From: Cheilinus undulatus
Lineage: Eukaryota; Chordata; Actinopteri; Labriformes; Labridae
Direction: 5' to 3'
NCBI RefSeq assembly: GCF_018320785.1
Contig: NC_054886.1
Span: forward strand, 35,820,020 to 35,884,019
Length of the DNA: 64,000 bases
Under the pieces are notes generated by a model. That model did no database searches. It saw only the letters and a list, made by a program, of their open reading frames with translations, and was not told the DNA's origin. The translations under genes and the position numbers were made by a program. Within the stretch, counting starts at the first letter, position 1. Each line of letters opens with the position of its first letter. This document shows, in pieces, positions 1 to 64,000 of this stretch.

Positions 1-1020
1 CAGCAGTTTAAAATTTACCAGGTATATAAATAAAACTGGGCTACATGTATGAACCAGCTGTAATGATTTAAAAAGCCAGACTTTTGAAATGATATGGCCA
101 TTACAATAAAGAATTTTAAATATTTCCTTCCTCATTTAATTAATATTTTTATTTTATTTACAATTTTTTCACGTTTTGAGTGCCTGAATTTTGCCTTTTA
201 AACTGGATACTGTCTGCAGTGTTTGTCAACTTCTATAGCTGGATCATTTTGTCGTTTTCAGATAAAGATATTTCCCTCAGCATTATAATATAAAACTATC
301 ACGTAGTAGTTAATGATTTGGTACCTTACTCAGCTCTGATCAGAGTTTATCACAGTAAACAGGGGACGTTGTTTAGCAAGTTACCATTAACTTTAGCTAG
401 CGAGGCAGAGGGCAACCTGACTGAAATTAGGGATGAGTAGAGTCTTTTTCATGTATATAATTAAGTTAGATTACATGTTTATACGTTTTTTAAAGAGTTG
501 ATGCCCTGAAGTCGCGTCAGTTACTCCCTACCTCCTGACATCTGCGCCTGTCTGTCCGTGAGTGTCGACAACTTCTGGATTTATTCAACTGCAGGGAGAG
601 GAGAGGGAGGTTGGACCGAACCACTTTGGAGCACTGGAGGGGGGACAGGGACGGTCTTTAAAATCTTTAACCAGATTAATTTGTGTATGCAACCCAAAGA
701 AGGGCATTCAAGGCATATCATGTAAAACATAACTACATGTTTTCAATGAAATTAGCATTTTTTTTTGGGGGGGGGGCAATTCAGTGATTGTCTAGGATTG
801 AGGGGGTCCAAAACACCCCCTCCACTTGATTTTCACCTATGCATACCTAAAATCATTCAACTGATTAAAACGTCCCAGTGGCAGATACTTTTTCTTAAAA
901 TGCATCATAAATAACTTTAGATTGGACGTGGATTAGATTGCATTTGGCCCAAATCTTGAACTGTGAACCCAGCCGCAACGTCGTCAGTTCATTGGAAGAG
1001 AGCGCCATCAGTCACTTACA
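1..1020. other. AT-rich intergenic sequence, no gene seen
   Basis: No convincing exon, RNA gene or recognisable mobile element was found on either strand. Short G runs and T runs occur near 760-775. Confidence 0.6.
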
Positions 1021-1085
1021 CTGCATCCTGATTGGTTAATCCAAACGGGGCTGATTTAACGTTCGTAGTGTAGTGGAGTAACGGA
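1021..1085 (+). promoter_or_regulatory. Putative promoter of the 123-residue protein gene
   Basis: An inverted CCAAT motif (GATTGGTTAAT) lies at about 1031-1041, roughly 50-80 bases upstream of a likely untranslated first exon. That exon ends at a good donor (AGAAG/GTAAGCC, near 1119). The exon contains a nine-codon upstream reading frame, ATG at 1086 to TAA. No TATA box was seen. The transcription start is inferred from the donor and from the acceptor at 1635, not observed. Confidence 0.35.
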
Positions 1086-1640
1086 ATGGAGCACGAAACC
1101 GTCTCAGGATAAAAAAGAAGGTAAGCCACATCTTTGTCAAACGAAATGTTGATAAAAGTAAGAACATTTTAGAGTATCTTGTTCGAGTATCTTGTCCTGA
1201 TACTTCCTGAAGAAACTGGTCGGCATATGTGGTAAAAAGTAAAGCTAGCTAGCGAGGCTGTTAGCCAGAACCTCATGTAGGTTAGCTAACTGTTAACTTA
1301 CTGCAGTAACATTTAATCATGGGAGAATCACCTGGATGCCCAATTTATGTAAATATAGTATATTTATTTAGATACTCAGTCACAGTCTGGATTTTTATCT
1401 GATGTTCCTTCAGGATCCCTCTGTGTTGCTGTTGTTTCTCTGGTGGATTTTAGATGTTTTTCAGGTCCTGAGTGGTCTGATATGGTAAAATTAACATGAT
1501 TTACTATCCAAATATATCTACATGTGTTGTACTCTGTTCCCAAATACAAGACATAATGACAGGATGAAGTAAGGAGTTTAAGCAGCTTTTTAAGTTGGCT
1601 AATTAAAATGTGATGCACTTGTATGTATTTAACAGAATGG

Positions 1641-4600
1641 ATGGCCCAGCAGCAAACACTAAAAAGGAGCTGCCCAGAAGAGCAAGAAAACCCAACGAAG
1701 AAGAAACGTGTCTATGAACCAGACCCTGACTCACCTAGAGATGACCGAGATGGTAACTGAGCTATTGTTTTACTACATGGTTTAGCTGTCTTTAAAGTAA
1801 CTGTTATTTTGAATATTTGAATCTATAACTGGTATTATTATCAATGAATCTGCAGCTTCAGGCACAAACACTGGTTTACAGGATTTTTGTAAAGAAATGA
1901 CAGAGAAGTAAGAGTAATCCTCCAGTCCAGTTGAAACTGTGTGTGTTTTAGTGGAAGAATTTTGCAGCTCGGTTGGTCACATTATCACTACATTTGGGGC
2001 TGGGAGATTGATTTGGAAATGTTATTATTATTACTTTTTTAAATCTCTCATTTGAAAAAATAGATACTGTTTTGCCTGGAAGGGCATGAAATTGCAAATA
2101 GGTAGAAGTTGATACTGCAGAAGTTGTGTTGCCACTTGTTTGCTGATTTTAGGATTTAACTGTTTAAAATGTATTGACAGTTTACTGAACATTTTCAGCA
2201 GCTTGACCTTAACTAAAGGCAATTTTGAAGAGAGGACAGGCCAAGGTGACAAAAACAGAAGAATATCAAGAACAGAAGTTTGCTAAATACAATCTTTTCA
2301 TTCAACAGCATTGTAAAAAGCTAAAAATTGATATAAAATGAATTATCTCACATAAAAAAACTCCCACCAGCACACCTGGACACAGATCATGACCCTTTTC
2401 TATCCTACTCTATTCTCAACAGTTTATTGGTTTATACATTAATAATAGTGAACTTTATTTGCATAGCACCTCTGATACAATTATTGCAAGTCAAAGTGCT
2501 TTACAACAAAGAATTACAGCATCAGGTGTGTCATAGAAAATGTGTAAAAAATTAAAATGCATTATCATAAAATAATGAAATGAAAAACAAAGTGAAAAGA
2601 TAGAATATGGAGTGCATAAATCAAATAATGAACACTATTTAAAAGAGTCACGTGAGTGCAGAAGTGTCAGGAAAATGCACAATTAGGCTTCTAAATTTAA
2701 TGCTATTTAAAGGCATTAGTAAAGAGAGAGTTTGTGCTAAGGTCTAAGAGGATTAGAATTAGACCAATAGGATATAGTAGCATGTTTCTTGCATCACTTA
2801 TTCCATCTTATTTTTGATTTTTTTTTTTTTAATGCAGAGGAGTGCCAAAATGCTTTAGTATTTGGGAAACATGGAAAGGTGCCAGATGGAAAGACAGTCC
2901 TGGATCAGTCCAAAGTCAGTGGAATTCTAAGTAAGTACACTGATCATTTAGTAGTTAAAAAAAGAAATGTTATGGAAAATTGTTGGAAATTAATTGGTAA
3001 AAACATGTGGGAACCCAATATAGAGAGCCAAAGGTGTATCCCTTGGGACCTTATTTTGGAAAAAATATATGTGGCAGTGAACAATAAGAGATAACTAATC
3101 ATTTGATCATGTTTGAATTATGTCATGATTTACACATATGATGCTGGTCAATTTAAAATACAACATTACAACTCATAAAGTCACAGATGTTGAAAAACTG
3201 TACGAGACTGTGAAAATATGTAATTATTAAGACAACACACCCAAGAGTTGCACAGGTGACGTCATGCTAACTACAGCTGTTGAATCCAGTGCTAACATGA
3301 TGCCGGTGTGTTTTGTGCTGGGACGTAGGTACACATATATTGGCTACATTGGCTCTTGCTTGTTCTTTGGCTATCTGGCTGAAAAGGAACATGAGTCACT
3401 GGATAAAGCACATCAGGCAAGATACATTTGTGCATCTAACAGCTAAGCTCATGCTACTGATGTATAGTATGTTGTGTAAGATGAGAGTATTAGTTTACTG
3501 TCCAGGTTGATACAAAACTACTAAATTCTAACTATTTTCACGCTTATTTTTTTAATAACAGCAGGGTAACATTTTGTAGTGATATACATTAACAAATGTT
3601 TAAGTCATTCACAGTTCATGGGATCAGAAATTAAGTTGTCTTTTGTTATTTATTGTCATACATATTAGGGGTGCCATGATTTTCCAAATCCTTGATTTGA
3701 TTGGATTTTCAGTTTTAGGGTCACAATCAATTAGATTCTTGATCTTCTGTTCTCTTTAGCACAGATGGCAATACCACTTTTAGACTGTCTGATCTAGATT
3801 AATTGCTTTTATGCAATAACTCATTTAATTTTGGATTCTTCATTTAAAACATGGTTTACATGGTGTCATGATTGATATAATCTCCATTATTTGTTAACAA
3901 TGTGCCACACTATAGCCTTATTGTCAAATTGAGATAATTTATTAACAACATAATTTAAAAATAAACTATTTTCTTGTTGGCAACGTTAATTTTGTTGGCA
4001 CAACTCATTTGGAAGGCAATAAATCAGGGTTCATTTTAACAGTTTTTAAAATGAAGTCTCAGTCTTAGTCTTTAGATTAAATGCTGTTTAGTTTAAGTCA
4101 CTTTTTAAACATTTATAACCTTTTATAGTTTTAGTCTAGTTTTAGTCCATAAAGATTTTAGTCTTGACCTTTAATCCAAGCATTTATTTTCTTACCTGAA
4201 TCTGGAACCAAACCATGGTAGTGTGTTCTCTGCACTCTGCCAAACCTGCTTTCTACAGCTGAGAGGCAGAAGAAATACAGATGCATTGTTTTTGACAGAT
4301 TTACCCACAGTGGAGAAATATCACAGATTTTGATTGACTGAAAAAAACTTAATTACATTTTAGTCTAGTTTTAGTCATCTTAATGAAAACTAAACTTACT
4401 TTGAGTCAGTTTTTGTCATCAAAGATCTATTTTTGTTAGTCTTCATCTAGTCTTTCTCATGTAAAAAGGCTGTTCACGTTCATTTTTAGTCATAGTTTTA
4501 GTCGACAAAACTAACACTGCAATATGTTGATTTCAGAAAAGCAGGAGTAAGTTTGGTTCATGTGTTTCCTATATCAGCAGTTGCCATGGTGTCTTAATTG

Positions 4601-5708
4601 GCACTTTCAGGTTAGAGGAGGTAATGTTCACTTGCAGTACAGTGGCCACAACCACAATAAGCTCTGTTTTTTTTGTCCCTCTTGGCCTGCCTGCTTTACA
4701 TGACACTGGGGGCGTGGCTAAATCCTTGATTATTCTTTTAATTTTGAAGGTCGAGATCATGATGTCATTCCTATTAATATCCGATTTGAATCGAGATAGA
4801 AAAATACATATTTTTTTTCCAGAAATAAGGTCCCATAAGGTCCACTAGAAGAGGTTGACTTTGGCTTTCTATATGGAGCTCTGAGAATGGTTGACTGCAA
4901 CTTTCTCATTACCAGGTTGTCCAACACAAGCGTTTGGGGTTGTGACACAAGACTGTGCTAGAGTTCTATACTGGACCTTTAAGAAGCTTGTATCAGAAAT
5001 GTATTCCCCTCAAATGCCCTTAATCAATTGTAATTGATAACCAATAAACTAATAGTTGCAAATTTAAAAAAAAATCAGTTTTAGCATCAACCTGTGTCAA
5101 CCAAGTGTTTTTGTTTTTCAATAAAGCTTCATCTACCTCATGCACTGATTAACATGCATTTAACCATCAACTTTTTCAATCTAAAGAAATGCAGCATTAT
5201 TTTCAAAAATGAAGTTGTTGTAATTCTAGTTTTTATTTCTAGTTTGTTTTTTTCCTTTGTCTTCTGCCCTTTCTCCTCACATTCATCACCACATATAGCT
5301 AAATTTGTGGATACTTTCTAAAGTATTGGGACCCCATATATCATGTAGCTACATTTAATGTTGTGGTTGTTTAAGGTTTTCAGTGTCCCCAGTTTTACTG
5401 CGTTCTCTTGTGTGAACCATAGAGATATTACAATAAGAATTTTCAATATCAGGATAATAAAAAAGCTCTACTGTTGTGATAACTGCTGTTAGATTATCCA
5501 AGTTTTAATTAGTGCTGTTTCTCTTTCTTTTATTCTTGCAGCTTACATCATGTGCTGTAGTGCACTGGATGGATGGACACTGGTTGAGAAAAGTAAGGTC
5601 AAAAAAGCTGTCATAAACAAATGTCACATCAGAGCTACAAACACATGGACAATTGATGAGATGACCATGTTTAAAAAAGCCCTTACAATGCTGCATGATG
5701 GGCCTTAA
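1641..5708 (+). CDS. Small basic protein of 123 residues, weak BEN-domain resemblance; three coding exons
   Basis: Coding exons are 1641-1752, 2838-2930 and 5542-5708. Acceptors are AACAG, AATGCAG and CTTGCAG; donors are GGTAACT and GTAAGT. Phases match, and the exons total 372 bases (124 codons with the stop). The first ATG in the frame (MAQQQTLKRSC) was chosen as the start. Residues 1-38 are polar with a likely nuclear localisation motif, TKKKRVYEPD. Residues 39-123 contain the patterns VLDQSKVSGIL and KVKKAVINKC. These resemble the end of BEN domains, where a Leu-Asp-x-x-Lys-Val helix precedes a Val-Lys-Lys-Ala-Ile-x-x-Lys-Cys helix; the family fit is an inference. An AATAAA lies 266 bases after the stop. 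BEN proteins usually bind DNA or chromatin factors, but no function is claimed here. Confidence 0.6.
2440..2530 (-). mobile_element. LINE 3'-end-like fragment in intron
   Basis: The stretch reads CTTTATTTGCATAGCACCTC followed by CAAAGTGCTTTACAACAAAG. This is the usual layout of the 3' untranslated tail of fish LINEs, here in reverse. No coding part is attached. Confidence 0.4.
3660..4960. mobile_element. Degenerate nonautonomous DNA-transposon remnant in intron
   Basis: It begins near ATTAGGGGTGCCATGATTTT and ends with a region containing GATTTGAATCGAGATAG. The two ends look like a Ser/Asp-rich-free, noncoding fish DNA element with GATTTGATTGGATTTT-type subterminal sequence. A TTTTAGTC-rich block (4020-4525) lies inside it. 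Boundaries and superfamily are uncertain. Confidence 0.3.
4020..4525 (+). repeat. TTTTAGTC-type interspersed repeat, short copy
   Basis: The motif TTTTAGTCTAGTTTTAGTC recurs. The end of the block (GATCTATTTTTGTTAGTC, then AAAGGCTGTTCACGTTC and TAGTTTTAGTCGACAAAAC) matches, in the same order, the end of the much larger block near 11,390-11,720. This copy has few internal duplications and so looks like the unexpanded form. Confidence 0.7.
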
Positions 5709-5973
5709 AGAAGTTGTTGAATGTTATGTGTTGTAAAGCTGTGCTGATACTTCTTGAAACATTGTTAGAGACACTGTTTGTCCATGTCTGTTTTGAAAAA
5801 TGTAGTTTTATTGATAAGAGGCACATTTATGGTTCAGATTTTATAAGGATGACAATGGTGGAGTAGCCTTAGCTGTTGTTGAAGTGCTAACATGTTATTA
5901 CAGCTATCATAAATACTCAGTTGGGATTGAACTGTTTGTCAAAGTCGATTTACTACTGTTGTTAGTGCACTTT

Positions 5974-5979
5974 AATAAA
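5974..5979 (+). promoter_or_regulatory. Poly(A) signal AATAAA for the 123-residue protein gene
   Basis: It is an exact AATAAA on the gene strand, 266 bases after the stop codon. It is followed by T/G-rich sequence (TTGCTGTGTGTGAGTG) of the kind expected downstream of a cleavage site. Confidence 0.5.
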
Positions 5980-6070
5980 GACTTACTAGTACCAACATTG
6001 CTGTGTGTGAGTGTTCATATATCTATTCTTCTATATATGGGTGTGTGTGGGGGCGGGGGTGTCTCAAGTG

Positions 6071-6330
6071 TGACTCCCTCTAACCTCTAATTGTTCTGTC
6101 TCACCTATTTCTCCTAGTGAATTTTAGGAGATATAGGTGAGAATCACTTATTGCTCCATAGTAGCTCCAGTAATGCTCATTTCTTTTCCAATGGAGAAAC
6201 AAAAGAGCCAATAAAAACACTGAACTGAGATTAGCAAGGTATCTCTCATAAGTCTCTAGAATGACTCCCTCTAATTATTCTGTCTCACCTATTTCTCCTA
6301 GTGAATTTTAGGAGAAATAGCTGAGAAACA
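6071..6330 (+). repeat. Direct repeat of a 44-base hairpin unit
   Basis: The block GACTCCCTCTAA...TTCTGTCTCACC occurs twice. In each copy an 18-bp stem encloses an 8-base loop (GTGAATTT): hairpin 1 at 6099-6142, hairpin 2 at 6283-6326. Each stem has one mismatch, at different positions. The block lies just past the end of the preceding gene and may be a small transposon remnant. Confidence 0.6.
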
Positions 6331-6589
6331 TTTCAGACACAATAGAAACCAAAATGAGGCTGAGATGAGAATCAAAACTTTGTCTCACAAGCAATAGAAG
6401 AGCAAGCTTTGAGCAGTAGATTTTTCCTCTGGGCAGAACTAGCAGGGTGTACCTAATAAAGTGGCTGGTGTATATTTAATTGTGTGAGTCATCACTGAGG
6501 TAAAACAGCTTCAGACTTGTTATTTGGTTAATGATGCCCAACCCGACATTCCACCTTCATGAATAAACTGGTGTGGCGTTCCTGCTGTG

Positions 6590-6802
6590 ACAAAGCTCCA
6601 CCCCTTCTCCTGTTTTATCTCAGTCAAACCAAGAAATGAGCCGTCCATTTTTTTTTTACATCACTCAGAGGAGACGCACCGACAGACCGACCTACACACA
6701 AGAGCCAGCACCACTTCTTCTGAGAGAGGACAGAAGCAGGGAATACTGGGACTACTGGGAGTACAACCACTGTAACCAGGTACTGGATCCACACAGACAG
6801 AG
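6590..6802 (+). other. Candidate untranslated first exon of the TRIM relic
   Basis: A short purine-rich stretch ends at a donor-like CAGACAGAG/GTAAAAAG. A matching acceptor, CTGTCTTCAG, precedes the TRIM start codon at 7417. Fish TRIM genes of this kind commonly have such an untranslated exon. Only the splice-site look supports it. Confidence 0.3.
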
Positions 6803-7399
6803 GTAAAAAGAATCAAAATGAGAGTCATGTTCAGGGACAGGGAGTGGTTTTTAGTGGTTAACAGTTCAAACAGCTTCAAATGAAGTAAAACACATCAGTT
6901 CATCAATCAATCAGACATATTGATCTGTTTTCATGGACACAGGTGGTTTCAGTTCTTAGAGCTTCTATGAATATTGTTGATTTCATTCTGTAACACTCGT
7001 CACTCTGTCACTACCTGACATTTAAAGACATGAACAATCCAGAATAAAAGCTTCTACATGATTCTGTTAGCACTAAAATAATCAATCTTAAAAACGTTTG
7101 TTTACCTCAAAGATTTCAACATTAAAACTTCACCAGAGTATTCTAACAATGAAAATGACATTTTTAATGGTGATAAAAATCCGTGGTTTTGACGGCTGCA
7201 CTACCTGATATTCTTAGGCTTTGAGAGGCCAACATCTAAAATTAATTATTTAGTTTTGAACCCAGAAAATGCATTCAAACACAGTGGTCTTTTGGGTCCA
7301 TTACAGACTGTCTAATGTGAGAGTACCCTCAGTCTGTGATTGTCCTCTGAAATGTGCTGTAGAAATAATCCTGACTCTCTTACCCTCTGCTGTCTTCAG

Positions 7400-8752
7400 A
7401 TCCTCTCAGAGACTAAATGGCGTCCAAGTTAAGATCTTAGCTGTCTGCTGTGCCGGGACATCCTTAGAGATCCCGTCATCCTGTCCTGCAGCCGCAGCTT
7501 CTGTAAAACGTGTGTGGAGAAGAGCTGGAAGGGGAAGGAGGACAAGGAGTGTCCTGTTTGTAAGAGATGAAATTCAAAGGAACTGTCTGATTACTTTGCC
7601 TTAAAGAATATGAGTGATAGTGTTCGACAACAGAGACCAAAGAGATCTTCAGAGGATCTCTGCAGTCTGCATCATAAGAAGCTCAAACTCTTCTGTCTGG
7701 ACCATCAGGAGCCACTGTGTCTCAACTGCATAGATTCACAAAAACATGACAAACACACAATCAGATCCATCGATGAAGCTGCTCGACAACACAAGCAGAA
7801 ACTTGAGGGAAGTCTGCAGCCCTTAAAGGAGAAGTTAAAAGCTCTGAAAGAAGTTAAAGTGAATTTTGATCAAACAGAAGCTCACATGGAGGTCCAGGCC
7901 CGACACACAGAGAGGCAGATTAAGGAGCAGTTTAAGAAGCTTCATCAGTTTCTAGCAGAGGAAGAGGAGGCCAGGCTGCGTGCACTGAGGGAGGAAGAGG
8001 AGCAGAAGAGACAGAGGATGAAGGAGCAGATGGAGGCTCTGAGAGCACAGATAGCAGATCTTTCACAGACAGTCAGAGCCACAGAGGACCAGCTGAAGGC
8101 CCAAGACGTCTCCTTCCTGAAAAACTACAAGGCTGCAGTGGAGAGAGTCCAGCAGCGCCCCCTGCTGGAGGAGCCACAGCTGCCCTCAGGAGCTCTGATA
8201 GACCAGGCCAAACACCTGGGCAACCTGGGCTTCAAGATCTGGGTCAGGATGAAGGACCTGGTCTCCTACATGCCGGTCATTCTGGATCCAAACACGGCTC
8301 ATCCAGGACTCATCCTGTCTGATGATCTGACCGCTGTGAGAGGAAGAGAGGAGCTGAAGCTTCCTGATGTGATTGCAGAGTCTGTCCAGAGGAAAGGAAA
8401 CATATGGAATCAAGTTTGGAGAGTAGGGCTCAGTGACGGTAAATACAGAGCATATTCACCATTACACCGACTCAGTGATATCACTGTAGAGAATCCTCCA
8501 GAGAGAATCAGAGTGAATCTGGACTTTAACAGGGGAGAGCTGTCGTTCTATGATCCTAATACTAACACACTTATATACTCCTTCACACACACTTTCACTG
8601 AGAGGATGTTTCCAGTATTTAATACTGGGGATGACCACCAACTGAAGATTTTACAAATGACTGGTACAGGGACTGTGGGAAAGAAGATAAATCTGATTAA
8701 AAATGAAACAACACAGGCCCCAATACTGACCCCTGGTAGACGCCATAAGTAA
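7400..8752 (+). pseudogene. TRIM-family E3 ubiquitin ligase (RING, B-box, coiled coil, PRY-SPRY), decayed
   Basis: The conserved TRIM start MASK is at 7417, but its frame hits TAG at 7438. The RING domain continues in another frame (7433-7567: CxxC, CSRSFCKTC, CPVC), so a frameshift lies between 7420 and 7433. The RING ligand normally His in CxHxxC is Arg here. A TGA at 7568 then ends the RING frame. The same frame reopens and runs intact from ATG 7610 for 380 residues. These hold a B-box 2 (about residues 14-54), a long charged coiled coil (about 55-165) and PRY-SPRY (about 215-365). LDPNTAHP is present, but LKLPDV jumps straight to IAESVQRKG. About 40 residues at the PRY/SPRY junction, including the usual WEVEVG region, are missing without a frameshift. 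A RING-less protein from ATG 7610 cannot be excluded. Closest type by eye: the large fish TRIM family named after TRIM35 or nuclear factor 7. Confidence 0.8.
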
Positions 8753-9119
8753 TGCCCACATATGTCAAACAGTGATCTCCTACCTTCACAAACTGTTTCC
8801 AGATGGTCAAATAAGTTCTAACCCAGTCTAACAGGTTCTCCTGATGCCAACCTTTGGAGCCAGAAATCATTGGGGGTGTGGAGACGTTTGACTAATTTAT
8901 TCTCTGAAATGTCGCAGAATGATGTGTAAAATTTTATCACTGATCTTTTCTCTTTGATTTTTAACATTAACTTTTTAAATTCTTGGTTCACTTTTGAGTT
9001 TCTAACCTCACCTTAGCAGCACACATCAACAAAACATAATCATTCTTCTTTTGTTTCCATTCTCCCCCATTCAGATATGGAAAATTCACACACGCCCTCA
9101 TTTTTTTCCATCTTAATCA
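8753..9119. other. TRIM 3' flank, nothing recognised
   Basis: AT-rich sequence between the TRIM stop codon and an L2-like element. No further exon and no RNA gene were seen. Confidence 0.5.
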
Positions 9120-9905
9120 ATGTAACTCTCCTCTGTCCAGTGTTAGCCGAAAAGCGATTTCTCCAACTGGTCTAGAACGCCGCAGCGAGGCTTCTAACAG
9201 GTTTTAACAGATGACATCACATCACCCCCATTTTAGCATCCTTACACTGGCTTCCTGTTAGTTTTAGAATAGATGTGTCATTCCAAAGTCGAGACTTTAA
9301 ACTACAGGTGACAGAGCCTACTCCTTTAGAACCCCTCGACTTTGGAGCGACCTACCTGAGGAGAGGAGGCGGACAGAAACAGGCACTTCTTTTAAATCAC
9401 TTCTTACAACTAGTTTTTATAGATGTGCTTTTATGTGATGTCATCCTAGTCCTTAAATCATCTTTCTACCTTTTTATCCCCACTTTTATTATTACTATTA
9501 CTGCTACTATTGATATTATCATTTTTATTATTATTGTTATTATTCTTTTTACAATTATTGAAATTTTAGCACATTGTGATTACTCTTCCTATTCATGTTT
9601 TAATATCTCTTATTCTTTTTATGGCTTTAATTTCTTTTTAACCATGATCTTTAGTTTTTATTTAGACTGATCTTTTATAATTTTATAATTTTACCCATTT
9701 TAATGTACTCTTTTTATTGCTTTTTTAAAAAAGACTTCAGTCCCCTTGGTCCCAGGTTTTTGTTGCTGGGTTCCTGTGTTTGTCAGGTACTCGTGGGGTC
9801 TTAGGATGTCTTAATTATAAGGGGTCTGTAGCTTTATTTTTCTGCATGTCAAAGCACTTTGTAATGCCTTGTTTTTAAAAGCACTCTACATATAACATTA
9901 TTATT
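9120..9905 (+). mobile_element. L2-like LINE, 3' end of ORF2 and tail
   Basis: Broken frames carry the conserved end of L2/Maui-type ORF2 proteins: CCAACTGGTCTAGAACGCCG (LVxNAAxRLL), CACTGGCTTCCTGTTAGTTT (HWLPVSF) and CTTTGGAGCGACCTACC (LWSDLP). The untranslated tail ends in CAAAGCACTTTGTAATGCC and a TTATTATT run, typical for the clade. It is 5'-truncated and dead. The AT-rich stretch 9480-9720 belongs to its untranslated region. Confidence 0.7.
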
Positions 9906-10262
9906 ATTCTGTAAAAAAAAAAATTCTGTTCATCAGGTTTATCAGTTTGGTGCTTCGCTGGAAATAAAACCCATAAAGTCATAATCTCTGTAGTTTTCAT
10001 TAAAGCCTGCTCAGAATTAGTCCCTCACACTGAACACAGGTTAGATAATAAATGTTTGATCAGATCATCAGGAGATCCTTGGAAATCATCTATTCTGAGT
10101 TCTTCTTTCTTTTAAATGCACATTACTATAAAATGCTGACTATTGATATTATCATTTTTACACTTATTGTCAGTGTGGCTGAGTTCTTTTTCAATTATGA
10201 TAATTTTAGCCTAAATTTCTTCCTGCACTCCTCACAGCTGTAGGTTTTCAGACCAGTGTGGT
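9888..10262 (+). repeat. Duplicated block, copy A, ending in a dead zinc-finger unit
   Basis: It starts in the LINE tail (ACATATAACATTATTATT), runs through TTTGGTGCTTCGCTGG and TGAACACAGGTTAGATAA, and ends in a zinc-finger fragment on the minus strand (10,180-10,262: HTGLKTYSCEECRKKFRL, then a stop). Copy C at 11,916-12,555 has the same order. A duplication of LINE tail, unique DNA and zinc-finger relic is the simplest reading. Confidence 0.7.
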
Positions 10263-10326
10263 AGCTTTTATTTTGGCAGCTATTTTTAATTTTAGTCTTT
10301 AAATGTAATGTATTTTAGTTTTAGTC

Positions 10327-10481
10327 ACATATAACATTATTATTATTCTGTAAAAAAATTCTAGTTCATCAGTTTATCAGTTTAGTGCTTCGCTGGAAAT
10401 AAAACTCATAAAGTCATAATTTAGTCTAGTTTTAGTCATTAAAGCCTGCTCAGACATTTTAGTCTCACACTGAACACAGGT
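10327..10481 (+). repeat. Duplicated block, copy B, interrupted by minisatellite units
   Basis: It has the same backbone as copies A and C. At two places where A reads CTCTGTAGTTTT and AATTAGTCC, this copy reads TTAGTCTAGTTTTAGTC and ACATTTTAGTCT, which are units of the neighbouring minisatellite. It begins directly at a GTTTTAGTC unit. Confidence 0.7.
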
Positions 10482-11720
10482 CTCAAAACATTTTTAGTCT
10501 AGTTTTAGTCAACAAAACTCATCAGTTTTAGTTTTAGTCTGACTGGAAAACTCAAAACATTTTAGTCTAGTTTTAGTCTTGCTCAAAACATTTTAGTCTA
10601 AAGTTAAATGCAACATTATTGTCAAAATGCTGATTTAGTCTAGTTTTAGTTTTTAGTCTAGATTTAGTCAACAAAAACTCAAAACATTTTATTCTAGTTT
10701 TAGTCAACAAAAACTCAAAACATTTTAGTCTAGTTTTTGTCGACAACAGCTCAAAACATTTTAGTCTAGTTTTAGTCAACAACAGCTCAAAACATTTTAG
10801 TCTAGTTTTAGTCAACAAAAACTCAAAACATTTTAGTCTAGTTTTTAGTCAACAAAAACTCAATACATTTTAGTCTAGTTTTAGTCAGTGACAACTTAAA
10901 AAACATTTTAGTCTAGTTTTAGTCAACAACAGCTCAAAACATTTTAGTCTAGTTTTAGTCAGTGACAACTTAAAAAACATTTTAGTCTAGTTTTAGTCAA
11001 CAACAGCTCAAAACATTTTAGTCTAGTTTTAGTCAACAACAGCTCAAAACATTTTAGTCTAGTTTTAGTCAACAAAAACTCAAAACATTTTAGTCTAGTT
11101 TTTAGTCAACAAAAACTCAATACATTTTAGTCTAGTTTTAGTCAGTGACAACTTAAAAAACATTTTAGTCTAGTTTTAGTCAACAACAGCTCAAACATTT
11201 TAGTCTAGTTTTAGTCAGTGACAACTTAAAAAACATTTTAGTCTAGTTTTAGTCAGTGACAACTTAAAAAACATTTTAGTCTAGTTTTAGTCAGTGACAA
11301 CTTAAAAAACATTTTAGTCTATATTTAGTCAACAAAAACTCAAAACATTTCAGTCTAGTTCGACAACGGAAACTCAAAACATTTTAGTCTAGTTTTAGCC
11401 ATCTTGATGAAATCTAAAGTTAGTTTTTGTCAGTTTTAGTCATAACAGATCTATTTTTGTTAGTCTCGGTCTAGTTTTAGTCATCACAGATCTATTTTTG
11501 TTAGTCTCGGTCTAGTTTTAGTCATCACAGATCTATTTTTGTTAGTCTCAGTCTAGTTTTAGTCATCACAGATCTATTTTTGTTAGTCTCAGTCTAGTTT
11601 TAGTCATCACAGATCTATTTTTGTTAGTCTCAGTCTAGTTTTAGTCTTTTAAAAAAGGCTGTTGATGAACATTTTTAGTTATAGTTTTAGTCGATGAAAT
11701 TAACTCTGTGTTTTAGTTCT
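10420..11720 (+). repeat. TTTTAGTC minisatellite, expanded copy
   Basis: Dozens of ACATTTTAGTCTAGTTTTAG units are separated by CAACAACAGCTCAAA, CAACAAAAACTCAAA or CAGTGACAACTTAAA spacers (10,490-11,390). About five units of a 41-base type containing CATCACAGATCTATTTTTG follow (11,440-11,640). The flanking parts match the unexpanded copy at 4020-4525. Confidence 0.85.
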
Positions 11721-11859
11721 AATCATGTCTCATGTTGTAGGGTAATAATGTTGGGTTTGGTGTGTAGGATGGGTCTTGATCTCTTTTAGGTCCTTTTATC
11801 TTGAGTGCTCTGTTGATTTTAATTTGCTTTCTTTCTGTCTTGTTTGGTTTCTGTTACTT

Positions 11860-12107
11860 TATTTTTCTGCATGTCAAAGCACTTTGTTGTACAATATTTT
11901 TAAAAGTGCTCTATAGATAACATAATTATTATTATTCTGTTAAAAAAAGTTCTGTTTAGCAGGTTTATCAGTTTGGTGCTTCACTGAAAATAAAACCCAT
12001 AAAATCCTCGTCTCTGAAGTTTTCATTAAAACCGTCTCAGAATTAGTCCTTCACACTGAACACAGGTTAGATAATAAAAGTTTGATCATGTGTGATCAAA
12101 TGTTTTC
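11860..12107 (+). repeat. Duplicated block, copy C
   Basis: It repeats the LINE tail (GCATGTCAAAGCACTTTG, then ATTATTATTCTG) and the unique part (TTTGGTGCTTCACTG, ACACTGAACACAGGTTAG) seen at 9840-10,082. It leads directly into the dead zinc-finger array. Confidence 0.7.
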
Positions 12108-12555
12108 TCTCAGTATCTGCATTTGTGTGGTTTCTCTCCAGTGTGTGTCTGTCAGTGGAGATTGAGCTGACCTTGTCTACTGACAGTTTTCCCACATTAC
12201 TGACAGCTGTATGGTTTCTCTCCAGTGTGGCTCTGTTGGTAGAGATTGAGCTGACCTTGTCTACTGACGGTTTTCCCACATTACTGACAGCTGTATGGTT
12301 TCTCTCCAGTGTGGCTCTGTTGGTAGAGATTGAGCTGACCTTGTCTACTGACAGTTTTCCCACATTACTAACAGCTGTATGGTTTCTCTCCAGTGTGGCT
12401 CTGTTGGTAGAGATTGAGCTGACCTTGTCTACTGACGGTTTTCCCACATTACTAACAGCTGTATGGTTTCTCTCCAGTGTGTGCCGCTCATGGCTCCTGC
12501 ATTCTGATTATGGCTTGAATCTTTTCTCACAGTTTGTAGCTTTAATGTTTTAATT
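12108..12555 (-). pseudogene. C2H2 zinc-finger relic, tandemly amplified dead fingers
   Basis: Read on the minus strand, 84-base units (28 codons, one finger plus linker) encode HTGEKPYSC then a stop, then CGKTVSRQGQLNLYQQS. Four near-identical units share this in-frame TAA between the two cysteines. The two at higher coordinates (12,360-12,470) carry TAG TAA. The first zinc-binding pair is damaged in every unit, and a more diverged finger with its own stop follows at 12,490-12,550. The unit must have been amplified after it lost coding ability. It is related to the intact finger gene 3 kb away. Confidence 0.8.
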
Positions 12556-12594
12556 CATATAAAAACATAGGCTCACATGTGGGATGTTATATGT

Positions 12595-12995
12595 GTTAGA
12601 TTAAAAACCTGATTCTAAAAAAGTTGGGACGCTGTGTAAACACAGAAGTCAATAATTGTCCAATCTCATAAACCCAGATTTGATTTACAAAAGTACATAA
12701 ACAACTCATCAGAAGTTGAACTGAGACATTTTACCATTTCAGGAAAAATATTAGCTTTGTTTGGATTTGATGGCAGCAACACATCTCGAAAAAGTGGGGA
12801 CAGGGTAGCCAATGGCTAGAAAGTAAGAGGTACTAATGGAAAACAGCTGGAGGAGAATTTTAACACTAATTAGGTTAATTTGATAGATCAAAATAGATCT
12901 GGGTGGATGAAAATACTGAATAAAATATGGGTTAATAAGATTTGTCAGCCAGTTGGTCACACAGAGACCAAACTTTTTTAGAATCAGGGTTGAAC
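12595..12995. mobile_element. Nonautonomous DNA transposon of the AAAAAAGTTGGGAC type
   Basis: The left end reads CTGATTCTAAAAAAGTTGGG and the right end AACTTTTTTAGAATCAGGGT, a terminal inverted repeat. The interior has TTTGGATTTGATGGCAGCAA and AAAAAGTGGGGACAGG, common in a widespread fish and amphibian element. No transposase is encoded. Fragments of the same family lie at 23,430-23,510 and 40,728-40,850. Confidence 0.65.
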
Positions 12996-14080
12996 AAATA
13001 AAAAAGAGGAAGCTGTTTTTGTCTTTTATTTGATAATACAAATACAATTAAAAACAAGATTCAAGATGTTTGAGTTTAAAGTTTTTTTTAAAGATAATAA
13101 AGAATAAAAGAATATCAACTTTAACTAAAGCATCACATTTATCACGATCAGTAATGATTTTTCATTAATGATTGAGCTGCTGATCAGACAGAACTCTTCT
13201 ACATTCCTCTCTTTTATCAGCTGATTTATGTTTTTGAAATATGTAACAGAAAAAAAAGATGTGTTTGAATAACGCCTTTTAGTCCATAAAGGGGTGGGGT
13301 TTTTCTGCTCCTCCCAGAGAGACTAACATAAATAATATCATGTTTCCATCTCACCCTCCATCAGATCAAAATGATCCGGTCCATCAGAGGAACCATTTCA
13401 CACCAAGTCAGGAAAGAAAAATGAACAGTTACAGTCACATTCAGTTCAAGGATAAACTCAGTCATCATAATCATGGTTAACTCTGAATAACTACAATCAT
13501 CACATAACCAGTGAATACAGCTGAGATAAGGCTAAAGGGCTAGCATTAGCATTAGCATTAATCTACATTCTATACAGTTAAACTGAACACACTAAATGAA
13601 TGAACTATTGAAGTATTTGGGTTTGTAATAATATAACATTACAAAAGTTGCCCACATGAAAAAGAGTTAAACCAATCAGAACAGGACAGTAGATGGCGCC
13701 GTTGGTCCATGGAAGACCTTGAGTCCAGGTATTAGAAGAGTTATCAGAACTAGACTCACTGTTGTGATCCATTTTCTACATCTAATCCAAATCTGGAAAG
13801 GGCAGAGCTGTGGTTCCAGTTTTTATGAGCTCTTTAGTCCAATCCAGCAGGAAAGTACTCGCTATTTATGAGCGACATCTGCTTCTCCTGCGTGTCCAGA
13901 GAGACCCTCGCAGTTCAGAGAGCGGTCATAAAAGGGTTAGGGTGCAGGGGTCCAAAGGTGTGAGCTGCAACTTTGGTCTGAACAGTTTTTACAAACAACC
14001 CATTAGCAAGGTGATGAGCCTCGATGTGAAACGACCCAGAATGTAGAAACTCATGTAGTCATTTATAGTCATATTGACTT
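12996..14080. other. Intergenic DNA, nothing recognised
   Basis: AT-rich to 13,300, then mixed composition. Short open stretches (for example around 13,810-14,046) show no family motif, no splice-site support and no codon pattern. A TTAGCA triplet repeat occurs near 13,545. Confidence 0.5.
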
Positions 14081-15175
14081 TAAGGGGTTAAACACCACTT
14101 TTTTTCCTCAGTTTTGACACTTTTTAACAACTTTTTTTTACCCATTTTTTAACCACTTTAATCCCATTTTTAGCCTTTTTCAGTCTTTCTCCCATTTACA
14201 TGCACTTAATTTACTTTTTTGTCCTTAAAATTCCACCTTTTTTTCCCCAGTTTTTGCCCATTTTTGCCACTTTTTTTGCCACTTTTATCCCATTTAAGCT
14301 ACCATTTGCCATTAAAAACACCTTTTCCCTACTTTTTTTTGCCTATTTTTTTCCAGTTGTTGCCACTCTTAGCCCATTTTTGCCATTTAAGCCACCTTTT
14401 GCCATTAACTCTTTAAAGCCTGAAAACACAAATTATCGCCAGAAAATTCTCATTTTTTGTAAGTGAAATATTTATTTCACTTTCTACTGAAAAAAGAAAA
14501 AAAAAGTAAAATTTGACATATATATTTTTGTATCTCATTTCATTCATTCAGATTGTTTTCAGAATTTTTTTTCAGTAATTTATTGATTATATTGATTAGA
14601 TAGAGCTATCATAAAAGTATGTATCAAATATGATACAGCAGGCTTTAAGGGGTTAAATACCACTTTTCCCCTTCTTTTTATTTTCCTAATTTTGACATTT
14701 TTTTCCCCCAACTTTTTTACCTTTTTTTTTTTTTACTACTTTAATCCCATTTTTAGCCTTTTTCACAGTTTTTTCTCCCCATTTTCACCCACTAAATTTA
14801 CCTTTTGTCATTAAATTCCACTTTTTTCCTAGTTTTTGCCCATTTTTGCCACTTCTTGTTGCCACTTTTATCCCCTTTAAGCTACCCTTTGCCATTAATT
14901 ACCACTTGTTTTCTATTTTTGCCCATTTTTGCCACTTTTGACAGCCTTTTGCCCATTAAGTCACTTTTCACTCATTTTTTGCCACATTTTTGCTACCTGT
15001 TGCTCATTTTTTGTAACTTCTCACACATTTTTGATACTTTCTGACCCTTTTCCTCCCCATGATCATTTTTAACTTATTTTTATTGCTACTTCTATCTGTT
15101 TTTGCCACTTTTCACCACTTAGATTGTGGCTCGTGCGACGGTATTTTTCAAAAATGTGGCTCTTTGGTTTAATAA
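14081..15175. mobile_element. Noncoding hAT-type element body of TTTTTGCCACTTTT repeats
   Basis: A T-rich strand is built from variants of CCATTTTTGCCACTTTT and GCCATTAAATTCCAC. It ends in GATTGTGGCTCGTGC and AATGTGGCTCTTTGG, the same terminal motifs as the elements at 17,248 and 53,600. No transposase was seen. The left terminus is not clear. A TTAA-flanked element is nested at 14,405. Confidence 0.55.
14405..14656. mobile_element. 252-bp TTAA-flanked MITE nested in the hAT-like body
   Basis: The ends TTAACTCTTTAAAGCCTG and CAGGCTTTAAGGGGTTAA are inverted repeats with two mismatches. Removing the element and one TTAA rejoins GCCATTAAATACCACTTTT, a motif that occurs uninterrupted at 17,396, 17,490 and 17,610 in sister repeats. 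This gives a virtual empty site and fits a piggyBac-like TTAA target preference. Confidence 0.75.
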
Positions 15176-15401
15176 AACTGTATTACAGCATTATTTTTAT
15201 GATACCGTCGATCTCAACCTGAGGACAAACTGAGAGCTGCAATGCATTTTGGGGCAAACCATCATCCTCCTGTTTCAAATGTCAAAGTAATTTGGGGATT
15301 TCTCACATAAATACTTTGAGGATTCATCCTTAAACAAAATCAGATCCTTACTCTTGGCCCCCAACTCAACCAATCAGACTAAAGTTGGGGAAACTGCACC
15401 C

Positions 15402-16835
15402 TCATTGGTGTTTTTTTTTATTGTTTAGTCCTAAGACATCCCCAGAGAGCTTTTCCACCCTGATCACTAACCGTTTTTTCCCAGCATGGCCATGCTGATG
15501 GGTTCTTAGAGCGCCCAGCTGAGCGAAGGCCTTCCCACATTGCTCACATTTGTACGGTTTCTCTCCAGTGTGGGTCCTCTCATGGATTTTACATGGTCCT
15601 TGCAGTCTAAAGGACTTCTTACAGTGTCTGCACTTTTACGGCTTCTTGCCGGTGTGAATACGCTCGTGATTTTTGAGAGCATCCTTATTGATAAAGATTT
15701 TATTACAGTCCGAACAAGGATAGGTTATTTCTCTGGTGTGGATGTTTCTGTGGGTCTTGAAATTAGCCAGCTGACTAAAACTTTTCCCACACTCCTCACA
15801 TTTGTTCGGCTTCTCTCCAGCATGGATCCGCTCATGGATGTCACGGTCTGATGAGTTTCTGAATCCTTTCTCGCAGTGTTTGCATTTGTGTGGTTTCTCT
15901 CCGGTGTGGCTGCGTTGGTGGCTTAGTAAAGAACTGCTCCGGGTAAAAGTTTTCCCACAGAGGCCGCACTGGTGTGGTTTCCCACCAGTATGGATGACAC
16001 TGTGGTCCTTGAGGTGAGACGGTTCAGTAAAAGTTTTCCCACACTGGTCACAGCTGTACGGTCTCACTTTGGAATGGATCCGACATTTGTGGCTTTTTAG
16101 TGAACCTATATGGTGAAACTTTCTCTCACACTGGTCACAGCTGAACTCTTTCTCCTCAAGGTGAACTCGCTGGTGACTCTTGAGGTTAGAAAGCAATCTG
16201 AAGGTTTGACCGCACTGATCACAGCTGAACGGTTTCTGCCCAGTGTGGATGAGGCCGTGATTCTTGAAGTTGGCAAAGACTGAGAACGTTTTCCCACACA
16301 GATCACAGCTGTATGGTTTCTCTCCAGTGTGAGTCTGTTCGTGGTTTTTAAGAGCGCTTTCTTGACGGAACATTTTCCCACACTGATCGCATCTGAACGG
16401 TTTCTCTCCAGTGTGAATGAGCCTGTGGTTCCTGAGCTGGTCTTCTAGTTTGAAACCTTTCCTGCACTGATCACAGCTGAACGGTCTCTCTCCTGTGTGA
16501 ATGAGTCTGTGAACCTTTAAGTTGGTTGAGAATCTGAAAGTTTTCCCACACTGATCACAGCTGTATGGTTTCTCTCCGCTGTGAGTCTTCTGGTGGACTC
16601 GTAGAGAGCCTCTTTGACGGAAGCATCTCCCACACTGGTCACAGCTGAAGGGCTTCTCTCCTGTGTGGATGAGGGTGTGTTTCTTAAGATAGTCGAGGAC
16701 TTTGAAAGCTCTCCCACACTGATCGCAGCTGTACGGTTTCTCTCCAGTGTGACTTCTCATGTGAACCTTTAATAATGATGGCAGAGGGAACTTTTTACCA
16801 CATGCCTGGCAGTGATGAGATGTGTCTCCCTGTTT
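15402..16835 (-). CDS. C2H2 zinc-finger protein, large finger exon, with premature stop before last two fingers
   Basis: The exon begins at acceptor TTTTTCTACAG (phase 0; KQGDTSHHCQACGKKF). It encodes 14 complete C2H2 fingers of about 28 residues, joined by TGEKP-type linkers. The reading frame stops at TAA, minus-strand codon at 15,638-15,636, in the linker TGKKP-stop-KC where finger proteins have Tyr or a similar residue. Downstream the same frame stays open to 15,402 and encodes two more good fingers (KCRHCKKSF and YKCEQCGKAF types). The ATG at 16,922 lies in the upstream intron and is probably not the start. 5' exons, and any KRAB-like or other N-terminal domain, were not identified. The expected role is sequence-specific DNA binding in the nucleus. 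The protein is either truncated by two fingers or this allele is a null or polymorphic one; otherwise the finger array looks intact. Confidence 0.85.
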
Positions 16836-17088
16836 CTGTAGAAAAACAGAAAGAAAACAGGTGAACATGGTGACCTTTGACATATTATTTCTTCTTATAA
16901 GCCTGAGTGTATATAACCCCATATTTTTGGCACGGGATAACAGAAGGTTATGAAAATACCAGAATTAGAGACTTTGATGTGATTCTACCAAAAATCAAAA
17001 TGTGTCCTGTTTTAAAATGAGCACATCTCTATTGTTTCACTGACAGATGGGGTCTAAAAGTACACAGACTTCTATCATATTTTATACC

Positions 17089-18287
17089 AGCAGTTTTCAA
17101 AGTATGAGGCGGCCTCCCCTGGGGGGCACCACAGATCTTCAGGGGAGGCGTGGAACCGTAAACCAGAAAAAACCTGAAGTGAAGTGTTGCTTTGCTAACT
17201 TCTGCTGTGCATGGAGCAACATAAATAAACTTATAGTATCTTTAAGGCAGTGATACTCACCATGTGATTATTAGTGGCTCTTTGATGTCTTCATTTAAAT
17301 ATTATTCCCCCAGAAAACCTTTAAAAAGGGATACTTTTTTTGCCCCTCTATAACATTTTTTGATCATTTTCATCCATTTCAGCATCCTTTTGTCATTAAA
17401 TACCAATTTTTCCCTACTTTTTGCCCATTTTTGCCAATTCTCTTTGCCATTTTTTTGCCACTTTTGCCCATTTAAGCATGCTTTTGTCGTTAAATACCAC
17501 TTTTTTTTCATACTTTTTGCCCATTTTTGCCTCTTCTCTTTGCCACTTTTCCCCTATTTTTGCACTTTTTTGCCACTTTTTGCCCATTTCAGCATCCTTC
17601 TATCATTAAATACCACTTTTTCCTACTTTTTGCCCATTTCTGCCACTTCTCTTTGCCATTTTTTTGCATTGTTTTGCCCCTTTTTTGCCACTTTTACCCA
17701 TTTAAGCATGCTTTTATCATTAAATACCACTTTTTTCATACTTTTTGCCCATTTTTGCCACTCTTGACTGCTTTTTACCTGTTCTTTTAAACTCATTTTT
17801 TTGCCTTGTTTTTGCCACCTTTGGACCTTTCTAATTTTTTGTCACTTCTCACCATCTTTTTTTTGTTCAGTTTTTTATCCCCATTTTTGCCCATTTTCAC
17901 CCATTTTTGCTGCTTTTTGACCATTTTTACCATCTTTAACTTATTTTATTGCTACTTCAAGCTGTTTTGCCACATTTCACCACTTACACTCTTTGGTTGA
18001 GTAACACTACTTTAAGGATTATCAGAGCAGAATAATCAGGTAGTTTTTGCCATAAATTCATTACTGAAACCAAATAACTGATTACCTGGTAAAGACAGAT
18101 GTTTAAGAACATTTGCAGACCAAAATATCAAAGCTATAAAACTGTTAAAATATTTAGAATTAGACATAAATGTTTGAAAATATGTTTTTTTTTTAAAAAT
18201 CTGAATCTTGTTGTGGGTGGGGGCCTACTGAGTGAATAATTTTCTGTCAGGGGAGGCTCACTTTCACACACTTTGAAAACCCCTGGA
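17089..18287. mobile_element. Nonautonomous hAT-type element (outer), interrupted by a second one
   Basis: The ends CAGCAGTTTTCAAAGTATGAG and CACACACTTTGAAAACCCCTG are inverted repeats of the CAGGGGTTTTCAAA type known from hAT elements. Internal sequence is noncoding, with AGGGGAGGCGTGG on one side and CAGGGGAGGCTCAC on the other. No perfect 8-bp target duplication was found. Confidence 0.6.
17248..18009. mobile_element. Nonautonomous hAT-type element (inner) with 8-bp target duplication
   Basis: It begins CAGTGATACTCACC and ends GGTTGAGTAACACTA, a terminal inverted repeat. Both sides carry CTTTAAGG (17,240-17,247 and 18,010-18,017), an exact 8-bp duplication as expected for hAT transposition. 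The interior is TTTTTGCCACTTTTAACCC-type repeat with no transposase. Confidence 0.85.
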
Positions 18288-18471
18288 CTGGTCAGGAACG
18301 AAGATTTTTGTAGAAAGTAGAGAGCGTACAGGAGTTTTCCTGAAATACTTGACGTTTAAAGAAAGCCCAATATTGAGCTTTTAGGACACGATCATCAACT
18401 GGTGGCCCAGGGGGTGTTATCAGGCCCCCCAAAGCTTCCTGTCCGGCCCGGGATAGATCAGTTAACCCTTT

Positions 18472-19296
18472 GTGCCCTCCTTACATTTACCACCCTCTGG
18501 ACACCGTCGAGGCAAAAATGAACATGTACAGAAAAACTGCCATTAAATCAGCATACATCAGTATTTTTTTATACTTTTTTTCATAAATCTTTCTAACAAC
18601 TTCAGACCTGCTCAAAACTACCAAACATTCAATAATTTTCAAGATTTTAACCCTTTTAATGCCAGTTTGATTATTTGAAATATTTTATTTTTTACTACAA
18701 AAAAACACAAAAAGTGAATTATTTTCCATATAATTAATAGTAGAAAGATGGGGCTTTGGTGCTGATGAGAGTCTTGGATGGGTCAAAGATTATCAACTAA
18801 ACTGATGTGATTGCATTAATATTTTTTACGTAATGTCAGAAACACCCTCTGGACACCTTTGAGGCAAAAATGCCCCCATTGACTTCCATTAAAACCAGGT
18901 TTTTTAATCTCACTGTCACTGCAGTATAAAATCATGCATTCTTTAATGTCAGCATTTCAATGTGAAGAAGTCTAGAGAGATTTGACATTTTTACCGTATT
19001 CCACCAGATTCAACCATTTACTCATTGTAGGACCATGCACCACATTCTTCTATTTCTGCCTGTTATATCATGGAGAGTTTTGTGTGAGTTTAAAGGGTTA
19101 AAATTCTGAGAATTACTGAATGTTTGGTAGTTTTGAGCAGGTCTGAAGTTGTTGAAGAGGTTTATGAAAAATAGTACAAGAAAATATTGATGTATGCTGA
19201 TTTAATGGCAGTTTTTTTTTTTGTACATTTTTGCCTCAAAGGTGTCCAGAGGGTAGAAAATTCACTGAGAGAGTCTGAATGACATTTAAGAGTTAA
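18472..19296. mobile_element. Fold-back element I, TTAA-flanked
   Basis: Arms at 18,490-18,657 and 19,092-19,256 are inverted copies of about 165 bases (CCCTCTGGACACC..., CTGCTCAAAACTACCAAAC..., ending at TTAACCCTTT). The spacer is about 430 bases and contains a third CCCTCTGGACACC (18,843). TTAA lies at both outer edges. No protein is encoded. Fragments of another hAT-type repeat (TCATCAACTGGTGGCCCAGG) lie just left of it. Confidence 0.75.
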
Positions 19297-19379
19297 ACAT
19301 GTTGGATTTCAAACATTTAACTAGAAAGAAAAGTTCCTGTAAAATTCATGAAACAAGCTGGAAAACTGAGAAAATGATC

Positions 19380-19388
19380 AGAAATTTA

Positions 19389-19419
<31 letters not shown>

Positions 19420-20455
19420 AGTTGAGAAAAATGGCCATAAATGGCCACACGGGTTAGTTCAGAAAAGTAGGTTAAAGAGAAAAAAAGGGCCAATGAGTAT
19501 CAAAAATGTGTTCCAAATGACAAAAAATGGTGTAAAAAGTAATGAAAAGGGGTTAAAAAGTGTCAAAAATGGATGAACGAGTGGGTAAAACATGCAGTAA
19601 AGTGGTTAAGATGGGTTAAAATCTTGCAAAATAGGTAAAAGTGGAAAAAAGTGTCGAAAAGTGTTAAAAACATTTTAAAAGTGGCAAAAATTGGTTAAAG
19701 TGACTGTGAAATTAAGTAATAGGTGGCAAAAACTGGCTAAAAAGTGGCAAAAACATACCAAAAATTAAAAAAAGAAAAAAAAAAAAAAAAGCAGCAAAGG
19801 AAGGTAAAAATGGGGGTTGGGGGGGGGGTGTCATTTGAAGACAATGAAGGGTAAAATATGTAAACAGCAAACAAACAAACAAACAGATACTAGCAAAAAG
19901 AAGCAGCAAAAATGAAACAAAAAAACAAAACAAAACAAAACAAAACATGAAAAGTGACTCAAATGGGCAAAAGAGAAGGTAAAACATGGAAAAAGGTGGC
20001 ATTTAATGACAATTAAGGAGAAAACACTGTAAAAAAAAGCAGGATAAAAGTAGCAAAAAACAGATAATATTAGCAACAAGAAGCAAATAAATCAGGAAAA
20101 GTAACTAAATGGTCAAAAATCCTCAAAAATGAAGCAAAAATTTAAAAAAAATGGAAAAATGCAGCAGAGGAAAGTAAAATGGGAAAAAAATGGCATTTAA
20201 TGGTTATTAAGGGGAAAATGTGCAAGTAGCAAAAACCAGGATAAAAGTAGCAAAAAAAGAAAAATAGTAGCAAAAAAAGAGACAAAAATGAAGCAAATAA
20301 ATCATGAAGTGACTAAATGGGCAAACAGCAGCAAAAAGTGCAAACAGCAGGGAAAGTGCAATAGGAAAAAAAAGTGACTGCATACAGCAAAAAAAAAAAA
20401 AAAAAACAGGATAAAAGTAACTAACTAATAAAAGAAACTAACGGGTTAATGTGGC
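19380..20455. repeat. A-rich degenerate GTGGCAAAAATGGGTTAAAAG repeat tract
   Basis: This is the reverse orientation of the TTTTTGCCACTTTT body seen in the hAT-like elements, with AAAC and AAAAC microsatellites at 19,868-19,945. Reading frames on the minus strand are Phe-rich by composition only. Confidence 0.6.
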
Positions 20456-20479
20456 CTAGAGTGGAGGATTTCTGAGGAT

Positions 20480-23292
20480 GAAGACATTAAAGATCATCAC
20501 AGGGACCTTAGTACTGTCAGACCAGATCCAGCCTGGTCCTGGGTCTGTCTGAGTCCACCTGAACATTAAAGATCATCACAGTGACCTCAGTAGTCAGACC
20601 AGATCCAGCCTGGTCCTGGGTCTGTCTGAGTCCACCTGAACATTAAAGATCATCACAGTGACCTCAGTAGTCAGACCAGATCCAGCCTGGTCCTGGGTCT
20701 GTCTGAGTCCACCTGAACATTAAAGATCATCACAGTGACCTTAGTACTGTCAGACCAGATCCAGCCTGGTCCTGGGTCTGTCTGAGTCCACCTGAACATT
20801 AAAGATCATCACAGTGACCTTAGTACTGTCAGACCAGATCCAGCCTGGTCCTGGGTCTGTCTGAGTCCACCTGAACATTAAAGATCATCACAGTCACCTT
20901 TGTACTGTCAGACCAGATCCAGCCTGGTCCTGGGTCTGTCTGAGTCCACCTGAACATTAAAGATCATCACAGTGACCTCAGTAGTCAGACCAGATCCAGC
21001 CTGGTCCTGGGTCTGTCTGAGTCCACCTGAACATTAAAGATCATCACAGGGACCTTAGTGCTGTCAGACCAGATCCAGCCTGGTCCTGGGTCTGTCTGAG
21101 TCCACCTGAACATTAAAGATCATCACAGTGACCTCAGTAGTCAGACCAGATCCAGCCTGGTCCTGGGTCTGTCTGAGTCCACCTGAACATTAAAGATCAT
21201 CACAGTGACCTTAGTACTGTCAGACCAGATCCAGCCTGGTCCTGGGTCTGTCTGAGTCCACCTGAACATTAAAGATCATCACAGTGACCTCAGTAGTCAG
21301 ACCAGATCCAGCCTGGTCCTGGGTCTGTCTGAGTCCACCTGAACATTAAAGATCATCACAGTGACCTCAGTAGTCAGACCAGATCCAGCCTGGTCCTGGG
21401 TCTGTCTGAGTCCACCTGAACATTAAAGATCATCACAGGGACCTTAGTGCTGTCAGACCAGATCCAGCCTGGTCCTGGGTCTGTCTGAGTCCACCTGAAC
21501 ATTAAAGATCATCACAGTGACCTCAGTAGTCAGACCAGATCCAGCCTGGTCCTGGGTCTGTCTGAGTCCACCTGAACATTAAAGATCATCACAGTGACCT
21601 TAGTACTGTCAGACCAGATCCAGCCTGGTCCTGGGTCTGTCTGAGTCCACCTGAACATTAAAGATCATCACAGTGACCTTAGTACTGTCAGACCAGATCC
21701 AGCCTGGTCCTGGGTCTGTCTGAGTCCACCTGAACATTAAAGATCATCACAGTCACCTTTGTACTGTCAGACCAGATCCAGCCTGGTCCTGGGTCTGTCT
21801 GAGTCCACCTGAACATTAAAGATCATCACAGTGACCTCAGTAGTCAGACCAGATCCAGCCTGGTCCTGGGTCTGTCTGAGTCCACCTGAACATTAAAGAT
21901 CATCACAGGGACCTTAGTGCTGTCAGACCAGATCCAGCCTGGTCCTGGGTCTGTCTGAGTCCACCTGAACATTAAAGATCATCACAGTGACCTCAGTAGT
22001 CAGACCAGATCCAGCCTGGTCCTGGGTCTGTCTGAGTCCACCTGAACATTAAAGATCATCACAGTGACCTCAGTAGTCAGACCAGATCCAGCCTGGTCCT
22101 GGGTCTGTCTGAGTCCACCTGAACATTAAAGATCATCACAGGGACCTTAGTGCTGTCAGACCAGATCCAGCCTGGTCCTGGGTCTGTCTGAGTCCACCTG
22201 AACATTAAAGATCATCACAGTGACCTCAGTAGTCAGACCAGATCCAGCCTGGTCCTGGGTCTGTCTGAGTCCACCTGAACATTAAAGATCATCACAGTGA
22301 CCTTAGTACTGTCAGACCAGATCCAGCCTGGTCCTGGGTCTGTCTGAGTCCACCTGAACATTAAAGATCATCACAGTGACCTTAGTACTGTCAGACCAGA
22401 TCCAGCCTGGTCCTGGGTCTGTCTGAGTCCACCTGAACATTAAAGATCATCACAGTCACCTTTGTACTGTCAGACCAGATCCAGCCTGGTCCTGGGTCTG
22501 TCTGAGTCCACCTGAACATTAAAGATCATCACAGTGACCTAGTAGTCAGACCAGATCCAGCCTGGTCCTGGGTCTGTCTGAGTCCACCTGAACATTAAAG
22601 ATCATCACAGGGACCTTAGTGCTGTCAGACCAGATCCAGCCTGGTCCTGGGTCTGTCTGAGTCCACCTGAACATTAAAGATCATCACAGTGACCTCAGTA
22701 GTCAGACCAGATCCAGCCTGGTCCTGGGTCTGTCTGAGTCCACCTGAACATTAAAGATCATCACAGTGACCTCAGTAGTCAGACCAGATCCAGCCTGGTC
22801 CTGGGTCTGTCTGAGTCCACCTGAACATTAAAGATCATCACAGGGACCTTAGTGCTGTCAGACCAGATCCAGCCTGGTCCTGGGTCTGTCTGAGTCCACC
22901 TGAACATTAAAGATCATCACAGTGACCTCAGTAGTCAGACCAGATCCAGCCTGGTCCTGGGTCTGTCTGAGTCCACCTGAACATTAAAGATCATCACAGT
23001 GACCTTAGTACTGTCAGACCAGATCCAGCCTGGTCCTGGGTCTGTCTGAGTCCACCTGAACATTAAAGATCATCACAGTGACCTCAGTAGTCAGACCAGA
23101 TCCAGCCTGGTCCTGGGTCTGTCTGAGTCCACCTGAACATTAAAGATCATCACAGTGACCTTAGTACTGTCAGACCAGATCCAGCCTGGTCCTGGGTCTG
23201 TCTGAGTCCACCTGAACATTAAAGATCATCACAGTGACCTTAGTACTGTCAGACCAGATCCAGCCTGGTCCTGGGTCTGTCTGAGTCCACCA
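20480..23292 (+). repeat. 77/79-bp minisatellite, about 36 copies, with higher-order structure
   Basis: Each unit contains CCAGATCCAGCCTGGTCCTG, then GTCTGTCTGAGTCCACC, then TTAAAGATCATCACAG. Copies differ mainly in the joint: GTGACCTCAGTA (77 bp), GTGACCTTAGTACT, GGGACCTTAGTGCT and GTCACCTTTGTACT (79 bp). The order of the variants repeats in blocks of nine units (about 703 bp). Copies are otherwise nearly identical, which points to recent homogenisation. Confidence 0.95.
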
Positions 23293-23949
23293 TTAAAGCA
23301 GCTGGTATTAATGATTAATTATGATTTTTGCCAGCACTTCCTTCTCTACAGTCTGAAGGTCACTCTGAGAGGTCAGCAGTGTTTAATGAAGGATAAAAAC
23401 TAAAGTACATTATTTTTATTATTATAACCAAATTCCAAAAAAGTTGGGACGGGACAACAAAAGGCTGGAAAAGTAAGAGCAGGAGGAGCATTCTAACAAA
23501 GCATCCTGCTGAAACATGATATCCTCAGATTTACTCAGTACCCCCCCCCCCCAGCCCTGTCAGATTTCTTGCTACTTTGCAGCCACAGCTGCACCCTTTG
23601 ACTCCCTCCCCTCTGTTTGTATGTGGGAGATAAGCCAGCTGTTCAAGGCTGTAAGAAGGAGGGAATGTTCCTTCTCCTGGAGCTCAGACCAGGGCCTCTC
23701 TGTGGTTAGGACTCATACCTGCTCTATGTTTTTGATTTATTTATCCTACCCAGGATTTCCTCCTGAGGGCGGCTGACCTGATAGTGAACATGGAACAGCT
23801 GGCTGCTCACTAACACTTCATGAGAGGGGTGTAGTTAGATAGGTCAAAGGTCAGTGACCACAATCTGTCTGTAAGAATCTGTGCCAAAAGGCAACACAGT
23901 TTAAAAAGAAAACCAAGCAGGGAGGCGGAGCTTAACAACCAGCCCCCCC
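23293..23949. other. Intergenic DNA with one transposon fragment
   Basis: CAAATTCCAAAAAAGTTGGG at about 23,430 followed by GGCTGGAAAAGTAAGAG (to 23,480) is a fragment of the AAAAAAGTTGGGAC element family. A C-run lies at 23,540. The rest, including an 86-codon open stretch at 23,516, shows no gene signal. Confidence 0.5.
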
Positions 23950-24474
23950 ACTGCTATAAAAACTTCACACATTCATATTTTTTCTACTTTTTTGCATAAA
24001 TCTCTTTAACATCTTCAGCTGTGCTCAAAACTACCAAACATTCAATCATTTTGAGGATTTTAACCCTTTAAATGCCAGTTTGATTACTCAAAGATCTAAA
24101 AATGTGGTTTGAATGGGAGTCAATGGGACGTTTTTGTGACTCTAAAGGGTCGTAAATGTTAAATCAGACGCTACACAACTACTAAAAATGCATCAGAGTC
24201 AATATTTTGGATAATCACTGACATGTCCACGCTGGATTTAGAAATAATGCCCCAGCCATCCAACATCTGGTTAAAGGAAGATTTCACAGTTTTTCACTTT
24301 TTTTCTTAAAAAACATCACTGACTTTAAGTAATCAAACTGGCATTTAAAGGGTTAAAATCCTCAAAATGATTGAATGTTTGGTAGTTTTGAGCACAGATT
24401 CAGTTGTTGAAAGGATTTATGTAAAAAAAAAAAAAAGCAGGAAAAAAAATAATGTGTTCAGTTTTTATAGCGGT
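23950..24474. mobile_element. Fold-back element II, same family as element I
   Basis: Arms at 23,950-24,092 and 24,328-24,474 are inverted repeats (TGCTCAAAACTACCAAACAT, then TTTTAACCCTTTAAATGCC). The inner arm sequence matches element I. The outer ends differ: CTGCTATAAAAACTTCACAC here instead of the CCCTCTGGACACC end. Confidence 0.75.
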
Positions 24475-25670
24475 TTTTTGGAAGTGGATGTTTTTTTGTC
24501 CTTCGCGGCTTTAAAGGGGGTAAATGTGTTTCACAGTTTGACTCAAAAATTCACCTTGAAAGAAACTTTGTTACAAATATGTAAAGCACATGAACACAGT
24601 TAAAACGGTGAACAGAGGAAGAGGAAAGATTTACGCAGATGGACAGAAACATCCCTACAGACGCCTGAGGGTGAAGGGAAATGTTTACAGAATTTCTTTT
24701 TATTTATTTACTTTTTATTGTTTTCATTTTTCATTTAACTTGTTTTATTTTCTTTTATCAATTTATTTTGTATTTTCTAATTATTGTTTCAATTTTTTTA
24801 TTTTGTGCTCTTTTTTCATCTTTTTATTACATTAAAATGTACAGAAGAGGTTTAGGGTGACTGAAAAAATAATCGCGACGAAAAATTTTGTTTTACTCAA
24901 GAAAAAAATTAGAATTCTAAAATTAAAATAAAAAAACTTTCACTTGAGAATTCTGACTTTAATTAAAAAATAAATAAATAACGCATTTAAAAAAAAAAAT
25001 CAGTCCTCTTCTATAAAAATGGCTGCTGGTGTTTCTGTAAAATTTCTTTATGCATCACTACATGTAGTCTTAAAAATAAAGTTAAATAACAAATTCCTTA
25101 AATGATTGAATCTGTGATTGTCTCAGTAAAAGTTTATTTTATTGTGTAATAAATGATCATGAAAGCCTCGTATTCTTCTTAGGGGTCTGACCAGACTTGT
25201 CTCATGAGAACCAGACGAGATTTCGCACTTTCTTTTTGATTCAGGACAAACCCACATGATTGGGCTAGAAACGCCTATGGCTACAATCACAACAATAACA
25301 AGAGCATAATATAAATGATAATAATATAAAAGCTTTAAAACTGACTGAAACATAAATATCTGCACCAGAAAAATCAAAGTATTTCTCTGCTTTTAATGAT
25401 CCGGAGGTTAAATAAAGTCCAACCTGGTGTGGAGGAGTCATCCTTCCTCTCAGACGGCCACCCTGGACAGCGCTCCTCTTCCTCACCAGAGTCTGGTCTC
25501 AACACTGAGCTGAGGACAAGGACACCTCATCAGACAGCTAAGAGCACTTCCTGTCACATGACTGACCCTACAACAGATCAATATCATCACTAAACTCACT
25601 CAGACTAAAACTAAAACATAAAAACATAAAAACAGCCCTTTAACGATTCAAAACACATTTCTAGCTGAGG
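24475..25670. other. AT-rich intergenic DNA, nothing recognised
   Basis: Long A/T runs occur at 24,690-25,010. The stretch 25,396-25,593 is open on the plus strand for 65 codons (Ser/Pro-rich). It has no recognisable domain and no clear splice frame. Confidence 0.5.
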
Positions 25671-25686
25671 TGAAAACTAATCCTAC

Positions 25687-25775
25687 CTTCTATGAAGACA
25701 GCAGACGAAGAGACGCCCGCCTACTCTGCATGAACCAAGAGAGGGAAAGGGGCGGGACCAACTCCTCAATGATCC
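25687..25775 (-). other. Candidate untranslated first exon for a minus-strand gene, possibly the zinc-finger gene
   Basis: On the minus strand a CCGCCCCTTTCC-containing segment ends at donor-like CATAGAAG/GTAGGATT. It is the only promoter-like, exon-like stretch upstream of the zinc-finger exon in the window, but 9 kb away. The link is a guess. Confidence 0.2.
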
Positions 25776-26004
25776 TGGGACTGAGGGGGGTCAGAACACT
25801 GGAACAGTCCATTTATTCAGTATTTTATTTTTTATTGATCACTTTTAGGAAAGACTTTCTCATAACAGACAAATTTAAGAGTTTCATTCATTCTTGAGAA
25901 AAACACAGAAGAAAGTCTACGTTTATCTGAACCCCCCATCTCTGCTCACAATGGTTCAGTCCTGCCTTGAACTAAAATAGGTACACCTGCCAACAGAGTC
26001 TGCT

Positions 26005-27295
26005 GGGCCCCTAAAAACCCAGAGAATGGACCCTGATAAACCCAGAGAACGGACCCTGACAGACCCAGAGAATGGACCCTGATAAACCAGAGAATGGACC
26101 CTGACAGACCCAGAGACTGGACCCTGATAAACCAGAGAATGGCCCCTGATAAACCCAGAGAATGGACCCTGATAAACCCAGAGAATGGACCCTGATAAAC
26201 CCAGAGAACGGACCCTGATAAACCCAGAGAATGGACCCTGATAAACCCAGAGAATGGACCCTGATAAACCCAGAGAATGGACCCTGATAAACCCAGAGAA
26301 CGGACCCTGATAAACCCAGAGAATGGACCCTGATAAACCCAGAGAATGGACCCTGATAAACCCAGAGAATGGACCCTGATAAACCCAGAGAATGGACCCT
26401 GATAAACCCAGAGAATGGACCCTGATAAACCCAGAGAACGGACCCTGATAATCCCAGAGAACGGACCCTGATAAACCCAGAGAATGGACCCTGATAAACC
26501 AGAGAATGGACCCTAAAAACCCAGAGAATGGACCCTGATAAACCAGAGAATGTCCCCTGACAGACCCAGAGACTGGACCCTGATAAACCAGAGAATGGAC
26601 CCTGACAGACCCAGAGAATGGACCCTGATAAACCAGAGAATGGACCCTGATAAACCCAGAGAACGGACCCTGATAAACCCAGAGAATGGACCCTGATAAA
26701 CCAGAGAATGGACCCTGACAGACCCAGAGACTGGACCCTGATAAACCAGAGAATGGCCCCTGACAGACCCAGAGACTGGACCCTGATAAACCAGAGAACG
26801 GACCCTGATAAACCCAGAGAATGGACCCTGATAAACCCAGAGACTGGACCCTGATAAACCCAGAGAATGGACCCTGATAAACCCAGAGACTGGACCCTGA
26901 TAAACCCAGAGAATGGACCCTGACAGACCCAGAGACTGGACCCTGATAAACCAGAGAATGGCCCCTGACAGACCCAGAGACTGGACCCTGATAAACCAGA
27001 GAACGGACCCTGATAAACCTAGAGAATGGACCCTGATAAACCCAGAGAATGGACCCTGATAGACCCAGAGACTGGACCCTGATAAACCCAGAGAATGGAC
27101 CCTGATAAACCAGAGAATGGACCCTGATAGACCCAGAGAATGGACCCTGATAGACCCAGAGAATGGACCCTGATAAACCCAGAGAATGGACCCTGATAAA
27201 CCCAGAGAATGGACCCTGATAGACACAGAGAATGGACCCTGATAAACCAGAGAATGGACCCTGATAGACCCAGAGAATGGACCCTGATAAACCCA
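26005..27295 (+). repeat. 23-bp minisatellite, array 1 (about 57 copies)
   Basis: The unit is GAGAATGGACCCTGATAAAC plus CCA. Variants are GAGAACGG, GAGACTGG, GACAGACCC and a 22-bp form lacking one C. A 23-bp period rotates through three frames, so all three minus-strand frames stay open. The long reading frames here are not evidence of genes. Confidence 0.95.
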
Positions 27296-29466
27296 GAAAA
27301 TAAATGGATGGATGGATGATGGTTGGATGATGGTTGGATGATGGATGGATGATGGTTGGATCATGGATGGATGATGGATGGATGATGGTTGGATGATGGA
27401 TGATGGCTGGATGATGGTTGGATGATGGATGGATGATGGTTGGATGATGGATGGATGATGGTTGGATCATGGATGGATGATGGATGGATGATGGTTGGAT
27501 GATGGGTGGATGATGGATGAGTGATGGTTGGATGATGGTTGGATGATGGATGGATGATGTGTGGATGATGGGTGGATGATGGATGGATGATGGTTGGATG
27601 ATGGATGGATGATGGGTGGATGATGGATGGATGATGGGCGGATGATTGATGGATAATGGATGGATGATGGGTGGATGATGGTTGGATGATGGATGGATGA
27701 TGGATGGATGATGGATGATGGGTGGATGATGGATGGATGATGGATGGTTGGATGATGGTTCAATGATGGGTGGATGATGGATGGATGATGGATGATGGAT
27801 GATGGATGATGGGTGGATGATGGATGGATGATGGGTGGATGATGGATGGATAATGGATGGATGATGGGTGGATGATGGTTGGATGATGGATGGATGATGG
27901 ATGGATGATGGATGATGGGTGGATGATGGATGGATGATGAATGGTTGGATGATGGTTCAATGATGGGTGGATGATGGATGATGGATGATGGGTGGATGAT
28001 GGATGGATGATGGTTCAATGATGGATGGATGATGGATGGTTGGATGATGGTTCAATGATGGGTGGATGATGGATGATGGATGGATGATGGATAGATGATG
28101 GATGATGATGGATGATGGGTGGATGATAGGTGGATGATGGATGATGGATGGATGGATGGATGATGGTTGGATGATGGATGGATGATGGGTGGATGATGGA
28201 TGGATGATGGGTGGATGATGGATGGATGATGGATGGTTGGATGACGGTTCAATGATGGATGGATGATGGATGGATGATGGATGATGGGTGGATGATGGAT
28301 GGATGATGGGTGGATGATGGATGGATGATGGATGGTTGGATGACGGTTCAATGATGGATGGATGATGGATGGATGATGGATGATGGGTGGATGATGGATG
28401 GATGAGTGATGGTTGGATGATGGTTGGATGATGGATGGATGATGTGTGGATGATGGGTGGATGATGGATGGATGATGGTTGGATGATGGATGGATGATGG
28501 GTGGATGATGGATGGATGATGGGCGGATGATGGATGGATGATGGATGGATGATGGGTGGATGATGGTTGGATGATGGATGGATGATGGATGGATGATGGA
28601 TGATGGGTGGATGATGGATGGATGATGGGTGGATGATGGTTGGATGATGGATGGATGATGGATGGATGATGGATGATGGGTGGATGATGGATGGATGATG
28701 AATGGTTGGATGATGGTTCAATGATGGGTGGATGATGGATGGATGATGGATGATGGGTGGATGATGGATGGATGATGGGTGGATGATGGATGGATAATGG
28801 ATGGATGATGGGTGGATGATGGTTGGATGATGGATGGATGATGGATGGATGATGGATGATGGGTGGATGATGGATGGATGATGAATGGTTGGATGATGGT
28901 TCAATGATGGGTGGATGATGGATGATGGATGATGGGTGGATGATGGATGGATGATGGTTCAATGATGGATGGATGATGGATGGTTGGATGATGGTTCAAT
29001 GATGGGTGGATGATGGATGATGGATGGATGATGGATAGATGATGGATGATGATGGATGATGGGTGGATGATAGGTGGATGATGGATGATGGATGGATGGA
29101 TGGATGATGGTTGGATGATTGATGGATGATGGGTGGATGATGGATGGATGATGGGTGGATGATGGATGGATGATGGATGGTTGGATGACGGTTCAATGAT
29201 GGATGGATGATGGATGGATGATGGATGATGGGTGGATGATGGATGGATGATGGATGGTTGGATGACGGTTCAATGATGGATGGATGATGGATGGATGATG
29301 GATGATGGGTGGATGATGGATGATGGATGGATGATGGATGGATGGATGATGGTTAGATGATGGATGATGGGTGGATGATGGATGATGGGTGGATGATGGA
29401 TGATGGGTGGATGATGGATGATGGATGGATGATGGATGGATGCATGATGGTTGGATGATGGATGGA
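27296..29466 (+). repeat. GGAT/GATGAT microsatellite-minisatellite, 2.2 kb
   Basis: It is built from GGATGGATGATGG and GGGTGGATGATGG, with rarer GGTTCAATGATGG, GGATAGATGATGG and GTGTGGATGATGG. A segment of about 0.9 kb is duplicated inside it. Minus-strand frames rich in His-Pro-Ser-Ile are by-products. Confidence 0.95.
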
Positions 29467-29521
29467 AAGTGAAAGTATTAAAAGGTAGAAGATATCTGAT
29501 GTTTAAATAAATATTTTTTTC

Positions 29522-29527
29522 TTTATT
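29522..29527 (-). promoter_or_regulatory. Poly(A) signal of the Fc-receptor-like gene
   Basis: The minus strand reads GTAAATAAAGAAA, with the exact AATAAA about 70 bases after the stop codon at 29,596. The GGAT array begins 55 bases further on. Confidence 0.65.
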
Positions 29528-29595
29528 TACACAAAAACATAAAACAGTGAAAAATAAAAATGTATTTTTATCAAACATGGAGGAAACAGCCGAGA

Positions 29596-29708
29596 TCAGA
29601 AATGATACTCTGTGGTCACGTTAGCGATGGCGTCATCGTACTGATGGTCCGATCCCTCATCATCCTCTTGTAGAGACGACATCGCCATGGAAACAGACGG
29701 GTTCTCTC
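29596..29708 (-). CDS. Fc-receptor-like last exon: cytoplasmic tail and stop
   Basis: Acceptor ATCCTACAG. The tail is acidic (QEDDEGSD) with two tyrosines, in QYDDAI and TEYHF at the very end. Neither fits the ITIM pattern in full, since the +3 residue is Ala in the first and absent in the second. Confidence 0.85.
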
Positions 29709-32700
29709 CTGTAGGATAAAGAATTAGGGTTTTCTATCACAGCTGATCGACACAGTCCTCATGGATTCATTGATCCTTATTTAATCAGTGTGATCAGCGA
29801 TGTTAGCATGTTTACATGAACATGAAGCGTTACCTTTGGGTCTGCATGGGTACGACATCGCTGCCAGCACGGTGCAGACCACGTACAGACAGACCACCAC
29901 TACCTTACATAGCGCTGAGGTCAGAGGTGAGTCTGCAGAGGAGAAAGCTGAAACGACGTTTGGATCTGCAGAGACAGAAACACACCTGGTCAGGTAAACG
30001 AGACTGATGTTTAAATCTTCATCAGCAGGACCTGATGACCCAACAGCTAAAGAGGTTAGCATCGCCACTCTACAGATGGTTCCTGTTTGAATCTCAGCCA
30101 CACAGAGCCGTTTTAACGATCTCTGGTTCGTAGGTCTGGAGAGGCAAGTTTATCAGCAGAACACAGTAGAAACATTTAAAACCCAGAAAAGTTACAGAGC
30201 AGAGCTGGAGTTAAGGTAGTGATGTCAGAGGAGATGTCAGTCAAAGCAGCAGTGGACCGGTTTCTCTTCAGATCTAAAGCAGATCTGATATGTTCTGTTC
30301 CAGATATACAGAGCATAGAAGCTGAACGTTGCTTCTCTGTGTTTAGTTCTGACTCTGGGGACACAGAGCAGACCTGGACCAGACCACCTGAGCGGTCTGG
30401 ATGGTTCATTCTAGACAGCGGGTCGTTGTAGTCCTCTATTAAGTCCTGAAAGAGATTCCTCAGGAGGGTGTCTGGGCTCAGCCTTAGAGATAGGGTGAGG
30501 AACTCGGACATCCGGAAGGATCTGGAAGTAGAGCCGCTGCTCCTTCATGTTGGAAAGAGCCAGCTGAGGTGGTTCAGGCATCCGATCAGGATACCTCCTG
30601 GTTGCCTCCCTGTGGAGGTCTTCTGGGCACGTCCAACTGAAAGGAGACCACGGGGTAGACCCAGAACTTGCTGGAGGGATTCTATATCTCATCTGGCCCG
30701 GGAGCGCCTCGGAATCCCCCAGGAGGAGTTAGAAAAAGTTGTTGGGGAGAGAGATGTCTGGAATGACTAGCTCAGCCAGCGGCCACCGTGACCTGTCCCC
30801 GGATTGGCAGAAGATACGGAGGCCCAGACATGACATGGTCAACAAAAAAAAAAAAAAGGAAAAAGAAAACTTAAATTGTGGCCACAGTATAGCTATAATA
30901 TGCGCACAAAATAATCATTCATGGCCACAAAATTATTTGTGGCCACGAAATACTAAATTATGGCCACAAAATACCAATCTAGGCCACAAAATAATAATTT
31001 ATGACCAGAAAATACTAAATTGTGGCCACAAGATACTTATTCATGGCCACAAAATACTATTCTATGGCAACAAAATAATTCATGGCCATGAAATGCTAAA
31101 TTATTGCAACAAAAAACTAATTTGTGGCCACGAAATGCTAAATTGTGTCGACAAAATACTAAATTGTGGAAACAAAATACCTATTTGTAGCCAAAAAATA
31201 ATAATTAATGGCCACAAAATACTATATTGTGGCCACAAAATACTAATTTGTAGCCATGACATGTTCATTAAACCACGTGATGTACCAGTGAGCATTTGTG
31301 TTGTGAAAAGTGACGTTGTTGGTGTTTTAGCTCGATAATGAGCCTGTGTAGATGTGAGGAAACAAGACGCCGTAAACAGCTGACTTCATCCTTCTCATCA
31401 GCTGATTTAGAGAAACATTAGATGCACATTTTGATACATTTTGTGACTTTTTGTCCTTCTCTGAGCGTCCAGAACAAGAACGCCTGTGTTCTGTGACCTC
31501 AGGGTGGATGTGTTGTTTCTTGTTGCCTATAGCTGCAAAATGGCCTCCCTCCTGAGGTTTGATGCTGGTCTTCCCTTCTGCAGCTTCCTGGCTGTGTCCT
31601 TCCAGATATGGGGGTTGAGGAGGCGCTTTGCGTGGGAGGGAGTGCAGGCCAGCCGACCTCCTCACATATCTCACATCCTCTGTTTAAACAAGGCCAAGAT
31701 TCATCCTTTGGCTTCAAACTCTAGGGAGGACGAGCACTCAGAGATTGTAAACATTCGGTATAAACGTACCAGGTGAACCAGGCCTGCCTGTGAGGGGGGG
31801 TCAGCTGCAGAGGAGGGTGACCTGAAAGGAGTGTTTGAGAAAACAACTCTGGAAAAAACCAAAGGAGAATATCCTGAGATCACCACAGAAATCTGCTTCC
31901 ATTTCAAACATCCTGTCTCTGCAGATTACAAAACAGGCCCAGAAAGTCCTGGTGTCAGGGTCTCTATCAGCCCTGGAGAGGATCGACTCAGCAGAGTGAG
32001 GGGCTCCAACAGAGAACGGACCCTGATAAACCCAGAGAACAGACCCTGATAAACCCAGAGACTGGACCCTGATAAACCCAGAGAATGGACCCTGATAAAC
32101 CCAAAGACAGGACCCTGATAAACCCAGAGACTGGACCCTGATAAACCCAGAGACTGGACCCTGATAAACCCAGAGACTGGACCCTGATAAACCTAGAGAA
32201 CTGACCCTGATAAACCCAGAGAACGGACCCTGATAAACCCAGAGAATGGACCCTTATAACCCAGAGAATGGACCCTGATAAACCCAGAGAATGGACCCTG
32301 ATAAACCCAGAGAACGGACCCTGATAAACCCAGAGAATGGACCCTGATAAACCCAGAGAATGGACCCTTATAACCCAGAGAACGGACCCTGATAAACCCA
32401 GAGAACGGACCCTGATAAACCCAGAGAACAGACCCTGATAAACCCAGAGAATGGACCCTGATAAACCCAGAGAATGGACCCTGATAAACCCAGAGAATGG
32501 ACCCTGATAAACCCAGAGAATGGACCCTGATAAACCCAGAGAATGGACCCTGATAAACCCAGAGAACGGACCCTGATAAACCCAGAGAACGGATCCTGAT
32601 AAACCCAGAGAACGGACCCTGATAAACCCAGTGAACGGACCCTGATAAACCCAGAGAACTGACCCTGATAAACCCAGAGAGACTGGACCCTGATAAACCC

Positions 32701-35700
32701 AGAGACTGGACCCTGATAAACCTAGAGAACTGACCCTAATAAACCCAGAGAATGGACCCTGATAAACCCAGAGAATGGACCCTTATAACCCAGAGAACGG
32801 ACCCTGATAAACCCAGAGAACGGACCCTGATAAACCCAGAGAACAGACCCTGATAAACCCAGAGAATGGACCCTGATAAACCCAGAGAACGGACCCTGAT
32901 AAACCCAGAGAACGGACCCTGATAAACCCAGAGAACGGACCCTGATAAACCCAGAGAACGGACCCTGATAAACCCAGAGAACGGACCCTGATAAACCCAG
33001 AGAGTGGACCCTGATAAACCCAGAGAATGGACCCTGATAAACCCAGAGAATGGACCCTGATAAACCCAGAGAATGGACCCTGATAAACCCAGAGAATGGA
33101 CCCTGATAAACCCAGAGAATGGACCCTGATAAACCCAGAGAGTGGACCCTGATAAACCCAGAGAATGGACCCTGATAAACCCAGAGAATGGACCCTGATA
33201 AACCCAGAGAATGGACCCTGATAAACCCAGAGAATGGACCCTGATAAACCCAGAGAATGGACCCTGATAAACCCAGAGAATGGACCCTGATAAACCCCGA
33301 GAATGGACCCTGATAAACCCAGAGAATGGACCCTGATAAACCCAGAGAATGGACCCTGATAAACCCAGAGAATGGACCCTGATAAACCCAGAGAATGGAC
33401 CCTGATAAACCCAGAGAATGGACCCTGATAAACCCAGAGAATGGACCCTGATAAACCCAGAGAATGGACCCTGATAAACCCAGAGAACGGACCCTGATAA
33501 ACCCAGAGAGTGGACCCTGATAAACCCAGAGAATGGACCCTGATAAACCCAGAGAATGGACCCTGATAAACCCAGAGAATGGACCCTGATAAACCCAGAG
33601 AATGGACCCTGATAAACCCAGAGAACGGACCCTGATAAACCCAGAGAACTGACCCTGATAAACCCAGAGAGACTGGACCCTGATAAACCCAGAGACTGGA
33701 CCCTGATAAACCTAGAGAACTGACCCTGATAAACCCAGAGAACGGACCCTGATAAACCCAGAGAATGGACCCTTATAACCCAGAGAACGGACCCTGATAA
33801 ACCCAGAGAACGGACCCTGATAAACCCAGAGAACAGACCCTGATAAACCCAGAGAATGGACCCTGATAAACCCAGAGAACGGACCCTGATAAACCCAGAG
33901 AACGGACCCTGATAAACCCAGAGAACGGACCCTGATAATCCCAGAGAACGGATCCTGATAAACCCAGAGAACGGACCCTGATAAACCCAGAGAGTGGACC
34001 CTGATAAACCCAGAGAATGGACCCTGATAAACCCAGAGAATGGACCCTGATAAACCCAGAGAATGGACCCTGATAAACCCAGAGAATGGACCCTGATAAA
34101 CCCAGAGAGTGGACCCTGATAAACCCAGAGAATGGACCCTGATAAACCCAGAGAGTGGACCCTGATAAACCCAGAGAGTGGACCCTGATAAACCCAGAGA
34201 ATGGACCCTGATAAACCCAGAGAATGGACCCTGATAAACCCAGAGAATGGACCCTGATAAACCCAGAGAATGGACCCTGATAAACCCAGAGAACGGACCC
34301 TGATAAACCCAGAGAACGGACCCTGATAAACCCAGAGAACGGACCCTGATAATCCCAGAGAACGGATCCTGATAAACCCAGAGAACGGACCCTGATAAAC
34401 CCAGAGAATGGACCCTGATAAACCCAGAGAATGGACCCTGATAAACCCAGAGAACGGACCCTGATAAACCCAGAGAATGGACCCTGATAAACCCAGAGAA
34501 TGGACCCTGATAAACCCAGAGAATGGACCCTGATAAACCCAGAGAATGGACCCTGATAAACCCAGAGAATGGACCCTGATAAACCCAGAGAACGGACCCT
34601 GATAAACCCAGAGAATGGACCCTGATAAACCCAGAGAACGGACCCTGATAAACCCAGAGAACGGACCCTGATAAATACGTTAAAGCCACTGGTATAAAGT
34701 TTAAAGGTATTGGGTCTCTTTTTAAAAACTGACCTCTGACAAACAGCCAGCTGGGCAGAGACTTTCCGTGTCCTTTGATGTTACACCAGTACTGGCCTTC
34801 ATCAGAGGTAGAGACGTGGTAGATGGTCATGTGACCTGTAGTTCCATTACCGATGAGCTCGTTCCCACTGTAGAACTCAGCAGCGAGGTCGTCAGACCTT
34901 GTTTTACAATGCAGCGTGACGTTATCTCCCACAGCCACAGGGCGGACCGGACTCTGCAGGATCACGTCTCCACCTCATCAGAGAGAAGAAGGGTCACATT
35001 TTCAGGAGGAAGTTAAGGTTTGAACACTGAGGCAGTTAGAAATATAAAACTAGCCACTGTTCCTACCATGTACTGTGATTCTGGCAGAGTTGCTCCGCTG
35101 GCTGGTTACAGACTCACACCAGTAAGTGGCGCTGTCCGACTTCTTTGCTGTCGAGACGCAGCATCCAGACGAGGAAGGCGACCCCCATTTCCCTCCACAT
35201 GGAGACAGCTTTTGATCGGTGAAGGTGGCTCTGGTGACCCTCCAACCTAGAGATCTGCTGTTGTTCCCACAGCGCAGACAGAGGTTCCTGTACTCAAACA
35301 TCTGAGACGAGTCAGACGAGTCTGCAGACACCATGAGCATGACTGGCTCTGAATCTGAGGGAAGAGGGGCACAAGGATTTTATTAAAACCAAAGTTCCAA
35401 CTCCTGCTTGGAACCAGAGTTAGACCATAGTCCTCTTAAATCCTCACGCCCATCTAAAATGGCTTTAGCTACTCGAGAGCTCTGTAATGACCTTAATTTA
35501 TTTGATACATGGAGGATTATGCACCCAAAAGTGAAAGACTACACGTTTTTTTCCCGTCCACATAATTCGCAGTCAAGAATTGACTATATTTTTTCCTCAA
35601 GGCGAGCACTGGACAGGGTTAGTTCTTGTAATATAAAATCAATGACCATTTCAGATCATTCACTAATTAACTTAGAACTCACACCTCCTTATTTTGACCC

Positions 35701-38700
35701 CTCTACAAGACACTGGAGGCTCCAACCATCCTTGCTCAGTAACCCTAAGTTTCTTACTCTCTTAGAGGAAGAACTGACATTATTTTTTTCCATTAATGAC
35801 ACTCCTGATGTTTCAGCTTCCACACTTTGGGAAGCAGCTAAAGCATATATAAGAGGAGTAGCCATATCTTTCACTTCAGCAAAAAGAAAGGAAGCGCTCA
35901 AACAACAACTAGAGCTTGAATCTCAGATTGCTGACCTGGAGAGGGTCTATAATCACTCACTCCGGATCAGTTCTGAAGAAGCTAGATGCTGCCCGCTCAG
36001 CCCTTGATAATCTTCTTACCAATAAAGCAGAAATGGCCATTTTTATGCTAAGCACCGTTTTTGAATCCGCTAATAAGCCGGAAGACTTCTGGGTCTGCTT
36101 GGCAAAAGGTAGGTGGATTCCAATATAATACCTTCACTAAAAGATGGGGGGTTAAACACTTTGAATCTAAACATAAGGTTAACATTATGAAACTCTTTTA
36201 CCAAAAATTATATTCTCCTGAATGCCATGATTCTGCCAGTGACAGGGCCAGTTTTCTAGATCATTTAAAGGCAGAGGGCAGAGAAGATCTATGTGGTCCA
36301 GTCACTAAGGAGGAGGTGTTAAATACAATTAAATTCTTACCAAATTGGAAAGCCCCAGGCCTGATGGGTTCTGCCCTGAATTTTATAAGAAAATGGCTAA
36401 AATAATAGTGGATCCACTCACTAGAATGTATACAGAATCTTTTCAACAGGGAACTTTACCCCAGACACTTAACCTTGCCAATATTTCTCTTATATTAAAG
36501 AAGAATAAGCCCTCAGATTGTTGCTCTTCATATAGACCAATTAGCTTGATAGGAGTGGATTGTAAATTGCTGTCAAAACTTCTTGCCAGGAGGTTGGAGG
36601 TCCACCTCCCAGCCTTGATAAAACGCGATCAAACAGGATTCATAAAAAATAGGTTTTCACACTCAAACGTTCGGCGCCTTTTAAATGTAATACAATATGC
36701 TCGCTCTACTCAAGAAAGAATCCTATGTGTAGCTCTGGACGCAGCTAAAGCATTTGACAGGGTGGAGTTTGACTATCTTTTTGATGTGCTTGAAAGATTC
36801 GGACTTGGACCTGATTTTATTAAATGGGTGAGACTGCTTTATAGTGCCCCAGTGGCAAGAGTGTTGGTTAATGGCTGTGCCTCTGACGCCTTTAAACTGG
36901 GACGAGGAACGCGGCAGGGATGCCCCCTGTCCCCGCTTCGCATTGGCTATCGAACCGCTTGCAGAGGCTGTAAGGTGCTCTAAAGATATCTCTGGTGTAT
37001 GTCTTGCTGAACTGTGCATAAGCTAGCCTATATGCGGATGATGTCATCCTCTTTATGACTCAGCCTGAAATGTCTATTCCTGCCCTTGTTAAAATTATAG
37101 ATGCATTTGGCAGCTTTTCTGGTTATAGAATTAATTATGACAAATCTGAGGCCTTGCCTTTGGGAGACTTTGGGGACAAAAGTACCTTGTTGAACTTTCC
37201 ATTTAAGTGGTCTGACTCTGGCTTTACATACTTAGGTGTCAGGGTCTCAGCCGATTTAGGCAGTCTGTTTAAAATGAATTTTCTTCCCATTATTTCTGCC
37301 ATTAAAAGTGATCTTCTTAGGTGGTATGACCTCCTCTCTCTGGTTTGGTAGAGTCAGTTTAATTCAAATGAACATTCTCCCAAGAATCCTGTACCCAATG
37401 CAAATGCTCACTGAGGATCAATAAATCAGTTTTCACTGACATTGATAAAGCTATTTTGAAATTTATCTGGCATGGGAAAAATCACGCCTCAGTCTTAAAA
37501 CACTGAAATTGCCAGAGAGAGAGGTGGTTTGTCAATTCGGACTTAACTTTTATAATTGGTCATGCCACATGCGCATAGTGTCAGATTGGCTGAGACATTT
37601 TCTGATCCCAAGCAGGAGACCCATGTTGATACCTGGCACTGCCCCTCTTTATCTTTAATTGGTCTCATCACAAATAAATTATCTCTTCTTCCAGCTGAGG
37701 TACAAAGCAGCCCAATTTTAATGAATACAATCAAAACCTGGGAGAGGATTGTTAAATTTATTCAGAGAAAGGGGTCCTCATCTGTTTTACAACCTATCAT
37801 CCACAACCCGGCCTTCCCTCCAGGTTTGGGTGCAAATATTTTCCTACACTGGTATGATTGTGGTGTTAGGATTGTTGGAGATTTGTTTGAAGCTGATAAG
37901 TTATTATCATTTGAACAAGTCAGAAACAAATATACCCTCTAAACATTTTTACGGTTATTTACAGGTGAGACATTTCATCAGCAGCCTTGACCTACCTGAA
38001 ACTTTGCCTAAAGCTTCTGACATTGATTCATTTTTGTTACAATTTTGCCTCAATAAAAAATTCATATCCCCTGCCTATAGGAAGTTACAGTCTCTCAAGA
38101 CATTGAACATCAACAAAACTAAACGCTTATGGAGAGGGACCTTGGGATTGAGTTTGGGGAGCAGGCTTTGGTCTGATGCTGTAGAGTCCGTAGGGAAAAC
38201 TTTTGTGCAACAGGATATCAGAAAGTCAGTACAGAATCCTTCACAGATTGCAACGAATACCTTTTATCCTGAGTTGTCTCCCTTTGCAAAAAGTGTAAGA
38301 AAGAGGTCGGTTCTTACATTCAGTGTATCTGGAGCTGTTCTGAGGTATATGATTTTTGGGTAAAAGTTTCACAGGAATTAAATCTTATTTTTGGTAAGAC
38401 AATACAGGTAAATTCCAGTTTGTTTCTTTTAAACATAGCAAGTGAGAAACTCTGTTTGACAAATGTCCAACATAAACTTTTGAGCAAGCTTACTGTCTTG
38501 GCAAGAAGATGTGTTTTATTTCAGTGGATTAAATCCAGACCTCCAACTATCAGTCAGTGGCATGGAGAAATTCTTAAAGTTTTGCCGATGGAACGTTTAA
38601 GTTCAAGGTTGAAAGGAAATGAGAAGTCTTTTGACAAGCTTTGGGGGCCCTTTCTTGACTATCTTCCAGACTGCATCACAGACTTAATAAAGAAGGGATG

Positions 38701-41700
38701 TTGTGATGTAAACTGGCGCCCCTCATGTACTCTTCAAAATCCTTGAGGTTCTCTAATGTGTATCTTATTTTAATATTAGGTTATTTTATTGTGCTTTATT
38801 ACCTTTCCTGCTTTGTGGATTCATTGAACCACATTTGATATCCAATTACAGTGATATAGAAATGTCTACGTGGAACCGCCTGTACTAGTACATCATGCTT
38901 GTTATAGGGATATTTTGACCATTTCGTTTTATTTTGTATGTATTGTCTGATCCCACTTGGTTTATACTCTGCTTATTTCAGTACTTGCTGTCATGTGTTT
39001 TTCGTTTTCTTTTTTCTTTTCAGTTTTCCTCCTTTTTTCCTCTTAAATGTTCAAAATTCAATAAAACATGTTAAAAAAAAAAAACCAAAGTTCCTGTGCC
39101 AAGGAGAAATTTCACACATTGAGGGTGAAAAGCTGTTAAAAGTGGCAACACCTTCCAGTCTTGTGCTGCTGACTCTCTTTAAAGGCTTAACATGAGTCCA
39201 CTAACAGAGGGCTTCACCACACATTTGAAGAGCAGGATCCTCATTCATCTAAGTCTAACGATAGAACGGTACACCCCTACAGACAGACTGGAACCATGAT
39301 TGGTGGATTACTGTGGTAAAACTGATCAATAAACCCAAATTTCTGATCAGAGGCAGAAGAACTGATCATCACCGATAGAAGGAATCTATTTTCATTTCTA
39401 AAATCCTACCCGGAACAGAGACAGGTTCAGCTGTGAGGGTGGAAGTTCAAGTCCTGATGATCGTCTAGACTGGCCTGCACGCAAAAGGCAAGGATGGAAT
39501 GTTTATCAAGCTTTGATGTCATCATTAAAAGGCAAAGATGGAATGTTTATCAAGCTTTGATGTCATCATTAAAAGGACAGGATGGAATGTTTATCAAGCT
39601 TTGATGTCATCATTAAAAGGACAGGATGGAATGTTTATCAAGCTTTGATGTCATCATTAAAAGGACAGGATGGAATGTTTATCAAGCTTTGATGACATCA
39701 TTAAAAGGCAAGGATGGAATGTTTATCAAGCTTTGATGTCATCATTAAAAGGCAAGGATGGAATGTTTATGAAGCTTTGATGACATCATTAAAAGGACAG
39801 GATGGAATGTTTATGAAGCTTTGATGACATCATTAAAAGGCAAGGATGGAATGTTTATGAAGCTTTGATGACATCATTAAAAGGCAAGGATAGAATGTTT
39901 ATGAAGCTTTGATGTCATCATTAAAAGCGTGAAGGATTTTATGCTGGTTGTTGTTGAGCCCCAACAATGACAGAAACTAGCCCTGACATTTGACCTAATT
40001 CTGTCTGACCTTTCCAGCTGCATGCTGAACACCAATCACAGCTCTGATCATTTTATACGTCCTACAGGCTCGTTCTGTCACAGATTTGAAGAACAATCCC
40101 TCCTACTGGAAGTCTCACAGAGGGTGGAAACGCCTCCACTTGATTTTATTTTACATAATCTGTCCCTTTAGTAAAACTAATCGGAGGGCTCTGGTCTCTG
40201 CACGAGCCCTAACAGAGACTTAAGTTTCTCAAACTGGCAGTCAGAGAGTGCCACATATGACAGCAGCTTCATAAAGGTGCAGTTCCTCTAACATCCACCA
40301 GGTGGTGCTGTAGGAGAGGCATAGGAGCATCAACACTGTTAACGTGTCTAACAGCAGAGAAAGAACAGCAGGAGGAGATGTTACAGAGTTAAACTTCATA
40401 ACTCTCACCGTTCACCAGCAGCCAGCTGGGTAAGGATTCTGTCTTCCCTATCCGACACTTGTACGCCCCCTCATCAGACTTAGAAACACGCTGGAAGGTC
40501 ATGTGACCCGTGGGCTCCTCCCTGATGAAGAAGCCGTTCTTATAGAAGTTAGCAGGCAGACTGGAGGAGTTCTTCTTCTGACAGCGGAGTGTGACCTCCT
40601 CTCCCTCCGTCACAGGGTGGGCGGGGCCTTCTATGATCACCGTTCTCTCTAAACACAGAGACGAGACTTCAAACATCAACATACAGAGCTAAAGGAGGAG
40701 CATAGATGTATATAAATACAGTCCAAGTCCAAACAGGTTGGGGCGCTGCTGTTTCTGTTCTACTGTGAGTCAGATATGGATTTAAGAGATCTGAAACTCA
40801 CTGACTTCTGTTTTTATTTACATTTTACACAGTGTACCAACTTTTTTGAAAGTTTTTTGTTGTGTTTTATTTTAGGTGGTTTTTTTTTACTTTTTTGAAA
40901 GTTTTTTTGAATGTTTTTTTCGTTTTGTTTGTTTTGGTTTTTACTTCCTTTTATGTTTTTTTTTTTTTTTTTTTACTTTTTTTTGAAAGTTTTGTTTTGT
41001 TTTGGGTTGTTTTTCTTTTTTGTACTTTTTTGAAAGTTTTTTGTTTTGTTTTGTTTTGGTGTGTGTGTGTGTGGTTTTTTTTATGGTTTTTTTTTTTTAC
41101 TTTTTAGAAAGTTTTTTGTTTTGTGTTGTTTTTTACTTTTTTATGTGTTTTTTTTACCTTGTTGAAAGTTTCTTTGTTTTGTTTTGTTATGTTTTGTTTT
41201 TTAAGACTTTTTGAATTTTTTTTTTCCTTTAACTTTTTTGAAAGATTTTTTTTTGTTTTGTTTTGGTGTGTGTGTTTTTTTTTTATTTTTAAATTTTGTC
41301 TTTTTTACTCTTTTGAAAGTTTTTTGTGTTGTTTTTGTTCTTTGTTTTTACTTTATGTTATGTTTTTGCTTTTTGAAAGTTTCTTTGTTTGTTTTTGTTT
41401 ATGTTTTACTTTTCTGAATGTTTTTTGTTTTGTTTTTTTACTTTCTAAAAAAAATTTTTTTCTTTTTACTTTTTTGAAAGCTTTTTTGTTTTGTTTTGGT
41501 GTGTGTGTTTTTTATTTTATGTCTTTTTTACTTTTTTGAAAGTTTTTTCATTTGTGTTTTTTGTTTTTACTTTTTTATGTTCTTTTTTTTACTTTTTGAA
41601 AGTTTCTTTCTTTGTTTTTGGTCATGTTTTACTTTTCTGAATTTTTTTTGTTTGTTTTTTATTTTCTTAAAAGTTTTTTTTCCTTTTATTTCTTTGAAAG

Positions 41701-44700
41701 TTTTTTTGTTTTGTTTCATTTTCATGGAAGTTTTTCTTTGTTTGTTTGTTTGTTTGTTTGTTTGTTTGTTTACTTTTTTGGAATATTTTTTGTTTGGTCG
41801 GGTATTTTTTTTTAATTTCTTGGTAGTTTTTACGTGAGTGCCTGGTTGCTCCTGAGCTGAGATGAATCATCACACAGACAAAGATTCACTTCCCTCTGCT
41901 CTCATCACTTCCCTTTGAAACCGGCGGTCTGAGACACAGAGTGGAGTACTGACCCCTGATTGGTCGCCTGGACCTGTGAGTCACTTTAAAGACTTATATA
42001 TATGTTAGACTCTAAAGCTCTGCTGACTGACAGAAGGACAGAAGAGCCCGGAGTCTTACGGCTGACGGTAATGTTGACCGTGTCGCTGCTGTCTCTGTAC
42101 TTGGACTCGCACCAGTACATGCCGCTGTCCGTCACCTTGATGGTCTTCATGTCGCAGAGCGTGGATGTCTGGTGGCCCCAGCCGGAGCCGCAGTGGGACA
42201 AGACTGGATCCTGACTGGGAGAACTATGGGGAGAATACAAGCGGAGAGATTCAGTGGTGTGTGTTCTCCCTGCTCTGTGTGTATCAGGCACATTCTGGGA
42301 CGCATTAAAGGTACAGTCAGTGGAAAAGGAAGGGGTAACTCTAGCTGCTGATTGGTAGATAGAAAGGTCAGGATGGGACCCCCAGGCTAACTGGTAGTTA
42401 CTCCTGTTTTCTAAAGGCCTGTGTCTGCTGGCTCACTGGTTCTCTGCCTGAAGTTCTGCATACAGCAGTGGTTCTCAACCTTGGGGTGGGGACCCCTTTG
42501 GGTACAGCCCTGCAATCAGAAGGTCGTGGGTTCGATCCCCAGCTCCTGCAGTCACATGTTGGATGTGTCACTTAACTCCAGTCTGCTCCAACTGCTGCAG
42601 CAGTGGAAATGTGTAAGGCAGTGGTTCTCAACCTTGGGGTGGGGACCCCACTGGGGGTCGTGAGACACTAGAAGGGGGTCTCCAGATGCCCTAAAAAAAA
42701 ACTGAGAAGATTTTTTACTCCAATTTTGTGACTTTTTTTTTTTTTTTTACCCCTTTTCATCATTTTTCCCCACAAATTTTAACACATTTTTTACCATTTA
42801 ACACCCATTTTTGTCCATTTTAAACCCTTTCCAACACTTTTTCTGCCTGTTTTTGTCGCTTCTAAACCAATTCTTGCCACTTAAACTGTTGCCTCTGTTG
42901 ACCCATTATTGTCACTATTAACCCCTTTTTACACCCATTTTTTCCCATTTTAACCACATTCAACCATGTGTTATGCCCATCGTTGCTTTTTTAGCCAATT
43001 TCTGCAAATATCTGCCTATTTTTTCTGTCGCAGTTAACTCTTTTTTGCCAGTTATATCAATTTTTATCCCATTTCACTAAATTTCCACTAATTTTTACCG
43101 ATTTAAAGCCAATTTGGCCACACTTTACCTCCCCTTCACAGCTATATATGCCAATTTTTAGCCACTTTAACCCATTTTTGCCATTTTGATCTAATTTTTG
43201 CCTTTTCTAATCCATTTCTGCTAATTTTAAAATCCAAGTTCCACACCTTTTCAACCATTTTTGCCATTATCAATCCATTTCAGCAATTTTTAAACCATTT
43301 TAATTCATTTTTGCAGCAAAAGGATTTACATTTTTAAGAAGGCTATTGACTGAATAAATTATTCAAAAAAAAAAGAAAAAAAGAAAAATATATATATATA
43401 TATATAAAACAGCACAAGTGATTAAAAAAAAGTTTTTTTTGTTAAGGGTGGTTATTTTTTCAGGTTAATATATGAAATATGGATACCACAGCTTAACTTT
43501 GAAAGACCACTGATTATCAACTGGTGGCCTGGGGGCCATATCAGGCCCCCCAAAGCCTTCTGTCTGGACCCCCAAAGATCATTAAATTCAGAAAAGGAGG
43601 TTTTAACAGTATCCTTTGGCTCTAAATGTCTGCAGCTGTTAAATCTACCCACAATCAATCAATATTGAAATAGTTTGAGAATAACTTAACATTTGATCTG
43701 TTCTTACAGAAGTTTACTTTTCAGTCAAACTTAAATATTTTTAAAAAGGAGTAAGGCTGGTAAAAGTGTCACAAAAATAATGGGTGATAAATGGGGAAAT
43801 GGGTTGTTGGAGCGGCACAGAGGGACAAAAAGTGGTGAAAACAGGAGGAAGGGGTGAAAGTATCAAAATGGGTTAAAAGTGGCAACAATAGTGCAAAAAA
43901 AGTAACAAAAAGAGGTTAAAAAGTGTCAAAAATAGAAGAAAAGTGGAAAGAAAAATGTTAAAACATGCTGGAAAAGTGGTTTAAAAGGGGTTAATAGAGG
44001 AAAAAATTGGTTTAAAGGGGCAAAAATGGGTTGAAGGCCGCAAAAATAGCGCAAAAAGTAACGAAAAGAGGTTAAGAAGTGGCAAAATTAGAAGAAAAGT
44101 GGAAAAAAAGACCATAAAACATGCTGGAAAAGTAGTTTAAAAGGGGGTAAGAGTGGAAAATTGGTTAAAAGTGGAAAAAATGGGTTAAAAACAGCAAAAA
44201 TAGAGCAAAAAAGTAACGAAAAGAAGTTAAAAAAGTGTCAAAAATAGAAGAAAAATGGAAAAAAAGACTATGAAACATGCTGGAAAAGTGGTTTAAAAGG
44301 GGTTAAGAGTGGAAAAAAATTGGTTAAAAATGGCAAAAATTGTGCAAAAAAAGTAATGAAAAGGTGTTGAAAAGTGTCAAAAATAGAAGAAAAGTGGACC
44401 GAAGAGGATAAAACATGCAGGAAAAATTGTTTAAAAGGGGTTAGCTATGGAAAAAAAATGGGTTAAAGAGGCAAAAATAGTGCAAAAATAGAAGAAAAGT
44501 GCAACGAATAGCGTACAACATGCTGGAAAAGTGGTGTAAAGGGGTTAAGAGTGGAAAAAATGGGTTAAAAGTGTCAAAAAGTGTCAAAAATGGGTTAAAA
44601 GTGTAAAAAATAGTGCAAAAAAGTAATGAAAAGAGGTTAAAAAGTGCCTAAATAGAAAAAAAGTGGAACCAAGAGGATCAAACATGCTGGAAAAGTGGTT

Positions 44701-47700
44701 TAAAATGGGTTAAGAACGGAAAAAATGGATTAAAGAGCCAAAGATGGGTGAAAAGTGGCAAACATTGATTTAAATGTTAAAATAATGAAAGGAAAAGGGG
44801 CTAAAAATGGATAGAAGAGGGTAAAACATGCAAAATCTTGCAAACATTGGTAAAAGAGGAAAAAAAGTGGCAAAAGTATTAAAATGGGTTAAAAGTGGTT
44901 AAAACAGTGCAAAGAATTAATGACAAGGGGTTAAAACTAGGAAAATATAAGAAAAGTGGCAAAAATGGATAAAAGAATGGCACAAAGAGGATAAAACATG
45001 CAGAAACACGCAGAAACACGCAGAAACATGCAGAAACACGCAGAAACACGCAGAAACACGCAGAAACACGCTGGAAACGTGGTTCGTGATGGGCTAAAGA
45101 ATTGAAAAACGAGTTAGAGAGGCAAGAAAGGGTTAAAAGTGGCAAAAACAGCAGACATAGCCTGGCAACGTTGCAGAAAGGGATTAAAGAGTAGCAAAAT
45201 GGGTGGAAAGTGGCAAACACTGATTTAAATGTTGCAATAAAATGTCATGAAAAGAGGCTATAAAGTGGCAGAAATGGATAAGAGTGAAGGCAGTAAAACA
45301 CGCAGAAGTGGTTTAAGAGGGGTTAAAATCTTACAAAAACTGGTAAAAGAGGAAAAAAGGGAGTAAGAAGTATTAAAAAATGGGTTAAAAGTGTCAGAAA
45401 TGGGGGATAGCTCTCGCTGGTGATGACTAAAATGTCCTATGTCACTGGAATGATCTTCGTGACCCATTTTTGGGTCTCGACCCACCATTTGAGAACCACT
45501 GATCTAGCTTATCCTGTTCTGGGGTTGTGGGATCACTGGAGCCTATCCCAGCTGTTACTGGGCTAATAACCAGGCATGCTCTCACTCACATCTATGGGCA
45601 ATTTAGAGTCACCAGTTAACCTAACGAGCATGTCTTTGGTGGTAGGAGAACCCGGAGAGAACCCACGGGGGGAACGTGAAAACCAGGAACCTCCTCGCCA
45701 TGAGGTAAGAGCGCTAACCCCTGCCCCGCCGTGACGCCCCGGCCCATCATCACTGATGATTAACCGCCACACGGCATCGTTTAGATTCTGGTGACTAACC
45801 GACCCGTCTGTGTATCTCCACACCGTCCAATCATCAGTGCCCAAGTGCTCACAGCTCACAGAGACGCTCTGGTACTCGAAGACCTGGGAGGTACTGGGAG
45901 AGACGATCAGCGAGGCTGGAAACAGAGAAAAGACACGTTAAACACTCAGGAGAATAAAAACAAGTCCAGCCATTTTTAAACGCTTTTTAGTTTTATTTTT
46001 TCAACAAAAGGGATTTATATTCTTAAGAGGGCTATTAACTACATAAATGATTAAGAAAAGATGTTTGTTTCTCTGATGACAGTGGTCCAGGGGTCCCCGG
46101 TCTCTGGGACCTTCATTTTGGGGGTCACAGGCTGGAAATGTTGAGACCTCCTGCCCTAGACTGGTGGTTTCCAACCTGAGCCATAGCTCTCTGAATCTGT
46201 GAACTTTTTAAACCACTTTTCCAGCATGTTTCATCCTCTTTGTGCCACTATTATCCATTTTTACCACTTTTATTCTATTTTTGCCACTTTTAACCCATTT
46301 TGATATTTTTGCCCTCTTTGCTTCCTTTACCCAACTTTAGCCATCCTCTAACCCCTTTAATCCACTTTTCCTGCACGTTTTCTCCCCTTTGTGCCACTCT
46401 TAAATCCTTTTTTGCCAGTTTTCAACCAATTTTTGATGCTTTTTGCCCCTTTTTGCTTCCTTTACCCAATTGTTGCCATCCTTAAACCAATTAAACCACT
46501 TTTCCAGCATGTTTTATCCCATTTGTGCCACATTTCTTCTCTTTTTGCCACTTTTTAACCTCTTTTCACCACTTTACCTGGTCATTTTTGCCAACCTTAA
46601 CCCTATTTTTAATTATCTACTAATTATGACAGTAAATTTCTGTCAAATGTGAAGTCATTCTCAAACTATTTCAGTATGAATTCATTCATTCAACCTTTAT
46701 TTAATCTCGATTTTCAATGATGTCGAGAGTACAACCAATAAAATGCATCAAGAAAATTGATCCAAAGAATATCAACAAAACAATTAAAAAACAGTTACGT
46801 TCAAAAGCAGAATAGTTTATAATCATAGTTTTAAACTGACCAATAGGAACAAGTGCTTGCAGTTTAAATGTTTGTTGTAAAGCATTCTAAGTGAACGCAG
46901 CAGAGAAGCTGGAAGCGGTTCTTCCAAATACAGAGTTTGCTCGAGGAACATCAAGCATCAGGAAGTTACTGGACCTGGTTGAGTACTGACTGTGAGACTG
47001 ATTTAACAGAGATGTGATGTACGATGGCATATTACCAAGTAGGGCTTTATAAATGAATAAGTACCAATGCCTGTCACGTCTTACAGACAGGGGTGCCCAG
47101 CCCACCTTTTCATATAGAGTGCAATGATGAGTGGAGTAGCCTTGACCAGAGATGAATCTGAGGGCTGAGTGATAAATGGAGTCCAGGGGTTTAAGAGTAG
47201 AGGCAGAGGCGTTCCTATAAACAACATCCCCATAATCTCAAACAGATAAAAAGACAGCTTCAATGATACGGTTCCTACCTAACAATGGGAAGTTAGTTTT
47301 ATTCCTGTAGAAAAATCCAATTTTTTGTCTTAACTTGCTGGCCAGGGAGTCCATATGAAATTTGAAGGTGAGTTTTTGATCTAACCAAATACCCAGATAT
47401 TTATACTCAGATACTCTTTCAATGCTGTGTCCTGTTAAAGTGGTAATGTGAACATTATTGTCGTTGATGTCTGTGGCTTTGGAGAAAAACATGAGTTTGG
47501 TCTTACTAGGATTGAGAACCAGTCTTAAATCAAACAGAGCGTGTTGTAATTGATTGAAGTTTTGCTGGAGGGTTTGAATGGCTGAATGTGCGGTATTGGC
47601 AAAACAATATAAAATCATATCATCAGCGTAAAGGTGGATGTTACAATCTATTATAGAGGATGTGATATTGTTGATATATATTGTAAATAATAAAGGACCC

Positions 47701-50700
47701 AGTACTGAACCTTGCGGTACACCTTTTGAAAGAGGCAAGTACACAGAGCGACAGTTATCAACAACAACACATTGATCTCTCTGTGAAAGGTAGTCCTGGA
47801 ACCATTTACAGGCTAGAGAGTCAAAACCAGTTTCTCTTAACCTTTCAAGGAGCAGGGAATGGTCAACAGTATCAAAAGCTTTAGTTAAGTCTACAAATAA
47901 AGCAGCACAGTATTTCCTCTGGTCTAACTGAGAGATTATGTCATTTGTGACAGAAGTGACTGCAGTGATGGTACTGTGATTTGTTCTGAAACCTGATTGA
48001 TGTGGAGTTAATACATGATTACTGGAAAGGAAGGATTTGATTTGCTTGTTGACTAATGATTCTAAGATTTTCGCTAGACAGGACAGTTTGGAGATGGGCC
48101 TATAGTTATTGAGGTCAGTTTTATCCCCACCCTTGTGTAATGGGAGAACATGTGCAGTCTTCCAGACCTGGGGGAAACCCCAGTGGAAATAGACAGATTA
48201 AACAAATGTGCAACTTGCTCTGCAATAATTGGTGCACAGAGTTTTAGGAAAAAAGGATCAATTTTATCTTGGCCAGTTGTTTTCCTGCAGTCTATATGTT
48301 GAAGTGCGTCTCTGACAGCAGAGGAGGTGAAGGGCTGCAAGCTAAATAGAAAGGTAGGGTTTGTGGAGGGAGCCTGAGACAGTGGCTGACTGTTTAAAGC
48401 AGAGCTGGAGTAAATGGTGTCAAACTGGTTACCAGCAGCAGCAAAGTGTGTGTTAAAAGCTTGGCAGATCTGTTCTGGTTTGTCTATGATACAGTGATTA
48501 TATATAATACTTGAAGGAACAGTTGACATTGGGTTGTTTTTAATTACATTAACAGCTTTCCAGAACTTTGATGGGTCATTATAAGCATTAGAAACAATAT
48601 CTATATAATAATTAGCTTTGGCTTTCCTCAGTGAAGAAGTGCATTTGTTTCTCAGCTGTTTAAAAGTCAGCCAGTGCTCTGTACTCCCTGTTCGCTTTGC
48701 CAAAGCCCAGGCTTTATCCCTTTCCTTAAACATTAAGGATAGGTCTGTGGTGAACCATGGGCTACGTCTATCTTTGATCCTCAACTTTTTAAAAGGAGCA
48801 TGTTCATCAATGATAGTAAGCAAGGTGTTTAGAAATACTTAAAAGCCTCTTCCATATTCAGTGTTTCTGTTGTCTGATTTATGTTGCTGTCTATAATGTC
48901 TTGTAGAAAAGCCTGCTCATTGAAATTTTTAAAATTTCTTTTAAAAACAATCTTTGTGCTTGACTTGTTGATTTTAGCACCCCTAACACAGACTATAGGA
49001 CAATGATCACTTAACCCAAGACCAAAAACGCCAGAGGCAGAAGTTTTGTCAGGTCTGTTACACAAAATAAATCAATTAACGTTGACCTGGAGGAGACAAT
49101 CTGCACCAGATGTAGATCATCACATTTTTCTTTAAGGTGATCTGAGTCATTTGATAACCAGTTGAGGTTAAAGTCACCTAAAACTATTAACTCAGACTTG
49201 TTGAGCTCTGAAAGTAAGTCAGCTATATCAGAGACTGACATAGAAGTGGCTGAGGGTGGTCTGTAGACACCAACAACATTGACTGGACTATTGTTTGAAA
49301 TGATCATTTTCAAAGCAATAAATTCAAAGGACTTGGCTACAGAAACAGCTTATAGGAGTAACAGACTTCACATACACAGCCACACCACCTCCTCTTAACT
49401 CTGTCTGTTCTGTACAGGTTATAATTTTGTAAATTGAACTCAGAGTCGGGTGTACTCAGCAGGAAACCAGAGCATCACTGGATACAGGCATGAAAGATTT
49501 TAGACCCTCTACAGGGAGCCTAAAGGTCAGCAACCCAACCAGGTCTATACAAATCTGGATGAGATAAATAAAACCATGTGTATGTGCTGAGCTCCTGGTC
49601 CAATAGTCAGGTCATCAGTTAGAAACTAAAGGTACTGGTTATGACCCCTTTGTCACCATGGCGAGGATGATGTGTGCTTTACAGTAAGTGATGCTGGTGG
49701 TCTGAATGTCAAAGAAACACTGGTTGGAAACAGGAAAGCAGCATCTGGCCTTTCTGAACCCTTTCTAACCACGAGGACGGAAGTGTGTCTACGCCTTAAA
49801 ACCCACTCCAGCAGAGATGAGGAGGGCTGGTTTAAACTGACACCAAAACAACTGCTCTTCCTGTCATAATGTTTGAAATAATCCAGAAACAGGGATGTGG
49901 ACTCACCTCGATGCTGGGCGGTCGTCTGGTAGAGTCTCAGCACTGAAACCACAGATTAGAGATCACTGAGTCACTGCAGAAGCTAATGGATCATACAGAC
50001 CTGTACATTTCAAATCTCACACGGAAATATTCTGTTTATTTCAATAACTAGAGCTGCGAGCAGCACTGAAGGGCCCTCACACCCCAGCGCATGTGCCACA
50101 ACCACAGGAGTGTGTGAATAATCAGGTGTGAGCAACCCATGCTGTGTGCTGAAAAATAAGAAAAAAACATGACATCGCATGTAGGAGATGCTGCTGCGAG
50201 CAAACAGTAGGTGGCCCATGAGCAAAGACATGTAATACATGTTTAAAAACACTTTTAAACACACTTTTAAACACATTTAAACACACATTTAAACACGTTT
50301 AAACACATTTAAACACATTTAAACACACATTTAAACAAGTTTAAACACATTTAAAGACATTTAAACACATTTAAACACACATTTAAACACGTTTAAACAC
50401 ATTTAAAGACATTTAAACACACATTTAAACACATTTAAGCACATTTAAACACACATTTAAACACGTTTAAACACATTTAAACATGTAGAGGGGCGGACAG
50501 TAGAATTGTTAGATTTGATGCAAATCAGAAGTTTTATATAAGAGTTATAGCAACTTCCTGTGAAATGGCGTGATAAAAAATTGCTCGCCAATAAAGAAAT
50601 GGACCAGTTGTACCTCCTTCTCTTGCCAGTGGGGGTGCTACATCAAAACTATGAAGCCAACCTTTGAATATGTAGAGAGGCAGATCATGAGAGTTGCACA

Positions 50701-53109
50701 TACTTCCTGTCTAATTGGCGAGATATAAAAATACTCGCCTTCTTCAGTGAGACATCTTTCAATGAAACATGTCTGTGTTGTTGCAAATTATTGAGACCTT
50801 TCTTTCAAAATCAAAGCTCAGTAGGTGAAGCACAATAAGAGGTGAAGATATGACCCATCCGTGTCACTTCCTGTTACCAGCAGAGGGCGCTATGATGAAA
50901 TTTTTGCGTGTTCCATGTGATTCTGTTGTCTTTCAAGGAAGAGCAGAAGATCACTGAATATTTTACACCAATGTCGAATAGGTTAAAGTCATCTGGCACC
51001 ATCGAAAATGCCTTATTTTGAAATTGAGTTAAAGCTCATGGACTTCCTGTTGGGATTTTGGCGTGGGTCCAAGAGGCTTTTTTGTAGGTCTGATGATGAC
51101 CCACATGCAGAGCAAAAATCATAAGCCTAGGCTGAATTGTTTGCTGGGGCTGAAAATTTAAAGGGAAAATTTTAAAAAATCCAGGACGGAAATGTCCCAT
51201 TGTCAGAAGAGGGCGCTGTGATAAAGTAATGATACTGATGTTTGAATGTATTCAGGATGAATGTGTGATCATGCCTGTGAAGTTTGGTGATGATTGATAA
51301 CAGCATTAAAAAGTTATAAGGCATTGTAAGTGAATTTTCACTGCAACAAATGCACAAAAAATAGTTCAAGTCTGGGCTCCGTCATGACCCCGCCCTGTGG
51401 TGAAAACCCACAATTCATACAGCTTTAGATCTCCGGGCTGACTAGTGCACTGGTTTTCAAACTTTTGTCACCCAAGGCACACCATATTTAAATGGATACA
51501 AAATAGACTTTTTAAATAATGTTACAGTCAAGTGGCCTATAAGGGGAGAGAGGGGCGAGCTTTCTGTGGCCCAGCCAACTGGGGGATCATGGAGATGGCA
51601 AGAGTGGACAAAAAGTGGCTAAACAAAGTTAGAAATGGGCGAAATTGGTAAAAAGTGGCCAACCAATGGGTTGAAATTGGCCAAAACTTGTTGAAAGTGT
51701 CAAAATATTGGCAAAAATGGGTTAAAGTGGCCTCAAAGGATTAACGATGTAAGAAGGTGGTAAAAATGGGATAAAAGTCATAAGAAAAAAGGCAAAAAAG
51801 TGGTCAAAGGCAAAAGTGGGCAAAAGTGGCAAAAGGTGGCAAAAAAGGTTAAAGTTACAACAAGGTGGTGCACCGGTAGTCGAGTGGTTAAGGCGCATGC
51901 CATATACGCAGGCGACCCGGGTTTGAATCCAGCCTGTGGCACTATTTCCTGCATGTCTCTCCCCGCTCTCTTCCCTGTTTCCGACTCTATCCACTGTCCT
52001 ATCAAATAAAGGCAAAAAGGCAAAAAAATAAATCTTAAAAAAAAATAAAATTAAAAAAAAGTTATGACAAGGTGGTAAAAAAATGGTAGCAAAAATGGGT
52101 TAAAGGTGGCAAATAGTTCCAAAAAAGTTCCAAAATGGGTTAAAGGTGGCAAAAAGTTCCAAAAATGGGTTAATTGTGGTAAAAAAAAAAAAGTTCCAAA
52201 AAAGGTAGCAAAAATGAGTTAAATGTGGTAAAAAAAAAAAAGTTCCAAAAAAGTTGCAAAAATGGGTTAGACTTTTCTTCCTGTCTAATCATGACATATA
52301 TGTGTACCGCTTTTCGTGTACCTAGCTCTTACCCAGTCCTCTATCTCACATTCGGGGCCCCTGTGGGGCCCCTGTACTTTGGGCTTGCACAATTCCACCA
52401 AAATACTAAAACTTCCCTTAGGGGACAATTTTCTGTAAAGTCTGGTGAGTTTCTGAGCGTGCTCCTAAAGTAGCGATTCGTCTGACACACACAGGTACAG
52501 TAGGCTCCCAGGTTTGTGTTCGGGCCCTAAAATTTAAAACGTAGAAACGCGCTGTCTGACTTTATGTGGAAACCAGAACAAGAACAATGAAAAATTTCCA
52601 ATCAATACTCGCCAAAGGCGTGTTCAGTTTGGACAGTGTGAACATAAACGTGCCGTACTCACGTCTGAAAATTTAACCGTTCACGGCGAGGCTTTTACTC
52701 TGAAAATCCAGCCTGCTTCAGAGATGCTACATAGCTGACTTTTATTCTGAAATGAAAGCTTTTATTGTGAAAGAGTGATACCACTGTTTTAAGCCACTGA
52801 AGTTCCCTGAACTTGATCCTTTTCTATATCGGCGTCCCGTTCATTTCAGAGTAAAACTCACTGTTTTGGTCCCTGTAGCCATGCTAATGTGCTCACACAG
52901 GAAACGTCCCAAATGTTTGGATTGATGTGATCTTTGCAGAGGAAGTTCAGCGCTAAAACAGCTGAAGAACACAGAAACCACCACGGACTGGCTTTCCCCA
53001 CATGCAGGTACCTGAATGTTCCCCTCTGTCCACTAAAACTAGAAAACGGCTGGTCTTACAGTGAATAAAGATTTATCTACTCACAGAGGAGCAGCAGAGC
53101 CGTCTTCAT
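29596..53109 (-). CDS. Fc-receptor-like membrane protein, four Ig domains, 446 residues
   Basis: Ten exon pieces join in frame. From the 5' end: 53,085-53,109, 49,907-49,942, 45,800-45,915, 42,060-42,210, 40,409-40,648, 35,067-35,354, 34,734-34,973, 29,834-29,965 and 29,596-29,708 (total 1341 bases; the third and fourth are two halves of one Ig domain). All junctions are GT-AG and, apart from the split one (phase 0), are phase 1, the hallmark of Ig exons. Residues 1-20 are a signal peptide, split over two exons as in Fc receptors. D1 is 21-109 (Cys42-Cys93, DSGMYWC), D2 110-189 (DEGAYKC), D3 190-285 (D1-like, DSATYWC), D4 286-365 (D2-like, DEGQYWC). A helix of about residues 387-404 (VVVVCLYVVCTVL) spans the membrane. 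The 37-residue tail ends QYDDAIANVTTEYHF. The expected role is a leukocyte surface receptor; ligand unknown. The tail has no canonical ITIM. Confidence 0.88.
29834..29965 (-). CDS. Fc-receptor-like exon 8: membrane-spanning segment
   Basis: 132 bases, encoding an extracellular stalk, the helix VVVVCLYVVCTVLAAMSY and the start of the tail. A second AG 33 bases into the exon (CTCCTCTGCAG) would give an 11-residue shorter stalk in frame. Donor G/GTAACG. Confidence 0.85.
30440..30835 (+). mobile_element. LINE fragment, C-terminal region of reverse-transcriptase ORF
   Basis: The plus strand encodes RDRVRNSDIRKDLEVEPLLL, QLRWFRHPIR, RRPRGRPRTCWRD and GIPQEELEKVVGERDVWND. This is a conserved C-terminal segment of fish non-LTR retrotransposon polyproteins. 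The clade was not assigned. It lies in the intron between the membrane exon and D4, opposite to the gene. Confidence 0.7.
30870..31262 (+). repeat. Degenerate TGGCCACAAAATACTAAATT repeat
   Basis: About fifteen diverged units of 20-28 bases are each centred on TGGCCACAAAATA. They follow the LINE fragment directly and have no coding value. Confidence 0.8.
31263..32009. other. Intron DNA, nothing recognised
   Basis: Mixed composition. An open stretch at 31,486-31,776 on the plus strand has no family motif. The minisatellite starts abruptly at 32,010. Confidence 0.5.
32010..34675 (+). repeat. 23-bp minisatellite, array 2 (about 116 copies), inside the receptor intron
   Basis: It has the same unit and variants as array 1 at 26 kb (GAGAATGGACCCTGATAAAC plus CCA), in the same orientation. 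Extra variants are a 22-bp CCCTTATAACCC form, GAGAGTGG, and GATAATCCC. The long reading frames are period artefacts. Confidence 0.95.
34734..34973 (-). CDS. Fc-receptor-like exon 6: Ig domain D4
   Basis: 240 bases, phase 1 at both ends, with VGDNVTLHC, GHMTIYHVSTSDEGQYWC and LPSWLFVR. The donor is G/GTCAGT. The frame stays open past this donor into a minisatellite. Confidence 0.9.
35067..35354 (-). CDS. Fc-receptor-like exon 5: Ig domain D3
   Basis: 288 bases, phase 1 at both ends. FEYRNLCLRC, SPCGGKWG and KSDSATYWCES match the layout of D1, including the extra cysteine pair. Acceptor CTTCCCTCAG, donor G/GTAGGA. An L1 element lies 31 bases upstream. Confidence 0.9.
35399..39080 (+). mobile_element. 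L1-clade LINE, 5'-truncated, with poly(A) and 14-bp target duplication
   Basis: Interrupted frames give the end of the endonuclease (SRIDYIFSSRRA, ISDHSLINLEL) and the RT core: PISLIGVDCKLLSKLLARRL, DQTGFIKNR, AFDRVEFDYLF, RQGCPLSPL and YADDVILF (near 37,033). A C-terminal region follows. There are several frameshifts and stops, for example after QGCPLSPL, so it is inactive. It ends in AATAAAACATGTT plus an A-run. AAAACCAAAGTTCC flanks both sides (35,385-35,398 and 39,081-39,094). Confidence 0.92.
39487..39930 (+). repeat. 44-bp minisatellite, about ten copies
   Basis: The unit holds GGATGGAATGTTTATCAAGC, then TTTGATGTCATCATTAAAA. Variants are GGCAA/GGACA, CAAGC/GAAGC and GTCATC/GACATC. It lies in the D2-D3 intron. 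Confidence 0.95.
40409..40648 (-). CDS. Fc-receptor-like exon 4: Ig domain D2
   Basis: 240 bases, phase 1 at both ends. It carries EGEEVTLRC, then GHMTFQRVSKSDEGAYKC and LPSWLLVN. D4 is a clear internal relative. Confidence 0.9.
40850..41830 (+). repeat. 1-kb T/G tract built on CTTTTTTGAAAGTTTTTTG
   Basis: The strand is almost entirely T and G, with recurring ACTTTTTTGAAAG blocks and a TTTG microsatellite at 41,738-41,772. It starts at the end of an AAAAAAGTTGGGAC-type element (ACAGTGTACCAACTTTTTTG), which may have supplied the seed. Phe-rich frames are composition artefacts. Confidence 0.85.
42060..42210 (-). CDS. Fc-receptor-like exon 3b: C-terminal half of Ig domain D1
   Basis: It begins after CCCAGTCAG and encodes DPVLSHCGSGWG through DSGMYWCES and VNITVS, ending at donor C/GTAAG. 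The distance between Trp50 and Cys66 in the joined protein is within one residue of the equivalent spacing in D3, which supports this junction. A second possible acceptor (CCCCATAG, 13 bases earlier) would break the frame. Confidence 0.75.
42466..42618 (+). mobile_element. Truncated tRNA-derived SINE behind a duplicated hAT end
   Basis: CAGTGGTTCTCAACCTTGGG at 42,466 is followed by a SINE body: GCAATCAGAAGGTCGTGGG, a B-box-like GGGTTCGATCCCCAGC, then CACTTAACTCC. The same hAT end recurs at 42,619. Confidence 0.65.
42619..45501. mobile_element. Nonautonomous hAT-type element, 2.9 kb, inside the split Ig exon
   Basis: The ends CAGTGGTTCTCAACCTTGGG and ACCATTTGAGAACCACTG are inverted repeats. 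The body is TTTTTGCCACTTTTAACCC-type repeat on the left and its reverse (GTGGCAAAAATGGGTTAAAAG) on the right, plus a CAGAAACACG decamer run at 44,999-45,069. There is no transposase. Flanking octamers (GTGTAAGG, ATCTAGCT) do not match. An older repeat piece (TATCAACTGGTGGCCTGG) lies at 43,515. Confidence 0.75.
45502..45748 (-). mobile_element. tRNA-derived SINE, reverse orientation
   Basis: The minus strand reads GGGGCAGGGGTTAGCGCTC (A-box region) and GGTTCCTGGTTTTCACG (decayed B-box). The tail follows: AAAGACATGCTCGTTAGG, AATTTAGAG-type sequence and AGCTGGGATAGGCTCCAG. This is a familiar fish SINE layout. Confidence 0.75.
45800..45915 (-). CDS. Fc-receptor-like exon 3a: N-terminal half of Ig domain D1
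   Basis: Acceptor TGTTTCCAG. It encodes the strands up to RYTDGS, including VSVSC (Cys42) and DDWTVW. The best in-frame donor is GGTCG/GTTAGT, a weak site. Without that donor the frame runs into a SINE and stops at 45,563. Confidence 0.72.
46140..46650. repeat. T-rich TTTTTGCCACTTTTAACCC repeat fragment
   Basis: It is the same repeat body as in the hAT-like elements, in the intron before D1, starting near GGTTTCCAACCTGAGCC. Ends are not resolved. Confidence 0.55.
46672..49330 (-). mobile_element. Degenerate LINE with endonuclease and reverse-transcriptase pieces
   Basis: Minus-strand frames give endonuclease motifs (VVGVYRPPSA, LIVLGDFNLNW, LSDHCPIV). A linker region follows (FTTDLSLMFKERDKAWALAK). 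RT motifs are KGVPQGSVLGPLLFTIYINN and the catalytic LYADDMILY at about 47,610. A maturase-like end follows, then a GAATGAATGAAT tail near 46,680. Frames are broken at several places. The clade is probably in the jockey/CR1/L2 group; it was not resolved. Confidence 0.85.
49907..49942 (-). CDS. Fc-receptor-like exon 2: 36-base signal-peptide mini-exon
   Basis: Acceptor TGGTTTCAG and donor GTGAGT enclose 36 bases that complete the leader (LLRLYQTTAQHR). A tiny second leader exon is typical of Fc-receptor genes. Confidence 0.75.
50046..51410. mobile_element. Unclassified fish interspersed repeat (AGAGCTGCGAGCAGC type)
   Basis: It starts AACTAGAGCTGCGAGCAGC, with GAAGGGCCCTCACACCCC, and contains repeated CACTTCCTGTT and GAGGGCGCT segments. 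Such sequence is seen dispersed in fish genomes, but a superfamily cannot be given from sequence alone. No protein was detected. A TTTAAACACA minisatellite sits inside it. Confidence 0.4.
50235..50485 (+). repeat. ACATTTAAACACA short-period minisatellite
   Basis: Roughly twenty units of 10-13 bases: CACATTTAAACA, CACGTTTAAACA, AGACATTTAAACA. Confidence 0.9.
51540..52275. repeat. A-rich GTGGCAAAAATGGGTTAAAAG tract interrupted by a SINE
   Basis: It is the reverse of the TTTTTGCCAC body. It contains the SINE at 51,866-52,020 and A-runs. It lies in the first intron of the receptor gene. Confidence 0.6.
51866..52020 (+). mobile_element. tRNA-derived SINE, full head
   Basis: A tRNA-like head has A-box GTCGAGTGGTTAAGGCGC and B-box GGGTTTGAATCC. 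The body GTGGCACTATTTCCTGCATG, CCGACTCTATCCACTGTCC and an AAATAAAGGCAAAAAGG tail mark a widespread fish SINE family. Confidence 0.85.
53085..53109 (-). CDS. Fc-receptor-like exon 1: start and signal peptide, part 1
   Basis: ATG then KTALLLL, ending at donor T/GTGAGT. This start was chosen because it leads straight into a hydrophobic leader and matches the phase of the next mini-exon. Confidence 0.8.
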
Positions 53110-53260
53110 TGTGTGCAGGCTGAAGCGTCTCTGGACGTAGGAGAGCATGTGTGGTGAACACTTCCTGTTTGAAAACCACGAGAAGGGCGAAGAGGATGTG
53201 TGAAATGTCCTAGCGTAGAGAAGAATACTTTTATCTCAGCTGGAGGGCTGGTTAGCTTCA
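53110..53260 (-). promoter_or_regulatory. Putative promoter and 5' UTR of the Fc-receptor-like gene
   Basis: On the minus strand an ATAAAAG element (53,229-53,235) lies about 125 bases before the start codon. An ETS/PU.1-type core AACAGGAAGTG (53,159-53,169) lies nearer. PU.1 sites are usual in myeloid receptor promoters. The transcription start is not known. Confidence 0.35.
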
Positions 53261-53599
53261 GACGAAGCCATCACTTTCATCAGTTTTGTTTTCAGCGTCT
53301 GTTTCCTGGACAACACTCATGAAAGACCGCCTCTGATTCTGAAACCTGGGTTCAAAGGATCTTCAGGCTGCCTGAGGATCTCCAGAAAGCTTGTTAAACA
53401 GACAGTCTGCAGGTTAAAGCGTGTCAGATGACCTCACAATCACACTGAACATCCAGACGCCACGGCTGCCATCAGTCACATCCATCAGGTAGCGCCTCAG
53501 TCTAAAACCGCCTGACCAATCAGAGTCAGCTGAGGAGAATGAGGCGGTAGCTTCAGCTGTGACAGTGCAGCGGTTAGCATGGATGTAGCTAGAGTCTAG

Positions 53600-54165
53600 A
53601 ACTGGACCGTGTTTCTGTATGTAAGAGCATTTAAGTCACTTTTTACTCATTTTTGCCACTTTTGGACCATTTTGGCCACCGTCACTTCCATTTTTTGCCA
53701 CTTTCTGCCCTTTCTGGACATTTTTCTCCCAGTGTTGGTCACTTTTAGCCCATTTTTGTCACTTCATTTTGTCACTTCTCGCCCTTTTTCGATACTTTTA
53801 TCCTTCTTTTGGCAGTTTTTTGCCACTTTTTGCCTTTCTAAGCTGCCTTTTGCAATTAAATTCCACTTTTTGCACATTTTTCCTACATTTTTTTCAGATG
53901 TTTGCCCATTTAAGTCTTTTTTACTCATTTTTTGCCACCTCTTTGCCACTTTGGGAGCATTTTTGCCACCGTTAACTCATTTTTTGGTCACTTCCCACTG
54001 TTTTTGCCACTTTCTGCCCTTTCTTGGCACGTTTTCTTTCAGCGTTTGCCACTTTTAGCCCTTTTTTACCTTTAACCTATCTTAACCGTCACTTTTCCCC
54101 TCTTAGATTGTGGCTCTTGTAAATGCATTTTTCAACAGTTTGGCTCTTCGGTTGAGTAACTCTGG
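53600..54165. mobile_element. hAT-like noncoding element end of the TTTTTGCCACTTTT type
   Basis: T-rich body ending in GATTGTGGCTCTTGTAAATG and GGCTCTTCGGTTGAGTAAC, the same right end as the element at 17,248-18,009. The left end is not resolved. Confidence 0.6.
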
Positions 54166-55485
54166 ACTGAATGAATCGGCCAACAGACTGAAATCCACAT
54201 AAAATAACTTCAAAAACCTCTCCTCCCTTAAAAATGTCCAAATGGTATCGTCCAGCGCTGTGAAATATTGTTAGTAAATCTAATTTAACCACAGTAAAAA
54301 TGTTGCTCACAAATGAAGAAATTATCTTTCAAAAATACATTAAAATGCGTATTTGTAAAAAAAGGACTCAACACATGTTGCTTGTCTCGACGGTAAAGGG
54401 GGGGCCCAGTGTAAAATCTTTCTGGGGGCCAAAAATCCTTAGCTACGCCCCTGCTGCCAGCCCAGGCAGCTACACCAGTGACAGCCATTACTACAGCTGT
54501 AGCATGGACCACCTGCTCTGATGTAGCTACAGTATAACGGCAGTTTCTGCAGCTGTTGGCAGCATTCCTTTATAGAGGAGAAACAGAGAACAGTACAGAA
54601 GTGTTGCTCTTCTCTCAGTCGGCCTCAGCATGAGTTTGATCCACCAACCAGCTCCATGGGTGTAGCCTGTCTGATGAGCTCAGGTTACTACTGGAGCTGA
54701 GCATGCCTACTACCTTACCTAGTCTCATCGCTCTGATTGGTCCATAATGATTGTGACAGACTGAACAATCCTCCAATCAGGAGAGGTTTTTCAGATGAAT
54801 GTGATGTACAGTGCCTTGGGTATTTTAGCCTTTAACTGATTTTTTCGGTCAATCATGGTCAAAATAATTCAGCTTTTTAAAAAATCTACAACAACCTTTG
54901 ATATCAAAGAGAAACATATTTCTACATCGTGATATCAGTTATATTAGATAGATGGGAAAGGGTCTCAGTGGTCTTTCTGTCAGTGACACTGGCCCTGGTA
55001 GCTGTCCTGAGGTAACTCTACATTCTTGACTGAATCAGTGGTAACACCATCCTGTTTCTGCCTCGTCTGCAGCCTCCAGCCGTACTAAAGTTAGCAGAGC
55101 AACTTGAGGGCTAGCTATGAGATAAATAACACCTTTTGTCCCACTCTGTGGTTACCGTCATGGCTGCAGTGTGGTCTGAGGGGGAGTGTGAAAGCGCTAA
55201 CAGAGAAACAGGAAATGGTGTTAGTGCGATGGAACCAAGAACACATATCAACAGAGGATGTTTATAAAAACCTAAACTTCAGTCTTTACGTACCACAGAG
55301 AGGAGAGCATCACTTTATTCACCGTGTCCAGGGGTCGCACGTCAGCCAGCTTCATGTTGACATCTTCACATCTGATTACATCATCATCAAACTACTGTCT
55401 TCAATACAGAGTAGAAATAAATGTAGTTTTATTCTGGTGACCATGAAGGGACAGCCGTGGTGTTAGGTCTAATAACAGGATAAGA
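54166..55485. other. Intergenic DNA, nothing recognised
   Basis: A short fragment reading GGGGGCCAAAAATCCTTAGC at 54,425 looks like a transposon end. An open stretch of 120 codons at 55,104 (plus) shows no family motif. Confidence 0.5.
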
Positions 55486-56070
55486 TCCATCCATCCATCA
55501 TCCATCCATCATCCATCCATCATCCATCCATCCATCATCCATCCATCCATCATCTACCATCCATCATCCATCCATCAATCATCCATCCATCATCCATCCA
55601 TCATCCATCCATCCATCCTCCATCCATCCGTCATCTACCATCCATCCATCCATCCATCCATCCATCCATCCATCCATCATCCATCCATCCATTTATCCAT
55701 TCATCCATCCATCATCCATCCATCCATCCATCATCCATCCATCCATCCATCCATCATCCATCCATCCATCCATTCATCATCCATCCATCCATCCATCCAT
55801 CCATCCATCCATCATCCATCCATCCATCCATTCATCATCCATCCATCCATCCATCCATCCATCCATCCATCCATCCATCATCCATCCATCCATTCATCCA
55901 TTCATCCATCCATCCATCATCCATCCATCCATCCATCATCCATCCATCCATCCATCCATCATCCATCCATCCATCCATTCATCATCCATCCATCCATCCA
56001 TCCATCCATCCATCCATCATCCATCCATCCATCCATTCATCATCCATCCATTCATCCATCCATCCATACA
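55486..56070 (+). repeat. ATCC microsatellite, 0.6 kb
   Basis: CATCCATCCATC runs with interspersed CATCATCC, CATTCATC and CATCTACC. It is the complement of the repeat type at 27-29 kb, without that array's longer sub-units. Confidence 0.95.
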
Positions 56071-56246
56071 TCCATCTGTCCAAAGTCCCTACAAATACCA
56101 AACTTTACAGACATCCATCCATCATCCATCCCTCCACCTGTCATCCATCCATATGTCCACCTAAAATGCATCTTTAGTCCATCTTAATGTCTGCTCATCC
56201 ATCCTGCCAATAGTCTAAACATGAATCCTTTTCCAGGTCTGCTTTG

Positions 56247-56248
<2 letters not shown>

Positions 56249-56278
<30 letters not shown>
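56249..56278 (+). repeat. Poly(A) run
   Basis: About 30 consecutive A residues without an attached retroelement that could be recognised. Confidence 0.9.
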
Positions 56279-56279
56279 C

Positions 56280-57009
56280 ATTAGGGTGATGAAAGAAATA
56301 CGTGACGTTTTGACCAGAAATGGATCACCAAAATGTCTGACCAATCAGTCTTCAGTCTGATAGTTGTGTTCTCCATACATTTTAATGATTACTTCTCTTT
56401 GCTGTAAGCTGAGGGGTAAAGTTACAAACTTTTATTTCCTGCACATACACTCCTTCACCTGGGAAGACTGATTAAAACATGGTGAGTTAGATGGCTGATC
56501 TGTTGTGATCAGACACTAGCTCCACCCACTTTTCCTTAGGTTACCAATAAAAGACTGTCAACATCAGGGAAAGACTGGTGATGTTTCTGTGTTCTCATAA
56601 TGACAGAGGAATAAAGACTGAACTAGGATGTGAGTATTCATTATTAGGAGAACTTTACTATGACGCTCCTCTGAGAGCTCTGGAAGAACTGCTGGGTGTT
56701 TTGGTTAAATCAGGCCCCATGAAGCTTTGGGGCTTCATTTCCCTTTTTGTGGAGAAACAGCGACATCTGGTGGAACCTTGAAAATAAAGCAGCCACTAAG
56801 TACTGAAACAAAAGCACAACACCTCATTGTACTAATCCCAATCTAATGAATCACAATAATCATTGTTATAATATCTTTATTTGTGGAGCACTTTTAAAAA
56901 CAAGGGTTCACTGAGTGTTTTAGCATGTGTGGAGAAAACAGAACAAAACAGCAGAACCACAACGAAACAGAACCCTGACAGTAACAATAACAGAAAACAG
57001 AAACAGGAC
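56280..57009. other. Intergenic DNA, nothing recognised
   Basis: No exon or repeat family was recognised. The stretch is moderately AT-rich. Confidence 0.5.
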
Positions 57010-58195
57010 CGATATTCCAACCAAACACCAGAGCACCCATTAAACCCATTAAACCCATTAGAACCAATAAAACACAAAAACCCATTAGGACCCATAAAAT
57101 CCATTTGAACTCACTGAAACCCATCTGAGCCTATCTAAACCCATAAAACCCATCAGAACACCTACAAAACCCATAAAACCCGTTAGAACTCAGTAAAACA
57201 AATTAGAACCCATAAAACCCATTAAACCCATTAGGACCCATAAAACCCATTAAACCCATTAGGACCCATAAAACCCATTTGAACTCATTAAAACCCATTT
57301 GAGCCCATCTAAACCCATAAAACCCATCAGAACACCTATAAAACCCATAAAACCCATAGGAACCCATAAAACCCGTTAAACCCATTAGGACCCATAAAAC
57401 CCGTTAAACCCATTACAACCCCTAAAACCCATTAAACCCCTAAAACCCGTTGGAACCCATAAGAACCCATTGGAACTCATTAAAACCCATTAGAACCAAT
57501 AAACCTATTAGAACCCATAAAACCCATGAAACTTATTAGAACCTCTAAAACCTATTAAAACCCATTAGAACCCACAAAATCCATAAAACCCATTAGAACC
57601 TGTGAAACCCTTTAGAACCCATAAGAACCCTCTAGAACCATTAAGAACTCATTAGAACCCATTAAAACCCATAAACCTATTAGAACCCGTGAAACCCCTT
57701 AGAACCCATAAGAACTCATTAGAACCCATTAAAACCCAGAAACCCATTAGAACCTGTGAAACCCTTTAGAACCATTAAGAACTCATTAGAACCCATTAAA
57801 ACCCAGAAACCCATTAGAACCTGTGAAACCCTTTAGAACCATTAAGAACTCATTAGAACCCATTAAAACCCATAAACTCATTAGAACCTGTGAAACCCTT
57901 TAGAACCCATAAGAACTCATTAGAACCCATTAAAACCCAGAAACCCATTAGAACCTGTGAAACCCTTTAGAACCATTAAGAACTCATTAGAACCCATTAA
58001 AACCCAGAAACCCATTAGAACCTGTGAAACCCTTTAGAACCATTAAGAACTCATTAGAACCCATTAAAACCCAGAAACCCATTAGAACCTGTGAAACCCT
58101 TTAGAACCATTAAGAATTCATTAGAACCCATTAAAACCCATAAACCCATTAGAACCTGTGAAACCCTTTAGAACCATTCAGAACTCATTAGAACC
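57010..58195 (+). repeat. AACCCATTAG-type minisatellite with a 67-bp higher-order unit
   Basis: The left part is a loose mix of AAACCCATTAGAACCCATAA units. From about 57,600 a 67-bp unit is repeated, with GAACCTGTGAAACCCTTTAG recurring every 67 bases (for example 57,750, 57,817, 57,951, 58,018). Related frames (GFMGPNGF) are artefacts. Confidence 0.9.
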
Positions 58196-58674
58196 CCTCT
58201 ACATGTCTTTAGACAAACAGGACAGAAGATTTCAGAAAGGGTAAACCAATGAAAGAGAAACAATGACAGCTAAAAACAATGAGGGTAAAGCAGTAATAGT
58301 AAGAGAAAAAATTAAAAACAGTCCAAACATTTGTCTTGTTTTGTTGCTAAGAGCTAGCATTAGCTTATCAAAGCTATCAGTTATAAAAACATATTTGTAA
58401 CAACAGAATGCTCATACGGAGGCCCTAAGAGAACTTAGCACGTTCACACACTTTATTTGACTCCATTTTCACTGATGATGTGAACGTTTCTCCAGATCTC
58501 TGGCTGAAATGAAATCATCACTGAAAACCAGCATTGTTATCCTGAGATAATGACTTTAATAAGTCAGAAAAAAGAGATAAATTCACACCTTATCATGGTA
58601 AAACTGATCATGTCCACTCAGGGCTTCCGTAGATTTTGATATGATGTAATATGATACTCAGAAAATAGGATCCC

Positions 58675-59053
58675 TCATAGTTTGCTCTCAATAGTCACGT
58701 TGTCTTTTTCTTGACCTGTTTCGGCACCACTCTGGGTCTTGGCTCCGCCCTCTGTGTCGTCTGCTAAAATGGAGGATAACAGTAATGAGGTTAACTTTTA
58801 TATCTGTAACCCTACTGCCCATAAACGTCCTCACATGAATAGTAAATCTCCCTGTGGTGTGGGTGTGCAGGTACTGACCTTTGACCTGTCGGGCCAGGAG
58901 GCGTGGTCCTGCCAGGCCGATACCTAAAGCCCCGATGGGGGCCGTGGTCAGGATGGCTAACACCGCTAACGTTAGCACGTCCAAGCCGAACTTGATTAAG
59001 GTCTCGTCACCTTCGTCCCTCGCCATGTCCAGCGCCTTCGAGCCGATAGCAGC
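58675..59053 (-). CDS. slc9b2: Sodium/proton exchanger of the SLC9B (NHA) type, last two exons
   Basis: Exons are 58,879-59,053 (acceptor GATCAG, donor G/GTCAGTAC, starting in phase 0) and 58,675-58,760 (acceptor TTTTAGCAG), 87 codons with the stop. The first encodes AAIGSKALDMARDEGDETLI followed by KFGLDVLTLAVLAILTTAPI and GALGIGLAGPRLLARQVK. Pattern and order match the last membrane helix of the NHA family (AxLAILxTAPxGAxxxGxxGPxxL) and its short cytosolic end. The second exon is a hydrophilic tail of about 29 residues ending IESKL. The protein would exchange Na+ or Li+ for H+ across membranes. Upstream exons are not in the window; the preceding intron contains the 21-bp minisatellite. The family call is firm; slc9b2 versus slc9b1 is less so. 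Confidence 0.75.
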
Positions 59054-59585
59054 CTGATCACAAACAAACAAGTGTGAAGATTTGAAGTCCAACTCTCTCC
59101 TGACAACAACAAACCCTGCCCCTGTCAGCTTGTTTGTTTCTCTCATAGCCTCAAACATGTTCCATAGGTGTTTGTCACTCTTCCATCTCTAATCTTGATG
59201 TGATCATCTCAGTGGCTCTGCTGGTCCTCTATGAAGTTCTGTTTGAGCTGGTCTCAGTAGTCCTACACGAGGGTGATCTGGTTGAAATGTCCCTATATTG
59301 ATGGGGATTTAATCTCAGTTCGTCAGAGTTCTTCAGTCTAGTCTTTCTTAAAAAGAACCCATTTAGTGTGTTTCACATTGGGCTTGATTGTTTTGTACCA
59401 TGCCAGGTCAGGTCAGGTATAGTAGCTTAAGTCGGTTTGAACCGTTGCCGTGTCAACCTTGGTCCTGTACTGCTCTGGCCTCCTGATGGCCTGCTCCGGG
59501 CCTGCTCCAGGCCCACGCCCAATTTCTTCTGGTATCTTCCCAACTACACCCTCTAAAATGCACACAGCTAGCTCAAAATCCTGGT
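59054..59585. other. SLC9B intron DNA before the minisatellite
   Basis: No exon and no repeat family were recognised. The sequence gives way to the 21-bp array near 59,585. Confidence 0.5.
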
Positions 59586-62500
59586 CCAGGAGGACATCAA
59601 CAGTCTCTATGAGGACATCTACCGTATCTAAGAGGACATCTACAGTCTCTGTGAGGACATCTACAGTATCTATGAGGTCATTTTCAGGATCTATGAGGAC
59701 ATCTACAGTATCTATGAGGATATCTACAGTCTCTATGAGGACATCTACAGTATCTATGAGGTCATTTTCAGTATCTATGAGGACATCTACAGTCTCTATG
59801 AGGCCATCTACAGTATCTAAGAGGACATCTACAGTATCTAAGAGGACATCTACAGTATCTAAGAGGACACCTACAGTATCTATGAGGACACCAACAGTAT
59901 CTATGAGGACACCTACAGTATCTATGAGGACACCTACAGTATCTACGAGGACATCTACAGTATCTATGAGGACACCTACAGTATCTAAGAGGACATCTAC
60001 AGTATCTATGAGGACACCTACAGTATCTATGAGGACACCTACAGTATCTAAGAGGACATCTACAGTATCTATGAGGACACCTACAGTATCTAAGAGGACA
60101 CCTACAGTATCTATGAGGACACCTACAGTATCTACAAGGACATCTACAGTATCTATGAGGACACCTACAATATCTATGAGGACATCTACAGTCTCTATGA
60201 GGACACCTACAGTATCTATGAGGACACCTACAGTATCTAAGAGGACACCTACAGTCTCTACGAGGACATCTACAGTCTCTGTGAGGACATCTACTGTAAC
60301 TATGAGGTCATTTTCCGTATCTATGAGGACATCTACAGTTTCTATGAGGTCATTTTCAGTATTTATGAGGACATCTACAGTATCTATGAGGACATCTACA
60401 GTCTCTACGAGGACATCTAGAGTCTCTATAAGGACATCTACAGTCTCTACGAGGACATCTACAGTATCTATGAGGACATATACAGTCTCTATGAGGACAT
60501 CTACAGTCTCTACGAGGACATCTACAGTATCTAAGAGGACATCTACAGTATCTATGAGGACATCTACAGTCTCTGTGAGGACATCTACAGTATCTAAGAG
60601 GACATCTACAGTTTCTAAGAGGACACCTAAAGTCTCTATGAGGACATCTACAGTCATTAAGAGGACATCTACAGTCTCTATGAGGACATCTACAGTCTCT
60701 TAGAGGACATCTACAGTCTCTAAGAGGACATCTACAGTCTCTAGGAGGACATCTACAGTATCTATGAGGACACCTACAGTCTGTATGAGGACACCTAAAG
60801 TCTCTAAGAGGACATCTACAGTCTCTAGGAGGACATCTACAGTCTCTATCAGGGCATCTACAGTCTCTAAGAGGACATCTACAGTCTCTAAGAGGACATC
60901 TACAGTCTCTATGAGGACATCTACAGTCTCTGCGAGGACATCCACAGTCTCTATGAGGACATCTACCGTATCTAAGAGGACATCTACAGTATCTATGAGG
61001 ACATCTACAGTATCCAAGAGGACATCTACAGTCTCTACAAGGTCATCTACCGTCTCTGTGAGGACATCTACAGTATCTATGAGAATATCTACAGTCTCTA
61101 TGAGGACACCTACAATATCTAAGAGGACATCTACAGTATCTAAGAGGACACCTACAGTATCTAAGAGGACACCTACAGTATCTATGAGGACACCTACAGT
61201 ATCTACGAGGACATCTACAGTATCTAAGAGGACATCTACAGTATCTATGAGGACACCTACAGTATCTAAGAGGACACCTACAGTATCTATGAGGACACCT
61301 ACAGTATTTATGAGGACACCTACAGTATCTAAGAGGACATCTACAGTCTCTATGAGGACACCTACAGTATCTAAGAGGACACCTACAGTATCTACAAGGA
61401 CATCTACAGTATCTATGAGGACACCTACAGTATCTATGAGGACACCTACAGTATCTATGAGGACACCTACAGTATTTACGAGGACATCTACAGTCTCTAT
61501 GAGGACACCTACAGTATCTAAGAGGACACCTACAGTATCTATGAGGACACCTACAGTATTTACGAGGACATCTACAGTATCTATGAGGACACCTACAATA
61601 TCTATGAGGACATCTACAGTATCTAAGAGGACACCTACAGTATCTACGAGGACACCTACAGTATCTATGAGGACACCTACAGTATCTAAGAGGACACCTA
61701 CAGTATCTATGAGGACACCTACAGTATCTACGAGGACATATACAGTATCTAAGAGGACACCTACAGTATCTAAGAGGACACCTACAGTATCTAAGAGGAC
61801 ATCTACAGTATCTAAGAGGACACCTACAGTATCTATGAGGACACCTACAGTATCTACGAGGACATCTACAGTATCTATGAGGACATCTACAGTCTCTACG
61901 AGGACATCTACAGTAACTATGAGGTTATTTTCCGTATCTACGAGGACATCTACAGTATCTATGAGGTCATTTTCAGTATTTATGAGGACATCTACAGTAT
62001 CTACCAGGACATCTAGAGTCTCTATAAGGACATCTACAGTCTCTACGAGGACATCTACAGTATGTATGAGGACATATACAGTCTCTATGAGGACATCTAC
62101 AGTCTCTGTGAGGACTTCTACCGTATCTAAGAGGACACCTACAGTATCTATGAGGACACCAACAGTATCTATGAGGACACCTACAGTATCTATGAGGACA
62201 CCTACAGTATCTAAGAGGACATCTACAGTATCTATGAGGACACCTACAGTATCTATGAGGACATCTACAGTATCTATGAGGACACCTACAATATCTATGA
62301 GGACATCTACAGTATCTAAGAGGACACCTACAGTATCAATGAGGACACCTACAGTATCTAAGAGGACACCTACAGTATCTATGAGGACACCTACAGTATC
62401 TATGAGGACACCTACAGTATCTAAGAGGACATCTACAGTATCTATGAGGACACCTACAATATCTATGAGGACATCTACAGTATCTAAGAGGACACCTACA

Positions 62501-63975
62501 GTATCTATGAGGACACCTACAGTATCTAAGAGGACACCTACAGTATCTATGAGGACACCTACAGTATCTACGAGGACATCTACAGTATCTATGAGGACAC
62601 CTACAATATCTATGAGGACACCTACAGTATCTAAGAGGACATCTACAGTCTCTGTGAGGACATCTACAGTCTCTACGAGGACATCTACAGTCTCTGTGAG
62701 GACATCTACAGTCTCTACGAGGTCATCTACAGTAACTATGAGGTCATTTTCCGTATCTATGAGGACATCTACAGTATCTAAGAGGACATCTACAGTCTCT
62801 GTGAGGACATCTACAGTATCTATGAGGTCATTTTCAGTATCTATGAGGACATCTACAGTATCTATGAGGACATCTACAGTATCTAAGAGGACATCTACAG
62901 TCTCTGTGAGGACATCTACAGTATCTAAGAGGACATCTACAGTCTCTGTGAGGACATCTACAGTATCTATGAGGTCATTTTCAGTATCTATGAGGATATC
63001 TACAGTCTCTATGAGGACATCTACAGTATCTATGAGGTCATTTTCAGTATTTATGAGGACATCTACAGTATCTATGAGGACATCTACAGTCTCTACGAGG
63101 ACATCTAGAGTCTCTATAAGGACATCTACAGTCTCTACGAGGACATCTACCGTATCTAAGAGGACATCTACAGTATCTATGAGGACATCTACAGTATCTA
63201 AGAGGACATCTACAGTATCTATGAGGACATCTACAGTCTCTATGAGGACATCTACAGTCTTTGTGAGGACATCTACAGTCTGTTTGAGGACATCTACAGT
63301 CTGTATGAGGACATCCACGTCTTTGTGAGGACATCTACAGTCTGTTTGAGGACATCTACAGTCTTTGTGAGGACATCTACAGTCTCTATGAGGACATCTA
63401 CAGTATCTATGAGGACATCTACAGTATCTATGAGGACACCTACAGTCTCTAGGAGGACACCTACAGTCTCTAAGAGGACATCTACAGTCTCTATGAGGAC
63501 ATCTACAGTATCTATGAGGACACCTACAGTCTGTATGAGGACACCTTAAGTCTCTAAGAGGACATCTACAGTCTCTAGGAGGACATCTACAGTCTGTATG
63601 AGGACATCTACAGTCTCTAGGAGGACACCTACAGTTTCTATGAGGACATCTACAGTCTCTAAGAGGACATCTACAGTCTCTAGGAGGACATCTACAGTCT
63701 CTATGAGGACATCTACAGTCTCTATGAGGACATCTACAGTATCTAAGAGGACACCTACAGTATCTATGAGGACATCTACAGTCTCTATGAGGACATCTAC
63801 AGTCTCTATGAGGACATCTACAGTATCTATGAGGACACCTACAGTATCTATGAGGACATCTACAGTATCTATGAGGACATATACAGTATCTATGAGGACA
63901 CCTACAGTATCTATGAGGACACCTACAGTATCTATGAGGACACCTACAGTCTCTATTAGGACATCTACAGTCTGT
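59586..63975 (+). repeat. 21-bp minisatellite, about 209 copies
   Basis: The unit is GAGGACACCTACAGTATCTA plus T. Common variants are GAGGACATC, CAGTCTC, TAAGAGG, TACGAGG and a divergent GAGGTCATTTTCAGTATC unit that recurs in about a dozen places. The phase is kept over 4.4 kb without an indel that breaks frame, so both strands stay open for over 850 codons. It ends about 25 bases before the window edge and may be the whole array. Confidence 0.95.
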
Positions 63976-64000
63976 ACAAGGATCACAGCATCATCAGCAC

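Follow-up and report, generated by a model that had tools for sequence, protein, structure and literature searches.

How does an exon for one Ig domain come to be divided by 3.6 kb of other DNA? The question is raised by an Fc-receptor-like gene of the fish Cheilinus undulatus, in which the two pieces of the first domain (D1) lie on either side of a stack of transposable elements. To our knowledge, the mechanism of intron gain has rarely been caught. A transposon stack within an intron is by itself no evidence of how that intron arose. At this locus, a single split family member can be set against dozens of unsplit relatives from one genome, which supplies polarity. Intron gain in vertebrates is called rare in a study of notothenioid fish (PMC12357937).

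The window analyzed here is a 64,000-nt stretch of contig NC_054886.1 (positions 35,820,020 to 35,884,019 of the forward strand), and coordinates below are counted from its first nucleotide.

Gene layout

The locus probably holds a live four-Ig Fc-receptor-like gene, as judged from the open frames and splice sites of these exons:

53085..53109, minus strand: probable first leader exon, encoding MKTALLLL and one further base, with donor CTCT/GTGAGT
45800..45915, minus strand: exon of the D1 5' half, acceptor TTTCCAG/CC, putative donor TCG/GTTAGT at 45799
42060..42210, minus strand: exon of the D1 3' half, putative acceptor CAGTCAG/GATCC, donor GCC/GTAAGA
40409..40648, minus strand: D2 exon, phase 1-1, Pfam Ig_2 at 1.7e-8 (above cut-off)
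35067..35354, minus strand: D3 exon, unsplit, of the same domain type as D1, no Pfam match
34734..34973, minus strand: D4 exon, Pfam Ig_3 at 2.3e-6 (below cut-off), acceptor ending in the unusual GAG
29834..29965, minus strand: transmembrane exon, called from hydropathy and splice sites
29596..29708, minus strand: last exon, which ends in a stop codon after 37 residues, with the poly-A signal AATAAA at 29527

Translated in one frame, the leader, the six exons that follow and the last exon amount to 434 residues, 12 fewer than the complete 446-residue protein of the preliminary description. The gene's other exons have GT-AG edges and all share one frame. The probable leader exon was called from a scan with a leader-type motif; its frame agrees, and by eye it resembles the leader starts beside two relatives. 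At the thresholds used, a search for a small second leader exon came up empty, and a signal-exon scan gave nothing at strict thresholds and one unconvincing site at looser ones.

Fc-receptor-like genes typically, though not by definition, encode each Ig domain in a single phase 1-1 exon. D2, D3 and D4, each a single open exon as first described, follow this pattern, and D1 does not. The Ig domains also resemble those of Fc receptors, in that D2 exceeds the Pfam Ig_2 cut-off and joined D1 is best matched, weakly, by Fc gamma receptor I chains (2.3e-4). Rfam gave no match in 38000-50000, and ARAGORN no tRNA gene in the whole window.

One domain in two pieces

As the preliminary description stated, the D1 halves lie 3589 nt apart; both are on the minus strand, and their facing exon edges are 45800 and 42210. 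Both are free of lesions, and together they tile one Ig domain: on a profile of 85 positions built from 27 relatives, they cover 1-36 and 39-85. Joined versions of D1 score 78.2-82.5 bits on this profile, versus 63.4-110.9 for the 27 intact relatives, each of which was scored on a profile without the rows more than 60% like it. With Pfam, joined D1 matches Ig_3 at 1.2e-4 (22.9 bits, short of the curated cut-off of 30), and the best values for the separate halves are 0.1 (Ig_3) and 0.057 (V-set).

D1 is split here alone among the family members found in this genome. A genome search with joined D1 returned 29 matches; two are its own halves, and 27 cross the join in one open frame. When a relative served as the query, 38 of 39 matches spanned the domain, one of them containing a TAG, and the sole partial match was the D1 3' half in the window. 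Both sets of spanning matches (27 and 38) include the window's own D3 and consist of paralogues within one genome. In a tree of 28 domains, D1 is among the 15 rows on a supported side, where every other row is single-exon, but it has a long branch and an uncertain position there. A search of viral contigs as a source of related DNA gave no relative. Because the D1-type matches elsewhere are unsplit, the interruption was most likely gained in this gene, its absence at the site being established for paralogues.

Splice sites and reading frame

Joining TCG/GTTAGT to CAGTCAG/GATCC keeps the frame, as had been proposed. The join also reproduces the Trp-to-Cys spacing claimed for D1, within one residue of D3, the Cys being residue 17 from the Trp (16 in D3). 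Of the 27 relatives, 21 have both residues, and in these the Cys is residue 14-18 from the Trp; three others lack the Trp and three more the Cys. Removal of the insert alone would put the Cys at residue 20, outside this range, and the two best splice pairs put it at residue 17.

In-frame joining is nevertheless weak evidence, because a second pair, 45803/42214, also keeps the frame and scores equally well. At least two in-frame GT-AG pairs leave a whole D1, all with weak donors, and the break is phase 0 or phase 2 depending on the pair chosen. By sequence, the pair that uses the 45799 donor and the 45803/42214 pair are about equal candidates.

On the matrix used, the insert donor scores 4.77, in keeping with its earlier description as weak; 4.7 is reached by 7.5% of the 3177 GT dinucleotides in the scanned stretch. 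The acceptor at the other end of the insert scores 6.36, a value equalled or bettered by 10.8% of 3327 AG dinucleotides and exceeded by the AGs at 42214, 42223 and 42347.

Inside the interruption

The DNA between the D1 halves is made up as follows:

42211..45799, minus strand: the interruption, a probable intron of 3589 nt
45741..45799, minus strand: edge beside the D1 5' half, 59 nt, essentially without other genomic copies
about 45506..45740, minus strand: SINE copy (3950 candidates, 40 scored)
42618..45501, plus strand: hAT-type element with ends CAGTGGTTCTC...GAACCACTG and low-complexity sequence inside
42465..42617, plus strand: second copy of the hAT-type end (42465-42502, 95%) and an interspersed repeat (about 42509-42616)
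42211..42464, minus strand: edge beside the D1 3' half, 254 nt, whose single match is itself

The SINE, hAT-type element and second SINE of the preliminary description all exist; where the hAT-type element ends on the right (45501) was read by eye. We take the repeat at about 45506-45740 to be a SINE from its look rather than from a library, and the hAT superfamily name is presumed from the ends of the element. The SINE differs from its consensus at 32 of 225 sites (14.2%), or 26 of 201 (12.9%) outside CpG, and has four deletions. The 5' end of the hAT-type element, from 42618, departs from consensus at 9 of 98 sites (9.2%; 2984 candidates, 40 scored). The left SINE-type repeat (about 42509-42616) is interspersed as well (1082 candidates, 40 scored).

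The stack does not abut the exons but is set back from them by 59 and 254 nt. A search with 45745-45799 found one match, itself; among the matches listed for the SINE, 1 of 43 extends 15 nt into 45741-45799, at 75% identity. Compared with the remainder of the window and with the other loci collected, the edge pieces gave weak matches only (E 0.14-0.76). No repeat extends up to both splice sites or close to them, and neither a target duplication nor any other direct or inverted repeat across the insert edges exceeded shuffles, although old ones could have decayed. The sole direct edge match is the 5-mer AGTCA, and random 15-nt pairs from the window share a 5-mer in 12.9% of cases.

Origin of the interruption

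We judge it fairly probable that this Fc-receptor-like gene is live, encodes four Ig domains and acquired a spliceosomal intron in its first Ig exon once it had parted from its relatives. An insertion or repair event, its source unspecified, would have put sequence into the middle of the domain, of which the 59 and 254 nt may survive. The flanking GT and AG sites would take the insert out of the mRNA, and D1 is expected to be whole in the mature protein. SINE and hAT-type elements would have landed later and stretched the intron to 3.6 kb; repeats are present in other introns of the same gene too. The original proposal of insertion followed by splicing is supported for a gained, most likely spliced interruption of an Ig exon in an otherwise apparently intact gene, and is not supported in taking the SINE/hAT/SINE stack as what became the intron.

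A direct origin from transposons, as the preliminary description had it and as reported for notothenioid slc26a2, is a much less likely alternative. An element would have entered the D1 exon, the target would have given cryptic splice sites, and more elements would have piled in. Three kinds of interspersed repeat between the D1 halves are consistent with this, as is the AGTCA at both edges, where joining keeps the frame, and a decayed element may have left the flanking 59 and 254 nt behind. However, the edge repeats are no better than shuffles, the 5-nt match is at chance level, and the DNA adjoining both splice sites is essentially without another genomic copy. Because these copy-free stretches separate the stack from the splice sites, the stack as such is unsupported as the intron. 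We doubt that a transposon insertion became the intron with its ends since decayed to single-copy sequence; an intron that came first and received transposons later fits as well or better. Were the transposon origin true, the nested SINE and hAT copies would give a transposon-born intron a datable minimum age, and a rare vertebrate intron birth would have its history legible in one locus.

It is improbable that the insert destroys D1 in a dying gene, as a null or mis-spliced allele. The weak insert donor, the weak donor of the D1 3' half (GCC/GTAAGA, 3.43) and the GAG acceptor at D4 would suit such an allele, but all exons are open despite elements in the insert that are 9-14% diverged. We simulated decay at three assumed indel rates, with 4000 runs each. 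For a gene that died at 9% divergence, no more than 1 of 4000 copies retained all six exons without a stop or frameshift, and 3.2-3.4% were intact when the indel criterion was dropped; for one dead since 13%, 0 of 4000 were intact, and 0.7-0.9% on stops alone. The age of the elements bounds that of the split only if they inserted in place. Because simulated dead copies lose exon integrity, a null allele is disfavoured unless the insert arrived as a recent single block, and a spliced intron appears likelier.

Equally improbable is that D1 is skipped, with the leader spliced to D2 (both phase 1) to yield a three-Ig receptor and the halves left as relics or as an alternative isoform. Phase 1-1 symmetry makes such skipping frame-neutral, and the internal D1 sites are weak. 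Decay of D1 alone is possible, because simulations of that domain leave fractions of 0.0015-0.066 at 13% and 0.023-0.156 at 9%. Against skipping stand the lesion-free halves, the score of D1 among those of intact relatives and its strong acceptor at 45915 (12.97). Two further accounts are rejected: unrelated half-domains would not tile one profile, and a tandem D1 duplication with half lost per copy is contradicted by the weak matches of the edge pieces and by the six frames of 41800-46100, in which no other piece of a D1-type domain was seen.

Comparison with known systems

Fc receptor and FCRL genes have phase-1 Ig exons with transmembrane and tail exons, as does this gene, but its D1 takes two exons (PMC2413239, PMC4016189). 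Introners likewise create introns by insertion into exons, with splice sites sometimes drawn from the target; they come as sets of introns that resemble one another almost up to both splice sites, whereas the insert edges here were found once (PMC9860276).

Among fishes, two studies describe melanocortin receptors (PMC3151243) and cichlid olfactory receptors (PMC4122780) with introns where their kin are single-exon. Those introns too were inferred from sequence, the cichlid ones being mostly phase 0, but they are common to several species, and the present case is one gene in one genome. Introns 3 and 5 of notothenioid slc26a2 are transposon-made (PMC12357937); intron 3 has its gt-ag within putative direct and inverted repeats of the element, and the gain is visible from orthologues. 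The present locus resembles slc26a2 in being from a ray-finned fish, in its interrupted coding exon, in the elements within the putative intron and in a later insertion that would have lengthened it. It differs from intron 3 in that its insert edges are essentially without copies and in that the comparison is among paralogues of one genome. On its sequence, the divided D1 exon makes a good candidate for a kind of event that is rare but known, with precedents in fish.

An Ig domain encoded in two exons

The Fc-receptor-like gene was analyzed in the context of a genome of 1.17 Gb in 46 contigs, in which the window is G000:C22:35820020-35884019 (G000 and C22 designating the genome and contig). 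The following features define the gene:

53109-53085, minus, probable leader exon
45915-45800, minus, 5' half of D1
42210-42060, minus, 3' half of D1
40648-40409, minus, D2 exon
35354-35067, minus, D3 exon
34973-34734, minus, D4 exon
29965-29834, minus, transmembrane exon
29708-29596, minus, last exon
29527, AATAAA

Joined translation of the leader, six exons, and last exon gives 434 residues and one stop, rather than the 446 residues previously proposed. The shortfall would correspond to a second leader exon of 36 nt, and a search under set thresholds did not find one. D2 passes Pfam Ig_2, D4 falls below its Pfam cut-offs, and D3 has no Pfam match. The D4 acceptor at 34974 reads GAG instead of CAG or TAG, which is unusual and possibly a weak site.

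The two halves of D1 are one Ig domain. On a profile built from the domains of 27 relatives found in this genome, the 5' half matches positions 1-36 (32.7 bits) and the 3' half positions 39-85 (46.4 bits), and joined versions reach 78.2-82.5 bits. No further significant domain piece emerged when a six-frame translation of 41800-46100 was compared with this profile. Joined D1 matches Pfam Ig_3 at 1.2e-4, under the curated cut-off, with the separate halves at 0.1 (Ig_3) and 0.057 (V-set) at best.

Candidate splice sites were scored with a matrix. One pair combines donor TCG/GTTAGT (4.77) with acceptor CAGTCAG/GATCC (6.36), and a second, also in frame, combines CGG/GTCGGT (45803, 3.83) with CCCAG/TCAGG (42214, 8.24). 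The strongest neighboring donor (45823, 6.11) is in frame, yet removes part of D1. In-frame joining of the halves is thus not strong evidence. With either pair the Trp-to-Cys distance is 17 residues, compared with 14-18 in the relatives (both residues are present in 21 of 27).

Relatives with an undivided domain

The best account of the split is that an intron was gained in D1 of this gene. Joined D1 returned 29 matches in the whole genome (E <= 0.01; 46 candidates scored), which comprise its own two halves and 27 domains, including D3 of the same gene, that cross the join in one open frame. When the domain of a relative was the query (48 candidates scored), 38 of 39 matches covered the domain (query start <= 6, end >= 85 of 87), one with an internal TAG, and the sole partial match was the 3' half of D1, with the proviso that split domains score lower and more of them could escape both searches. 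Every match in both searches lies on C22.

In a tree of 28 domains with an arbitrary root, D1 has a long branch and falls on a supported side of 15 rows; its join with D3 (89/4) was flagged as a possible artefact. One relative at ~33.66 Mb of C22 (locus L069, 6596-7246) has D1 and D2 in a single uninterrupted reading frame, separated by a short gap that may represent a tiny intron or no intron. FcR-like genes of mammals typically have one exon per domain. Splice signals of Xenopus FcR-like genes are described as fitting the phase 1 rule (PMC2413239).

Contents of the interruption

The 3589 nt between the halves (42211-45799) hold the following pieces:

45741-45799, 59 nt adjoining the 5' half, first piece inward from it
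45740 to ~45506, SINE (3950 candidates, 40 scored)
45501 (by eye) to 42618, hAT-type element (2984 candidates for its end at 42618; interior also repeated, 2893 candidates)
~42616-42509, second interspersed repeat (1082 candidates)
42465-42502, another hAT-type end copy
42211-42464, 254 nt adjoining the 3' half, no other copy found in the genome search

The preliminary description proposed that a transposon stack may have become the intron. Intron gain is retained from that proposal. That the visible transposons made the intron is possible but not favored, because they are set inside the edges of the insert and neighboring introns also hold repeats. A genome search with the 59-nt edge returned itself alone, and one of 43 matches to the adjacent SINE region extends 15 nt into it; the search skips very common words, which limits such single-copy statements. 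Edge comparisons found no significant inverted or direct repeats, the 5-mer AGTCA at both edges being at chance level, and the flanks of the hAT-type element, judged by eye, form no 8-nt duplication. Two observations lean slightly toward the preliminary description and carry small weight: the Cys spacing and the left SINE of that account, confirmed as the interspersed repeat at ~42616-42509.

Among the other introns, reverse-transcriptase reading frames (Pfam RVT_1) occur between D2 and D3 (36333-36980) and, on the opposite strand, between the leader and D1 (47241-48197). A 23-nt minisatellite (32010-34675, ~116 copies, 95% matches) takes up the greater part of the intron between D4 and the transmembrane exon and has several open frames. 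A very T-rich stretch of ~1 kb with periods of 208-223 nt (40830-41820) lies between the D1 3' half and D2, and a 44-nt tandem repeat of ten copies (39483-39927) lies in the D2-D3 intron.

Probable maintenance of the gene

The SINE carries four deletions and differs from its consensus at 32 of 225 sites (14.2%), or 26 of 201 off CpG (12.9%). This consensus derives from 29 copies, themselves 6.5-27.5% away from it, that are the best matches to the window's copy, which biases divergence low; an unrecognized subfamily would shift it the other way. At the hAT-type end, 9 of 98 sites depart from a 12-copy consensus.

The six exons were put through a simulation of neutral decay by stops and frameshifts, with indels at three assumed rates and 4000 runs at each. 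Intact outcomes numbered 0/4000 at 13% and <= 1/4000 at 9%; with stops alone, 0.7-0.9% and 3.2-3.4% remained intact, respectively. On this outcome the gene, taken as a whole, was very probably maintained after the elements landed, presuming that they inserted in place and were not carried in within an old block. Neither edge piece (59 or 254 nt) had a donor copy in the genome search. For D1 alone, the intact fraction was 0.0015-0.066 at 13% and 0.023-0.156 at 9%, and its own maintenance is likely but not certain. Further weight comes from its score, which lies within the range of the 27 intact relatives (63.4-110.9).

Comparison with known intron gains

In the titles and abstract openings of the nearest literature, surveyed by related queries that covered few subscription papers, no Fc-receptor-like gene of fish with an Ig exon split in this way was recognized. 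Fish precedents for intron gain are reported for slc26a2 of notothenioids (PMC12357937), melanocortin receptors (PMC3151243), and cichlid olfactory receptors (PMC4122780). The literature covered also includes PMC12124190, PMC4016189, and PMC8718553. Introners, for which PMC9860276 reports no pattern of gain in vertebrates, are mechanistically close to the D1 case. They are defined by likeness that extends near the splice sites (PMC9860276), whereas the repeats in the D1 insert stop short of its edges.
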